Shown here one piece after another: positions 1 through 49,507 of a stretch of 49,507 bases of DNA. The number at the start of each line of letters is the position of its first letter. Position 1 is the stretch's first letter. Where the stretch lies: the NCBI GenBank assembly GCA_028293825.1, contig JAQGNY010000044.1, positions 1-49,507 on the forward strand, written 5' to 3'. The position numbers were made by a program, and so were the translations under genes. Under the pieces are notes generated by a model that made no database searches, was not told where the DNA came from, and saw only the letters and a list, made by a program, of their open reading frames with translations. This DNA is from Verrucomicrobiaceae bacterium. GTDB taxonomy: Bacteria; Pseudomonadota; Gammaproteobacteria; Pseudomonadales; CAMLJR01.

Positions 1-1
1 A

Positions 2-1933
2 CAAGGTACGTTGTTCGGACGTAATACGCTCGGTGGTGCAGTGCTTTATACACCTGCAGCACCGACATATAAATTCGGTGGGGAGCTTTCCGTTGCGGTC
101 GGTAACTACAATGATCGTGAATTCAAAGGTGCGATTAACGTTCCTATTATCGATGATAAATTAGCTGTACGCCTTGCTGGTTATATTCAGCGTCGAAATG
201 GTTGGGCTAAAGATATTGGTACTGGCGCGGATCTCGAAAACATTGATACTAAATCCGGTCGATTGTCAGTGCTTTTTGATCCTATTCAAGGCGTTTCTAA
301 TACATTAGTTTTGGATTACTACAAATCTCGTGATCACGGTTTTGAATCTCTTTTAACGGGCGTGAATACAAACGCATTTTTGCCCACTGTATTCGGTCTT
401 GGGCCAGCCTTTGCTGCTCAGTTCGCTGCGCAGCAAGGCCGAGATCAGTACACAGTCAATTACAATTTGCCCCAATTTACCCATAACGAGCGCTTCGGTG
501 CTACGGATAAACTGGAAGTTAACCTGGCTCCTGGCTACGACTTAATAAATATATTCGGATATCGTAGTACTCAGCTTTCATACAACACCAACGTCGACGG
601 TATGAGCACTATTCAATCGACTTTGGCTCCAGGACTTCCCGTGAAGTTTTTAGTGGGTGATTTGTATGACAATACGCATCAATACTCTGATGAAATTCAA
701 TTGCGTGGATTGTCATTTGACGACAAGTTGGACTGGCTGGCAGGTCTGTTCTATTTGAAGTCTGAACCATCTGGCACTGGTGGGAATTTGGTGGCATTTG
801 CTAGCCCATTAACACCAGCATCGTCGACGTATAATTTCATTACTCAGACCAGTAAAGCTGTATTTTTGAATGGAAAGTACGACCTCGGCAGTTTCGTTGA
901 GGGTGTGAAGTTTAATGCCGGTATTCGTTATACCAAGGACGAAACCGAGTCATGCACCGGCTCAGCAGGCGCGTCGGGACTTTATGATCTCAGCGATTGC
1001 AAAAATGGTGTGGGCTTGACCGGCACTGGAAGTGTTACTGCGAAATCTAATGCGACGACCTGGAACATAGGTTTTGACTGGCAGATCGATCCTGATCTGT
1101 TTTCATATATAACCGCGCGCCACGGATATCGTGCAGGTGGTGTAAATGGACCGACATTGCAGGGAAGATTGGCCGAATTCCAATCTTTCGATCCAGATAC
1201 CGTAACGGATGTCGAGATTGGTATTCGGTCAGATGCACATTTTGGCGATGCGTTGTTGCGTTCCAACGTCTCTGTTTTCAGTGGCTGGTATGACAAGGTG
1301 CAGCTACCCGTTACTGGTATCAGCGTAGCCCCGAACCAGGGAGTTAATTGTACGCCTGCTAACCAAGATCAAAACCCGTCCGGTGATTGCAGCGGCAGCT
1401 TGCCGGCAGGTGGTACGCTATTAATCAATGCGGGCAAGACGCGTGTGTCAGGTATCGATTACGCATTTACGTTTGCTCCCGACGAGCATTGGACTTTTGA
1501 TGTTGGCGGTACTTTCATGAGGCTCGATACAATCAAAGCAGACTTTCCTGACTGGATGGTACAAGGTGGTTACATCGAAAGTTCCAAAAAATTGCCCTTC
1601 AACTACGCGGCGAAAAAATCGGTTAGCAGTTCGGTACGGTACGAGTTCCCATTACGCGGCAATATGGGTGACGTCGCACTTAACTTAAATTATTACTGGA
1701 CAGGAGAAACGGCAATTTCCACTGCTACTGTTCCTTCGTATGGCATTTTCAACGGCCGCATCGATTGGAATAACGTCGCGGAGAGTTCAGTTGACCTCAG
1801 TTTGTTTGCGAAAAACCTTGGCGATAAAGTTTACATTTCAGGTGGCGTCGCATCAGGTACCACCCTCGGTGAAACAACTAGTTTAGTTGGCGCGCCACGG
1901 ACCTACGGTGTGGAAGCGCGTTATCGCTTCTAA
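2..1933 (+). CDS. TonB-dependent outer-membrane receptor, 5' truncated by the window edge
   Basis: The reading frame is open from base 2, so the N-terminus (signal peptide, TonB box, start of the plug) lies outside the window. The first residues, QGTLFGRNTLGGAV, are the classic end of the plug domain (usual form GPQGTLFGRN). The rest, about 640 residues, is a barrel with alternating aromatic strands and a typical outer-membrane end, RYRF, finishing in Phe. Such receptors import scarce or bulky ligands such as siderophores, cobalamin, glycans or hydrophobic compounds using TonB-ExbBD energy. The plug motif and barrel resemble the large receptor family common in gammaproteobacteria that degrade sterols and terpenes, but the ligand cannot be read from sequence. 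A strong terminator follows. The TTG at base 11 is internal and is not the start. Confidence 0.93.
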   Translation, partial: QGTLFGRNTLGGAVLYTPAAPTYKFGGELSVAVGNYNDREFKGAINVPIIDDKLAVRLAGYIQRRNGWAKDIGTGADLENIDTKSGRLSVLFDPIQGVSNTLVLDYYKSRDHGFESLLTGVNTNAFLPTVFGLGPAFAAQFAAQQGRDQYTVNYNLPQFTHNERFGATDKLEVNLAPGYDLINIFGYRSTQLSYNTNVDGMSTIQSTLAPGLPVKFLVGDLYDNTHQYSDEIQLRGLSFDDKLDWLAGLFYLKSEPSGTGGNLVAFASPLTPASSTYNFITQTSKAVFLNGKYDLGSFVEGVKFNAGIRYTKDETESCTGSAGASGLYDLSDCKNGVGLTGTGSVTAKSNATTWNIGFDWQIDPDLFSYITARHGYRAGGVNGPTLQGRLAEFQSFDPDTVTDVEIGIRSDAHFGDALLRSNVSVFSGWYDKVQLPVTGISVAPNQGVNCTPANQDQNPSGDCSGSLPAGGTLLINAGKTRVSGIDYAFTFAPDEHWTFDVGGTFMRLDTIKADFPDWMVQGGYIESSKKLPFNYAAKKSVSSSVRYEFPLRGNMGDVALNLNYYWTGETAISTATVPSYGIFNGRIDWNNVAESSVDLSLFAKNLGDKVYISGGVASGTTLGETTSLVGAPRTYGVEARYRF

Positions 1934-1959
1934 GGATCGTTATTTACGGTAGTAACAGC

Positions 1960-1997
1960 GCGGCTTATGACACCTATGTTATAAGCCGCTTTTTTTC
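1960..1997 (+). terminator. Rho-independent terminator after the TonB receptor
   Basis: GCGGCTTAT at 1960-1968 pairs perfectly with ATAAGCCGC at 1981-1989 across a 12-base loop, followed at once by a run of seven T. It lies 27 bases after the receptor stop codon and separates the receptor from the kinase gene. Confidence 0.9.
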
Positions 1998-2057
1998 TTC
2001 TGTGTTATTGGGCTCATTCCGCTGCAACGTCGATGCGGGTGTTTAGAGGTTTAACCC

Positions 2058-3395
2058 ATGCAAGACGAAGAGCTCCGACTTAAAAAATTTATCGAATCCG
2101 TTCTCGATGGTCGAGTAATAAAGCTCGAAAGGCAGGCGCGTTGGCGCAAAGCATGGTTCGCCGATGTCGAGCTCAACGGCGAAATTATTCCGCTGTATAT
2201 TCGCGGTGACAAACAATTGGACGCCGAGCCTTATCCGGGGCTCGGTCGTGAAGCGGCAATTCTGCAATTGCTGGAAGCTGGCGGTGTGCCGGTGCCGCAT
2301 ATTTACGGTGTATGTGAAGACCCCATCGCCATCGTGATGGATTTATCCGCCGGCGACCGCAATGTCGACAAAGCGGCGAGCGATGATGAGCGTCGCAACA
2401 TTGCCGAGCAATACATCGAAGCGCTGGCGAAAATGCACAGCCTCGATTTACAACCCTTTGTCGATGCCGGTATTGCGCTGCCGCAAGGGCCCGCAGAAAC
2501 GGTGTTGGCCTATGTAGATGCGAATCAACATCTCTACGATCGCACTAAACGCCGTCCCGAACCGATGATTGAATTTGCGTTGCGCTGGTTGCGCCGCAAT
2601 GTTCCGCAAAATCGCACACGCGCTGCATTTATTCACTGCGATGCCGGGCAGTTTTTGTTTGAGAACGGAAAATTAAATGTTCTGTACGATTTCGAAGCGT
2701 CGCATATCGGCGATCCATTAGCTGATCTCGCTTCGTTGCGCGGTCGCAATGGTTTTGAACCGATGGGCGCGGATATGCCACATCTGTTGCGTCATTACGC
2801 AAAAGTCACCGGTGAACCGATCGATCAATTTGCGCTGAGTTATCACACCGCGGCATTTTCGCTGACGGCGGTTATGTCGCTTGCAGGTCTTTTGTGCGAA
2901 CCGGAAAAACACACGCTGCAAACTGAATATTTAATTTGGAATTTAATGACTCGGCGCTCCGCATTGTGGGCGCTGGCCGAATGCATGGGCGTCACGATTA
3001 CGCAGAGCGCTGCGCCGAGTACGCCGCAAAGTCGCAACAGCATAATTATCGATGTGCTCGAACAGGCGTTGACGCGTATCGAGCCCAATACTGATTTGGA
3101 AAAATACCAATTGCAGTCGGCGCAGGTATTGGCGCAATGGTTGCGTTGTGTCGATGCCGGTGGCCGAATTACCGGCGATCAGGATTTAGCGCGCATTGGC
3201 GAAATAATCGGGCACACACCGCGCGATTGGTTGGAAGCCGACGCAGAGCTTGAGCGTTTTGTATTGACTGCAGGTCCTGAGCACGATGTGATTTTATTAA
3301 ATTATTTTGCGCGTCAGCTGGAAGATCAAATTGCAGTTGCAGCACCGATTAAAGCGCGACTCGAAGGTTATGCACTGGAACCGATTCAATTATAG
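2058..3395 (+). CDS. APH-fold phosphotransferase (kinase-like) with a C-terminal extension
   Basis: A 445-residue cytoplasmic protein of the aminoglycoside-phosphotransferase/choline-kinase fold. A catalytic loop HCD is at 193-195, followed by DFE at 211-213 (metal-binding) and then GDPLADLASLRGR, the usual downstream family signature. The loop is about two residues shorter than the common HGDxxPGN form, and the conserved Asn is not at its expected place (HCDAGQFLF). Roughly 130 residues follow the kinase domain, longer than small APH proteins. Near acyl-CoA genes, such kinases (LvaA in levulinate catabolism, the kinase domain of ACAD10/11) phosphorylate a hydroxyacyl-CoA so that phosphate can be eliminated. 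Applying that role here is inference. The ATG at 2058 is the first good start after the terminator. Confidence 0.75.
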   Translation: MQDEELRLKKFIESVLDGRVIKLERQARWRKAWFADVELNGEIIPLYIRGDKQLDAEPYPGLGREAAILQLLEAGGVPVPHIYGVCEDPIAIVMDLSAGDRNVDKAASDDERRNIAEQYIEALAKMHSLDLQPFVDAGIALPQGPAETVLAYVDANQHLYDRTKRRPEPMIEFALRWLRRNVPQNRTRAAFIHCDAGQFLFENGKLNVLYDFEASHIGDPLADLASLRGRNGFEPMGADMPHLLRHYAKVTGEPIDQFALSYHTAAFSLTAVMSLAGLLCEPEKHTLQTEYLIWNLMTRRSALWALAECMGVTITQSAAPSTPQSRNSIIIDVLEQALTRIEPNTDLEKYQLQSAQVLAQWLRCVDAGGRITGDQDLARIGEIIGHTPRDWLEADAELERFVLTAGPEHDVILLNYFARQLEDQIAVAAPIKARLEGYALEPIQL

Positions 3396-3572
3396 AAAGC
3401 TCCGAGTAGATGCATTTGCTCGCGGGCGCTCACGCTCGAAAGGTATCTCGCATTGGCATACGAAACTTGATCAGCGATTCTGTAATCATTTGTTAAGACA
3501 AAAGTGCCGCTAAAAAAATAACAATGGGCGCCATCATCATTCATAAGCCGTTACGGCAGCAGAGGAAATGCA

Positions 3573-4403
3573 ATGGACAGAATTAAAGATAAAGTCACCA
3601 TTATCACTGGTGCCGGCAGCGGTATCGGTCGTGCCACCGCGCTGCGTTTTGGCGCCGAGGGCGCAATTGTCGTTGTAACTGACATTCGCGCCAGTACTGC
3701 CGCAGCGACTGCAGAAGAAATCAATAAAGAGGGCGGTCGCGCCATTAGTATGGCCGTCGATTGCGGCGTCGAATCGCAACTGAAAGACATGATCGACAAT
3801 ACCATCGCGCAGTTCGGTCGTATCGATGTGTTGTATAACAACGCCATCAAAACCGCCGACATGCAGAAAAAATCGGATGATAATTTTTTAGAGTTCGATC
3901 GCTCGACGTTCTATGACATTGTCGATGTGAATGTCCTCGGCGGTGTGCTTGCGTCGAAATGCGTAATTCCTTACATGATCAAGCAGGGCGGCGGTGTGAT
4001 TCTGTTTACCTCGTCGTGCAGTTCACTCGGCGGCGATGTTGCTCAATTTTCTTATGGCGCATCGAAAGCCATGGTGAATTGGTATGTGCAGACAATCGCC
4101 ACCACGTTCGGCAAACAAGGTATTCGCTGCAACGCGATTCTGCCGGGCGTGATTCAAACGCCGTCGCAGAAAGCGTGGTCGACACCGGAAATGGATAAAG
4201 AATTTCTCGACCTGCAGAATGTGCCGCGTCTTGGCTTGCCGGAGGATATCGCAGCGCTGGCGCTGTTCCTCGCATCCGATGAATCGTCATACATCAATGG
4301 CACGCACTATCGTTGCGATGGTGGCATGACTGCTGGCGTGCCTTTCGTACCGTTGATGCGCAAATTGCTGCTGCCACAAAAAGCGAAGGAGACCAACGAG
4401 TGA
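3573..4403 (+). CDS. SDR family oxidoreductase
   Basis: A 276-residue classical short-chain dehydrogenase/reductase. Residues about 11-19 show TGAGSGIG, the Rossmann dinucleotide-binding loop. NNA occurs in the fourth strand, Ser of FTSSCSS and YGASK supply the catalytic Ser-Tyr-Lys, and the C-terminus carries the DGG motif. An Asp at the end of strand 2 (VVTDIR) suggests NAD(H) preference. Likely role: oxidation or reduction of a hydroxyl/keto group on the cluster's substrate or its CoA ester. The start ATG is preceded by AGAGGA. The stop overlaps the GTG start of the next SDR (GTGA), so the two are translationally coupled. The C-terminal tail after DGG is about 25 residues longer than in minimal SDRs. 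Confidence 0.9.
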   Translation: MDRIKDKVTIITGAGSGIGRATALRFGAEGAIVVVTDIRASTAAATAEEINKEGGRAISMAVDCGVESQLKDMIDNTIAQFGRIDVLYNNAIKTADMQKKSDDNFLEFDRSTFYDIVDVNVLGGVLASKCVIPYMIKQGGGVILFTSSCSSLGGDVAQFSYGASKAMVNWYVQTIATTFGKQGIRCNAILPGVIQTPSQKAWSTPEMDKEFLDLQNVPRLGLPEDIAALALFLASDESSYINGTHYRCDGGMTAGVPFVPLMRKLLLPQKAKETNE

Positions 4404-5209
4404 AACGGCTGCAGGACCGTGTTGCGATTATCACCGGCGGTGCCGGTGGTATTGGCGCTGCCACTGCGCGGCGCATGGCAGACGAAGGCGCGCTGGTCGT
4501 TGTGGCCGATATCAATCTGGAGCGCGCGCAGAGCGTCGCCAATGATTTGAATGGACGCGGCAGCGCGGTTCAATTCGATGCCGGCAATACCGATTCGATC
4601 AAGGCGATGGTTGAATTTGCCGTCGCGCAGTACGGTCGTCTCGATATCCTGCACAACAACGCCGCGCTGACGTCGCCGGAAGTTATTCACAAAGATACGA
4701 CCGCCGTCGACATTCCCTTTGCAACCTGGAACGCGGTGATGAACGTCAACGTGAAAGGGTACATGGCGGCGTGCAAATACGCCGTGCCGGTCATGTTGAA
4801 AAGTGGTGGCGGGTCGATCATCAACACCGCATCGGGTTCTGGATTTGTCGGTGATTTAACGCGCATTGCCTACGGTACATCGAAGGGTGCAATCATTGCG
4901 TTGACCAAGTACGTCGCGACACAGCATGGGCGTCAGGGTGTTCGTTGCAACGCGATTGCGCCGGGGCTGATTCTTACCGAGGCCTCGAAGAACACGGTGC
5001 CAGAGTTGTTGGAAATGATTTCGAATCACGTATTAACGCCACGTCTCGGTCGCCCCGAAGATATCGCGGCGCTCGCGGCATTTTTGGCATCGGATGAATC
5101 CGGCTTTATTAACGGTGAAACAATTCGCGCCAATGGCGGTTCGTTAGAGCATCAGACGCATATGCACGAGTTAGACGAGTTCATGCGCAATGCTTTAAAA
5201 GCTAACTGA
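4400..5209 (+). CDS. SDR family oxidoreductase, paralogue of the SDR at 42818
   Basis: A 269-residue classical SDR with ITGGAGGIG near the N-terminus, HNNAA, TASGSG with the catalytic Ser, and YGTSK with the catalytic Tyr/Lys. The longer in-frame ATG at 4313 lies deep inside the previous gene. The GTG at 4400 is preferred because it follows AAGGAG by 9 bases and overlaps the previous stop as GTGA. The protein shares long stretches with the SDR at 42818-43636 (for example IAYGTSKGAI, YVATQH, RCNA.APGL and an extended acidic C-terminal tail), so the two probably act on related substrates. The strand-2 Asp (VVADIN) points to NAD(H). Confidence 0.88.
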   Translation: MKRLQDRVAIITGGAGGIGAATARRMADEGALVVVADINLERAQSVANDLNGRGSAVQFDAGNTDSIKAMVEFAVAQYGRLDILHNNAALTSPEVIHKDTTAVDIPFATWNAVMNVNVKGYMAACKYAVPVMLKSGGGSIINTASGSGFVGDLTRIAYGTSKGAIIALTKYVATQHGRQGVRCNAIAPGLILTEASKNTVPELLEMISNHVLTPRLGRPEDIAALAAFLASDESGFINGETIRANGGSLEHQTHMHELDEFMRNALKAN

Positions 5210-5327
5210 ACGTTAAATGGATTTAGCCCAAATGGTGTAAAAGCCATGGGCGTGTAAAGAAAGGATTTTTGCTCGAAAAGATAATCGGTTAAGCGCATTT
5301 GCAGCGTTTGATCGCGGGAGTATTGCG

Positions 5328-7469
5328 ATGCATGAGACCAAATCGTTTTGTCGTTTATGTATTGCCGCATGCGGCACGGTGCTGACGGTTGATAATGATC
5401 GCATCGTCGATATTCGCGGCGATCGCGATCATCCGATTAGCAATGGCTACATTTGCTTCAAAGGCTTGCAGGCTCCCGCCGCGCATAACGACGTGTCGCG
5501 GCAACGCTACACGTTAAAGCGCAACGATCGCGATGAATTCGAGCGCATCGACACCGAGCAGGCGCTCGATGAAATCGCCGCCAAGCTTCACGTGATCATC
5601 GATCGCGATGGTCCCGAAGCGGTTGGTTTATTTCGCGGCACTGCAGGGTTTCATACATCCACTGCATTTCGCATGACCAACGAATTTTTGCGCGCGCTCA
5701 AGTCCCCGTCGTTATTTACCACGCTCACTATCGATCAATCGGCGAAATATATTGCGGTGGGTCGCCTCGGCCATTGGCATTCAGGGCAAGTGCATTTTGA
5801 AGACGCCGATGTCGCGCTATTTTTCGGCTCCAATCCGTTAATTTCACATTCGGCCGGTGGTTTTTTGGTGAGCGACCCAGTGAAGCGCTTACGTCAGGCA
5901 CGCGCGCGCGGCTTGAAATTAATTGTCGTCGATCCGCGTGAAACCGAAACGGCAAAACACGCGGAAATTTTTCTGCAGCCGTACCCGGGGCAGGATTACG
6001 CGATTGCCGCCGGTTTTTTAAATGTGATTTTTCGCGAAGGCTGGCATGACGCTGAATTTTGCGCGCGCTTCGTCGAAGGGCTCGACGCATTGCAAACAGC
6101 CGTCGAGCCGTTTACGCCCGACTATGTTGCGAAGCGCGCCGGTATCGATGCGGGTGCATTGCGCGCAGCGGTCGAATTATTTGCCGTGCAATCGAAACGC
6201 GGCGGCACCGTTACCGGCACCGGTCCGAATATGGCGCCGCGCTCGAATCTCAGCGAGCATTTAATTCAATGCATCACCGTGGTTTGCGGACGTTTTAAAC
6301 GCGAAGGCGATTTGATGCCGAACCACGATCCGCTGCAGCCGCCCACCGAGTGGTATGCGGAAGTGGTCGCACCGAATCGTCCCTGGGAAAACGCAGCGCC
6401 GAGTCGTATTCGCGGCGTGGGTAATTTGTACGGTGAAAAACTCACCGCGACATTGGCCGATGAAATTCTCACGCCCGGTCAAGGACAAATTAAAGCGCTG
6501 ATTATCGACGGATCGAATCCGGGCAATTCAGTGCCCGAAAAACAAAAAATGATAAAGGCGCTGCGCGCATTGGATTTATTGGTGGTGATCGATCCGCATA
6601 TCACCACTACGGCCGAGCAGGCTGATTATATCTTTTCACCCAAGATGCAATACGAACGCGATGATATTCCGATAACGCTCGGTGGCCCGTTGTATTCCGA
6701 TGCGTGGACGCAATATTCACCGGCCGTTATTTCCCCTCCGGCCGATGGCGATGTTATCGATGACTGGTATGTGTTCTGGAGTTTAGCGAAGCGCTTGAAT
6801 TTGCCGCTCGCTGTGGGCGACGTGCCGTTGAATATGGAGCAGCCGCCGACATCGGAACAATTGCTCGAGCTCGGCTTGCGCGGCTCGACAATAACGTTAG
6901 ATGACATTAAACAAAGCCCGGACAATTTTTTACACTGGCAACAACCGTCGGTGGTGAAACCAGCGCGCGCCGAATCGACCGGCCGCTTTGCGGTGGCGCC
7001 GGCGGAAATTATTACTGAAATTGCCGAGGTTGCCGCTGAGCCACAGGCGGATTATTCGCATTATCCATTCCGTTTAATTGCGCGGCGCATGCGCGATTTA
7101 AACGGTTCAATCGGCATGGAGGTGAGCACGATTCGACAACGCAATCGTTTTAATCCGCTGCATATGAATCCACTGGATATCGAACAGCTTGGATTGCATG
7201 CAGGCGATTATGTTGAAATTAATTCGGAGGCCGGTGCGATTCGCGCGATTGTGCAGCCCGATGCAACGCTGCGTCATGGTGTGGTTTCGATGAGCCACAA
7301 CTGGGGCCGTGCCGATAACGATCCTGCCAGTTACGACGCGCACGGCGCGTCGACTAATATGTTGATTTGCAACGATCGAATATTTGAAACGATTAATGCG
7401 ATGCCGCGCATGTCTGCGATTCCCGTTGCAATTAGCGGCGTTGCAATCAGAAATACAGCGATAATTTAG
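5328..7469 (+). CDS. Molybdopterin-dependent oxidoreductase, DMSO-reductase superfamily
   Basis: A 713-residue catalytic subunit. C8-x2-C11-x3-C15-x27-C43 binds an N-terminal [4Fe-4S] cluster, followed by KG as in formate dehydrogenase-type enzymes. The middle contains molybdopterin-guanine-dinucleotide signatures (FFGSNPL; VDPRETETAKHA), and the C-terminus has the molydopterin-binding beta-barrel domain (NPLHMNPLDIEQLGL; SHNWGR). No twin-arginine or Sec signal is present, so it is cytoplasmic. Where formate dehydrogenases carry the Mo-ligating Cys/SeCys, the matching stretch reads TIDQSAK with no Cys, so a formate role is unlikely. No electron-transfer subunit is adjacent. It is best read as an oxidoreductase or hydroxylase-like enzyme of unknown substrate belonging to this catabolic region. 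The ATG at 5328 follows GGGAG. Confidence 0.88.
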   Translation: MHETKSFCRLCIAACGTVLTVDNDRIVDIRGDRDHPISNGYICFKGLQAPAAHNDVSRQRYTLKRNDRDEFERIDTEQALDEIAAKLHVIIDRDGPEAVGLFRGTAGFHTSTAFRMTNEFLRALKSPSLFTTLTIDQSAKYIAVGRLGHWHSGQVHFEDADVALFFGSNPLISHSAGGFLVSDPVKRLRQARARGLKLIVVDPRETETAKHAEIFLQPYPGQDYAIAAGFLNVIFREGWHDAEFCARFVEGLDALQTAVEPFTPDYVAKRAGIDAGALRAAVELFAVQSKRGGTVTGTGPNMAPRSNLSEHLIQCITVVCGRFKREGDLMPNHDPLQPPTEWYAEVVAPNRPWENAAPSRIRGVGNLYGEKLTATLADEILTPGQGQIKALIIDGSNPGNSVPEKQKMIKALRALDLLVVIDPHITTTAEQADYIFSPKMQYERDDIPITLGGPLYSDAWTQYSPAVISPPADGDVIDDWYVFWSLAKRLNLPLAVGDVPLNMEQPPTSEQLLELGLRGSTITLDDIKQSPDNFLHWQQPSVVKPARAESTGRFAVAPAEIITEIAEVAAEPQADYSHYPFRLIARRMRDLNGSIGMEVSTIRQRNRFNPLHMNPLDIEQLGLHAGDYVEINSEAGAIRAIVQPDATLRHGVVSMSHNWGRADNDPASYDAHGASTNMLICNDRIFETINAMPRMSAIPVAISGVAIRNTAII

Positions 7470-7498
7470 ATTTGCAGAAGTGGATGGGAAGTGAACTA

Positions 7499-7536
7499 AG
7501 CGATCAGTTATTTCTAAAGTTAAATAACTGATCGCT
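7499..7536. terminator. Perfect 15-bp inverted repeat between convergent genes
   Basis: AGCGATCAGTTATTT at 7499-7513 and its exact reverse complement at 7522-7536 are separated by 8 bases. It lies between the 3' ends of the molybdoenzyme gene (+) and a TetR gene (-), the position of a shared bidirectional terminator. There is no long T-run outside the stem, although the loop-proximal stem is A/T-rich. Another use, such as a protein-binding site, cannot be excluded. Confidence 0.6.
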
Positions 7537-7575
7537 ACATAATTAAAATATTTTTCTAACTCGGTGCGCGTCTTT

Positions 7576-8274
7576 CTAGTGTGTTGCAGCAGGCATGTTA
7601 GTGCCGTGAATACACATCGAATTTAAAACGAATTGCACTGAATATTCACGCCAAAATGCAATGCCTTCCGGCGCCATCAAATCCACCGGCAATAGCGACG
7701 ACAATGTCATGCCGTTGGTAAAACAACCGGTGATCAAAATCAGCCCTGCGCCGAAGACCATACGCGGATCGATATCGAGCCGAAATAAGCCAGCGCGCTG
7801 ACCGCGTTCGATAATGGCGGAAAACTTGGTAATCAATACCGATATTTTTAGCGCTGAGCGCTTACGCGCCATGATGTGTTCGTAGCGATGCATGTTTTCG
7901 CCGAGACGAAGACCTGCTAAATACGGCCAGCGCTCGTATTGATCGAATACGCTTTGAAAAAATAAGCGCACGGCGGCGGTGGGGTCCAGCTCGTCGTATT
8001 CGATTTTTATCAATTCGGCAGCGGTGCGACTGGCGGCTTCGTCGAGTACGGCGATGTAGAGTTCAGTTTTGTTTTGATAGTAGTGATAGACGAGTTGCTT
8101 GGTTACGCCGGCACGAATCGCGATTTCTTCGATGCGCGCGCCGGATAATCCGGCATTGCCGAACTCGTTGCGCGCGGCTTCCATGATGCGCTCGATAGTT
8201 TCCTTCGGTGCACGGCGCTTGGGCGCGGCAACGGGTGTTACCGGACTGAGGGTGGCGGCTGTATTTATTGTCAT
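7576..8274 (-). CDS. TetR/AcrR family transcriptional regulator
   Basis: A 232-residue repressor-type regulator. The N-terminal helix-turn-helix includes ETIERIMEAARNEFG and IAIRAGVTKQLVYHYYQNK, where VTKQLVYHYYQNK is the recognition helix. The C-terminal half is an all-helical ligand-binding domain without obvious Cys clusters. The first in-frame ATG (8286) has GGAG only inside its own codons. That GGAG sits 7 bases before the second ATG (8274), so 8274 is chosen. It is transcribed away from the TetR gene at 8576, with the shared upstream region holding at least one palindrome. It may control the neighbouring molybdoenzyme/SDR genes or its own promoter. The ligand is unknown, perhaps a CoA thioester. 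Confidence 0.88.
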   Translation of the reverse strand: MTINTAATLSPVTPVAAPKRRAPKETIERIMEAARNEFGNAGLSGARIEEIAIRAGVTKQLVYHYYQNKTELYIAVLDEAASRTAAELIKIEYDELDPTAAVRLFFQSVFDQYERWPYLAGLRLGENMHRYEHIMARKRSALKISVLITKFSAIIERGQRAGLFRLDIDPRMVFGAGLILITGCFTNGMTLSSLLPVDLMAPEGIAFWREYSVQFVLNSMCIHGTNMPAATH

Positions 8275-8575
8275 GGTGATCTCCATTGCGCTGATAAGAC
8301 GCGTTCATTCGCAATGACGCGGAGTCAGTCGGCTCAATTGGTTAAACGTCGGTTTTCCAGGTGATCCGTAAAGCCAGGGTTGCGCTCGAGTCGTTTTAGT
8401 TATTCCCCGTACGCACAGGCCGGCGCCAGTATAACCATCTAAGTCGATGTCTTAAAGTATGTAAAAGCGTCTATTTGAACGGCGTTCAATAAATCCACGA
8501 CAAAAAAAGCTAATCCTCAAACTGCACAATCACTTATGCTTTGACCTCCAAGCCATTTCTATTATGAGAAGTTGA
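8275..8575. promoter_or_regulatory. Divergent promoter region between two TetR genes
   Basis: About 300 bases without a gene separate two divergently transcribed TetR genes. The left half shows no clear structure. The right half is A/T-richer and carries the TTGAACG/CGTTCAA palindrome at 8475-8489. No convincing paired -35/-10 boxes could be fixed by eye. Confidence 0.5.
8475..8489. promoter_or_regulatory. Candidate TetR operator palindrome
   Basis: TTGAACG-G-CGTTCAA is a perfect 7-1-7 inverted repeat in the region shared by the divergent TetR genes, about 87 bases before the TTG start of the right-hand one. Size and symmetry fit TetR-family operators. Which regulator binds it is inference. 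Confidence 0.5.
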
Positions 8576-9217
8576 TTGTTGGTCGCCAAAAACCGCGGAC
8601 GTCCGCGCAAATCCATCGATGCCGAACTGCTTAATGCTGCTGCGGAGGAGTTTCTCGCCCACGGCTATGAGGCGGCCAATATCGATACCATTGCGGCGGC
8701 GGCGGCGAGCACGAAGCCGGCTCTCTATCGTCGTTATTCCAGCAAAAAAACCTTATTTGAAGCGGCGATGCTGCATCTGGCGAAAGATTTTGAAATCGAT
8801 CTTTCGTACTTAACCGATGAAAAACAAACGCCAGAAGATGTATTGCTTGAGCTCGCTCAGTTTTTTCATCGGCATATCGGTTCGGCCAAAGTGCTCGCAA
8901 TGTCTCGATTGTTGATTATCGAAGGCGTGCGTTTTCCTACGCTGACGGTCACCTTGCGAAAGACCGTTATGCAGAGTTATTTGCCTTATTTAATTGAGTA
9001 TTTCGAGCGGCTTAATCAAGCTGGCTTGACTCGTATCGGCGATACCACCGAGGCCTCGGTGATTTTTACGACGCTGACCGGTGGTCCGTTCGAGCGCTTG
9101 CTCGGTGTGAAAATTAAACGTGCGGAAGTAACCGCACACCTGATCGAGCTCGTTCGATTTTTTTTGGCGGGTTACGGTTATCAGATAGCGAATAAGGACG
9201 GCGATGCGGCTTTATAA
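8576..9217 (+). CDS. TetR/AcrR family transcriptional regulator
   Basis: A 213-residue regulator with an N-terminal helix-turn-helix: RGRPRKSIDAELLNAAAEEF, then IAAAAASTKPALYRRYSSKK as the HTH. The C-terminal domain (about 60-210) resembles the TetR C-terminal domain paired with GRPRK-type N-termini. An in-frame TGA directly precedes the TTG at 8576, so the start must be this TTG or the next codon (also TTG). GAGAAG lies about 5 bases upstream. The nearby ATG at 8564 is out of frame and hits a stop. It is followed by a strong bidirectional terminator, so it is probably monocistronic. Its target could be the convergent GMC/aldehyde dehydrogenase operon or its own divergent promoter. Confidence 0.87.
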   Translation: MLVAKNRGRPRKSIDAELLNAAAEEFLAHGYEAANIDTIAAAAASTKPALYRRYSSKKTLFEAAMLHLAKDFEIDLSYLTDEKQTPEDVLLELAQFFHRHIGSAKVLAMSRLLIIEGVRFPTLTVTLRKTVMQSYLPYLIEYFERLNQAGLTRIGDTTEASVIFTTLTGGPFERLLGVKIKRAEVTAHLIELVRFFLAGYGYQIANKDGDAAL

Positions 9218-9245
9218 GTAGTAGCTGCGAGTTGCGGCACAAACA

Positions 9246-9274
9246 AAAACGGCGCCTTCAAGGCGCCGTTTTTA
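9246..9274. terminator. Bidirectional rho-independent terminator
   Basis: AAAAACGGCGCCTT and AAGGCGCCGTTTTT form a perfect inverted repeat with a minimal loop, with A-tract and T-tract on the two sides. It serves both the TetR gene on the plus strand and the aldehyde dehydrogenase gene on the minus strand. Confidence 0.92.
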
Positions 9275-9309
9275 CGTTTAACGTTGATCTCTATTTAGTT
9301 CTTACCGGA

Positions 9310-10800
9310 TCATTTCCCTACCGGATAAAGAATGGTTTTCTCTTGTTGGTATTCCTTCAGCCATTCCGGGCCGTATTCGCGACCGATACCGGAGCGCTTG
9401 TAGCCGCCGATCGGTGCGTACGACATTTTGCCGGAGCCGCCGTTGATATAGACGGAACCGGTGCGAATCGCCTTCGCGATTTCCAGTGCTTTAGCCGCAT
9501 CCGCAGTCATCACCGCGCCGTTGAGGCCGAAGCGTGAGTCGTTGGCGATTTTGATGGCTTCTTCGTCGGTGTCGAAACCGATGGTGACGCCGACCGGGCC
9601 GAAGATCTCTTCCTGCGCGATCGCCATTTTGTTGTCGACGTTATCGAACACGGTGATTTCGGCGAAGAAACCTTTGCCCAAGCCTTCGGGGCGACCGCCG
9701 CCGAATGCCACTGTTGCGCCTTCATCGCGACCGCGTTGGATAAAGTGCTCGACCTTCGCGCGTTGTTGCTCGCGAATGAGCGGGCCCATCATCACCGTTG
9801 GGTCGGTCGGATCGCCTAATTTCCAATGCGCCGCGATGGCTTTGGCGGTGGCAATAAATTGCGGGCGGATTGAGTTGTGCACGAGGAAGCGCGTTAATAA
9901 TGCGCAGCCCTGACCGCAGTTAACGGTAAGGCCGGCGACGGCCATCGTTGCCGCCGCCACAATATCGGCATCGGCGCGCACGATCATTGCCGATTTGCCG
10001 CCGAGCTCAAGGTGAACGCGTTTCAGCGTCGGTGCGGCTTGTTGCATGATCGCGATGCCGACCGTTTCCGAGCCGGTGAACGTGACCATATCGACGCGCG
10101 GATCGCTGCCGAGCAGGCCGCCGACATCCGGGCCGCCGGTGATGATATTCAGCACGCCTTTGGGCAGGCCGATTTCTTCCGCGATTTCACCGAACAGCAG
10201 GGCTGAATATGGCGTGAACGGCGACGGCTTCAATATCAGTGTATTGCCGGCGAGCAGGGCGGGAACGATCTTCGCCAGATTGAGCAGGAACGGGAAGTTG
10301 TAGCCGGTGATGCCGGATACAACACCGACTGGCTCACGAATAGTGATACCGCCGCCGAGCACGGCCGGCCCGCCTGGATTGAACACATTCGGAGTGGTTT
10401 CGAGCGGCACGTAGGTGGTGTCATCGTGTTGCGCGTAATGCAGCGCGCTGACGAAATGCGCGAGTGGCGCATCGACCTGCATCGGGTAAGTAATGCCCTG
10501 AGCACAGCCGACTTCGGCAATGATCAGTTGCGCAATTTGCTCGCGACGTGCGACCAGCGCGTCATACATGCGGCGCATCACCTGAATGCGATCGGCCATC
10601 GGCAGGGTCGGCCAGGGACCGTTATCGAACGCCTCACGCGCTGCGGCAATCGCATCGTTAGCAGCGGCGGCGTCGCCAACCGGCGCATGGCCGATGATGG
10701 TTTCAGTGGCCGGATTCAATACCGGCTCGGTGCCGCCATTAGCCGCTTGCCAGCGACCGTTGATGTAAAGCTTGCTGATATCGGTAAACGGAATGCTCAT
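9310..10800 (-). CDS. NAD(P)-dependent aldehyde dehydrogenase
   Basis: A 496-residue ALDH-superfamily enzyme, full length for the family, oxidising an aldehyde to the acid. Residues visible are Asn168 in GYNFPF (oxyanion hole), KPSPFTP near 191-197 (cofactor binding), Glu265 in LELGGKS (general base), Cys299 in CGQGCALLTR (nucleophile) and EEIFGPV. The upstream extension to 10869 is rejected because AGGAG lies just before the ATG at 10800. It sits 10 bases after the stop of the GMC oxidoreductase on the same strand, so the pair forms an operon converting an alcohol to an aldehyde and then to an acid. Substrate identity is unknown. Confidence 0.95.
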   Translation of the reverse strand: MSIPFTDISKLYINGRWQAANGGTEPVLNPATETIIGHAPVGDAAAANDAIAAAREAFDNGPWPTLPMADRIQVMRRMYDALVARREQIAQLIIAEVGCAQGITYPMQVDAPLAHFVSALHYAQHDDTTYVPLETTPNVFNPGGPAVLGGGITIREPVGVVSGITGYNFPFLLNLAKIVPALLAGNTLILKPSPFTPYSALLFGEIAEEIGLPKGVLNIITGGPDVGGLLGSDPRVDMVTFTGSETVGIAIMQQAAPTLKRVHLELGGKSAMIVRADADIVAAATMAVAGLTVNCGQGCALLTRFLVHNSIRPQFIATAKAIAAHWKLGDPTDPTVMMGPLIREQQRAKVEHFIQRGRDEGATVAFGGGRPEGLGKGFFAEITVFDNVDNKMAIAQEEIFGPVGVTIGFDTDEEAIKIANDSRFGLNGAVMTADAAKALEIAKAIRTGSVYINGGSGKMSYAPIGGYKRSGIGREYGPEWLKEYQQEKTILYPVGK

Positions 10801-10810
10801 GGCTGGCTCC

Positions 10811-12412
10811 TTAAAGTTTTTGCCGAATGATTTCGGCGGCACGCATCGCGATAGCCATCGCGGGCGCATTGGTATTTCCCGACATCAACGTCGGCATAAT
10901 CGAGGTGTCGACGACGCGCACGCCTTCCACACCACGCACGCGCAATTGCGGATCGAGCACGGATTCGGCATCCGAGCCCATGCGACAGGTGCCGGCAACA
11001 TGGTAAGCAGTCTGACCAATATCGCGGAACAGCTGCACGATTTCCTCATCCGTTTCGATCTGCGGGCCGGGCGTGATTTCTTTGACAATGAACGGCTTAA
11101 GCGCAGGTTGTGAGGTTTGTTTGCGAATCCAGCGGAACAACGATACCGCCGAGATACGATCGATTTCAGCATCCAGATAGTTGGCGTTGATGTACGGCGC
11201 CTGCGCGGGGTTCGGCGATTGAATACGAATTTCGCCCTGGCTTTCCGGGCGCATAAAGTAGCCGCCGATGGTGACGCCCTGTTCTTTTTCCAGGCGCACA
11301 GTGCGACCGTCACCGGTCATCGAAAACAGGCTCACGCCAATTTGCGCGTCGGGACGCGTCAACTCGGGACGAGTTTTAACGAAGCCACCGGCCTCGTGCG
11401 CCGCGTGCGTCATCGGCCCTTTCTTGCTAATGAAATAGCTCAGCAAAGACTTAATTAATCCCAGCCCTTGGAAGCTCAAATTCAAACTGCCTTGGGTGAC
11501 GCGAAATTGCATCGCCATGTAGCGGTGCTCGCGCAGATTGCGACCGACATTGACCGAATCGGCAATTACCGGAATGCGCAGCGATTGCAGCAAAGCGGCG
11601 GGGCCGACACCGGAGAGCTGCAGCAGCTTCGGCGATTCGATCGCACCGGCGGACAGAATTACTTCTCCGCTTACGTTGATCGATTGCGTGCCGGCGCTGT
11701 TGCGGATCAATACCGACGTGGCGCGCTTGTCGACGAAATTGATTTTCAACACGGCGGTTTCAGTCAGCACGGTTAAATTGGGGCGGCTGCGCACGGGGTC
11801 AAGAAAGGCGCGCGCGGCGCTGAAGCGTTGACCGCCCCAGGTATTTTGCGGCTGATAACCGAAGCCGCCGTTGCTGACCGAATCGATGGCGTTGGTATCG
11901 GGCACGCGCGGAGTGCCGGCCTGTTCGGCGGCATTAATGATCGCTTCGCAGAGCGGGTCGCCGGAGGGATGCACGGTGACTTTTAATGGTCCGCCAACGC
12001 CGCGCCACTCGGATTTGCCGAGCTGGTGATCTTCGAGCGCAACAAACTGGCGGCCGATATCTTTCCAGCCCCAGCCGGTACAGCCCAGTTGTTCCCAGCC
12101 TTCGTAGTCGGCCGGCGCGCCGCGCACATACACCATCCCGTTAACGGATGAGGAGCCGCCGATGGTGCGGCCTTTCAGCCAGGTTTCATTGGCGCGGCCT
12201 TCGCCGGACGACACTTGATAGTCGTACACATGCGGATTGCCCGGCATCAGAATCTTACCGATACCGCGCGGCATTCTGATCAGCGGGCTGGTGTCGGCCG
12301 GACCGGCTTCGATCAGCAATACCGATATATTAGGATCTTCGGATAAGCGATTTGCCAACACGCAGCCCGACGAACCGGCGCCGACAATAATGTAGTGGTA
12401 ACTCTCATTCAC
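10811..12412 (-). CDS. GMC-family FAD alcohol oxidoreductase (choline-dehydrogenase-like)
   Basis: A 533-residue flavoprotein. The N-terminal GAGSSG at 11-16 with IEAG about 20 residues on is the FAD ADP-binding fold. GMC signature 1 lies in the segment GRTIGGSSSVNGMVYVRG and signature 2 in GAIESPKLLQLSGVG. The catalytic His is expected at 471 in YHVAGTCRMG, with an Asn/His partner near 513 in SGNTNAPAMAIAMRAA. It oxidises a primary alcohol to an aldehyde, and the downstream aldehyde dehydrogenase would take the product on. The start is GTG at 12412, with GGGAG 8-10 bases upstream. There is no signal peptide. The 420-base region before it probably carries the operon promoter. Confidence 0.93.
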   Translation of the reverse strand: MNESYHYIIVGAGSSGCVLANRLSEDPNISVLLIEAGPADTSPLIRMPRGIGKILMPGNPHVYDYQVSSGEGRANETWLKGRTIGGSSSVNGMVYVRGAPADYEGWEQLGCTGWGWKDIGRQFVALEDHQLGKSEWRGVGGPLKVTVHPSGDPLCEAIINAAEQAGTPRVPDTNAIDSVSNGGFGYQPQNTWGGQRFSAARAFLDPVRSRPNLTVLTETAVLKINFVDKRATSVLIRNSAGTQSINVSGEVILSAGAIESPKLLQLSGVGPAALLQSLRIPVIADSVNVGRNLREHRYMAMQFRVTQGSLNLSFQGLGLIKSLLSYFISKKGPMTHAAHEAGGFVKTRPELTRPDAQIGVSLFSMTGDGRTVRLEKEQGVTIGGYFMRPESQGEIRIQSPNPAQAPYINANYLDAEIDRISAVSLFRWIRKQTSQPALKPFIVKEITPGPQIETDEEIVQLFRDIGQTAYHVAGTCRMGSDAESVLDPQLRVRGVEGVRVVDTSIMPTLMSGNTNAPAMAIAMRAAEIIRQKL

Positions 12413-12832
12413 GTTGTGTAACTCCCGAACTGATAGAAAGGGCGCAGATCATTTAATTATTGGTGCATCGAATTGATGGTATTTACATCGACGCTGCGCA
12501 TGGGATTGCGATGGTGCAGATAGCGTAGCGGATGTATGCAGCAGTGGATTTATCTCTAGGAATTATTGTTGTCGATAGCAGTGTTGAATAACGTAACTCA
12601 ACGGTAACACATATACAAATTCTGTCGCTAGGCTAAAAGGTTGTTGAGGATTTACTTCAGCTGGCCAATTGAAGCGATTTGGTTATTTGTTTTTTTATTA
12701 AAACCAATAGTTTGAGAGAGATATACAAGCCATTGCATTCGGTGAGGTTAAAGTAGATTCGACGCTTTTGAAACGTCATTTTTCGTTTGTCGATTGCTAA
12801 AACGGGTGGCGGTAACAGCGCCGCCCCCGAAT
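12413..12832. other. 420-base intergenic region
   Basis: This region lies between the start of the GMC gene (-) and the end of the E2 gene (-). It holds the E2 operon terminator at 12798-12826 and must hold the GMC-ALDH promoter. The centre is A/T-rich with a run of seven T around 12690-12700. No convincing ORF, RNA gene or strong operator palindrome was seen. Confidence 0.5.
12798..12826 (-). terminator. Rho-independent terminator of the dehydrogenase-complex operon
   Basis: Read on the minus strand, GGGCGGCG pairs with CGCCACCC (one G-T wobble) across a 7-base loop and is followed by GTTTTAG. It lies 7 bases beyond the E2 stop codon. Confidence 0.7.
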
Positions 12833-13612
12833 TTAGAGCCGCTCTGGCTGTTGCAATAACGTCGACAGAAACACAGTAAAGCGTGCGGCGTCCGCGCCAT
12901 CGATGACACGGTGATCATAACTAAGCGATAACGGCAATGCGCTGCGCCAATCGATACCGCCGTTGGCCGCAGGTAATGGCTTTGGGAATGCGCGGCAGAC
13001 GCCGAGAATGGCAACCTCGGGCGCATTGATAATCGGCGTGAAATAAGTGCCGCCGATGCCGCCGAGCGAGCTTATCGAAAAACAGCCGCCGGACATTTCA
13101 TCCATCGTTAGTCCTTTGTCGCGCGCTTTCGCTGATATGGCTGCGATCTCGTGCGAGATTTCACTCAGACTTTTCTGGTCGCAATTGCGAATGACTGGCA
13201 CCAGCAAACCTTTTGGCGTGTCGACCGCCACGCCGATATGAACGTATTTTTTCAAAATCAATTTGGCATCTTTCGCTGCCGGTGAACCGTCGAGCGACGC
13301 ATTGAATTGCGGGAATTCCTTCAGCGCGGCAGTAATCGCTTTCACCAAATACGCTATCAGACTGATTTTGCCGTCGCCGATCTGCATTTTGCGCAATGCG
13401 TCGAGCACAGTGACATCGGCGTCGTCGCAATGCGTGACATGCGGAATCATCGACCAATTTCGCGTGAGGAAGCCGGCCGTTAATTTTCTGATACGCGCCA
13501 GCGGCTGCACCTCAGTTTCGCCGAACAAACTGAAATCGAAAGCAGGCAAAGGCGGCAGTGCGCCAAGCGCGTCTATCGCCGAAATCGCAGCGGGTTTGTT
13601 GTCGTCACTCAT
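12833..13612 (-). CDS. 2-oxoacid dehydrogenase E2 acyltransferase core, without lipoyl domain
   Basis: A 259-residue protein corresponding to the catalytic domain of E2 (CoA acetyl/acyltransferase, chloramphenicol-acetyltransferase fold). Segment RIRKLTAGFLTRNW...IPHVTHCDDAD is the usual start of the domain. DHRVIDG (His234, Asp238) near the C-terminus is the catalytic signature. Only about 35 linker-like residues precede the core, with no lipoyl domain and no recognisable E1/E3-binding domain. The lipoyl function is on a separate 76-residue protein encoded just upstream, so E2 is split over two genes. It is the last gene of a four-gene operon (E1 alpha, E1 beta, lipoyl, E2) and moves the acyl group from lipoyl-lysine to CoA. 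Confidence 0.9.
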   Translation of the reverse strand: MSDDNKPAAISAIDALGALPPLPAFDFSLFGETEVQPLARIRKLTAGFLTRNWSMIPHVTHCDDADVTVLDALRKMQIGDGKISLIAYLVKAITAALKEFPQFNASLDGSPAAKDAKLILKKYVHIGVAVDTPKGLLVPVIRNCDQKSLSEISHEIAAISAKARDKGLTMDEMSGGCFSISSLGGIGGTYFTPIINAPEVAILGVCRAFPKPLPAANGGIDWRSALPLSLSYDHRVIDGADAARFTVFLSTLLQQPERL

Positions 13613-13640
13613 TTAATTTCGCGCTCGCTCGATTTCACCA

Positions 13641-13871
13641 TCACTCTATTTCGCCAAGGACGGTGCCGACTTCATACACTTCGCCAGCGGCGGCAATAAT
13701 TTTTAATTTACCCGCTGCAGGCGCTTCGATTTCCTGCGCGGATTTATCGCTTTCCAGCAGATACAACGGCTGGCCTGCGGTAACGGTGGCGCCGTCTTCC
13801 GCCAGCCATTCGGCCAGCGTGCCTTCGTTCATTGAGAAGCCGACTTTCGGTAATAAAATTTCTGTGGCCAT
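13641..13871 (-). CDS. Free-standing lipoyl (biotinyl-lipoyl) domain protein
   Basis: A 76-residue protein consisting of one lipoyl domain: the lysine-bearing hairpin ESDKS (Lys43) sits midway, with GFSMNEGTLAEWLAEDGATV before and EAPAAGKL after. It is the swinging arm for the complex encoded around it, carrying the acyl group from E1 to the E2 core. In most complexes this domain is fused to E2. Here it is a separate gene between E1 beta and the E2 core, with 28 bases to the latter. The ATG at 13871 has GAGA upstream. A biotin carrier is unlikely because the motif is DKS, not MKM, and the neighbours are E1/E2. Confidence 0.93.
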   Translation of the reverse strand: MATEILLPKVGFSMNEGTLAEWLAEDGATVTAGQPLYLLESDKSAQEIEAPAAGKLKIIAAAGEVYEVGTVLGEIE

Positions 13872-13893
13872 AGTTTTCTCGTCTACTAAAAAT

Positions 13894-14901
13894 TTAGCGA
13901 TTGATCGTTTTCAGCACTGCAGCCTTGATGGTTTCGATACCCGGCATAAATGCGGTTTCCAGCGGCTTCGAATAGGGCACTGGACTGTACGGCGCGCCGA
14001 CGCGTTGCACCGGCGCTTTCAGTTGGCTGAATAATTCCTCGTGAATTACCGACGAAATTTCGGCGCCTACGCCGAACGGTTTCACTGCTTCGTGGGTGAT
14101 GACCGCGCGTCTGGTTTTGGCGACCGATGCCAGCACCGTGGCTTTATCCCACGGCGCAATCGTGCGCAGATCGATCACTTCGACTGAAATATTCTCCTGC
14201 GAGAGCGCATCGGCAACAGCAAGCGATGGTGCGACATGCGGGCCGTAGCAAATCAGCGTGACGTCATTGCCTTCGCGAATGACATTGGCTTTGCCGAGTG
14301 GAATTCGCGTGCCCGGAACGGGCGGTGTGCCCGGTGCGAAATACAGCAACGTGTTTTCGACAAAAATGCACGGGTCGTCGTCTTCAATGCACGACAGCAA
14401 TAAGCCATAGGCTTCGGCCGGTGAGGAGGGCATCACTACTTTTAAGCCGGGCACGTGCGCGAACCAGGCTTCGTAATAATCCGCGTGCTGACCGCCAACG
14501 CCGAGACCGCTGCCGGTTGCCGTGCGAATTGTGATCGGTACATGCGTTTGGCCGCCCGACATGAAGCGCAATTTCGCCGCGTGATTGACGATCATGTCCA
14601 TCGCCACCGTGGTGAAATTCATCAGCATGATTTCTGCGACCGGGCGCATACCGACAATGCCGGCACCGATCGCCGCGCCGACAATGGCCTGTTCGGAAAT
14701 CGGTGTCGAGCGCACGCGCAGCTCGCCGTATTTTGTCGACAGACCTTTAGTCACGCCGACGATGCCGCCTTCTTCGGGGTCGGCAACGTCTTCACCGAAC
14801 ACGATGACGTTTTTATCTTTTTCCATCGCTTCGTGCAGCGCCATATTCAGCGCCTGGATCATATTTACTTTTTGCGATTTGCTTGCAGCAGCATTTTCCA
14901 T
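13894..14901 (-). CDS. 2-oxoacid (acetoin/pyruvate-type) dehydrogenase E1 beta subunit
   Basis: A 335-residue transketolase-like subunit. The N-terminal pyrimidine-binding domain shows VFGEDVADPEEGGIVGVTKGL and ISEQAIVGAAIGAG. The C-terminal transketolase domain shows VIDLRTIAPWDKATVLASV and THEAVKPFGVGAEISS. With E1 alpha it performs thiamine-diphosphate-dependent decarboxylation or cleavage and reductive acylation of the lipoyl arm. Length and motifs fit AcoB/PdhB/BkdB subunits, and sequence alone does not separate acetoin from branched-chain or pyruvate substrates. GGAG precedes the ATG. The gene lies 62 bases after E1 alpha. No E3 (dihydrolipoyl dehydrogenase) is present in the window, so it is presumably shared or encoded elsewhere. 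Confidence 0.93.
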   Translation of the reverse strand: MENAAASKSQKVNMIQALNMALHEAMEKDKNVIVFGEDVADPEEGGIVGVTKGLSTKYGELRVRSTPISEQAIVGAAIGAGIVGMRPVAEIMLMNFTTVAMDMIVNHAAKLRFMSGGQTHVPITIRTATGSGLGVGGQHADYYEAWFAHVPGLKVVMPSSPAEAYGLLLSCIEDDDPCIFVENTLLYFAPGTPPVPGTRIPLGKANVIREGNDVTLICYGPHVAPSLAVADALSQENISVEVIDLRTIAPWDKATVLASVAKTRRAVITHEAVKPFGVGAEISSVIHEELFSQLKAPVQRVGAPYSPVPYSKPLETAFMPGIETIKAAVLKTINR

Positions 14902-14963
14902 CGTTATTCTCCACGCGCTTTTGCAGCGCCTTTCAATGTGGCGTTAAGCATTCAAGCGATTTT

Positions 14964-15950
14964 TTAAGCGGGAATTTCTTCGGCGAAAACATCCTTGCGC
15001 AACTCCGCAACATCCGGGAATGGCGCAGCGATGGCCGCTTCGATAGCTTCATCGATCTCTTTGCCAACAGCCGTTTCCATTGCGCTTAAATCGGCATCGC
15101 TGCTGTGACCGTTGTCGATCAACCATTGGCGGAAACGCGGCACCGGATCGTTTGCCATCGCCGCTTTCTTTTCGCCGTCGTCCATGTAGCGATCGGCGTC
15201 GCCGAACACGTGGCCGTAAAAGCGGAATGTCATCGCTTCAATTAACGTCGGACCGTCACCCGCGCGGGCGCGATCGATTGCGGTTTTTGCGGCGTCGTAC
15301 ATCGCCAGCGGATCATTGCCATCGACGCGTACGCCGGGAATTTGATAACTATCGGCGCGATCGGCCACGCGTTTTGCCGCCGTAGTTTTTTCGTATTTGG
15401 TGTGCTCGCCGTAGAGGTTGTTCTGGCAGACGAAAATCACCGGCAGTTTCCACACCGCAGCCATATTCAATGCTTCGTGGAAGGCGCCAATATTCGATGC
15501 GCCGTCGCCGAAATACGCGACCGCAACGCCGCCATCGCCGCGAATTTGCGAGGCCAACGCTACGCCATTCGCAATCGGCAGGCTCGAACCGACAATGCCG
15601 GTCGTCACAAGCACGCCCGAGGCGGGATGCGTGATATGCATCGGTCCGCCTTTGCCTTTACAGGTGCCGGTGCTTTTGCCGGCAAGCTCTGCCCATAAAT
15701 CTTTCAGCGGAACGCCTTTCGCCAGCATGTCGTGCGTGCCGCGATAAATCGTGCAGATATTGTCGGTGGCTTTCAGATTCACCGAGATCGCGGAGGGAAT
15801 CACTTCCTGACCGCGCGGCGAGTAATAAACCATCGGGATTTTGCCGGACAGAATGATCGCGCGCGATTTCTCGTCGTTTTGTTTAATCAGCGTCATTTTC
15901 CGGTAGATATCGAGCAGCGTCGCCCGATCTGGCGTGTGTGCGAGGCCCAT
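14964..15950 (-). CDS. 2-oxoacid (acetoin/pyruvate-type) dehydrogenase E1 alpha subunit
   Basis: A 328-residue thiamine-diphosphate enzyme subunit. The ThDP motif runs from GDG at 148-150 to NN at 177-178 (GDGASNIGAFHEALN then VCQNN). YRGTHDMLAKG and GKGGPMHI are typical of AcoA/PdhA proteins. GGAG lies before the ATG at 15950. First gene of the four-gene minus-strand operon. The upstream 235 bases separate it from a divergent TetR gene and carry a TTACA/TGTAA palindrome. A role in cleaving a small diketone or 2-oxoacid released from the cluster's substrate is inference. Confidence 0.94.
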   Translation of the reverse strand: MGLAHTPDRATLLDIYRKMTLIKQNDEKSRAIILSGKIPMVYYSPRGQEVIPSAISVNLKATDNICTIYRGTHDMLAKGVPLKDLWAELAGKSTGTCKGKGGPMHITHPASGVLVTTGIVGSSLPIANGVALASQIRGDGGVAVAYFGDGASNIGAFHEALNMAAVWKLPVIFVCQNNLYGEHTKYEKTTAAKRVADRADSYQIPGVRVDGNDPLAMYDAAKTAIDRARAGDGPTLIEAMTFRFYGHVFGDADRYMDDGEKKAAMANDPVPRFRQWLIDNGHSSDADLSAMETAVGKEIDEAIEAAIAAPFPDVAELRKDVFAEEIPA

Positions 15951-16037
15951 GTCGGTCTCCTCTCAATGAGTTATGCATGGCGATGCGATTGTTATGTTGT
16001 GCGAGCGGGCGGTAAGCTAACATGCATGAAATTAACT

Positions 16038-16049
16038 TTACAAGTGTAA
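16038..16049. promoter_or_regulatory. Possible operator palindrome in a divergent promoter region
   Basis: TTACA-AG-TGTAA is a 5-2-5 palindrome 88 bases upstream of the E1 alpha start and about 140 bases upstream of the divergent TetR gene. A related half site (AACTTATAAG) follows at about 16054. The signal is short and could be chance. Confidence 0.3.
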
Positions 16050-16185
16050 GCTCAACTTATAAGAAGTAGGTCAGATTAGAAGTTATTGATAGACTACCGA
16101 TGCATAGGTCTGCTGCAGACTCGCCGGAAATTAAAATATGCTGAACGCTGTTGCGACAAATAAAGAGAAAACACATTAAGAAAAT

Positions 16186-16968
16186 TTGAAAAAGCTGAAG
16201 AAAGCGAAAAGAAAGCAAAAAAAGAAAAGTGCAAAAAATAGAAGGGTAGATAAATTGGCAAAAAAAACAGCGGTTGATTCAGTCGAAAAAAAACAGGTTG
16301 ATATTGCGGATGAAAAGCAGCCGGCTTCGCTGCGCGATGAATTTAAACGATTGACGCGCGAACGCTTGATTAAAGCGGCTACCGAATTATTCGAAAAACA
16401 GGGTTTCCGCGCAACCACCGTGCAGCAAATTGCAAAACGCGCCGGCACCACACACACCACTTTTTATCAGCACTTTCGCAGCAAAGCGGATCTGGTGCGT
16501 TTGTTTCGCGATGAAGTCAGTGCGGAAATTCGCGCGACGATGGTGGCTTTCGATAATGAAACGGCACCGACCTGGCAGGATATTCGTGCTTGGGTCGACG
16601 AGTACGCGCAGATGTGGCGACGCACGCATGTGCGCTGTGAAGCATTGTGGGACGCGATGGGCGCGGAGCCGGAAATTGCCGCCGATGTCATTCCCGATGG
16701 CTACGAATTAACCGCGACACTGACGCGCTTGTTGGAGCGTTATCCCGTGGCGCAGCGTCCACGTGTACAAAATAAATTAATGCTGTTGTTGTTGCTGATG
16801 GATCGGTTGTGTTTTCTATTGCACTCGCAGGAAAAGAAATCACCTTCGGCCACATTGCAAGACGATATGGCCGATTTGATTTGGCTGGCATTGCAGGCAC
16901 CCGCGAGCGAAGCGAAAGCCGTCGGCGCAAAAATTAAAAAAGCGCCGCCAGTTTTGCGTAAAAAATAA
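16186..16968 (+). CDS. TetR family regulator with a lysine-rich N-terminal tail
   Basis: Up to 260 residues. The HTH is around residues 60-105: LTRERLIKAATELFEKQGF then IAKRAGTTHTTFYQHFRSK. The C-terminal half is helical and contains a leucine-rich stretch (MLLLLLLMDRL). The stretch before the HTH is extremely basic, with about 19 Lys/Arg in the first 30 residues, and the C-terminus is also Lys/Ala-rich. Start uncertain: the TTG at 16186 is the longest. An in-frame TTG at 16255 has GAAGGG 8 bases upstream and would remove most of the basic tail. It is divergent from the dehydrogenase-complex operon and 12 bases ahead of an AraC gene, so it may regulate either side. Confidence 0.82.
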   Translation: MKKLKKAKRKQKKKSAKNRRVDKLAKKTAVDSVEKKQVDIADEKQPASLRDEFKRLTRERLIKAATELFEKQGFRATTVQQIAKRAGTTHTTFYQHFRSKADLVRLFRDEVSAEIRATMVAFDNETAPTWQDIRAWVDEYAQMWRRTHVRCEALWDAMGAEPEIAADVIPDGYELTATLTRLLERYPVAQRPRVQNKLMLLLLLMDRLCFLLHSQEKKSPSATLQDDMADLIWLALQAPASEAKAVGAKIKKAPPVLRKK

Positions 16969-16980
16969 ATCGAGGCCGCG

Positions 16981-17943
16981 ATGGATTTGCTCAGCGATAT
17001 CCTCTCCGCGATTCAAATCGAAAGCACTTTTTTCGGTCGGCAAACGCTGACTGCACCGTGGGGTTACGAAATTCCGCACACGCGTACAGTGCATTTTCTC
17101 AGTGTTACTTCCGGCAATTGCTGGCTGCTACGACCGGCGCAGACACCGCAACTTTTGGAAAACGGCGATTTTGTGATGTTCACACGGCCGACGACCAGCG
17201 TGTTTGCGTCTGCTCCCGACGTATCGATTGAACCGTTAGTGGATTTAATTCGCGCGCACTACTCACCGGACTACAGCATCGATTGGCGCAATGTTCCGCC
17301 ATTCGATTTGCATCACGGCGGCGGCGGGCGCATCACCGAATTAGTCGGCGGCGCTATCGATTTGCCAGCCGATACCGGCGCAATGCTGATTAATTCGTTG
17401 CCGGAATTTATTTATCTGAATAATGCCGACGCGCAAACGCGGCGCTGGCTGCAACCGTTGATGAATTTAATCGCGGAAGAAATTCAAATGGCAGCGGCGA
17501 ATGCGCCGGGTTACGCGGCAATATCGAAGCGCCTTGCCGAATTATTATTTCTGCGAATTATCCAAGTGCATTGGGTGCAAAATCCCACGGAAACATCGGG
17601 ATGGTTGCGCGGTCTTTCCGATGCGCGCATCGCTAAAGTATTGCAGGCGATGCACAGCACACCGCAACACAGCTGGACGCTGGCTATTTTGGCGGAGGTG
17701 GCCGGCATGTCGCGCTCGGCACTCGCAGAACGGTTCGCACATTTAATTGGGGAGCCGCCGATTCAATATTTAACGCGCTGGCGTATGCATTTAGCGGCGT
17801 TGCAATTTACCAACGGTGAAAAACGCACAGCGATAGTTGCAGAAAGTGTCGGCTATCAATCGGAAATTGCTTTTGCAAAAACATTTAAACGTTTTCTTGG
17901 TGTATCGCCGGCCGCATATCGGCGTGCAGCGTTACGGCATTAA
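16981..17943 (+). CDS. AraC family transcriptional regulator with cupin sensor domain
   Basis: A 320-residue activator-type protein. Residues 1-190 look like the cupin_6-type sensing domain (WLLRPAQ, GDFVMFTRP, LVGGAIDLP, and LPEFIYL near its end). The C-terminal 100 residues carry the two AraC HTH motifs: MSRSALAERFAHLIGEPPIQYLTRWRM and a second ending KTFKRFLGVSPAAYRR. It follows the TetR gene by 12 bases and precedes the SDR at 17974 by 30, suggesting a three-gene unit. Target genes could include the adjacent SDR or the dehydrogenase-complex operon. The effector is unknown. Confidence 0.92.
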   Translation: MDLLSDILSAIQIESTFFGRQTLTAPWGYEIPHTRTVHFLSVTSGNCWLLRPAQTPQLLENGDFVMFTRPTTSVFASAPDVSIEPLVDLIRAHYSPDYSIDWRNVPPFDLHHGGGGRITELVGGAIDLPADTGAMLINSLPEFIYLNNADAQTRRWLQPLMNLIAEEIQMAAANAPGYAAISKRLAELLFLRIIQVHWVQNPTETSGWLRGLSDARIAKVLQAMHSTPQHSWTLAILAEVAGMSRSALAERFAHLIGEPPIQYLTRWRMHLAALQFTNGEKRTAIVAESVGYQSEIAFAKTFKRFLGVSPAAYRRAALRH

Positions 17944-17973
17944 TTTTAATTTAGAGCTTAAAGGAAAGTCGCC

Positions 17974-18657
17974 ATGTTGAATAATAAAACCATCGTCATC
18001 ACTGGGGCTAACGGCGGGCTAGGGCGCGCTGTTGCCGATAGAGCGCTTGCACTCGGCGCCAAAGTAATCTTGCTCGATATTGCGTTTGCGCCGGAGCAGC
18101 TGGCGCAGCACGAAAAAAATATCAGTCGCCACGCCGTAAATCTCGCCGACGCAAAAGCAACACAGGAATGTTTCGATGGGTTAGAAAAATTCGATGCATT
18201 ATTTAATTTGGCCGGCGGTTTCGATATGGGCCCGCGTGTTTTCGAAACTACCGACGCGCAATGGAATCACTTGTTCGCATTGAACGTGGGGACATTGCAA
18301 AACGCGGTGCGTGCAGCCGTGCCGAAATTATTGATGCAAGGTCGCGGCGCAATCGTCAATGTCGGTGCGCTCGGCGCTCTAAAAGGCGCTGCGAATATGA
18401 GTACATATTGCGCAAGCAAAAGCGTCGTCATGCGCTTGACCGAATCGCTGGCGGAAGAAGTAAAAAATAACGGCATCAACGTCAACGCGGTGTTGCCGAG
18501 TGTGATCGACACCGCGCGCAATCGCGCCGATATGCCCGATGCTGATTTTATTAAATGGGTGGCGCCGGAAGATTTGGCGAATGTGATTTGTTTTCTTGCT
18601 TCGGATTTTGCGCGCGCGATTAATGGCGCGTTGATTCCGGTGGCGGGATTGTCGTAA
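17974..18657 (+). CDS. SDR family protein with Ala in place of the catalytic Ser
   Basis: A 227-residue short SDR. ITGANGGLG is the nucleotide-binding loop, LLDIA carries the strand-2 Asp, and YCASK supplies Tyr and Lys. Counting back 13 residues from the Tyr, the usual catalytic Ser is Ala (NVGALGALKG). From memory, a clade of SDRs with this NVGA pattern exists, so this may be a clade feature rather than decay. The end, ALIPVAGLS, lacks the DGG seen in the other SDRs here. AAGGAAAG precedes the ATG. It is followed by a strong bidirectional terminator. Likely an oxidoreductase of unknown substrate controlled by the AraC or TetR gene upstream. Confidence 0.88.
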   Translation: MLNNKTIVITGANGGLGRAVADRALALGAKVILLDIAFAPEQLAQHEKNISRHAVNLADAKATQECFDGLEKFDALFNLAGGFDMGPRVFETTDAQWNHLFALNVGTLQNAVRAAVPKLLMQGRGAIVNVGALGALKGAANMSTYCASKSVVMRLTESLAEEVKNNGINVNAVLPSVIDTARNRADMPDADFIKWVAPEDLANVICFLASDFARAINGALIPVAGLS

Positions 18658-18679
18658 CGATTTATCCAGGTTCAAGAAA

Positions 18680-18710
18680 GTGCGTGGCGTTAACTGCTTA
18701 CGCCACGCAC
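18680..18710. terminator. Bidirectional terminator hairpin
   Basis: GTGCGTGGCGT at 18680-18690 and ACGCCACGCAC at 18700-18710 form a perfect 11-bp stem with a 9-base loop between the convergent SDR and TonB receptor genes. The flanks are A/T-rich (ATTATTAATT on one side). Confidence 0.85.
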
Positions 18711-18714
18711 ATTA

Positions 18715-21603
18715 TTAATTAAATTTGCTATCGAACTGCACCCCGATCCAACGAGGTGTCGTATCGAGCACGCCGTTAGAAAAACCATACGTCTTCGCTT
18801 GTACGTCGAACAGATTTTTCACCAGGAATGTTACATCCCACGTTCGATCTTGCCGTCCTAAACCAATACCAAGATCCGCAATGGCGTAACCGTGAATCCA
18901 GGTGTAATCGGATAAGGTCACGTCATTGTTGTAACGACTTGTGACGTAGTAATTGATGTCGGTATGAAATTCCTTGTTGCCCGCAACGGGCAAACGGAAA
19001 TCGCCACCCATATTGCCCGTCCATTTGGCCGCCCCCGGTAATGTTTTGCCACTCACGTCCCTAAATGCCGGTGCATCTTTGTAAGCGTTTTCGAGCGGCT
19101 GTTGCGAATTTGGAAAGTCTTTATATTTTGCGTCGTTGTATGCACCGGACAAACGCAATGTTGTGTAAGGAATGCCGGAATAAAACGCGTCGAACTCTAA
19201 ACCTTTTACTTCGACTTTAGGCGCGGTGCCTGTTATCGCCGTGTAGGCGATGGTATTAAGATCGCCGTTCTGCCGATTTATTCCCGTAGTGTAGTCATCC
19301 ACCACCTGGGCGCCTTGTTGGTAGTCTTTAATTTCTGACAGGAAAATATCGGCATTCAGTGTCAGTGTTTTATCCAGCAAAGACGATTTGAAACCAAGTT
19401 CGATATTGTCGGTTATCTCAGGCTTCAGCGTCGCGGAAAAGCCGTTAACAAACTGAGCTACACCTGCTTTTTCGCCATGTTGATAAGTGAGGTATCCGGT
19501 GAGCTGATCGTTGAATTTATAGCTTGGGCTTAGGAAATAGGTGTATTGAGTTTTAGAAAAACGTTCGGAGTTTTGTTCTGGATAAAGTAAGCCAAGCTGT
19601 GCTTTGCGAATCGCCTGGGCGTAATAAAGTGCTTTTTTCTGTGGTTGTGTGAGCGCTGCATAATTGGCTGCACCAAAGTATTTGCTTGCGGCAGCGTCAG
19701 CTTGGGCTACGGCGGTGTTATATCGCGTACCGCTCGTGGAGTTAGTGGTAAGCGCGCCGGTATTTGCGGCGACTACTACTGATCCTGGTGTTCCGGCAGG
19801 TACGATTGCGCCGTCCAAAACAGAAACGGCCCCAGTGGTTGTGTTGTAGTAGGAATCAAAACCACTGAGCTGTATGCCATTGGCCAAGGAACCATTCAAC
19901 TCCGGTGCGTAGCCATTATCCTGGATAACTGCGAAGTTGCTCGCCGTGCGATCCTCATGTGTGATCCGAAGACCAGTCGAAAGTGTCAACGGATCTGTGA
20001 TGTGCCAATTTAACTGGCCGTAAATTGCTGGACTCGAGTTTTCATTAACCGCCTGGCCGAATTTACGCAAACCGTTTAAGGAGTTCTGTAGCAGATAGCG
20101 ACCGGCTAAACCGTTTGTTGGGTTGTCCAGATAATCATATTGCGGTTTGGTAGCAAACCAGGCGCCGGCATCGGCACCCCAGCCGGTTTTTGAATCCACC
20201 GCATTGCGGTTACGAATGTAATAAACCCCGGTTACCCAATCGACCGCGCCGCCAATCTCCGATGCTAGTTTTAATTCTTGGCTGAATTGGCGGTAATCGA
20301 GGCCGCCACCGCCCTGCGCGGAAATATCAAATGGCGTTCCCTCATCATTGCGCGCATCGAAATATAATTTTCTATACGCAGTTATCGACGTCAGCGTGTA
20401 CTTGTCGATGTTCCAATCTAATTGTGCCGAACCGCCGCGCATGCCGGTTAACAATGCGCGCTGATCGTTTTGGTTTTGTGTGCCGCTACGGTCATTGATG
20501 TAGTTATTGTTGTAGTTATAACTCTGCAATTGACCAAACCAGCGCCGGCCTAGCCGTGTTGCAGCATCATTGGCCGTGCTGGTTGCATCGCCATTCGAAT
20601 AAGTGGGAATTGTGTTGTGGAAAAAGTTGAGACCGTTGTCGTTTTCAAAGGTATTCGGTTGCAAATCCACACTAACCAGCGCGGAAAAATTCTCGACGGG
20701 TGTAAATAAGAATTGCACTTTGCCGGAAATTTTATTGCGGTCTGTATAAGTGTTATCACCGCCGTCGTATTTGTTGCCGAATTCGCCTTCTTGTTTGTCG
20801 ACATAGAACGTACCGCGCCATGCCAATAAATCTTCAATAACTGGTCCGCCCACAGCGGCCGATGCCATCACGGTGTCGTGGTCGCCTACGCGCAATGAAA
20901 TATCGGTGCTCGGCGTGAACGAAGGCCGATTGGTAGTGAAATTCACCGCGCCTACGCTGGCATTCTTACCCCCAGCGGTGCCGGTGGGGCCGCGTAACAC
21001 TTCAACCGTATTTACGTCGACAAAATCCCACGCGGAAAGGCCGCTATACACATAACTGACACCATCGACACTAACCAACGTGCTTGGATCAAGTGCCTCC
21101 GAATTTGGTCGGCGACCGATGCCACGCAAAGTGAGGTCGGAGCTGCGCGCATTACTGCGATCTTGTCGCGAAATATTTGAAACGCGTTTTATAACATCGC
21201 GCATGGTATTGCCGCCCAAACGATCCAACTCGTCGCCACTGATGGCAACAACTGAAATCGGAACATCTTGCTGTGCTGCGAGCTTATTGGTGGTTTTGCC
21301 GCGCACAACTACACCTTTGAGCTGCGTCGGTTGGTTCGCTTTTTTCTCTTCTTCTACAGGCGCTGGAGCAACTGCCACCGGCGTTTCGACTGGCGTGCCT
21401 TTCTTAGATGTTTCCAATTCCTGGCGTAGGCGGGTGTTCTCTGCACTGACGCGGGCATTTTCCTGCTGCACGCGTTCCAGTGTTGCTTTTAATTCTGCAA
21501 TGGCAGTGTCGTCGGCAGCATAACTTACGCTGCTGCTGAAGAGGCCGATGCTCGCAAGTAGCACCACGATCGGAGATAGGCGAAATGGAACATTACTTGG
21601 CAC
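18715..21603 (-). CDS. TonB-dependent outer-membrane receptor with N-terminal coiled coil
   Basis: A 962-residue receptor. The signal peptide (residues 1-30) has a hydrophobic core and VSYA-A cleavage context. Residues about 33-70 form a charged heptad-like coiled coil (LKATLERVQQENARVSAEN), then a Pro/Val linker, the plug (VPISVVAISGDELDRLGG, LTLRGIGRRPNSE, VEVLRGPTGTAGGKNASVGAVNF) and a barrel ending FDSKFN. A TonB-box-like GVVVRG lies just before the plug. The plug end differs from the common QGTLFGRN form seen in the receptor at the window start. The start is GTG at 21603, with AAAGGAT upstream. Ligand unknown; flanking SDR/regulator genes suggest a catabolic substrate or a product of it. 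Confidence 0.93.
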   Translation of the reverse strand: MPSNVPFRLSPIVVLLASIGLFSSSVSYAADDTAIAELKATLERVQQENARVSAENTRLRQELETSKKGTPVETPVAVAPAPVEEEKKANQPTQLKGVVVRGKTTNKLAAQQDVPISVVAISGDELDRLGGNTMRDVIKRVSNISRQDRSNARSSDLTLRGIGRRPNSEALDPSTLVSVDGVSYVYSGLSAWDFVDVNTVEVLRGPTGTAGGKNASVGAVNFTTNRPSFTPSTDISLRVGDHDTVMASAAVGGPVIEDLLAWRGTFYVDKQEGEFGNKYDGGDNTYTDRNKISGKVQFLFTPVENFSALVSVDLQPNTFENDNGLNFFHNTIPTYSNGDATSTANDAATRLGRRWFGQLQSYNYNNNYINDRSGTQNQNDQRALLTGMRGGSAQLDWNIDKYTLTSITAYRKLYFDARNDEGTPFDISAQGGGGLDYRQFSQELKLASEIGGAVDWVTGVYYIRNRNAVDSKTGWGADAGAWFATKPQYDYLDNPTNGLAGRYLLQNSLNGLRKFGQAVNENSSPAIYGQLNWHITDPLTLSTGLRITHEDRTASNFAVIQDNGYAPELNGSLANGIQLSGFDSYYNTTTGAVSVLDGAIVPAGTPGSVVVAANTGALTTNSTSGTRYNTAVAQADAAASKYFGAANYAALTQPQKKALYYAQAIRKAQLGLLYPEQNSERFSKTQYTYFLSPSYKFNDQLTGYLTYQHGEKAGVAQFVNGFSATLKPEITDNIELGFKSSLLDKTLTLNADIFLSEIKDYQQGAQVVDDYTTGINRQNGDLNTIAYTAITGTAPKVEVKGLEFDAFYSGIPYTTLRLSGAYNDAKYKDFPNSQQPLENAYKDAPAFRDVSGKTLPGAAKWTGNMGGDFRLPVAGNKEFHTDINYYVTSRYNNDVTLSDYTWIHGYAIADLGIGLGRQDRTWDVTFLVKNLFDVQAKTYGFSNGVLDTTPRWIGVQFDSKFN

Positions 21604-22336
21604 AGGTGAAATCCTTTTATAGAAATAAGTTGGCTCGTTGCTATAACAAACTCCATGCCACGATAAATAATCATTACGTCGATAATTTATTTGATTGGTT
21701 ATTAGCCGTAAAACCCAGTGAAAATTAACGTTTATCCGCTGTTTAAAAATTAACTGTCAGAGCGACTTGATTATTTTTATATGAAACATTTCAATGAGAA
21801 TTCTAAGTGTTCGCTCAGGAACAACAATTTGGTGCTCACGGATCAGCCCGGCAACAATTGTCGAAGATTTAATTTTTAAGTAGAGATAAGAATTAAGAGG
21901 GCGGTTACCGCATAAATGCAGAGTGAATTTTTAATGTTTTTGTTGTGCGTTTATGGTGTTTTTTTAGTGTTGATATATGGTCATAAACTATAGGCTTCTA
22001 TTTTGTAAAAAAATCTATCTGTTTCTGTTGCCGTAAACTGTTGACCCGAATCGCTTCGAAGTAAAATCGGATCTTTCATTTGCGGTCAACGTGCGCACAG
22101 GCGAGCGATTATTTCTTGCCGCGACCGGTTTGTGGTCGCGGCATGCCGATAAAATTAATTGGACTTATCTCCATAACTTTCCAGAGTTGCCGGTTGAGCT
22201 GCGTGAAGACGAAGATCAGGTTTTGGTTGTCGAAGCTTCTGCGCTAAAACTAAAATCCTCGCTATCAGGCAAAGAAAGATCCTACACACGTGTCAGCGAA
22301 AGCAGCCACTAATTATCTTCTAGCCCGATAAGTAAA
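21604..22336. other. 733-base region between the receptor and czc genes
   Basis: A/T-rich region holding the receptor promoter on its left side and one weak ORF at 22091-22312. No terminator, tRNA or strong repeat was recognised. The stretch 21640-22030 has many stop codons in all frames and looks non-coding. Confidence 0.45.
22091..22312 (+). CDS. Small hypothetical protein, doubtful
   Basis: A 73-residue ORF with a GTG start and no clear ribosome-binding site. The frame is open for another 18 codons upstream to a TAA at 22034, which could mean the true start is missing. The protein has an aromatic N-terminal half (LWSRHADKINWTYLHNF) and an acidic middle (ELREDEDQVLVVE), with no membrane segment and no recognised family. 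It stands alone on the plus strand, convergent with czcA. It may be a fragment of a decayed gene or not expressed. Confidence 0.25.
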   Translation: MRTGERLFLAATGLWSRHADKINWTYLHNFPELPVELREDEDQVLVVEASALKLKSSLSGKERSYTRVSESSH

Positions 22337-26744
<4,408 letters not shown>

Positions 26745-26749
26745 GGCGA

Positions 26750-28063
26750 TTAATCCTGAGAAGCGGTAAGCGACGAATTAGTGAGGCGTTCGATTTCGGC
26801 GCGCGTACGGTGATAGGTGGCGGCGGATTCGATGGCGTTGCGTTGCAGTGCAATTAACTCGCGCTGGGCATCGGCCAGTTCCAAATAAGAGAATCGCCCG
26901 CGCTCATAGCCGTAACGCGTTTGCGTTAGTGCCGCTTCGGCTTGCGGAATTAATTGTTCGCGCAACACTGAGACTTCGGAACGCGCTTGTTGCAGCGTTT
27001 GATAGAACTCGAACAATGTCGCCTGCGTCGTCATAAAGGCATTTTGTTCGTCTACCGCTACTTGCTCGCGGCGCAATGCCGCTGCACCGATTGCGTCGCG
27101 ATTGCGATTGCCGAAGTTGAGCGGCATGGACATGTTGACGACGAAACCGGTGGCGCCAGTCTCTTCAAAGTGCCGCAGACCGGCGCCGACGGTGATATTT
27201 GATTTTGCTTCGGCCTGTGCGAGTTGCCATTCGGCGTCGCGCAATCGCGCTTCGCTGGCGAAGTGCAAGAAATCCGGATTGGCTTTTAATTTTGCCGTCA
27301 ATTTCTCGAAGGTATCGACGGCGGGTAGCGCAAATAAATTGGCCTGCGCATCGCCGAAATTTGGCTCGGTGCTACCCCACAACGCGGCTAACCGTCGATG
27401 CGCGCTCAGCAAAATATGCCTGGCATGTTCCTCATCCAGTTGCGCGCGGCCCAGCGCAATCGTCGCTCGATTTTTTTCCGCTTCCGGCGAACGCGCGGCG
27501 GCAACTCGCTGGGTGATGGCTTTCAAAGTCGTGGCGGTTAATTCGGTGCTGCGACGAATTAATAGCAATTGTTCCTGCTGCGCAGCGACATCGATAAAAC
27601 GCCGTGTCACTTCGGCGAGTACATCGAGCTGTTTCGCTTCGCGTTCGATCACACTGCTATCGCGACTGCCGCGTGCAGTATCGATACGCCGATTGCGCTT
27701 GTCACCAAGCTCGATAACCTGACTCAGACTCAGTGTCGATTCCAGCACATCGTTACCGAGCGCACCGCCGAAGTTTTCCAGCGATATTCCGACTTCGGGA
27801 GCGAGCCGTCTTTGCGCTTGCGCAATTTGTGCGTCGGCAATACGCACATTGAAGCTCGCACTGTGCAACGCGGGATTGCGCAACAACGCAGCGGAAATCG
27901 CCGCCGATAAAGTGAGGTCGCCGCGTGGCTCGGCAAAATCCGCCGCGACCGTAACCGAAGAAAACAGTGCGAGTGCGATGCAGCATGTGTTTATTGGGCG
28001 TGCAAAAAATCGACGCGCGCGCAATCCGCCAGCACAAAGCGGGCGTCTGAAAATTTGTTTCAT
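26750..28063 (-). CDS. czcC: CzcC-type outer-membrane efflux channel (TolC family)
   Basis: A 437-residue outer-membrane factor. The N-terminus is a basic, then hydrophobic signal peptide ending around VTVAA. The mature part shows the repeated long helices of OEP domains (LTLSAAISAALLRNPAL; ALTQTRYGYERGRFSYLELADAQREL, the second being the classic TolC repeat). The longer TTG start at 28081 is rejected because GGGAGG lies just before the ATG at 28063. It provides the exit duct for the CzcBA pump. Confidence 0.92.
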   Translation of the reverse strand: MKQIFRRPLCAGGLRARRFFARPINTCCIALALFSSVTVAADFAEPRGDLTLSAAISAALLRNPALHSASFNVRIADAQIAQAQRRLAPEVGISLENFGGALGNDVLESTLSLSQVIELGDKRNRRIDTARGSRDSSVIEREAKQLDVLAEVTRRFIDVAAQQEQLLLIRRSTELTATTLKAITQRVAAARSPEAEKNRATIALGRAQLDEEHARHILLSAHRRLAALWGSTEPNFGDAQANLFALPAVDTFEKLTAKLKANPDFLHFASEARLRDAEWQLAQAEAKSNITVGAGLRHFEETGATGFVVNMSMPLNFGNRNRDAIGAAALRREQVAVDEQNAFMTTQATLFEFYQTLQQARSEVSVLREQLIPQAEAALTQTRYGYERGRFSYLELADAQRELIALQRNAIESAATYHRTRAEIERLTNSSLTASQD

Positions 28064-28139
28064 CGAAGCCTCCCACGGCAACGCATGTTCACGCGCTAAG
28101 CGTGTGAACCTTTAATGGTCGATTAAGGGTGTGGAAGGT

Positions 28140-28514
28140 TTAACGGGGCGGTGCGCGTGGCGCGGAAAATCGGTGCGGAATAAAGCGGAACAAGGGCGGG
28201 TTATAGGTTGCGCTTGGAATACCGCGCGCTACGGTTTGCAAACACAGCAGCACAATCGCGGCGATCAATGCCGGCAAGTGAAACAGTTGAGTAATGGTTT
28301 TGGCAATGCCGCTATCGACCAAATTTAAATCGGTATCGGAATGGGGTACATCGGAATGATCGTCGTGCTCGGCAATATCGCCGGCATGAATCGCCAGCGG
28401 TTGTTCCATGCCATCGAAACACAAATGCAGATGTGCGCCGCCGATTCGCACCGCAATCAGCGCGAAGCACAGCAGCCAAATCCAGCCTGAGTGTTTTTTG
28501 AATGTTGAAATCAT
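28140..28514 (-). CDS. His-rich membrane protein at the head of the czc operon
   Basis: A 124-residue protein with a transmembrane helix at about 9-29 and another at about 77-98. Between them lies a loop rich in His and Asp (AHLHLCFDGM; IHAGDIAEHDDHSDVPHSD), which looks metal-binding. The C-terminal tail is Pro/Arg-rich. It is the first gene of the czc group, 76 bases ahead of czcC. Small His-rich membrane or periplasmic proteins often accompany CzcCBA/Cop systems, possibly as metal chaperones or sensors. No named family is claimed. The start ATG at 28514 is the only suitable one. Confidence 0.75.
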   Translation of the reverse strand: MISTFKKHSGWIWLLCFALIAVRIGGAHLHLCFDGMEQPLAIHAGDIAEHDDHSDVPHSDTDLNLVDSGIAKTITQLFHLPALIAAIVLLCLQTVARGIPSATYNPPLFRFIPHRFSAPRAPPR

Positions 28515-28573
28515 CGCCGCAGTGTCGCATTGATCGCGCTGGTCGGCAATCGCAGCGCTGCGACAAACTTTTA

Positions 28574-28596
28574 ATAAATGATACTATGTCAGCTAT
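28574..28596. promoter_or_regulatory. Operator palindrome, copy 1 of a shared motif
   Basis: ATAAATGATA-N3-TGTCAGCTAT, an imperfect inverted repeat, 76 bases before the SDR ATG at 28672 and 60 bases from the divergent His-rich gene. Both 10-base arms are identical to those at 34530-34552, and a weaker version lies at 31722-31744 beside a TetR gene. Proposed binding site of that TetR protein (30748-31527). Confidence 0.7.
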
Positions 28597-28671
28597 TAAT
28601 TTATCTGTTGCTTAAGTACGCAGCATTTCATTGATCATTAACTTGGTGCGAAATCATTAAGGAAGGTTGTG

Positions 28672-29439
28672 ATGGAAATCATTCAGTCTGTATTTATCGT
28701 CGCCGGCGGTGCGTCCGGTTTGGGCGCGGCGACGGTGCGTATGTTGGTCGCGGCCGGCGCGAAAGTTGTCATCGCCGATATCGGTGTTGAGCCCGGTGAA
28801 AAGCTCGCGCAGGAGCTCGGCGCCAATGTACGTTTCGTGCGCACCGATGTGACCGATGCCGACAGCGCGCAAGCGGCGGTCAATACTGCCGTTGAAACTT
28901 TCGGTGGCTTGCATGGATTGATAAATTGCGCGGGCATCGCACCGGGCGAAAAAGTGCTCGGCAGAAACGGCCCGCATAAATTGGATAATTTTACGCGCGC
29001 GATCACGATCAATTTGATCGGTGCATTCAATATGATTCGTCTCGCCGCCGAAGCAATGAGTCGCAACGCGCCCAACGCGGAAGGCGAGCGCGGCGTTTTG
29101 ATTAGCACCGCGTCGGTCGCAGCCTTTGAAGGTCAGATCGGCCAAGCCGCGTACTCGGCATCGAAGGCCGGCATTGTCGGCATGACGCTGCCGATTGCGC
29201 GCGAATTGGCGCCGCAGGGTATTCGCGTGATGGCGATTGCGCCCGGTATTTTTGAAACACCGATGCTGAAAGGTATGTCGCAGGATGTGCAGGATTCGTT
29301 GGGCCGTTCGATACCGTTCCCATCGCGGCTCGGTCGTCCCAGCGAATACGCACAGCTGGTAAAACACATTTGCGAAAATCCCATGTTGAATGGCGAAACG
29401 ATTCGTCTCGACGGCGCGATTCGGATGGCGGCGAAATAA
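28672..29439 (+). CDS. SDR family 3-hydroxyacyl-CoA dehydrogenase-like protein
   Basis: A 255-residue SDR resembling type-2 3-hydroxyacyl-CoA dehydrogenase (HSD17B10-like): [16 protein letters not shown] at the N-terminus, IADIG after strand 2 (NAD preference), an insertion [17 protein letters not shown] typical of that group, YSASK, and [10 protein letters not shown]. The start ATG at 28672 lies 5 bases after GGAAGG, and the GTG at 28669 directly before it is less well placed. Twenty-two bases before the thiolase, it probably forms a beta-oxidation pair: hydroxyacyl-CoA oxidation then thiolysis. The operator at 28574 lies upstream. Confidence 0.9.
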
Positions 29440-29461
29440 TTAATTTACAGGAATGAATACG

Positions 29462-30676
29462 ATGTCCACTTACGATTCAGCGAACGATCCGATTGTTATT
29501 GTTTCCGCCGCGCGCACACCGATGGGCGCCTTCCAAGGCGAGCTATCCGCGTTGAGTGCACCGCAACTCGGCGCGGTCGCGATTCAAGCGGCATTGCAGA
29601 GCGCAGGAATTAATGGCGCGCAAATCGATGAAGCATTAATTGGTTGCGTATTGCCGGCGGGACAGGGGCAGGCGCCGGCGCGACAAGCTGTACTCGGCGC
29701 CGGCTTGCCGACATCGGTCGCGTGCACGACGATCAGCAAGGTGTGCGGTTCCGGTATGAAGGCGGTGATGTTCGCCGACGATATGTTGCGTGGCGGTTCG
29801 GCCACAATTGTGGTTGCCGGCGGCATGGAGAGCATGACCAACGCGCCGTATATTTTGGCGAAAGCGCGCGGCGGATATCGCATGGGCCATAACCAGATTT
29901 TCGATCATATGATGATGGATGGTCTCGAAGACGCGTACGACATTGCGCCGAACGGCGCGCGCCGCTCGATGGGGACATTTGGCGAGGATTGCGCGGCGAA
30001 ATACGCATTCACGCGTGCGCAGCAGGATGCGTTTGCGATTGAATCGGTGACGCGCGCACAACAGGCTGCGATTAGCGGCGCTTTCGCGGCGGAAATTGCA
30101 CCGGTTACGATCAGCGCAAAAAATGGCGATGTGGTGATCGATTCGGACGAGGGTCCGCGCAAAATAAAAATCGAAAAAATCCTGACGTTAAAACCCGCGT
30201 TTAAAAAAGACGGAACGATTACCGCCGCTTCGTCCAGCTCGATTAATGACGGTGCCGCAGCGTTGGTGATGATGCGGCAATCGACCGCGATTGAGCTGGG
30301 AATAACGCCGTTGGCGCGCATTGTTGGACATGCGAGCCATGCGCATGAGCCGAGTTGGTTTACTACTGCACCCACCGTGGCGATCAATAAATTATTTAAA
30401 AAAATCGATTGGCAGGCGAGCGATGTCGATTTGTACGAGATCAACGAAGCCTTCGCGGTAGTGCCAATGGCCGTGATGATAGATCTCGATATTCCACACG
30501 AGCGCGTAAATATTCACGGCGGCGCCTGCGCGCTCGGTCATCCGATCGGTGCATCCGGCGCACGCATTATCGTGACCTTGTTGCATGCGTTGCGTCGCCA
30601 CAACAAGCAGCGCGGCGTGGCGAGTTTATGCATCGGTGGTGGCGAGGCCACTGCAATCGCTATTGAATTATGTTGA
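29462..30676 (+). CDS. Acetyl-CoA acetyltransferase / 3-ketoacyl-CoA thiolase
   Basis: A 404-residue thiolase with the full catalytic set: Cys95 (VCGSGMKAV) nucleophile, His360 (GHPIGASGARI) and Cys390 (CIGGGEAT) acid/base. It cleaves a 3-ketoacyl-CoA with CoA to release acetyl- or propionyl-CoA. The ATG at 29462 has AGGA about 9 bases upstream. The ATG at 29453 has AGGA touching it, so the former is preferred. It follows the hydroxyacyl-CoA dehydrogenase-like SDR and ends in a bidirectional terminator shared with the TetR gene. Its intact catalytic residues contrast with the thiolase-like protein at 43671. Confidence 0.95.
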   Translation: MSTYDSANDPIVIVSAARTPMGAFQGELSALSAPQLGAVAIQAALQSAGINGAQIDEALIGCVLPAGQGQAPARQAVLGAGLPTSVACTTISKVCGSGMKAVMFADDMLRGGSATIVVAGGMESMTNAPYILAKARGGYRMGHNQIFDHMMMDGLEDAYDIAPNGARRSMGTFGEDCAAKYAFTRAQQDAFAIESVTRAQQAAISGAFAAEIAPVTISAKNGDVVIDSDEGPRKIKIEKILTLKPAFKKDGTITAASSSSINDGAAALVMMRQSTAIELGITPLARIVGHASHAHEPSWFTTAPTVAINKLFKKIDWQASDVDLYEINEAFAVVPMAVMIDLDIPHERVNIHGGACALGHPIGASGARIIVTLLHALRRHNKQRGVASLCIGGGEATAIAIELC

Positions 30677-30711
30677 CGAAATCATCGAGAGTTAACGACG
30701 TGATCGATTGG

Positions 30712-30749
30712 AAAATAATGTGCGGCACGAAGGCACCGCGAATTATTTT
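30712..30749. terminator. Bidirectional terminator between thiolase and TetR genes
   Basis: AAAATAAT at 30712-30719 pairs with ATTATTTT at 30742-30749, with inner GCGG/CCGC after a two-base mismatch. The arm on the right overlaps the stop codon of the minus-strand TetR gene. A/T-rich ends serve as tracts in both directions. Confidence 0.7.
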
Positions 30750-31527
30750 ATTTGCTGCTGATTTTTGGCGTTTTTAACGGCACCGCTTTTTTAGCTGTTT
30801 TCTTCGGAGTTTTTGCGCTTGCCGAATTCGATTCTTTGTCGGAGCTTGACTCCGCTTCGCTGGAATCCAACTTTCTCACCGTTAAAGAATCTTTGCTGAA
30901 GCGCCAAGCAATCAAGCGCGCCATTGCTTCCTGCAGCCGTTTGGTACCGATGGCGTTTTGCACGCGCGCGGGATCGCTCGATGCGTTGCGCTCCAGAGCT
31001 GCGACCAGCGTAATTGCTTCGGCGTATGCATCGCCACGCGAATAACGGCTACCGTTTTCGCTAGCCGCTTCGAAAATACGCCCAGAAAATTGTTCGAAAA
31101 AAGGAATCAACATGCCAAGCCGAATTTTATCGAAATCGGCATCGCCACGATCCGCTTCCAAATTACAGAACCGCAATACCGCACGGTGTTTGTCGTAGAC
31201 CTTATAAAAAGCCTGTACCACGCGCATCGCGTGCTTGATATCCGGCTCCTGCGGGTTCCACGGTTCCGCCAAAATTGCATGCACTTCCGCCATTTCGGCC
31301 GCTGCGGCAACGCTCAATGCGTGCAATACATTGCGCACATCTTCGAAATATAAATAAAACGCGGCGGATGACATTTCCGCTTCTTTCGCGATGGAAACGG
31401 CGGTCAGCTCCACCGGCGAACTCGTTTTCAACAAACGTTCGGTGGCGCTCATCAAGCGTTGACGCGTACTGCGGCCTTTGGGTCCAAGCTCCTGACCCTG
31501 CTTGTTGGTTTTGATCGTGGCGGTCAT
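30748..31527 (-). CDS. TetR family regulator with a histone-like basic tail; candidate master repressor
   Basis: A 259-residue regulator. HTH: STRQRLMSATERLLKTSS then IAKEAEMSSAAFYLYFEDV. The central helical domain has aromatic/basic stretches (VVQAFYKVYDKHRAVLRF). The last 40 residues are Ser/Lys/Ala/Pro-rich (TPKKTAKKAVPLKTPK), resembling histone H1-like tails. It is divergent from the SDR at 31797, and the 269-base spacer contains a palindrome (31722-31744) related to the identical pair at 28574 and 34530. By position it is the best candidate to bind that motif and so to control the SDR-thiolase genes and the long 34.6-48.6 kb run. The ligand is probably a CoA thioester intermediate (inference). 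Confidence 0.88.
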   Translation of the reverse strand: MTATIKTNKQGQELGPKGRSTRQRLMSATERLLKTSSPVELTAVSIAKEAEMSSAAFYLYFEDVRNVLHALSVAAAAEMAEVHAILAEPWNPQEPDIKHAMRVVQAFYKVYDKHRAVLRFCNLEADRGDADFDKIRLGMLIPFFEQFSGRIFEAASENGSRYSRGDAYAEAITLVAALERNASSDPARVQNAIGTKRLQEAMARLIAWRFSKDSLTVRKLDSSEAESSSDKESNSASAKTPKKTAKKAVPLKTPKISSK

Positions 31528-31721
31528 GTGGTTCTCAATGGTGGTTATCGATGACAGTTATCGACGTCGGTTCTGTAGCGAGTAAGACATAAATTTTTGG
31601 CGGTGCGCGAATACGCGATTCCCGTCCGGCTGCTGGGATTTTCGCCACACACCGCGCCATTCTAACGAACTCACCGCGTGCTTGCCGCATACGTTGCGCA
31701 ACTGTAATTGATGGCGTCATA

Positions 31722-31744
31722 AAAGCTGAGTATATTTCAGTTTT
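31722..31744. promoter_or_regulatory. Operator palindrome, weaker copy of the shared motif
   Basis: AAAGCTGAGT-ATA-TTTCAGTTTT fits the consensus ATAgcTGAcA-N3-TGTCAgcTAT at 15 of 20 arm positions, keeping the core TGA/TCA halves and the 3-base spacer. It lies 53 bases before the SDR ATG at 31797 in the TetR-SDR divergent region. Confidence 0.45.
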
Positions 31745-31796
31745 TGCGGCGCGCGAGCACGCAGCGTTATTCATCCAATAATAGAGGGCAATAAAT

Positions 31797-32600
31797 ATGG
31801 ATCTCGGTATCGGCGGGCGAGTGGCATTTGTATCGGGCGGCACCAAAGGTATTGGGCGCGCGGTGGCCGAGCAGTTCGCGAAAGAAGGCTGTCATGTTGT
31901 CGTCACCGGTCGCGGTGAAGAGGGCGTGGCGGAAACAGTCGCCGCTTTACGTGAAGCCGGCGGCAGCGCTGCTGGAATCGCCGCCGATTTAACCAAGCCG
32001 GACGAAGTCGAACGCGCCGTGCAATTTGCGCGCGATACTTTTGGATCTCCAGATATCGTCGTCAGTAATGTGCATTTAGGAGCTGGCGGCGCAGCCGGCG
32101 AAGGTACTTTCGATACGTTGACCGATGCGGACTACATGGCTGCGTTTAACGATCTGGCGATGAGCGTGGTGTACCTGACGCGCGCGGTGGTGCCGGATAT
32201 GAAAGCGAAGCGTTGGGGCCGCTTAATTAATATCGGTTCGGCTGCTGCGAAAGAGCCGCCACCGGAAATCGAACATCTGTTGCACAATGTTGCGCGCGCG
32301 CCGGTCGTGGTGTTGAACAAGACGTTGGCGAATGATCTCGGGCCGTTCGGCATTACGGTCAATACCGTTGGCACCGGATGGATTTTGACGCCATCGGTGC
32401 AGCGCTTTGCCGACGAATTGAATATCGGCAAAAACAACATCGACGATTTCATTCGCAAGAATTTTCATATTCCGCTGAACCGATTCGGCAAGCCGGAAGA
32501 AGAGGCGGGGTTAATTGTGTTTCTGGCGTCGGAGTTGGGTGGGTACATCACCGGCACCTGGATTCCAGTCGATGGCGGTATGCATCGCTCCGCTTGGTAA
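31797..32600 (+). CDS. Atypical SDR with His/Arg in place of catalytic Tyr/Lys
   Basis: A 267-residue SDR. Nucleotide loop VSGGTKGIG and VTGRG after strand 2 (an Arg, suggesting NADP). Ser148 is in NIGSAAA. The region that should be YxxxK reads H163-N-V-A-R167, so Tyr becomes His and Lys becomes Arg. NNAG is also changed (SNVHLG). The C-terminal DGG is kept. It may have a different catalytic mechanism or a non-enzymatic or binding role. The ATG at 31797 follows GAGGGCAATAAAT. Divergent from the TetR gene, with an operator-like palindrome between them. Ends before a hairpin. Confidence 0.87.
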   Translation: MDLGIGGRVAFVSGGTKGIGRAVAEQFAKEGCHVVVTGRGEEGVAETVAALREAGGSAAGIAADLTKPDEVERAVQFARDTFGSPDIVVSNVHLGAGGAAGEGTFDTLTDADYMAAFNDLAMSVVYLTRAVVPDMKAKRWGRLINIGSAAAKEPPPEIEHLLHNVARAPVVVLNKTLANDLGPFGITVNTVGTGWILTPSVQRFADELNIGKNNIDDFIRKNFHIPLNRFGKPEEEAGLIVFLASELGGYITGTWIPVDGGMHRSAW

Positions 32601-32631
32601 CGTCGATACACGTTTTGATGTTCAAGTAAAA

Positions 32632-32662
32632 AGTTATACGGCGCGAGCTATGCCGCATAACT
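32632..32662. terminator. Hairpin between convergent SDR and ferredoxin genes
   Basis: AGTTATaCGGC and GCCGcATAACT pair with a single mismatch across a 9-base loop. It sits between the two 3' ends and probably ends both transcripts, although no long T-run follows. Confidence 0.55.
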
Positions 32663-32674
32663 CCCTGACTTGTA

Positions 32675-33001
32675 TTAAAACTCTTGCTGTTCGGGAACGA
32701 CGACGGTGATGCCGTCCAGCGCATCGGTCATCTTGATCTGGCAACCGAGACGACTGTGCAGCAAGCGCTCTGCCGCCACTTCATCGAGCAGTGCGTCCTC
32801 GTCGAATGACGGATCGGGCAACTGCTTCACCCATTCATTGCCGACGTATACATGGCAGGTTCCGCAGTTACAGAAGCCGCCGCAGCGGCCGATGATTCCC
32901 GGGACGCTATTGCTCATCGCCACCTGCATAACGCTTTCGCCGACCTTGGCTTCCAGCGTGCGCGTCGAGCCATCGTTTAATTGATAAATAATTTTGGGCA
33001 T
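32675..33001 (-). CDS. [2Fe-2S] ferredoxin, adrenodoxin/putidaredoxin type
   Basis: A 108-residue ferredoxin. The cluster ligands are Cys40-x5-Cys46-x2-Cys49 and Cys87, the spacing of vertebrate-type/bacterial P450 ferredoxins, and the C-terminal VVVPEQQEF matches the group. An extra Cys44 lies inside the ligand loop. It is 40 bases downstream of the P450 on the same strand and is the obvious electron donor to it (class I P450 system). It could also feed the Rieske oxygenase at 46625-48627. No ferredoxin reductase is encoded in the window. Confidence 0.95.
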   Translation of the reverse strand: MPKIIYQLNDGSTRTLEAKVGESVMQVAMSNSVPGIIGRCGGFCNCGTCHVYVGNEWVKQLPDPSFDEDALLDEVAAERLLHSRLGCQIKMTDALDGITVVVPEQQEF

Positions 33002-33041
33002 GAATATTCGCCGCTTGCCGAATGAAGTGAAAGGCTGCGCT

Positions 33042-34286
33042 TTAATCGACGCGCAGGCGAATATTCAATGGCATGCGTTCGGTCGCCATGCCGCCGTAGA
33101 CGATCGTCTCGTTGGGATCGGACAAACGAATTTTCGGAAAGCGTTTTACCAGCCGCGAAATGGATTCGCGCACGGCAGGTCGCGCCAAACCCTGACCCAC
33201 GCAAAAATGCGTGGCGTGACCGAACGTGCTGATATCGCGCGGATTGCGTTTGATATCGAATTTGCCGGGATCCGGATAAAACTCCGGATCGTAATTCGAT
33301 GCGCCCATCGAGCAATGCACGATCATGCCGCGATACAGCGGCACACCGTCGACCACGCAATCCTTCACCACGTAACGATGACGAAAATTGCCGAGCGAAT
33401 CGATACGCAGGCATTCCTCAATGGCGGGTTGCAGCAGGGTGGGATCGTCTTGCAGCAGTTTCAGCTGGTCGGGATGGCGACAGAGCCGCAGCATGCACAG
33501 GCCAATGGTGCCCGACACGGTGCCGAGGCCGCCGGTAAACAGCACGATCAAAGTCGCGAATAATTCCTCGGTAGTAATAGTTCCGCCTTCTTCGGCCGCG
33601 ATAATGTTGCCGACTAAATCGTCCTTCGGCTCGCGCCGGCGCTGTTCGATAATGCCTTCGCAATATTTGTAGACGGCGTTATACGCATCCAAATACGCCT
33701 GCGGTTTTGGTGCGCCCGGCGGCACCGTCGCCACCAGTTCCAGCGCGTGCGAGAAATTAATAAAGATCGGCCAGTCTTCCATCGGAAATTGAAAGAACGT
33801 GCCGAGCAATAAACGCGCGACCAGCGGCTGTGCAAATTCGGTGGGCATGTCGAACTCACCTTTGGCCGCGACCATTTCGATCATTTCATCGACCAATTGA
33901 TTGATGCCTTCCTGGAATTGCGAAACACGGCGCGGGGTAAAAGCCGGTTGCATCAGCCGGCGCAGACGCGTGTGCTCGGGCGGATCGAATTCGATCACGA
34001 TCGGCAAGCCGTTAAACCAATCGAGATAATCGGCGCCCCAGCCCGGTTGCGGTACCGCACTGATACTGTCGTAATCGCTGAGCGCCCATTTCACTTGTTC
34101 GTGACGGCACAGCACCGCATTTGGGCGGCCGTGAATCATCACGTAAAACGGCGGTTTGTCGGCCCATTGCAAAAACCACGGCGATGGATCGGCTTTGATT
34201 TCTTGGCTGTACAGATCGACATCGACAAAACGCGCCGGGTCCAACGGCGGAATTACCGGTATGTCGATGGTCGCTTTAGCGGTCAT
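33042..34286 (-). CDS. Cytochrome P450 (P450cam-like) with Gly at the I-helix acid position
   Basis: A 414-residue soluble bacterial P450. The heme-thiolate motif FGHATHFCVGQGLAR has Cys362. ExxR is E291-C-L-R294. The I-helix reads TGGLGTVSG (251-259): in P450cam the equivalent is GGLDTV, with Asp251-Thr252 delivering protons. Here the Asp is Gly255 while Thr256 is kept. It hydroxylates an unactivated carbon using electrons from the adjacent ferredoxin. GAGGA precedes the ATG. It is divergent from the DUF35 gene at 34580, with a palindrome (34314-34326) just upstream of its start. Confidence 0.95.
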   Translation of the reverse strand: MTAKATIDIPVIPPLDPARFVDVDLYSQEIKADPSPWFLQWADKPPFYVMIHGRPNAVLCRHEQVKWALSDYDSISAVPQPGWGADYLDWFNGLPIVIEFDPPEHTRLRRLMQPAFTPRRVSQFQEGINQLVDEMIEMVAAKGEFDMPTEFAQPLVARLLLGTFFQFPMEDWPIFINFSHALELVATVPPGAPKPQAYLDAYNAVYKYCEGIIEQRRREPKDDLVGNIIAAEEGGTITTEELFATLIVLFTGGLGTVSGTIGLCMLRLCRHPDQLKLLQDDPTLLQPAIEECLRIDSLGNFRHRYVVKDCVVDGVPLYRGMIVHCSMGASNYDPEFYPDPGKFDIKRNPRDISTFGHATHFCVGQGLARPAVRESISRLVKRFPKIRLSDPNETIVYGGMATERMPLNIRLRVD

Positions 34287-34313
34287 GGCGCTTTCCTCTT
34301 ATTTTTAAGATTT

Positions 34314-34326
34314 GACATTAGATGTC
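34314..34326. promoter_or_regulatory. Short palindrome upstream of the P450
   Basis: GACAT-TAG-ATGTC is a perfect 5-3-5 inverted repeat 28 bases before the P450 ATG. It contains TGACA and TGTC elements like the 28574/34530 motif but with different spacing, so it may be a different operator or chance. Confidence 0.35.
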
Positions 34327-34529
34327 GTTGAAATAGTCGATGTTCATTAAATGCTCGGCGCATGTTGAGCGGCAGGGCTTGCGCGCGCGTGTCGTTATAT
34401 ATTGAAGTGGTGCGCTACTTTCTGCCGCTACAGTCGGACAATCAATAGTCGAAAATCCGAATTCACCGAATCGATCGTCCAGATGTTTTTGCCTGTCACT
34501 TTTCGTTTCGCAGCTTTCACCGCCGAAAA

Positions 34530-34552
34530 ATAAATGATAGAGTGTCAGCTAT
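34530..34552. promoter_or_regulatory. Operator palindrome, copy 2 of a shared motif
   Basis: ATAAATGATA-N3-TGTCAGCTAT, both arms identical to 28574-28596, placed 28 bases before the ATG of the DUF35 gene that starts the 13-gene run. The close position to the start fits repression by blocking RNA polymerase. Confidence 0.72.
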
Positions 34553-34579
34553 TGTTGCTCAGGCAAAGTTGAAACAGCC

Positions 34580-34948
34580 ATGACCGCTCGCATACTTCCC
34601 GATCTCGATTACCAGACGTTCCTGAAAGAAGGGCGCTTTATGATCCAGCGCAGCGCGAGCAGCGGCAGTTACGTGTTTTATCCGCGCACAGTCGCACCGG
34701 GAACCGGCGCGGACGATTTGGAGTGGGTGCCGGCGAGCGGTCGCGGTGTGGTTTATTCCACCACCGTGGTGCGTGTAAAACCGCCCGCAGTTTCTTACAA
34801 CGTCGCATTGATTGAATTGGAAGAAGGCCCACGAATGATGTCGCGGGTTGAAACAATTGAGCCGGAGCAAGTCACTATCGGCATGCCGGTGCGCGCGCGC
34901 ATTGCGCAAGAAAACGATTTCGCCTTTTTAGTTTTCGACCCGGCGTAA
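34580..34948 (+). CDS. DUF35-type OB-fold protein lacking the zinc ribbon cysteines
   Basis: A 122-residue protein. The OB-fold half is clear: WVPASGRGVVYSTTVVRV, then VALIELEEGPRMMSRV and a closing PVRARI strand. DUF35 proteins normally begin with a rubredoxin-like zinc ribbon, RCxxCG...PR...CPxCG. The matching stretch is RSASSG...PRTVAPGTG, with Ser25 and Ser28 at the first knuckle, and there is no cysteine anywhere in the protein. DUF35 proteins pair with thiolase-like enzymes, for example with the steroid-pathway aldolase Ltp2. The likely partner here is the thiolase-like protein at 43671. First gene of the long plus-strand run. Confidence 0.85.
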   Translation: MTARILPDLDYQTFLKEGRFMIQRSASSGSYVFYPRTVAPGTGADDLEWVPASGRGVVYSTTVVRVKPPAVSYNVALIELEEGPRMMSRVETIEPEQVTIGMPVRARIAQENDFAFLVFDPA

Positions 34949-35034
34949 ATTCTCGGTTAAAAATTCCACGCATCGTCTTTAACTGCGCACAAAAATAATC
35001 AGCGCGATAAACGGTCCGTCAATGAGGTGCATCG

Positions 35035-35811
35035 ATGAATAACCCCATGTCGCTCGAAGGTCGAGTGATTATTGTCACTGGTGCAGGGCAGGGTATTGGT
35101 CTTGCCATCAGTAAATTGGTGATCGAATTAGGCGGCAGCGTCGCCGGCGTCGATATGAATGCCGACACGCTGGAAGCTGCAAAAGCATCTTTGCCGAGTG
35201 GAAAGTTTTTGCCGATTGTCGGCAGCGTTGCCGATCAAAGTATCGCGGACGACAGCGTGCAAAAAACAATTACCGCATTTGGTGCCGTGCACGGACTCGT
35301 CAATAACGCCGGTATCGGTCGACCCGCGATGATTGAAAAAATGACGCCGCAACAATGGCAGCTGGTCATGGATGTGCACGTCAACGGCTCGTTTTATTTC
35401 ACGCAGGCGGTGGGCAAGCATTTGCTCGAACGCGCGCGCGCCGGCGATAAAAATCCGGGCAGCATTGTTTACATTTCTTCCGATGCCGGGCGTCGCGGCA
35501 GTCTCGGTCAAATTAATTACGCATCGGCGAAAGCGGCGATGTTCGGCATGATGATGACGACTGCGCGCGAGTGGGCAAAATTCAATATTCGCGCGAATGC
35601 GGTGTGCTTCGGCGTCGTCGAAACCGCGATGACGGAAAAAGTGCGCAGCGATGAGCGTTTTGCCGAAAATTATCTCGCGCAAATTCCGCTCGGCCGCTGG
35701 GCCACGCCGGAAGAAGTGTCGATACCCGTGTGCTTTTTATTATCCGAAGGCGCGTCGTATATCACTGGGCAGGCGCTGTCCGTTAACGGCGGTTTCACGA
35801 TTGCAATGTAA
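35035..35811 (+). CDS. SDR family oxidoreductase
   Basis: A 258-residue classical SDR: VTGAGQGIG loop, VDMN after strand 2 (Asp, NAD preference), NNAG, YISSDAG with the catalytic Ser, YASAK with Tyr/Lys, and the C-terminal VNGG. GAGGTG lies 9 bases before the ATG. An unusual point is VCFGVVET where most SDRs have APG. It probably oxidises a hydroxyl of a CoA ester or ring in the pathway. It lies 23 bases ahead of the first acyl-CoA dehydrogenase pair. Confidence 0.92.
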   Translation: MNNPMSLEGRVIIVTGAGQGIGLAISKLVIELGGSVAGVDMNADTLEAAKASLPSGKFLPIVGSVADQSIADDSVQKTITAFGAVHGLVNNAGIGRPAMIEKMTPQQWQLVMDVHVNGSFYFTQAVGKHLLERARAGDKNPGSIVYISSDAGRRGSLGQINYASAKAAMFGMMMTTAREWAKFNIRANAVCFGVVETAMTEKVRSDERFAENYLAQIPLGRWATPEEVSIPVCFLLSEGASYITGQALSVNGGFTIAM

Positions 35812-35834
35812 GAGCACGACAGCGGAGCAATGCG

Positions 35835-36953
35835 GTGGATGATATTTCAACAATGTTACGTGATAGCGCGGCAGATTTTCTCGCCAGCCGCCACGATCTG
35901 GCGCGACTGAAAGGCGCCATCGGCGAGCCGCGCGCGCTCGATCGAAAATTGTGGCGTGAAATGGCGGAACTCGGCTGGCTCGGTCTTGGTTTGTCGCAGC
36001 AATTCGGTGGCGATGAAATCGGTTTGCGCGAAGTCACTGTGTTGTGTGAACAATTTGGTCGCACGGCATTTGCATTGCCGTATATCGAAGCGTCGTTAAT
36101 TCCCGCATTGATTTTGTCTGCAACAACACTCGCTGATTTAACTCAATCGCTTGCCGAAAAATTGCAAAGTGGAACCGCGTTGCTAACGTTGGCGTGGCAG
36201 GAACAAGTGGGCGAATTCGAAAATAAATTGCCAACTACACACTTCGATGGCGCGGCTATTAACGGTAAAAAATTATTCGTCGCGGCGGTCGAAGCCGATA
36301 GTGTTTTATTGGTGACAGCGCGTGCGCACGATGAATTAACGATTGTTGCTGTCGCGGCAAATGCACCCGGTGTGTCATGGCGCGATTTCGCGGCGGGACA
36401 GGGCACAGTCAGTACCGTATCGTTTGAGAATTCGCCAATTCTCGGCAGCGCGCCGTTGTTAACCGGCGTGGCCGCGCAACACGCATTACAACGCGCGCTC
36501 GATGCGGGTCGCATAGCGCTGTCGGCGCAATTGTCTGGGCTCGCCAGCGCAATGCTGGAGCGAACGATTAAATTCGTGAATGAGCGCGTGCAATTTGCGC
36601 GGCCAATCGGATCGTTTCAAACCATTCGCCATCGCTGTGTCGATTTGTATATTGCAACGCAATTGGCCGGCGCGACTTGGCGTGATGCGCTTGCGGTATT
36701 CGAAAAAAATAACGCGCAAGAAATTGCCATTGCCGCGAGCGCGGCCAAAGCGCGCTGCGCCGATACCGCTCAACGCGTCGCGCGCGAAGCGATTCAAATG
36801 CACGGTGCGATGGGGTTTACCGAAGAAGCCGATATCGGTTTATTCGCGCGCGCCAGCTTGCAAGGTTATGCCGCGCTTGGTTCGCCACTGCAGCATCGAC
36901 GTCGGTTTTTGCAAGGGCAAACCGTCGCAATGCAGGAGCTGGCGTATGGCTGA
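35835..36953 (+). CDS. Acyl-CoA dehydrogenase, pair 1, subunit with the C-terminal FAD motif
   Basis: A 372-residue ACAD. The N-terminal helical domain contains LGLSQQFGGDEIG, and the C-terminal domain has RPIGSFQTIRHRCVDL, which contributes to the FAD adenine site, and MHGAMGFTEEADI. The middle domain lacks the S-E-P-G-A-G-S-D signature that its partner carries. GTG start at 35835 with GGAG upstream (the nearby ATGs are out of frame). Its stop overlaps the start of the next ACAD by 8 bases. Such short/long pairs form alpha2-beta2 heterotetramers in steroid side-chain catabolism (FadE26-27, FadE28-29), where FAD sites lie between unlike subunits. A heteromer here is inference from motif division and coupling. 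Confidence 0.9.
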   Translation: MDDISTMLRDSAADFLASRHDLARLKGAIGEPRALDRKLWREMAELGWLGLGLSQQFGGDEIGLREVTVLCEQFGRTAFALPYIEASLIPALILSATTLADLTQSLAEKLQSGTALLTLAWQEQVGEFENKLPTTHFDGAAINGKKLFVAAVEADSVLLVTARAHDELTIVAVAANAPGVSWRDFAAGQGTVSTVSFENSPILGSAPLLTGVAAQHALQRALDAGRIALSAQLSGLASAMLERTIKFVNERVQFARPIGSFQTIRHRCVDLYIATQLAGATWRDALAVFEKNNAQEIAIAASAAKARCADTAQRVAREAIQMHGAMGFTEEADIGLFARASLQGYAALGSPLQHRRRFLQGQTVAMQELAYG

Positions 36954-38118
36954 AAAAATCGATTACGAAAAAATCAGCGACGATGAATTTCGTCTTAGGT
37001 TTAGAACGTGGCTCATAGCTAATTTTCCAGCGCATTTAAAACAAAATCATCATCGCCCGTTTCGGCGCCTGCGCGGTGACGATGCGGTGAACTGGCTTAA
37101 TCTACTCGATAAAAACGGTTGGCGCGCACCGGCGTGGCCGCGAGAATTCGGCGGCATGGGATTGAGTTTTCGCAAACAACTTATTTATCACGAAGAGTTG
37201 GAACACGCCGGCGTTGCGCGCGTGATCGATCTCGGTGAATCGCAACTCGGCCCGACTCTAATAAAATGTGGCAGCGCCGAGCAGCGCGCTGAATATTTAC
37301 CGAAAATTCTGTCGTGCGAGCATGTCTGGTGCCAGGGTTATTCCGAGCCCGGTGCCGGGTCCGATCTGGCCAGTTTGCGTACCAGCGCCGTTCGCGATAG
37401 AAATGATTTCGTCGTTAACGGCCAAAAGATATGGACGACGCAAGCGAACGATTCGACGCATATTTTCATGCTCGTACGCACCGGCCAATTTCCCAAAAAA
37501 CAATTGGGCATTAGCTTTTTGTTGATCGATTTAAAAACGCCGGGCATTACCATTCGCCCGATTGTGAATCTCGCCGGCGAAGATGAATTCTGCGAAGTTT
37601 TTTTCGACGACGTGCGTGTGCCAGCGAAAAATCTGGTTGGCGAGCTCGATCAAGGCTGGAGCGTAGCGAAAGCATTGCTCGGCTATGAGCGCGTCTGGAT
37701 CGGCAGTCCAGTGTTGGCCGGCAAAGCGCTCGCGCTGGCGAATACATTGGTGCGCGAATTAAACCTCACCGATGATCAAGGTGTAATGGATAGACTCGCG
37801 CAGCTGAGTGCCGATTTACACGATTACCGTTTGTTGTACGCAGAAATTTGCAATGGCATCGCCGATGGCGGCCAGCCGGGCGTGGAAGTATCGATGCTGA
37901 AACTGTATGCCTCGGAATTGTTGCAAGGCCTGACCGAATTCAATCAGGAAATCGCCGCTGAATACGGCGGCATTGTCGGCGATGTGGAAATCGGCGCGAC
38001 GCTGGTCGATTTACATTGGCAATTTATGATGGCGCGACCGGTAACGGTATTCGCCGGTGCGAATGAAATTCAGCGGGATATTTTGGCGAAGGCTGTGTTG
38101 CGGATGGCGGAGGATTAA
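36946..38118 (+). CDS. Acyl-CoA dehydrogenase, pair 1, subunit with the middle-domain motif
   Basis: A 390-residue ACAD. The middle domain shows GYSEPGAGSDLASLRT and NGQKIWTT, the flavin/substrate loops. LLGYERVWIGSP includes the Glu-Arg region where the catalytic base lies in related FadE subunits, and the end has TVFAGANEIQRDILA. It lacks the R-x-F/Q...FQ C-terminal FAD motif that the partner carries. The ATG at 36946 is chosen because an ATGGCTGA overlap couples it to the previous gene; the longer frame to 36580 is inside that gene. It desaturates a CoA thioester at alpha-beta. Its stop codon is the first part of a repeat element. Confidence 0.92.
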   Translation: MAEKIDYEKISDDEFRLRFRTWLIANFPAHLKQNHHRPFRRLRGDDAVNWLNLLDKNGWRAPAWPREFGGMGLSFRKQLIYHEELEHAGVARVIDLGESQLGPTLIKCGSAEQRAEYLPKILSCEHVWCQGYSEPGAGSDLASLRTSAVRDRNDFVVNGQKIWTTQANDSTHIFMLVRTGQFPKKQLGISFLLIDLKTPGITIRPIVNLAGEDEFCEVFFDDVRVPAKNLVGELDQGWSVAKALLGYERVWIGSPVLAGKALALANTLVRELNLTDDQGVMDRLAQLSADLHDYRLLYAEICNGIADGGQPGVEVSMLKLYASELLQGLTEFNQEIAAEYGGIVGDVEIGATLVDLHWQFMMARPVTVFAGANEIQRDILAKAVLRMAED

Positions 38119-38254
38119 ATCCCCCCTAACCCCCCTTTGTTAAAGGGGGAATTGATTGGGTGCTATTCGAGTGGCATAGAGTTTTAAACGGAGTGCCGCG
38201 CCGTTAGCCCCCTTTAGTCAAAGGGGGCAGCTCGCAGCGCGAGCGGGGGATTTA
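38116..38254. repeat. 139-bp repeat element with terminal inverted repeats and three hairpins
   Basis: TAAATCCCCC at 38116-38125 is the exact inverted copy of GGGGGATTTA at 38245-38254. Inside are CCCCCTTT/AAAGGGGG (38131-38149), GCCCCCTTT/AAAGGGGGC (38207-38228) and GCTCGC/GCGAGC (38230-38244). The left end overlaps the stop of the acyl-CoA dehydrogenase. It resembles palindromic intergenic repeats of the MITE/REP kind common in gammaproteobacteria. It could also reduce transcription into the next module. No second copy is present in the window. Confidence 0.85.
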
Positions 38255-38287
38255 TTTTGCGAAAGAAAAAAATAAGAGGCTTTACCG

Positions 38288-39517
38288 ATGTTTAAACCAG
38301 GCGCTCTTGCCGGTATTCGCGTACTCGATATGACACGCGTAATTGCGGGTCCTTACGCCGGGCAGATTTTTGGCGATCTCGGTGCCGAGGTTATAAAAAT
38401 CGAACGACAGGGCGAGGGCGACGATGTGCGCCGTGTTGGCCCGCCGTGGATGAAAGATGCCGATGGCAACGACACTAAAGAATCGACTTATTTCCACGCG
38501 GTCAATCGCAATAAACAATCGGTGACGATCGATTACGCCCAGCCCGAAGGCGCGCAGTTATTGCGCGAACTCGCGACAAAAGCCGATGTACTGATTGAAA
38601 ATTATCGGCCGCGCACATTGGAAAAATACGGCCTCGGCTACGAGGATTTAAAAGCGATTAATCCGCGATTGATTTATTGCTCGCTGAGCGGCTTCGGGCA
38701 AACGGGCCCCTACGCCGAGCGTTCCGGTTACGACTATTTGGTACAGGCAATGGCCGGTTTGATGTCGGTAACAGGCTTGCCAGTTGGAGAACCCGGCGCA
38801 GGGCCGTTGCGCGTGGGAATTCCCATTGCCGATATTTTTGCCGGACTTTACAGCGTGATCGGTGTACTCGCTGCAATTAATCACCGCAACAATACTGGCA
38901 TCGGCCAGTACATCGATGTGTCGTTATTCGAATCGCAATTGGCGGGCATGCTCAATACATTTTCGGCGTGGTTTAACGCCGGCGCTGAATTGGGACGTAC
39001 CGGCAACGATCATCCGAGCGCATCGCCGTACGGTGTTTATCCCGTCGACGATGGTTATATTTTGATTGCGACATTTAACGATCGCGAATTTGTGCGCCTC
39101 GCCAAAGCGTTGGGTCATGCGGAATGGAGTAGCGATGAACGCTTCGCCACCAATGGTGCGCGTGTTGGCAATCGGCCATTGTTAAAACAATTGGTGACCG
39201 ATGCGCTACGCGGGAAAACCATGCACGAGTGGGTCGAATTATTAAATAAGGCGACGGTGTCGTGCGGTCCGTTGAACACGATGCAGGATATCGCCACAGA
39301 TCCGCACGTGCAGGCGCGCGAATTAATCGTGCAGATGCAACATGAAATAACTGGCCCAGTGAAAGTAACGGCCAGCCCGATTCGACTTTCGGAAACGCCG
39401 GTGAGTTATCGTCTGCCGCCGCCGCAAATCGGCGAGCACACTAGCGTTGTGTTGCAAAATTGGTTGCAGCTCGATTCAAAACAAATCGACGCGCTGCGCG
39501 CAAAAAATGTGATCTGA
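38288..39517 (+). CDS. Class III CoA-transferase (CaiB/BaiF family)
   Basis: A 409-residue enzyme moving CoA between carboxylic acids. The N-terminal motif is LAGIRVLDMTRVIAGPYAGQ, then IKIERQGEGDD and VLIENYRPRTLEKYGL. The catalytic Asp is Asp149 in SGYDYLVQAMAG (equivalent to Asp169 of formyl-CoA transferase). AAGAGG is upstream of the ATG. It would activate the acid substrate, or an acid produced by the alcohol/aldehyde dehydrogenases, to its CoA ester for the downstream dehydrogenases. It begins the sub-module CoA-transferase/ACAD/ACAD, which is bounded on each side by a different repeat element. Confidence 0.95.
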   Translation: MFKPGALAGIRVLDMTRVIAGPYAGQIFGDLGAEVIKIERQGEGDDVRRVGPPWMKDADGNDTKESTYFHAVNRNKQSVTIDYAQPEGAQLLRELATKADVLIENYRPRTLEKYGLGYEDLKAINPRLIYCSLSGFGQTGPYAERSGYDYLVQAMAGLMSVTGLPVGEPGAGPLRVGIPIADIFAGLYSVIGVLAAINHRNNTGIGQYIDVSLFESQLAGMLNTFSAWFNAGAELGRTGNDHPSASPYGVYPVDDGYILIATFNDREFVRLAKALGHAEWSSDERFATNGARVGNRPLLKQLVTDALRGKTMHEWVELLNKATVSCGPLNTMQDIATDPHVQARELIVQMQHEITGPVKVTASPIRLSETPVSYRLPPPQIGEHTSVVLQNWLQLDSKQIDALRAKNVI

Positions 39518-39523
39518 GGTTTT

Positions 39524-40720
39524 ATGTCGCTGCCCTTTCGTTATCCGCCATTTTCAATTCCCACTGAGTTCGACGCGCTGCGCCGCGAGGTGCGTGAATT
39601 TTTAAATGAAGCGGCAAAAAACTGGTCCGGTTGGGATTTGGGTCATTCGTGGATGGCATTCAATCGCGAATTTAGCCGCGAAGTCGGACGACGCGGTTGG
39701 ATCGGCATCACCTGGCCGAAACAATATGGCGGTCACGAGCGCACCGCGCTTGAGCGCTACGTGGTGGTTGAAGAAATGCTCGCAATCGGTGCGCCGGTCG
39801 GCGCGCATTGGGTCGGCGACAGGCAAAGCGGTCCGCTGTTATTGCGCATCGGCAGCGAAGCGCAGAAGCAGCGTTTCTTGCCGGGTATTGCTGCAGGTGA
39901 ATTGGCTTTTTGTATCGGTTTATCCGAGCCCGGTGCCGGGTCCGATTTGGCGTCGATTCGCTCGCGCGCTGAACGCGTCGCTGGCGGCTGGCAATTAAAC
40001 GGTCGCAAAGTGTGGACGACGTACGCGCAGCACAGCGATTTTATGATTGGTTTATTTCGCTCGCACGGCTCTCCCCCTCTTGATGTAAATAAAGGGACGG
40101 ACAAACATAAAGGCCTATCGCAATTTTTAATCGATTTAAAAACGCCCGGTATTGAAGTGCGCCCGATTCGCGATTTAACCGGAGAAGCGCATTTCAACGA
40201 AATTACTTTCGACGATGTATTCGTGCCGGATGATTTATTGCTCGGCCAGGAAGGCGAAGGCTGGGCGCAAGCAAATGCGGAGCTTGCGTTCGAGCGCAGC
40301 GGCCCGGATCGCTATTTGAGCTCCTTTCCGTTATTGGCGCCAACGATAGATGCAGTGCGCGCGGACGAACGAAGCGATCTGCCTGCTACAAATGACCGAT
40401 TAACGGCGCGGCGAATCGGCGAAGCGGTGGCCGATATCGTCACGTTGCGTGAAATGTCGTTATCTATTCTCGGTCGTCTTGCCGATGGTGAAACACCGGC
40501 GCAGGAAGCGGCGTTGACCAAAGATCTTGGCACCACGTTCGAGCAGCGATTGCCGGAAATGGTTCGCGAAATTCGCGAGCAACTGCCGGTGCGCGACGAC
40601 TCGCAAGCGCTGTCGGCGATGCATGTATTCCTCACCGAAACGACGCCGACATTTTCATTGCGCGGCGGCACGCGTGAAATTATGCGCGGCATTATTGCGC
40701 GGGGGCTGGGCTTGCGATGA
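39524..40720 (+). CDS. Acyl-CoA dehydrogenase, pair 2, subunit with the middle-domain motif
   Basis: A 398-residue ACAD. The N-terminal part reads RRGWIGITWPKQYGG. The middle domain shows GLSEPGAGSDLASIRS and NGRKVWTTYAQHSD, and AFERSGPDR includes the likely catalytic-base region. The end has RGGTREIMRGIIARGLG. No RxQFG..I..FQ motif is seen, so the FAD site is probably completed by the partner at 40717, whose ATG overlaps this stop as ATGA. GAGG precedes the ATG, 6 bases after the CoA-transferase stop. It is a diverged paralogue of the 36946 protein, probably acting on a different chain length or position. Confidence 0.92.
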   Translation: MSLPFRYPPFSIPTEFDALRREVREFLNEAAKNWSGWDLGHSWMAFNREFSREVGRRGWIGITWPKQYGGHERTALERYVVVEEMLAIGAPVGAHWVGDRQSGPLLLRIGSEAQKQRFLPGIAAGELAFCIGLSEPGAGSDLASIRSRAERVAGGWQLNGRKVWTTYAQHSDFMIGLFRSHGSPPLDVNKGTDKHKGLSQFLIDLKTPGIEVRPIRDLTGEAHFNEITFDDVFVPDDLLLGQEGEGWAQANAELAFERSGPDRYLSSFPLLAPTIDAVRADERSDLPATNDRLTARRIGEAVADIVTLREMSLSILGRLADGETPAQEAALTKDLGTTFEQRLPEMVREIREQLPVRDDSQALSAMHVFLTETTPTFSLRGGTREIMRGIIARGLGLR

Positions 40721-41775
40721 ATGCGATTAATACGGAAATGGAAGTCGGAGAATTGCTTGCGGAGCAGCTCGCACGCTTATTTAGCGAACGCGTGACGCAT
40801 CAAGCGCTGACTCGCGTCGAGCAGGGCGCATTCGATCAAGTACTTTGGGGCGATATCGAACAGCTTGGTGTAGTAGGCGCTCTAACACCGGAGCTTGCTG
40901 GTGGCGCCGGTTTAAATTGGACGCAATGCGCGGCGATATTTCAAACGCTGGGCGAACACGCGGCGCCAATTCCGTTGGCCGAAGCAATGCTGGCGACATG
41001 GGCGCTTGGCCGCGCCGGAATTGAAGCGGATACGACGCGACTTACCGTAAGTAGCGCAATTTTCGAAATCGATACGAACGGGAAATTGCACGGCGCCGAC
41101 TCATTATTGCCGTGGGCGGCGCATGCACAAAGCGTGGTCGCGATTGCAAAAGCCGGCGACGATTATCGACTCTGTTTATTTTTAATCGCCGATGCAGAAA
41201 TTAATTCGTTGCAAACGATTGCGCGCTTGCCGAGTTCGCAATTAATCGCGCGTGGTGTTACGCCGCAAATTAATGTTCCAGCTCCGAATATCTTTGGTCC
41301 GTTAGGCTTGCAACCGGCCTTAGCTACCGCGCGTGCGACGGCATTGGCCGGCACATTAGCGCGTATGCTCGAATTAACTATCGAGTATGCGAACACCCGC
41401 AGCCAGTTCGGAAAAACCATCGGCCGCTTTCAAGCGATTCAACATCTGATTGCGGAGTTCGCCGAATTGACCGCCGCCGCACAAGTCGCCGCAGCATTTG
41501 CGTGTCGGCAATTCGATCGTGGTGTTGATGCTTCGGAACGCGGCGCCGCGGTCGCAAAAATTCGCGCCGGTCAATCGGCGACGCGTGCGGCCATGATCGC
41601 GCATCAAGTATTCGGCGCGATTGGTTTTACCGACGAACATATTCTGCATTTTTATTCGCGCCGGTTGTGGCAGTGGCGCAGCGAAGCCGGCAGCGAGCAT
41701 TGGTGGGCCGAATGGCTCGGCCAGCAAACATTGGCGGCGGGTGGCGATGCGTTATGGAGCGGAATTACCGGCTGA
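40717..41775 (+). CDS. Acyl-CoA dehydrogenase, pair 2, subunit with the C-terminal FAD motif
   Basis: A 352-residue ACAD, shorter than single-gene ACADs (about 380-400). The N-terminal domain is reduced. The C-terminal domain has NTRSQFGKTIGRFQAIQHL, the classic flavin-adenine-contacting motif, and VFGAIGFTDEHILHFYSRRLW. The middle domain lacks S-E-P-G-A-G-S-D. It is complementary to the preceding ACAD and translationally coupled to it (ATGA). The arrangement parallels alpha2-beta2 ACADs of steroid side-chain degradation. Heteromer formation is inference. Confidence 0.9.
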   Translation: MNAINTEMEVGELLAEQLARLFSERVTHQALTRVEQGAFDQVLWGDIEQLGVVGALTPELAGGAGLNWTQCAAIFQTLGEHAAPIPLAEAMLATWALGRAGIEADTTRLTVSSAIFEIDTNGKLHGADSLLPWAAHAQSVVAIAKAGDDYRLCLFLIADAEINSLQTIARLPSSQLIARGVTPQINVPAPNIFGPLGLQPALATARATALAGTLARMLELTIEYANTRSQFGKTIGRFQAIQHLIAEFAELTAAAQVAAAFACRQFDRGVDASERGAAVAKIRAGQSATRAAMIAHQVFGAIGFTDEHILHFYSRRLWQWRSEAGSEHWWAEWLGQQTLAAGGDALWSGITG

Positions 41776-41787
41776 AATGAATTCATT

Positions 41788-41867
41788 TTGTAGGGGCGCT
41801 GCTTGTCGCACCCTTGTACGAATCAGCGTGCGATATTGATTGGATGCAGCAAGCGGCACTCCTACAA
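41788..41867. repeat. REP-like inverted repeat element
   Basis: TTGTAGGGGCGCTGCTTG at 41788-41805 and CAAGCGGCACTCCTACAA at 41850-41867 are inverted copies matching at 15 of 18 positions, with an inner TCGCAC/GTGCGA pair (41806-41811 and 41828-41833). The TTGTAGG...CCTACAA ends resemble REP/BIME sequences of pseudomonads and relatives. It marks the right edge of the CoA-transferase/ACAD sub-module and lies outside the neighbouring CDSs once the next SDR start is placed at 41898. Confidence 0.8.
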
Positions 41868-41897
41868 ATAAACAAGATAATAATCGGAGGCGAAGTG

Positions 41898-42770
41898 GTG
41901 AATCAGAATTTAAAAAATGTTGTCGCGGTAATTACCGGCAGCAGTCGCGGCGTCGGTCGCGGCATAGCGGTAGCGTTAGGCCGACACGGCGCGACGGTGT
42001 ATGTAACAGGGCGTAGTGCGAAGGCTGGTGATTCGCCGTTTCCCGGTACCGTATTCGAAGCCGCTGAAGAAGTGACGGCGGCAGGTGGAGTTGGCATTCC
42101 GGTAGTATGCGATTTCAGCGATGACGCGCAAATAAAAAAATTATTCCAGCAGGTCGAGCGCGAACAAGGCAAGTTACATATTCTCGTCAACAACGCATCG
42201 GTAATTCCGCCGGAGTTGTATTCACCCGGTCCATTCTGGACCAAATCGATTGATATCGTAGCGTTGCTTGATGTCGGTTTGCGTTCCTCCTATATCGCCA
42301 GTTATTACGCAGCACCGTTGCTGGTGCGCGGTGGGCGCGGCGTTGTCGTCAACACGTCGACTTACGGCGCTTCCTCTTATATTCACGGCCCGGTTTACGG
42401 CGCGCAAAAAGCGGGACACGACAAACTCGCCACCGATATGGCAATTGATTTTCGCGAGCACAATGTTGCGGCAGTTTCGTATTGGTTTGGCGCAGTGGCC
42501 ACCGAGCGCCATGAAATGGCTGTGGCTAATTTGCCGCCCGGTGAAGGTTACGGCGGCGTATTTAAGGTGATCGAAGGCCGCGAATTCGGTGGCCATGTAC
42601 TTGCCGCAATGTACAACGATTCGGCGCTTATGCAGCGTTCCGGTCAGGTTATTATCGTGGCGGAGCTGGCGCAGGAATACGGCATTAAAGATGTTGGCGA
42701 TGTCGAACCGCCCAGCTATCGCGGCGTGCTTGGTTTTCCGCATGTACAACATCCGTCGATTATTGTGTGA
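41898..42770 (+). CDS. SDR family protein (DHRS1-like)
   Basis: A 290-residue SDR longer than the classical size. ITGSSRGVGRGIAVALGRHGATVYVTGRS is the nucleotide-binding part (strand-2 end GRS suggests NADP), then VCDFSDD, VNNAS, NTSTYG, and YGAQK with Tyr and Lys. The C-terminal 60 residues lack the usual DGG. Pattern and length recall the DHRS1-like group. The start is one of two consecutive GTG codons (41895/41898) after GGAGG. The longer ATG at 41814 would translate through the REP-like repeat and is rejected. Unknown substrate; probably a ring or side-chain ketone/alcohol. Confidence 0.87.
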   Translation: MNQNLKNVVAVITGSSRGVGRGIAVALGRHGATVYVTGRSAKAGDSPFPGTVFEAAEEVTAAGGVGIPVVCDFSDDAQIKKLFQQVEREQGKLHILVNNASVIPPELYSPGPFWTKSIDIVALLDVGLRSSYIASYYAAPLLVRGGRGVVVNTSTYGASSYIHGPVYGAQKAGHDKLATDMAIDFREHNVAAVSYWFGAVATERHEMAVANLPPGEGYGGVFKVIEGREFGGHVLAAMYNDSALMQRSGQVIIVAELAQEYGIKDVGDVEPPSYRGVLGFPHVQHPSIIV

Positions 42771-42817
42771 ATAAATAATTTCCGCTGTAAGAAAAATAAT
42801 TATCTGGAGTGAGATGC

Positions 42818-43636
42818 ATGAATCGATTTACAGGAAAGGTTGCGATTGTTACCGGCGGTGCGTCCGGCATTGGCGCAGCAGTGTGTCGGCGCATCGTTGC
42901 CGAGGGCGGCAAAGTTGCAGTGGCGGATTTAAACGGCGAACGCGCCGCAGCACTGGCGAAAGAAATCGGCAGCGCGGCGCTGGCCGTGCAATTCGATGCA
43001 GCCGAAGAAGAATCGATTCGCAATTTGGTTGCAACCACCGTCAAACATTTCGGTAGCCTGCATGTGCTGCACAACAACGCGGCGGATATTTCGGCGGCAA
43101 TTCAAGTCGGCGATACCAATGCCGTCGATATCGACATGGCCGTTTGGGACCGCGTAATGAATGTGAATTTGCGCGGCTATTTGGTCGGCTGCAAATACGC
43201 GATTCCGCATATCGCCGCAGCGGGTGGCGGCAGCATTGTGAATACGGCGTCGGGTGCCGGTTTGCAGGGCGATCTTGTGCGCATCGCGTACGGCACATCG
43301 AAAGGCGCAATCATGTCGTTGACGCGTTATGTCGCCACGCAACATGCGCATCAAAATATTCGTTGTAACGCCGTCGCACCCGGTTTGGTTATTACGCCGG
43401 CATTGAAAGATGGCGATCCGGGTTTGATCGGAATTTTAAAACGCCACACGCTGCTCGAATTTGCCCAGCCCGAAGAAATTGCATCGATGGTGGCGTATCT
43501 CGCGTCGGACGAATCGCGCTATGTGACCGGACAGGTATTGACCATCGATGGTGGTCTCAGCATTCACAATCCGATGATTGCCGATCTGCAGGATTACATG
43601 ACGCAAGCTGGCGCGGCGGCGCAACAAAACAAATAA
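42818..43636 (+). CDS. SDR family oxidoreductase, paralogue of the SDR at 4400
   Basis: A 272-residue classical SDR: TGGASGIG, VADLN (Asp, NAD), HNNAA, TASGAG with Ser, YGTSK, and IDGG. The ATG at 42818 lies 8 bases after GGAGTG; the GTG at 42809 overlaps that ribosome site. Extended similarity to the 4400-5209 protein, including the acidic insertion TNAVDIDMAVWDRVMNVN (the other has TTAVDIPFATWNAVMNVN) and a C-terminal extension, indicates a duplicated gene. It likely oxidises a hydroxyacyl or ring hydroxyl. Confidence 0.92.
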   Translation: MNRFTGKVAIVTGGASGIGAAVCRRIVAEGGKVAVADLNGERAAALAKEIGSAALAVQFDAAEEESIRNLVATTVKHFGSLHVLHNNAADISAAIQVGDTNAVDIDMAVWDRVMNVNLRGYLVGCKYAIPHIAAAGGGSIVNTASGAGLQGDLVRIAYGTSKGAIMSLTRYVATQHAHQNIRCNAVAPGLVITPALKDGDPGLIGILKRHTLLEFAQPEEIASMVAYLASDESRYVTGQVLTIDGGLSIHNPMIADLQDYMTQAGAAAQQNK

Positions 43637-43670
43637 GCTGAAATTGATAAATTATTAAAGAGCGTAAGTA

Positions 43671-44828
43671 ATGGAAAAATTTCCGCGTGGTCGCGCTGCA
43701 ATTATCGGCGCAGCCACTTACGGCATGGGCGAATGTCCGCATCATCGTCCGCTCGATATGGCGGCGAAGGCGGCAACGCTGGCGCTCGCCGATGCGAATT
43801 TGGAACTCGGTGCGGTCGATGCGTTATTTGTGTGTTTGCCGGACGACGCGTTGGCGGGAATGGCGGCGGCGGAATATCTCGGCATTAAACCGCGTTACAC
43901 CGATTGCAATCGCACCGGCGGCTCCGCGTTTTTATCGCACGCGATTGTCGCGTCGTTGATGCTCGATGCCGGATATATCGACACCGCATTGATTATGTAC
44001 GGCAGCAATCAGCGCACTGGCGCCGGTGGTTTGGTCACGCTGCGGCAATCGTCGCTGTATGAAAAACCGTACAAGCCGATGAACCCATTGTCGTCGTACG
44101 CGCTCGCTACCGCGCGTCATATGTACGAATACGGCACCACACGCGAACAACTCGCCGCTGTGGCTGTTGCAGCGCGGCAGTGGGCGAATTTAAACCCCGA
44201 CGCATTTATGTACGGCAAGGGTGAACTGACGATTGAAGAATGTATTAACGCACGCATGGTGTCCGATCCATTATCGGTGCGCGATTGCTGTTTGATTACC
44301 GACGGTGCCGCAGCGGTGGTATTGACGCGCGCCGACCGCGCAAAAACGCTGCGTAAAAATCCGATTTATATTCTCGGCGCAGCGGCGGCAATCGAGCATG
44401 CGAACATCGATCAGATGAGCGATTTAACCACGACGCCTGCGGTTGAATCGGGGCGTCGTGCATTTGCAATTGCCGGCGTTATACCGAGCGATATCGATGT
44501 GGTCGAGTTGTACGATGCATTCACCATCAACACTATTTTATTTCTCGAAGATTTAGGTTTCTGTCCGAAGGGCGAGGGCGGTCGCTTCGTGCAGGACGGT
44601 CGCATCTCACCCGGCGGCGAATTGCCGGTGAATACCAATGGTGGCGGCTTGTCGTGTTGCCATCCCGGTATGTACGGTTTATTCACGATGGTGGAAGCCT
44701 GTGTGCAATTACGCGGCGAAGGTGGCGCACGCCAAATTAAAAATGCCGAATTGGCATTGGCGCACGCGAATGGCGGCGTGCTGTCGAGTGAAGCCACGAT
44801 GATTCTCGGTACCGCAGCAACGCTTTAA
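43671..44828 (+). CDS. Thiolase-like protein without nucleophilic Cys (possible Ltp2-type aldolase)
   Basis: A 385-residue thiolase-superfamily protein of the lipid-transfer/SCP-x branch. Where true thiolases carry C-G-S-G, it has RTGGSAF (Gly83-Gly84), so the Cys nucleophile is missing. GHP is changed to CCHPGMYG (His331). Tyr281 (ELYDAF) and Tyr335 (GMYG) are in regions where, from memory, the steroid-pathway aldolase Ltp2 has catalytic tyrosines. Ltp2-type enzymes need a DUF35 partner, and a DUF35 gene heads this run at 34580. A retro-aldol cleavage of a beta-hydroxyacyl-CoA is therefore more likely than thiolysis. This is inference; a classical thiolase is at 29462. Confidence 0.87.
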   Translation: MEKFPRGRAAIIGAATYGMGECPHHRPLDMAAKAATLALADANLELGAVDALFVCLPDDALAGMAAAEYLGIKPRYTDCNRTGGSAFLSHAIVASLMLDAGYIDTALIMYGSNQRTGAGGLVTLRQSSLYEKPYKPMNPLSSYALATARHMYEYGTTREQLAAVAVAARQWANLNPDAFMYGKGELTIEECINARMVSDPLSVRDCCLITDGAAAVVLTRADRAKTLRKNPIYILGAAAAIEHANIDQMSDLTTTPAVESGRRAFAIAGVIPSDIDVVELYDAFTINTILFLEDLGFCPKGEGGRFVQDGRISPGGELPVNTNGGGLSCCHPGMYGLFTMVEACVQLRGEGGARQIKNAELALAHANGGVLSSEATMILGTAATL

Positions 44829-44898
44829 AAGTTTATTTTCATTTTCATTTTTCATTTTTTAAAAAGTATTTTCTTTTAATTATTTCAGGCAGGCATTT

Positions 44899-45693
44899 AT
44901 GGACTTCTCGCATTACGAATTTTTTCTGGTCGAACGCGACGGTAAAGTGTTGACGATTACACTGAACAGCCCCGACAAACTCAATGCGTTCAGCGAACGT
45001 GGCCATCGCGAACTATCGCGTATTTTTGTTGACGCCGCCGAAGATGAGGAGACAGAAGTTATCGTCGTTACCGGCGCCGGTCGTGCATTTACTGCCGGCG
45101 GCGATCTGCAATACATGCAGAAATTGCGCGACGAACCGGCACTGATGCATCGCACTGTGCGCGAAGCGAAGCGCATTGTGTTTTCGCTGCTCGACTGCGA
45201 TAAGCCAATCATTTGCAAAGTGAACGGCGATGCAATTGGGCTCGGTACCACGCTGGCGTTGTTTTGCGATGTGGTATTCGCAGTAGAAACCGCTAAGTTT
45301 GCTGATCCGCATAATAATGTTGCGTTGATTGCAGGTGATGGCGGCGCGATTATGTGGCCGCAATTAATCGGCTATGCGCGCGCGAAACATTATTTATTTA
45401 CCGGCGAAGCGTTGACGGCGAAAGATGCACAGGCGATGGGTTTGATTCACGCGGCAGTGCCGAAAGAAGAACTGGACGCGCAAGTAGATGCCTATGTGAA
45501 TCGTTTGTTGCGCATGCCGATCCAATCGATTCGGTGGAGCAAACAGACGATGAATATTCCGCTGAAGCAACTCGCGCACAGCATGATGGATGCAGGAATG
45601 GCGTACGAAGCAGTGGCCGGGCAAACGGACGATCATGGCGAGGCGATTGCAGCTTTCCGTGAAAAGCGCAAACCGCAATTCACCGGCCAATAA
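44899..45693 (+). CDS. Enoyl-CoA hydratase/isomerase family protein with altered catalytic residues
   Basis: A 264-residue crotonase. Typical features: NSPDKLNAF near 24-31, GAGRAFTAGGDL (oxyanion hole/CoA loop), GDAIGLGTT, AKFADPHNN, and the C-terminal FREKRKPQF. The two catalytic glutamates of enoyl-CoA hydratase (Glu144 and Glu164 in rat) align with Thr118 and His138, so ordinary hydration is doubtful. Asp147 (AGDGG) lies in the pocket region. It may be an isomerase, hydrolase or ring-opening enzyme. A T-rich stretch of 70 bases (44829-44898) precedes it, and AGGCAGG lies before the ATG. Confidence 0.9.
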   Translation: MDFSHYEFFLVERDGKVLTITLNSPDKLNAFSERGHRELSRIFVDAAEDEETEVIVVTGAGRAFTAGGDLQYMQKLRDEPALMHRTVREAKRIVFSLLDCDKPIICKVNGDAIGLGTTLALFCDVVFAVETAKFADPHNNVALIAGDGGAIMWPQLIGYARAKHYLFTGEALTAKDAQAMGLIHAAVPKEELDAQVDAYVNRLLRMPIQSIRWSKQTMNIPLKQLAHSMMDAGMAYEAVAGQTDDHGEAIAAFREKRKPQFTGQ

Positions 45694-45745
45694 CTATCGA
45701 TGTGTCGAATTAATTCGACGTTTGAAAAACACGCAGGAAATAATG

Positions 45746-46546
45746 ATGACTGCACAAACTGATAATGCACCGGTACTGCTCGATATTAGCGAAGGCATCG
45801 CCACGATTCGCTTTAATCGCCCCGACTCGTTAAATGCGGTCGATGTTGAGATGGCGTGTTTGTTCCGCGATCTTGTCGCGCAGGTGGTAGCGAATTCCGC
45901 CGTGCGTGTAATTGTATTGGCGGGTAACGGTCGCGCCTTTGTCGCGGGCGGCGATCTCGGTTATTTTCGTTCAGCTGGTGAAAATGCACCGCAAGCGGCA
46001 CGCGAATTAATCGCGCCGATGCACGCGGCTGTGGAATTGTTGATCAATGCACCGCAGCCGGTTATCGGTAGTTTGCACGGCGCTGTGGCCGGCGCCGGAA
46101 TGAGCCTGGCGGCGGCGGTCGATTTGGCCATAGCGGCGGACAACGCGATATTTAATCTCGCCTATATAAAAATCGGCAATTCACCGGATTGTGGTGCCTC
46201 GTGGACTTTACCGCGCGTGCTCGGACTGCGCAAAGCGATGGAAATCGCGTTGCTGGCCGAGGCTATCGATGCCAACGAAGCGCATCGCATCGGCTTGGTA
46301 AATCGCGTCGTGCCACTCGATAAATTGGCCGAAGAAACGGCGAAAATTGCAAGCAAGTTGGCTAAATCCGCTCCAGCGGGAATTGCTTCGACCAAACGTT
46401 TATTGAACGCGGGATTTCAAAATTCGCTGCACCAGCAGCTCGGCCACGAAGCGGATTCGTTTGCTAGCAACGCCGGTACGCATGATTTTCGCGAAGCGCT
46501 CGATGCATTTTTCGAAAAACGTAAACCGGAGTTCCAAGGCCGCTAA
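45746..46546 (+). CDS. Enoyl-CoA hydratase/isomerase family protein (PaaG-like)
   Basis: A 266-residue crotonase. FNRPDSLNAV, GNGRAFVAGGDL, GAVAGAGMSLA, IKIGNSPDCGASWTLPRVLG and FFEKRKPEFQGR are family marks. The Glu144/Glu164 positions are not Glu. Asp148 in SPDCG aligns with the catalytic Asp of PaaG-type 2,3/3,4-isomerases (PDxGG). A double-bond or epoxide isomerase of a CoA thioester is therefore more likely than a hydratase. Two adjacent ATGs (45743, 45746) follow AGGA; the second has the better spacing. The longer frame to 45590 overlaps the previous gene and is rejected. Confidence 0.92.
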   Translation: MTAQTDNAPVLLDISEGIATIRFNRPDSLNAVDVEMACLFRDLVAQVVANSAVRVIVLAGNGRAFVAGGDLGYFRSAGENAPQAARELIAPMHAAVELLINAPQPVIGSLHGAVAGAGMSLAAAVDLAIAADNAIFNLAYIKIGNSPDCGASWTLPRVLGLRKAMEIALLAEAIDANEAHRIGLVNRVVPLDKLAEETAKIASKLAKSAPAGIASTKRLLNAGFQNSLHQQLGHEADSFASNAGTHDFREALDAFFEKRKPEFQGR

Positions 46547-46624
46547 TTTATAAGTTTTGCTCACTGCGTTATGCTGCTCTCCACTTTCATAAAATCAAAA
46601 TAATGCATCAAAGAGGGAGGCGTA

Positions 46625-47584
46625 GTGAGCATCCAATCAAGTCAATGGTGGGCCGTCGCGCTCGCCGCAGAAGTGACCGCCGCAAAGCCGAAAGGCGTGT
46701 CCGTCGATAACGAGCCGATCGTGCTGTTTCGCGATCAATCCGGCGCGATACGAGCGCTGGAAGATCGCTGCCCGCATCGACGCATGCCGTTGTCGCTGGG
46801 TCGGGTGCGCGAGGACGGCCTGCTGCAATGCGGCTATCACGGCTGGTCCTTCGATGGGGTAACGGGGCAGTGCAAAGCGATTCCCAATCTGCTCGTCGGT
46901 GAAAAAGTCCCATCCACCTATGGCGTGTTTCCCTACCGCGCCATCGAACAAAACGATTTTATCTACGTCGCCGCCGGCACCGCGCTGCAGGCGTTGCCGC
47001 CGAATTTATATGCATCGCCCAAAAAGATTTTCAGCGGCCGTCACACGGTCGGCTTAGCGCACGCGGAATTTATCGCCGCGTTAATGGACGGCCCGCAATT
47101 GCTATTGGATTGTGCCGGTATTCGCATTTCCGACACGCTGATTGCCGACCCGCATTTGGAAGACGGTTGGTTGGTGATGGAGCGCGCCGCATTCTGGCTC
47201 GGGCAAACGCAATTCGATGGTTTTGTGCGCGAATACAAATTGATTTTTAGATTGGCGATCAATCCCGAAACGGCCGAATCGTGGCTTAGTTTTACGCATC
47301 CCGATAGCAGCGTTGTCGCAGTGGCCCATTTAGCAATCACGCCTTCGACGCGTGGCACCACTGCTATTTTGTGGCGTTCGTTTGCATCGACTGCAGCGGG
47401 TGTAAGATCGACGCTGTTGCGTAGCGCAGCGGCACTCGGCCGCGCCCCGATCACAGTGCGCGCACATATCGACATGGGCGCCGTCGCCCGTTTATTAGTA
47501 GGTCCGTCTGAGCATTGGCAACGCGATAATCGAGAGCCAGGTTTGTACGGCACTATCTTGACCAAAGAGAGGGCAAGACTATGA
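46625..47584 (+). CDS. Rieske-type oxygenase homologue keeping the [2Fe-2S] site but lacking the catalytic-iron site
   Basis: A 319-residue protein. The N-terminal Rieske domain is intact: Cys49-x-His51 (RCPHRRMPLSLG) and Cys69-x2-His72 (QCGYHGWSFDG), 17 residues apart. Where Rieske oxygenase alpha subunits bear the mononuclear-iron motif N-x2-D-x2-H-x4-H, this protein has LMDGPQLLLDC (153-163), with Gln158 and Cys163 where the two His would be. It aligns with LMDLTHSDFLH in the next gene, so the catalytic site is vestigial. GTG start after GGGAGG. Its stop overlaps the ATG of the next gene (ATGA). Proposed role: electron-transfer subunit of a heteromeric oxygenase. The substrate is unknown. 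Confidence 0.9.
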   Translation: MSIQSSQWWAVALAAEVTAAKPKGVSVDNEPIVLFRDQSGAIRALEDRCPHRRMPLSLGRVREDGLLQCGYHGWSFDGVTGQCKAIPNLLVGEKVPSTYGVFPYRAIEQNDFIYVAAGTALQALPPNLYASPKKIFSGRHTVGLAHAEFIAALMDGPQLLLDCAGIRISDTLIADPHLEDGWLVMERAAFWLGQTQFDGFVREYKLIFRLAINPETAESWLSFTHPDSSVVAVAHLAITPSTRGTTAILWRSFASTAAGVRSTLLRSAAALGRAPITVRAHIDMGAVARLLVGPSEHWQRDNREPGLYGTILTKERARL

Positions 47585-48627
47585 ACGCAACCCAACCCCG
47601 AGATAACGATTCGATAGTAAGCAATGGTCGTCGCCCGATGCGCGACTGGGTGCCAGGGCGCATGCCGATGCGCGATGCCTGGATTCCCATCGGTCATTCG
47701 ATTCACATCACCGATCAAATCACCTGGCGACCGCTGCATTCGCTGCGTTATTTTTTATGGCGTGAACAGGGCGTGTTAAAAGCGGCGGAATTTCACCCGT
47801 CCGAATTAGCGCAAAAAAGTGCGCAGGTGAGCGCATTTACCAAGAATGGTTTTTATCCAATCATCGAACGTTACGGCATGATCTGGGTGTGGTACGGCAA
47901 TCCCGCCAACGCGCGCGAATCGTTGCTGCCGAATTTGCCGCACATGCCGCTCGACGGAAATCTGCCCGGCTATATGCGCGGTCAAACGCGGTTGCATAGC
48001 TGTGCTGAACTGGCGATGGAAAACCTGATGGATTTAACCCACTCGGATTTTCTTCATGCCGATTTGCTCGGCGATTCGATCAGCGACGAAGATGTGGTCA
48101 CCGTCGATTCGACGTCCGAAACAATCACCATGGTGCGCACCTGCCGCAATAAAGTCGCTGCACCGATAATGCAAAAAGCGGCGGGCATTAAAGCCAAAAC
48201 ACAGAACGTACGCTTCACCATCCATATTTATATTCGCAGTCACGTCGCTGCTATCTACAGTAAATTTGAACCGGGCCTCGAAGTTAAATTACTGCACTGC
48301 AGCACACCAGAAACGCGTAACAGCAATACCGTCAACTTTATTCAAAACACTACCGACGCGCGCCCACCGTATCGTTACATATTTCCGCTGGCCTCCTACA
48401 AAATCGGCCCGCAGGATGATTTCGCACTGCGCCCGCAAGGCCCGCGTTATTTTCAGGAAATCGAACGCCGTGATTTGCATTCGCGATTTGACGTAGCCTC
48501 TGCGCGCTATCGCTTTTTAGTCGAACAAATTTTAGAGCGCCAAAGCCGCGGCGATTATTCGTATGAATCCGACGAAATTATCAGTGGCGATAAAAGCGAA
48601 GTGCTGGGAATAGGGCGTCCGGTTTGA
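47581..48627 (+). CDS. Rieske oxygenase catalytic-domain homologue lacking the Rieske cluster ligands
   Basis: A 348-residue protein. The mononuclear-iron motif is complete: E147-N148-L-M-D151-L-T-H154-S-D-F-L-H159. The N-terminal third still looks like a Rieske-domain relic (AWIPIGHS, LRYFLWREQGVL, IWVWYGNP at the domain end) but contains no Cys before residue 141 and no CPH/CxxH pair, so it cannot bind the cluster. The third iron ligand, an acidic residue, is expected near the C-terminus (IERRDLHSRFD region) but cannot be fixed by eye. Coupled by ATGA overlap to the Rieske-bearing gene. Proposed to be the oxygen-activating subunit receiving electrons from that partner. Confidence 0.9.
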   Translation: MNATQPRDNDSIVSNGRRPMRDWVPGRMPMRDAWIPIGHSIHITDQITWRPLHSLRYFLWREQGVLKAAEFHPSELAQKSAQVSAFTKNGFYPIIERYGMIWVWYGNPANARESLLPNLPHMPLDGNLPGYMRGQTRLHSCAELAMENLMDLTHSDFLHADLLGDSISDEDVVTVDSTSETITMVRTCRNKVAAPIMQKAAGIKAKTQNVRFTIHIYIRSHVAAIYSKFEPGLEVKLLHCSTPETRNSNTVNFIQNTTDARPPYRYIFPLASYKIGPQDDFALRPQGPRYFQEIERRDLHSRFDVASARYRFLVEQILERQSRGDYSYESDEIISGDKSEVLGIGRPV

Positions 48628-48862
48628 GTGAGGTTGTCATCCAGCGCGGATTTATGAGGTTTTTGCAGCTAGGCTTTGGATTTTTGGCTTTATAGTTGCG
48701 CTTATAACGACTAATAAATAGATGCCGTGCAATCAACTCAAAAATATAACTTAAGCAGCACTAAGTCTTTTTGAGCGATAGAAGATTGCGCATCCATCGG
48801 TCCCTAGCGCTGGCATCGAGTTTGATTTCATGGGCTAGGAGCAGCGCATAATCGATCTTATT

Positions 48863-49369
48863 TTGTCCGATCCATTTCGGATGAGAGCGTTGTATGCCGT
48901 GCAATCTCTCAATTTGCCCGATTGGCTTATAGGTGCTGGATTTGTCAGGAATTTGATATGGGGCAGCGTCTTTAATAAAAATATTGATATCAACGATATT
49001 GATGTCATTTATTTCTGCCGAGACGATGTTTCAAAAGAGCGAGACATTTTTCTAGAAAAGCGCCTTCGCGAATTAGAACCAAACTTTTCATGGTCAGTTA
49101 AAAATCAAGCCAGAATGCATCTTAAGCATGGCGATGCGCCCTATGACAGTACGTTAGATGCAATGCGGTTCTGGCCGGAGAAACAAACCAGTATCGGTGT
49201 CTGTCTAAATAACAACGGCGCTATTTTGGTTCAGCATTGTTTCGATTTAAGTCTGCAGTTCAGCGGCAATATCAATCGCAATCCAGCGCGCTCAGTCGAA
49301 ATTTTTGAAGACAGAGTTTCAAGTAAGGGCTGGCTTAATATATGGCCATCCTTGCAGGTCGTTATTTAG
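48863..49369 (+). CDS. Nucleotidyltransferase-like protein, possibly with a damaged start
   Basis: About 168 residues. The pattern LPDWLIGAGFVRNLIWG, then NDIDVIYF (acidic pair of a nucleotidyltransferase fold), and the C-terminal KGWLNIWPSLQVVI match the COG3575-type nucleotidyltransferase family; function unknown. The TTG at 48863 is used. In the same frame, ATG-GGC-TAG occurs at 48830-48838, followed by 8 coding-looking codons (EQRIIDLI) leading into the ORF, so a nonsense mutation at codon 3 of a longer gene is possible. Codon use is more A/T-rich than in the run before it, hinting at a different origin. It is unrelated to the catabolic run by function. Confidence 0.72.
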   Translation: MSDPFRMRALYAVQSLNLPDWLIGAGFVRNLIWGSVFNKNIDINDIDVIYFCRDDVSKERDIFLEKRLRELEPNFSWSVKNQARMHLKHGDAPYDSTLDAMRFWPEKQTSIGVCLNNNGAILVQHCFDLSLQFSGNINRNPARSVEIFEDRVSSKGWLNIWPSLQVVI

Positions 49370-49441
49370 CGATTAACACATCCGAATACTGAAGAAGCCT
49401 GTTTCGACGAAATATTTTCACAGCCAAAAGAATCCAGGAAA

Positions 49442-49507
49442 ATGACAATCGCAGCAAAAGGAAGCGCAGGAGTTTTCGCGGAGTGTCCGAAATGCCATGC
49501 GTCAATG
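49442..49507 (+). CDS. Start of an ORF with a CxxC motif, cut by the window edge
   Basis: The ATG at 49442 follows CCAGGAAA and opens 22 codons to the end of the window. The visible part contains ECPKCHASM, a CxxC(H) pair as in zinc ribbons. Too short for family assignment. Confidence 0.4.
   Translation, partial: MTIAAKGSAGVFAECPKCHASM

Follow-up and report, generated by a model that had tools for sequence, protein, structure and literature searches.

Two genes on the plus strand of the window (the whole stretch of DNA that was analysed, 49,507 nucleotides) encode chains with complementary metal sites. Gene 1 (46625..47584, an open reading frame of 319 amino acids) encodes a Rieske-bearing subunit with a dead catalytic domain, and gene 2 (47581..48627, an open reading frame of 348 amino acids) encodes an iron-bearing catalytic subunit without a Rieske cluster. 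The stop codon of gene 1 and the start codon of gene 2 share the letters ATGA on the plus strand (47581..47584), an overlap that an earlier note on this DNA had described and that is present in the sequence. Upstream, at 38288..46546 of the same strand, open reading frames with Pfam matches encode a CoA-transferase III, two acyl-CoA dehydrogenases, two SDRs, a thiolase and two enoyl-CoA hydratases; the pair stands at the end of this same-strand run of catabolic genes. Strand and spacing suggest that these genes form an operon with the pair. A candidate electron supply is encoded on the minus strand about 12 kb upstream (32675..34286), where an open reading frame for a 2Fe-2S ferredoxin (Fer2 match, 32675-33001) lies beside one for a cytochrome P450 (Pfam p450, 33042-34286), and these may be linked to the pair in that role. 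No reductase was found with Pfam in either immediate neighbour of the pair.

The product of gene 1 has a Pfam Rieske match (82.6 bits, cut-off 20.3) and no match to any oxygenase catalytic-domain family in Pfam. Its [2Fe-2S] ligand stretch, C49/H51...C69/H72 (46769..46840, plus strand), is identical in the ligand columns of all 23 alignment rows. The iron motif has decayed to LMDGPQLLLDC (47081..47113, plus strand, placed by alignment columns), and the positions of the two lost iron histidines vary freely, with His in 2 of 23 rows at position 158 and in none of 23 at position 163. D155, which occupies the place of the bridging Asp, is retained in 22 of 23 rows although the iron site is gone.

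The opposite pattern is found in gene 2, which matches VanA_C in Pfam (107.5 bits, cut-off 23.5) and no Rieske family in that database. Its iron motif, ENLMDLTHSDFLH, was located by alignment at 48019..48057 (plus strand) and contains N148, the bridging D151, H154 and H159. These four residues, together with E147 and D279, are invariant in 23/23 rows, and because D279 (48415..48417, plus strand) is invariant it is read as the probable third iron ligand. A CxH motif is absent from the N-terminal region in all 23 rows, and the gene 2 product of the window has no Cys before residue 141. The earlier note had listed the same cluster ligands and decayed motif for gene 1, with the right coordinates, and for gene 2 the retained Asp151, His154 and His159 with no Cys in residues 1-140; the alignments and the sequence agree with it on each point, and D279 is a residue that it did not name. 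The Rieske ligands CxH...CxxH are thus present in gene 1 and absent from gene 2, the mononuclear iron 2-His-1-carboxylate site is present in gene 2 and absent from gene 1 (23/23 rows in each case), and only the whole pair carries what defines an oxygenase alpha subunit. The 23-row alignments were drawn from 39 gene 1 and 40 gene 2 open reading frames after near-identical copies were dropped, and they leave out a truncated locus (L076) and two others (L040 and L041).

Predicted structures show which part of the Rieske domain is missing from gene 2. A rump of the Rieske domain (47668..47904, plus strand; predicted strands and profile alignment) keeps the base strands, and the cluster-binding subdomain is missing: in the AF2 models, 24 residues separate strands 65-69 and 94-97 of gene 2, whereas 56 residues, holding the cluster loops, separate strands 42-46 and 103-109 of gene 1. 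The gene 1 model (pLDDT 88.4, pTM 0.84) consists of a Rieske domain followed by a catalytic-type domain. The gene 2 model has a pLDDT of 82.4 and a pTM of 0.84, and its residues 153-165, including H154 and H159, fall under a pLDDT of 50, so that the model gives no confirmation of the iron site.

The two models align with alpha subunits of Rieske oxygenases along most of the chain, the gene 2 model lacking the cluster-binding subdomain. With VIA-align the highest score for gene 1 was obtained with dicamba monooxygenase (3gte, Z 22.9, rmsd 3.9, 282 aligned), with which other Rieske oxygenases tie within one Z unit, and the best match for gene 2 was the same enzyme (3gke, Z 26.8, rmsd 2.9, 283 aligned). 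Foldseek ranked GxtA and SxtT first for gene 1 and gave TM-scores of only about 0.6 for both models. As predicted, each chain is a two-domain oxygenase subunit with one site disabled, and is neither a ferredoxin nor a fragment. The best NCBIfam match of both genes is the 4beta-methylsterol monooxygenase SdmA (NF052579; 66.5 bits for gene 1 and 30.3 bits for gene 2); membership in that family was rejected, both scores being far under the curated cut-off of 600 bits.

Recurrence, selection and shared history of the pair

Relatives of gene 2 were sought with two short patterns taken from it in one genome per species across 84,980 species. The patterns matched 107 stretches, 37 of which were confirmed as gene 2 relatives, the other 70 being left out of the confirmation. 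In 36 of the 37, a copy of gene 1 immediately precedes gene 2 on the same strand and the reciprocal loss recurs; the remaining relative (L076) starts at a contig end, so the place of gene 1 is cut off. Co-conserved adjacent pairs with the same motif loss, which the earlier note had proposed looking for, are what the species scan returned. A motif test classed 39/39 gene 1 reading frames as Rieske-plus and iron-minus and 40/40 gene 2 reading frames as iron-plus and Rieske-minus, counts that include the copies from the window's own genome and some near-identical copies from related species; homologues that keep the site lost by the window's copy, named in the note as a possible refutation, did not appear among them. 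These results demonstrate that the reciprocal site loss is real and not a local decay.

The window's genome has three such pairs, the other two being 32-41% identical to the window's. Carriers include Pseudomonas, Massilia, Polaromonas, several marine gammaproteobacteria, sphingomonads and one Streptomyces. The reciprocal loss is also seen in three plasmid pairs (Novosphingobium, Croceicoccus and Massilia), which represent 3 of the 4 plasmid records covering 80% of gene 2. The gene pairs are adjacent and in some cases overlapping, and at one locus (L063) gene 1, a TGA codon and gene 2 make up one in-frame reading frame.

Profiles of both families were also searched against 33 genomes chosen because they carry gene 2. 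The gene 2 profile gave 43 matches of at least 438 bits, with the next match at 70, and the gene 1 profile gave 42 matches of at least 218 bits, with the next at 126. In these 33 genomes a wide score gap sets members of the pair family apart from ordinary oxygenases. Gene 1 adjoins 42 of the 43 gene 2 copies, the exception being the copy at a contig end, and none of the 42 gene 1 copies is solitary. A 65-bit gene 2 match in the last 49 positions of a contig was left uncounted, as it probably represents the tail of a copy that another contig end truncates. Among 341 genomes of the window's order (the window's genome included), three have gene 1 and the same three have gene 2, with five copies of each and no gene 1 copy (0/5) without gene 2. 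A search of 398 genomes across the phylum with the gene 2 profile only found gene 2 solely in the window's own genome. In the order and phylum searches only the top 5 or 6 candidates of each genome were scored (E 1e-40 or 1e-45), and in these samples the pair family is rare and patchy.

Selection was examined in 8 Pseudomonas sequences, with 27 of 28 pairs per domain kept after a dS filter. The median dN/dS of gene 1 was 0.074 for the Rieske domain and 0.150 for the dead catalytic domain, and that of gene 2 was 0.082 for the N domain and 0.026 for the catalytic domain. The dead halves of both chains are under purifying selection, and the catalytic half of gene 1 is the least constrained; the mean pairwise identity of gene 1 is 32% in the C domain and 50% in the Rieske domain. 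As the dN/dS of the dead domain of gene 1 is twice that of its Rieske domain, the constraint there may be only structural.

The two genes share a history. A tree built with a quick method from 15 of the 23 alignment rows and two own-genome rows for each family, together with 20 of 21 ordinary oxygenases (a truncated row was dropped), places gene 1 in one clade and gene 2 in another, each with an SH-aLRT of 100. The window groups with L042, L043 and L044 in both the gene 2 and gene 1 clades (support 99 and 98, respectively), and the same is true of L069, L072, L075 and the own-genome copy C20 (98 and 91) and of L074 and the own-genome copy C55 (84 and 82). The distance matrices of the two genes correlate at 0.89, a value reached by none of 2000 permutations. 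From the matching subgroups and the distance correlation it follows that the pair travelled as a unit.

How the pair arose is a separate question. The earlier note had placed the two losses after a duplication; the tree comparisons are compatible with duplication of one ordinary oxygenase gene into the pair but do not establish it, the placement of both families relative to ordinary oxygenases being ambiguous. A topology in which the gene 1 and gene 2 families are held together costs nothing (p-AU 0.502), but with family stems as long as 1.9 and 1.45 changes per column, long-branch attraction may explain the grouping. A profile comparison of the two families aligned 144 columns with 97% probability, which at the level of profiles shows homology and not sister status.

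Proposed electron path and assembly

Because of the reciprocal site loss, the oxygenase folds, the strict genomic pairing and the congruent trees, it is likely that the two chains form an obligate heteromer, with electrons passing from the gene 1 cluster to the gene 2 iron. The earlier note had proposed a heteromer of this kind with transfer in trans, and these four lines of evidence support it indirectly. The two genes would be the halves of one Rieske non-heme iron oxygenase: gene 1 would contribute the [2Fe-2S] cluster and nothing else of the redox centres, while the mononuclear iron and the active site would belong to gene 2. For known Rieske oxygenases, the available text of PMC12445004 gives a distance between cluster and iron of about 12 Å between neighbouring subunits and about 45 Å within a chain, and it describes a conserved Asp that bridges the two histidine ligands between neighbouring subunits. 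The gene 1 and gene 2 chains would associate head to tail, like the neighbouring subunits of ordinary Rieske oxygenase trimers, so as to bring the gene 1 cluster to about 12 Å from the gene 2 iron, with H72 of gene 1 and D151 of gene 2, the bridging residue, forming the link. The ligands and the bridging Asp are invariant for a gene 1 donor and a gene 2 acceptor, and each of the other three directions lacks at least one end, from which we infer that gene 1 is the donor and gene 2 the acceptor. Gene 1 would be reduced by a ferredoxin or reductase, substrate and O2 would bind to gene 2, and the product would probably be a hydroxylated or dealkylated intermediate of a CoA-ester degradation pathway.

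Strict co-inheritance of two proteins that touch only transiently would also account for the pairing and the congruent trees. Gene 1 could then be a dedicated electron carrier that docks on a homotrimer formed by gene 2 on its own, in the way that a Rieske ferredoxin, or NdmD with its extra Rieske domain, would. This is considered unlikely. It draws on NdmC, which has no Rieske cluster and is postulated in the available text of PMC4408171 to be served by the extra cluster of NdmD, and on the C domain of gene 1 being the fastest-evolving part of the pair, but gene 1 retains a predicted two-domain oxygenase fold and not a ferredoxin fold, its dead domain is under purifying selection, and it was never found without gene 2 (0/42 copies in the 33 carrier genomes and 0/5 in the order sample). 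It is very improbable that the two genes act separately, with gene 2 served by another ferredoxin and gene 1 in some other role: two of the three pairs in the window's genome do have Fer2 ferredoxin genes within 14 kb, which makes another donor conceivable, but the complementary sites, the adjacency and the co-occurrence in the examined genomes argue against it. Sequencing error or ordinary decay of one or both genes, which the lack of one superfamily-defining site in each might suggest, is ruled out by conservation and dN/dS, as the pattern recurs in all 39 gene 1 and 40 gene 2 reading frames, all four domains are under purifying selection and one genome holds three intact pairs.

An obligate heteromer would raise a question of assembly. 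Structurally characterised Rieske oxygenases are consistently C3-symmetric oligomers according to the available text of PMC12445004. In a three-membered ring of two kinds of chain there is at most one gene 1-to-gene 2 contact, and the usual trimer is therefore incompatible with a 1:1 stoichiometry and one path per pair. Of the two possible heterocontacts a single one would be productive, since gene 2 has lost its cluster-binding subdomain and gene 1 lacks an iron site. It is conceivable, if somewhat doubtful, that the pair left C3 symmetry and works as a heterodimer, as an even-numbered ring or as a trimer of heterodimers, each pair having exactly one electron path, as the earlier note had supposed for the heterodimer, and the dead halves having been recruited for regulation or donor docking. 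The question is sharp since the characterised enzymes are consistently C3-symmetric, and the pair makes it testable in bacteria.

Every alpha chain of an ordinary Rieske oxygenase has both sites, as stated in the available text of PMC12445004, so that donor and acceptor cannot be varied independently. In the present pair the sites are on different chains. Either one can be altered, titrated or labelled by itself, which allows direct tests of the path between subunits, of half-site chemistry and of what the bridging Asp does. In the three annotated plasmid records the genes are labelled apart, one as a 'Rieske (2Fe-2S) protein' (or domain-containing protein) and the other as an 'oxygenase' or 'subunit alpha'; with such separate labels, expression of one gene alone could give a false negative.

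Relation to known oxygenases

In the chlorophyllide a oxygenase of Micromonas pusilla (MpCAO), the Rieske motif reportedly lies on one chain and the iron motif on the other, and both chains are said to be needed (Kunugi, in 2013). MpCAO resembles the present pair in being a Rieske oxygenase in two chains, and, going by that report, in dividing the motifs between them. It differs in being a pigment enzyme of a eukaryotic alga, whereas the present genes are bacterial and adjacent and those of the window lie beside catabolic genes. The split architecture alone does not make the pair a CAO, and the likeness is one of architecture. The available text of PMC9615114 describes MpCAO as two polypeptide chains that are active with VanB; a heterodimer had been proposed earlier, and an architecture such as a trimer of dimers is suggested by the authors of that study. 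Predicted structures exist for the CAO of Arabidopsis and of Micromonas, and in an AF3 trimer of the former the cluster stands 12 Å from the neighbouring iron (PMC13297055, available text). No mention of a two-chain CAO was found in the available text of PMC8003979.

The caffeine N7-demethylase NdmC/NdmD/NdmE provides a second comparison. According to the available text of PMC4408171, NdmC is an iron subunit without a cluster and the Rieske domain is on NdmD, so the likeness is that of an iron-bearing oxygenase subunit without its own Rieske cluster that is served in trans. The Rieske domain of that system is fused to a reductase and a GST-like third protein is needed, whereas the Rieske domain of gene 1 is on an oxygenase-like partner. 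A Rieske-reductase fusion was not found in the window's genome, where none of 13 Rieske matches coincides with any of 4 Fer2 matches, and no GST-family match of the NdmE kind was found among the eight genes at 38288-46546 and ten others (eight at 28669-38118 and those at 48863 and 25482). The earlier note had cited NdmC/NdmD as a precedent, which holds for a Rieske centre supplied in trans and is otherwise a looser likeness.

Dicamba monooxygenase (DMO), an alpha3 homotrimer, gave the highest Z for both chains, tied in the case of gene 1, and differs in having both metal sites on each chain by the general statement on alpha subunits in the available text of PMC12445004. Neither MpCAO nor NdmCDE, as described in the available texts, is a bacterial side-by-side pair of oxygenase-fold subunits. 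No bacterial oxygenase split this way was found in the open-access literature searched, and an earlier description may exist elsewhere, as in the subscription papers and preprints outside that literature. The earlier note, which knew of no such reciprocal system encoded by overlapping genes, had missed the two-chain MpCAO.

Genomic context and substrates

The genes upstream of the pair give some indication of its substrate. The SDR gene at 42809 has 7alpha-hydroxysteroid dehydrogenase as its best model (243.5 bits) and the acyl-CoA dehydrogenase gene at 40717 has IpdE2 (79.5 bits); as both scores are below the cut-offs of 450 bits, a steroid pathway is only hinted at. The pair likely carries out a catabolic oxygenation, on a substrate that is CoA-linked or an acid. 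The neighbours of the pair differ in other carriers and include a P450 with an AMP ligase, an LLM monooxygenase with F420 genes and a 745-amino-acid CoA-transferase III protein, and the split architecture therefore probably serves several substrates.

Junction and dead iron site of the pair

The Rieske-bearing gene 1 has lost its iron histidines, with the aspartate that corresponds in position to the bridging Asp (D155, codon at 47087-47089 of the window, inside the decayed iron motif at 47081-47113) kept in 22 of the 23 rows of the gene 1 family alignment. In two related loci with the pair at L063:3978-5990 and L071:3978-5990, gene 1 and the iron-bearing gene 2 meet at an in-frame junction, where the TGA of gene 1 is followed by the ATG of gene 2. 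Inspection of the L063 sequence determined that this ATG directly abuts the stop codon in the same frame. When stops are ignored, the frame across the pair is 674 amino acids long with a single TGA in both genomes, so that occasional readthrough would yield a fused oxygenase.

Possible duplication and spread of the pair

In Pseudomonas fluorescens PS662 the pair occurs twice, each time on a separate contig (L057 and L058), and in the search with the profiles of the two genes each copy had the same two scores, 581.2 and 441.1 bits, which suggests a recent duplication or transfer. Just downstream of the Colwellia pair is an ORF (L066:6205-7230) that resembles an IS110-type transposase, and its position is in keeping with the patchy spread of the pair.

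Neighboring genes

On two sphingomonad plasmids (L079 and L080) the pair is adjoined by LLM flavin and F420-dependent oxidoreductases and by F420 genes, including cofC near the pair on both plasmids; the L079 stretch also has cofH and npdG. Such genes are not known to be common in sphingomonads. The next gene after the window's pair encodes a nucleotidyltransferase of the NTP_transf_6 family (48863-49369) that is probably unrelated to it. In the stretch L040:8202-12654, on contig C55 of the window's own genome, two ORFs come after the pair, one of 465 aa that has a Rieske motif and one of 188 aa, which together are probably an ordinary alpha/beta oxygenase.
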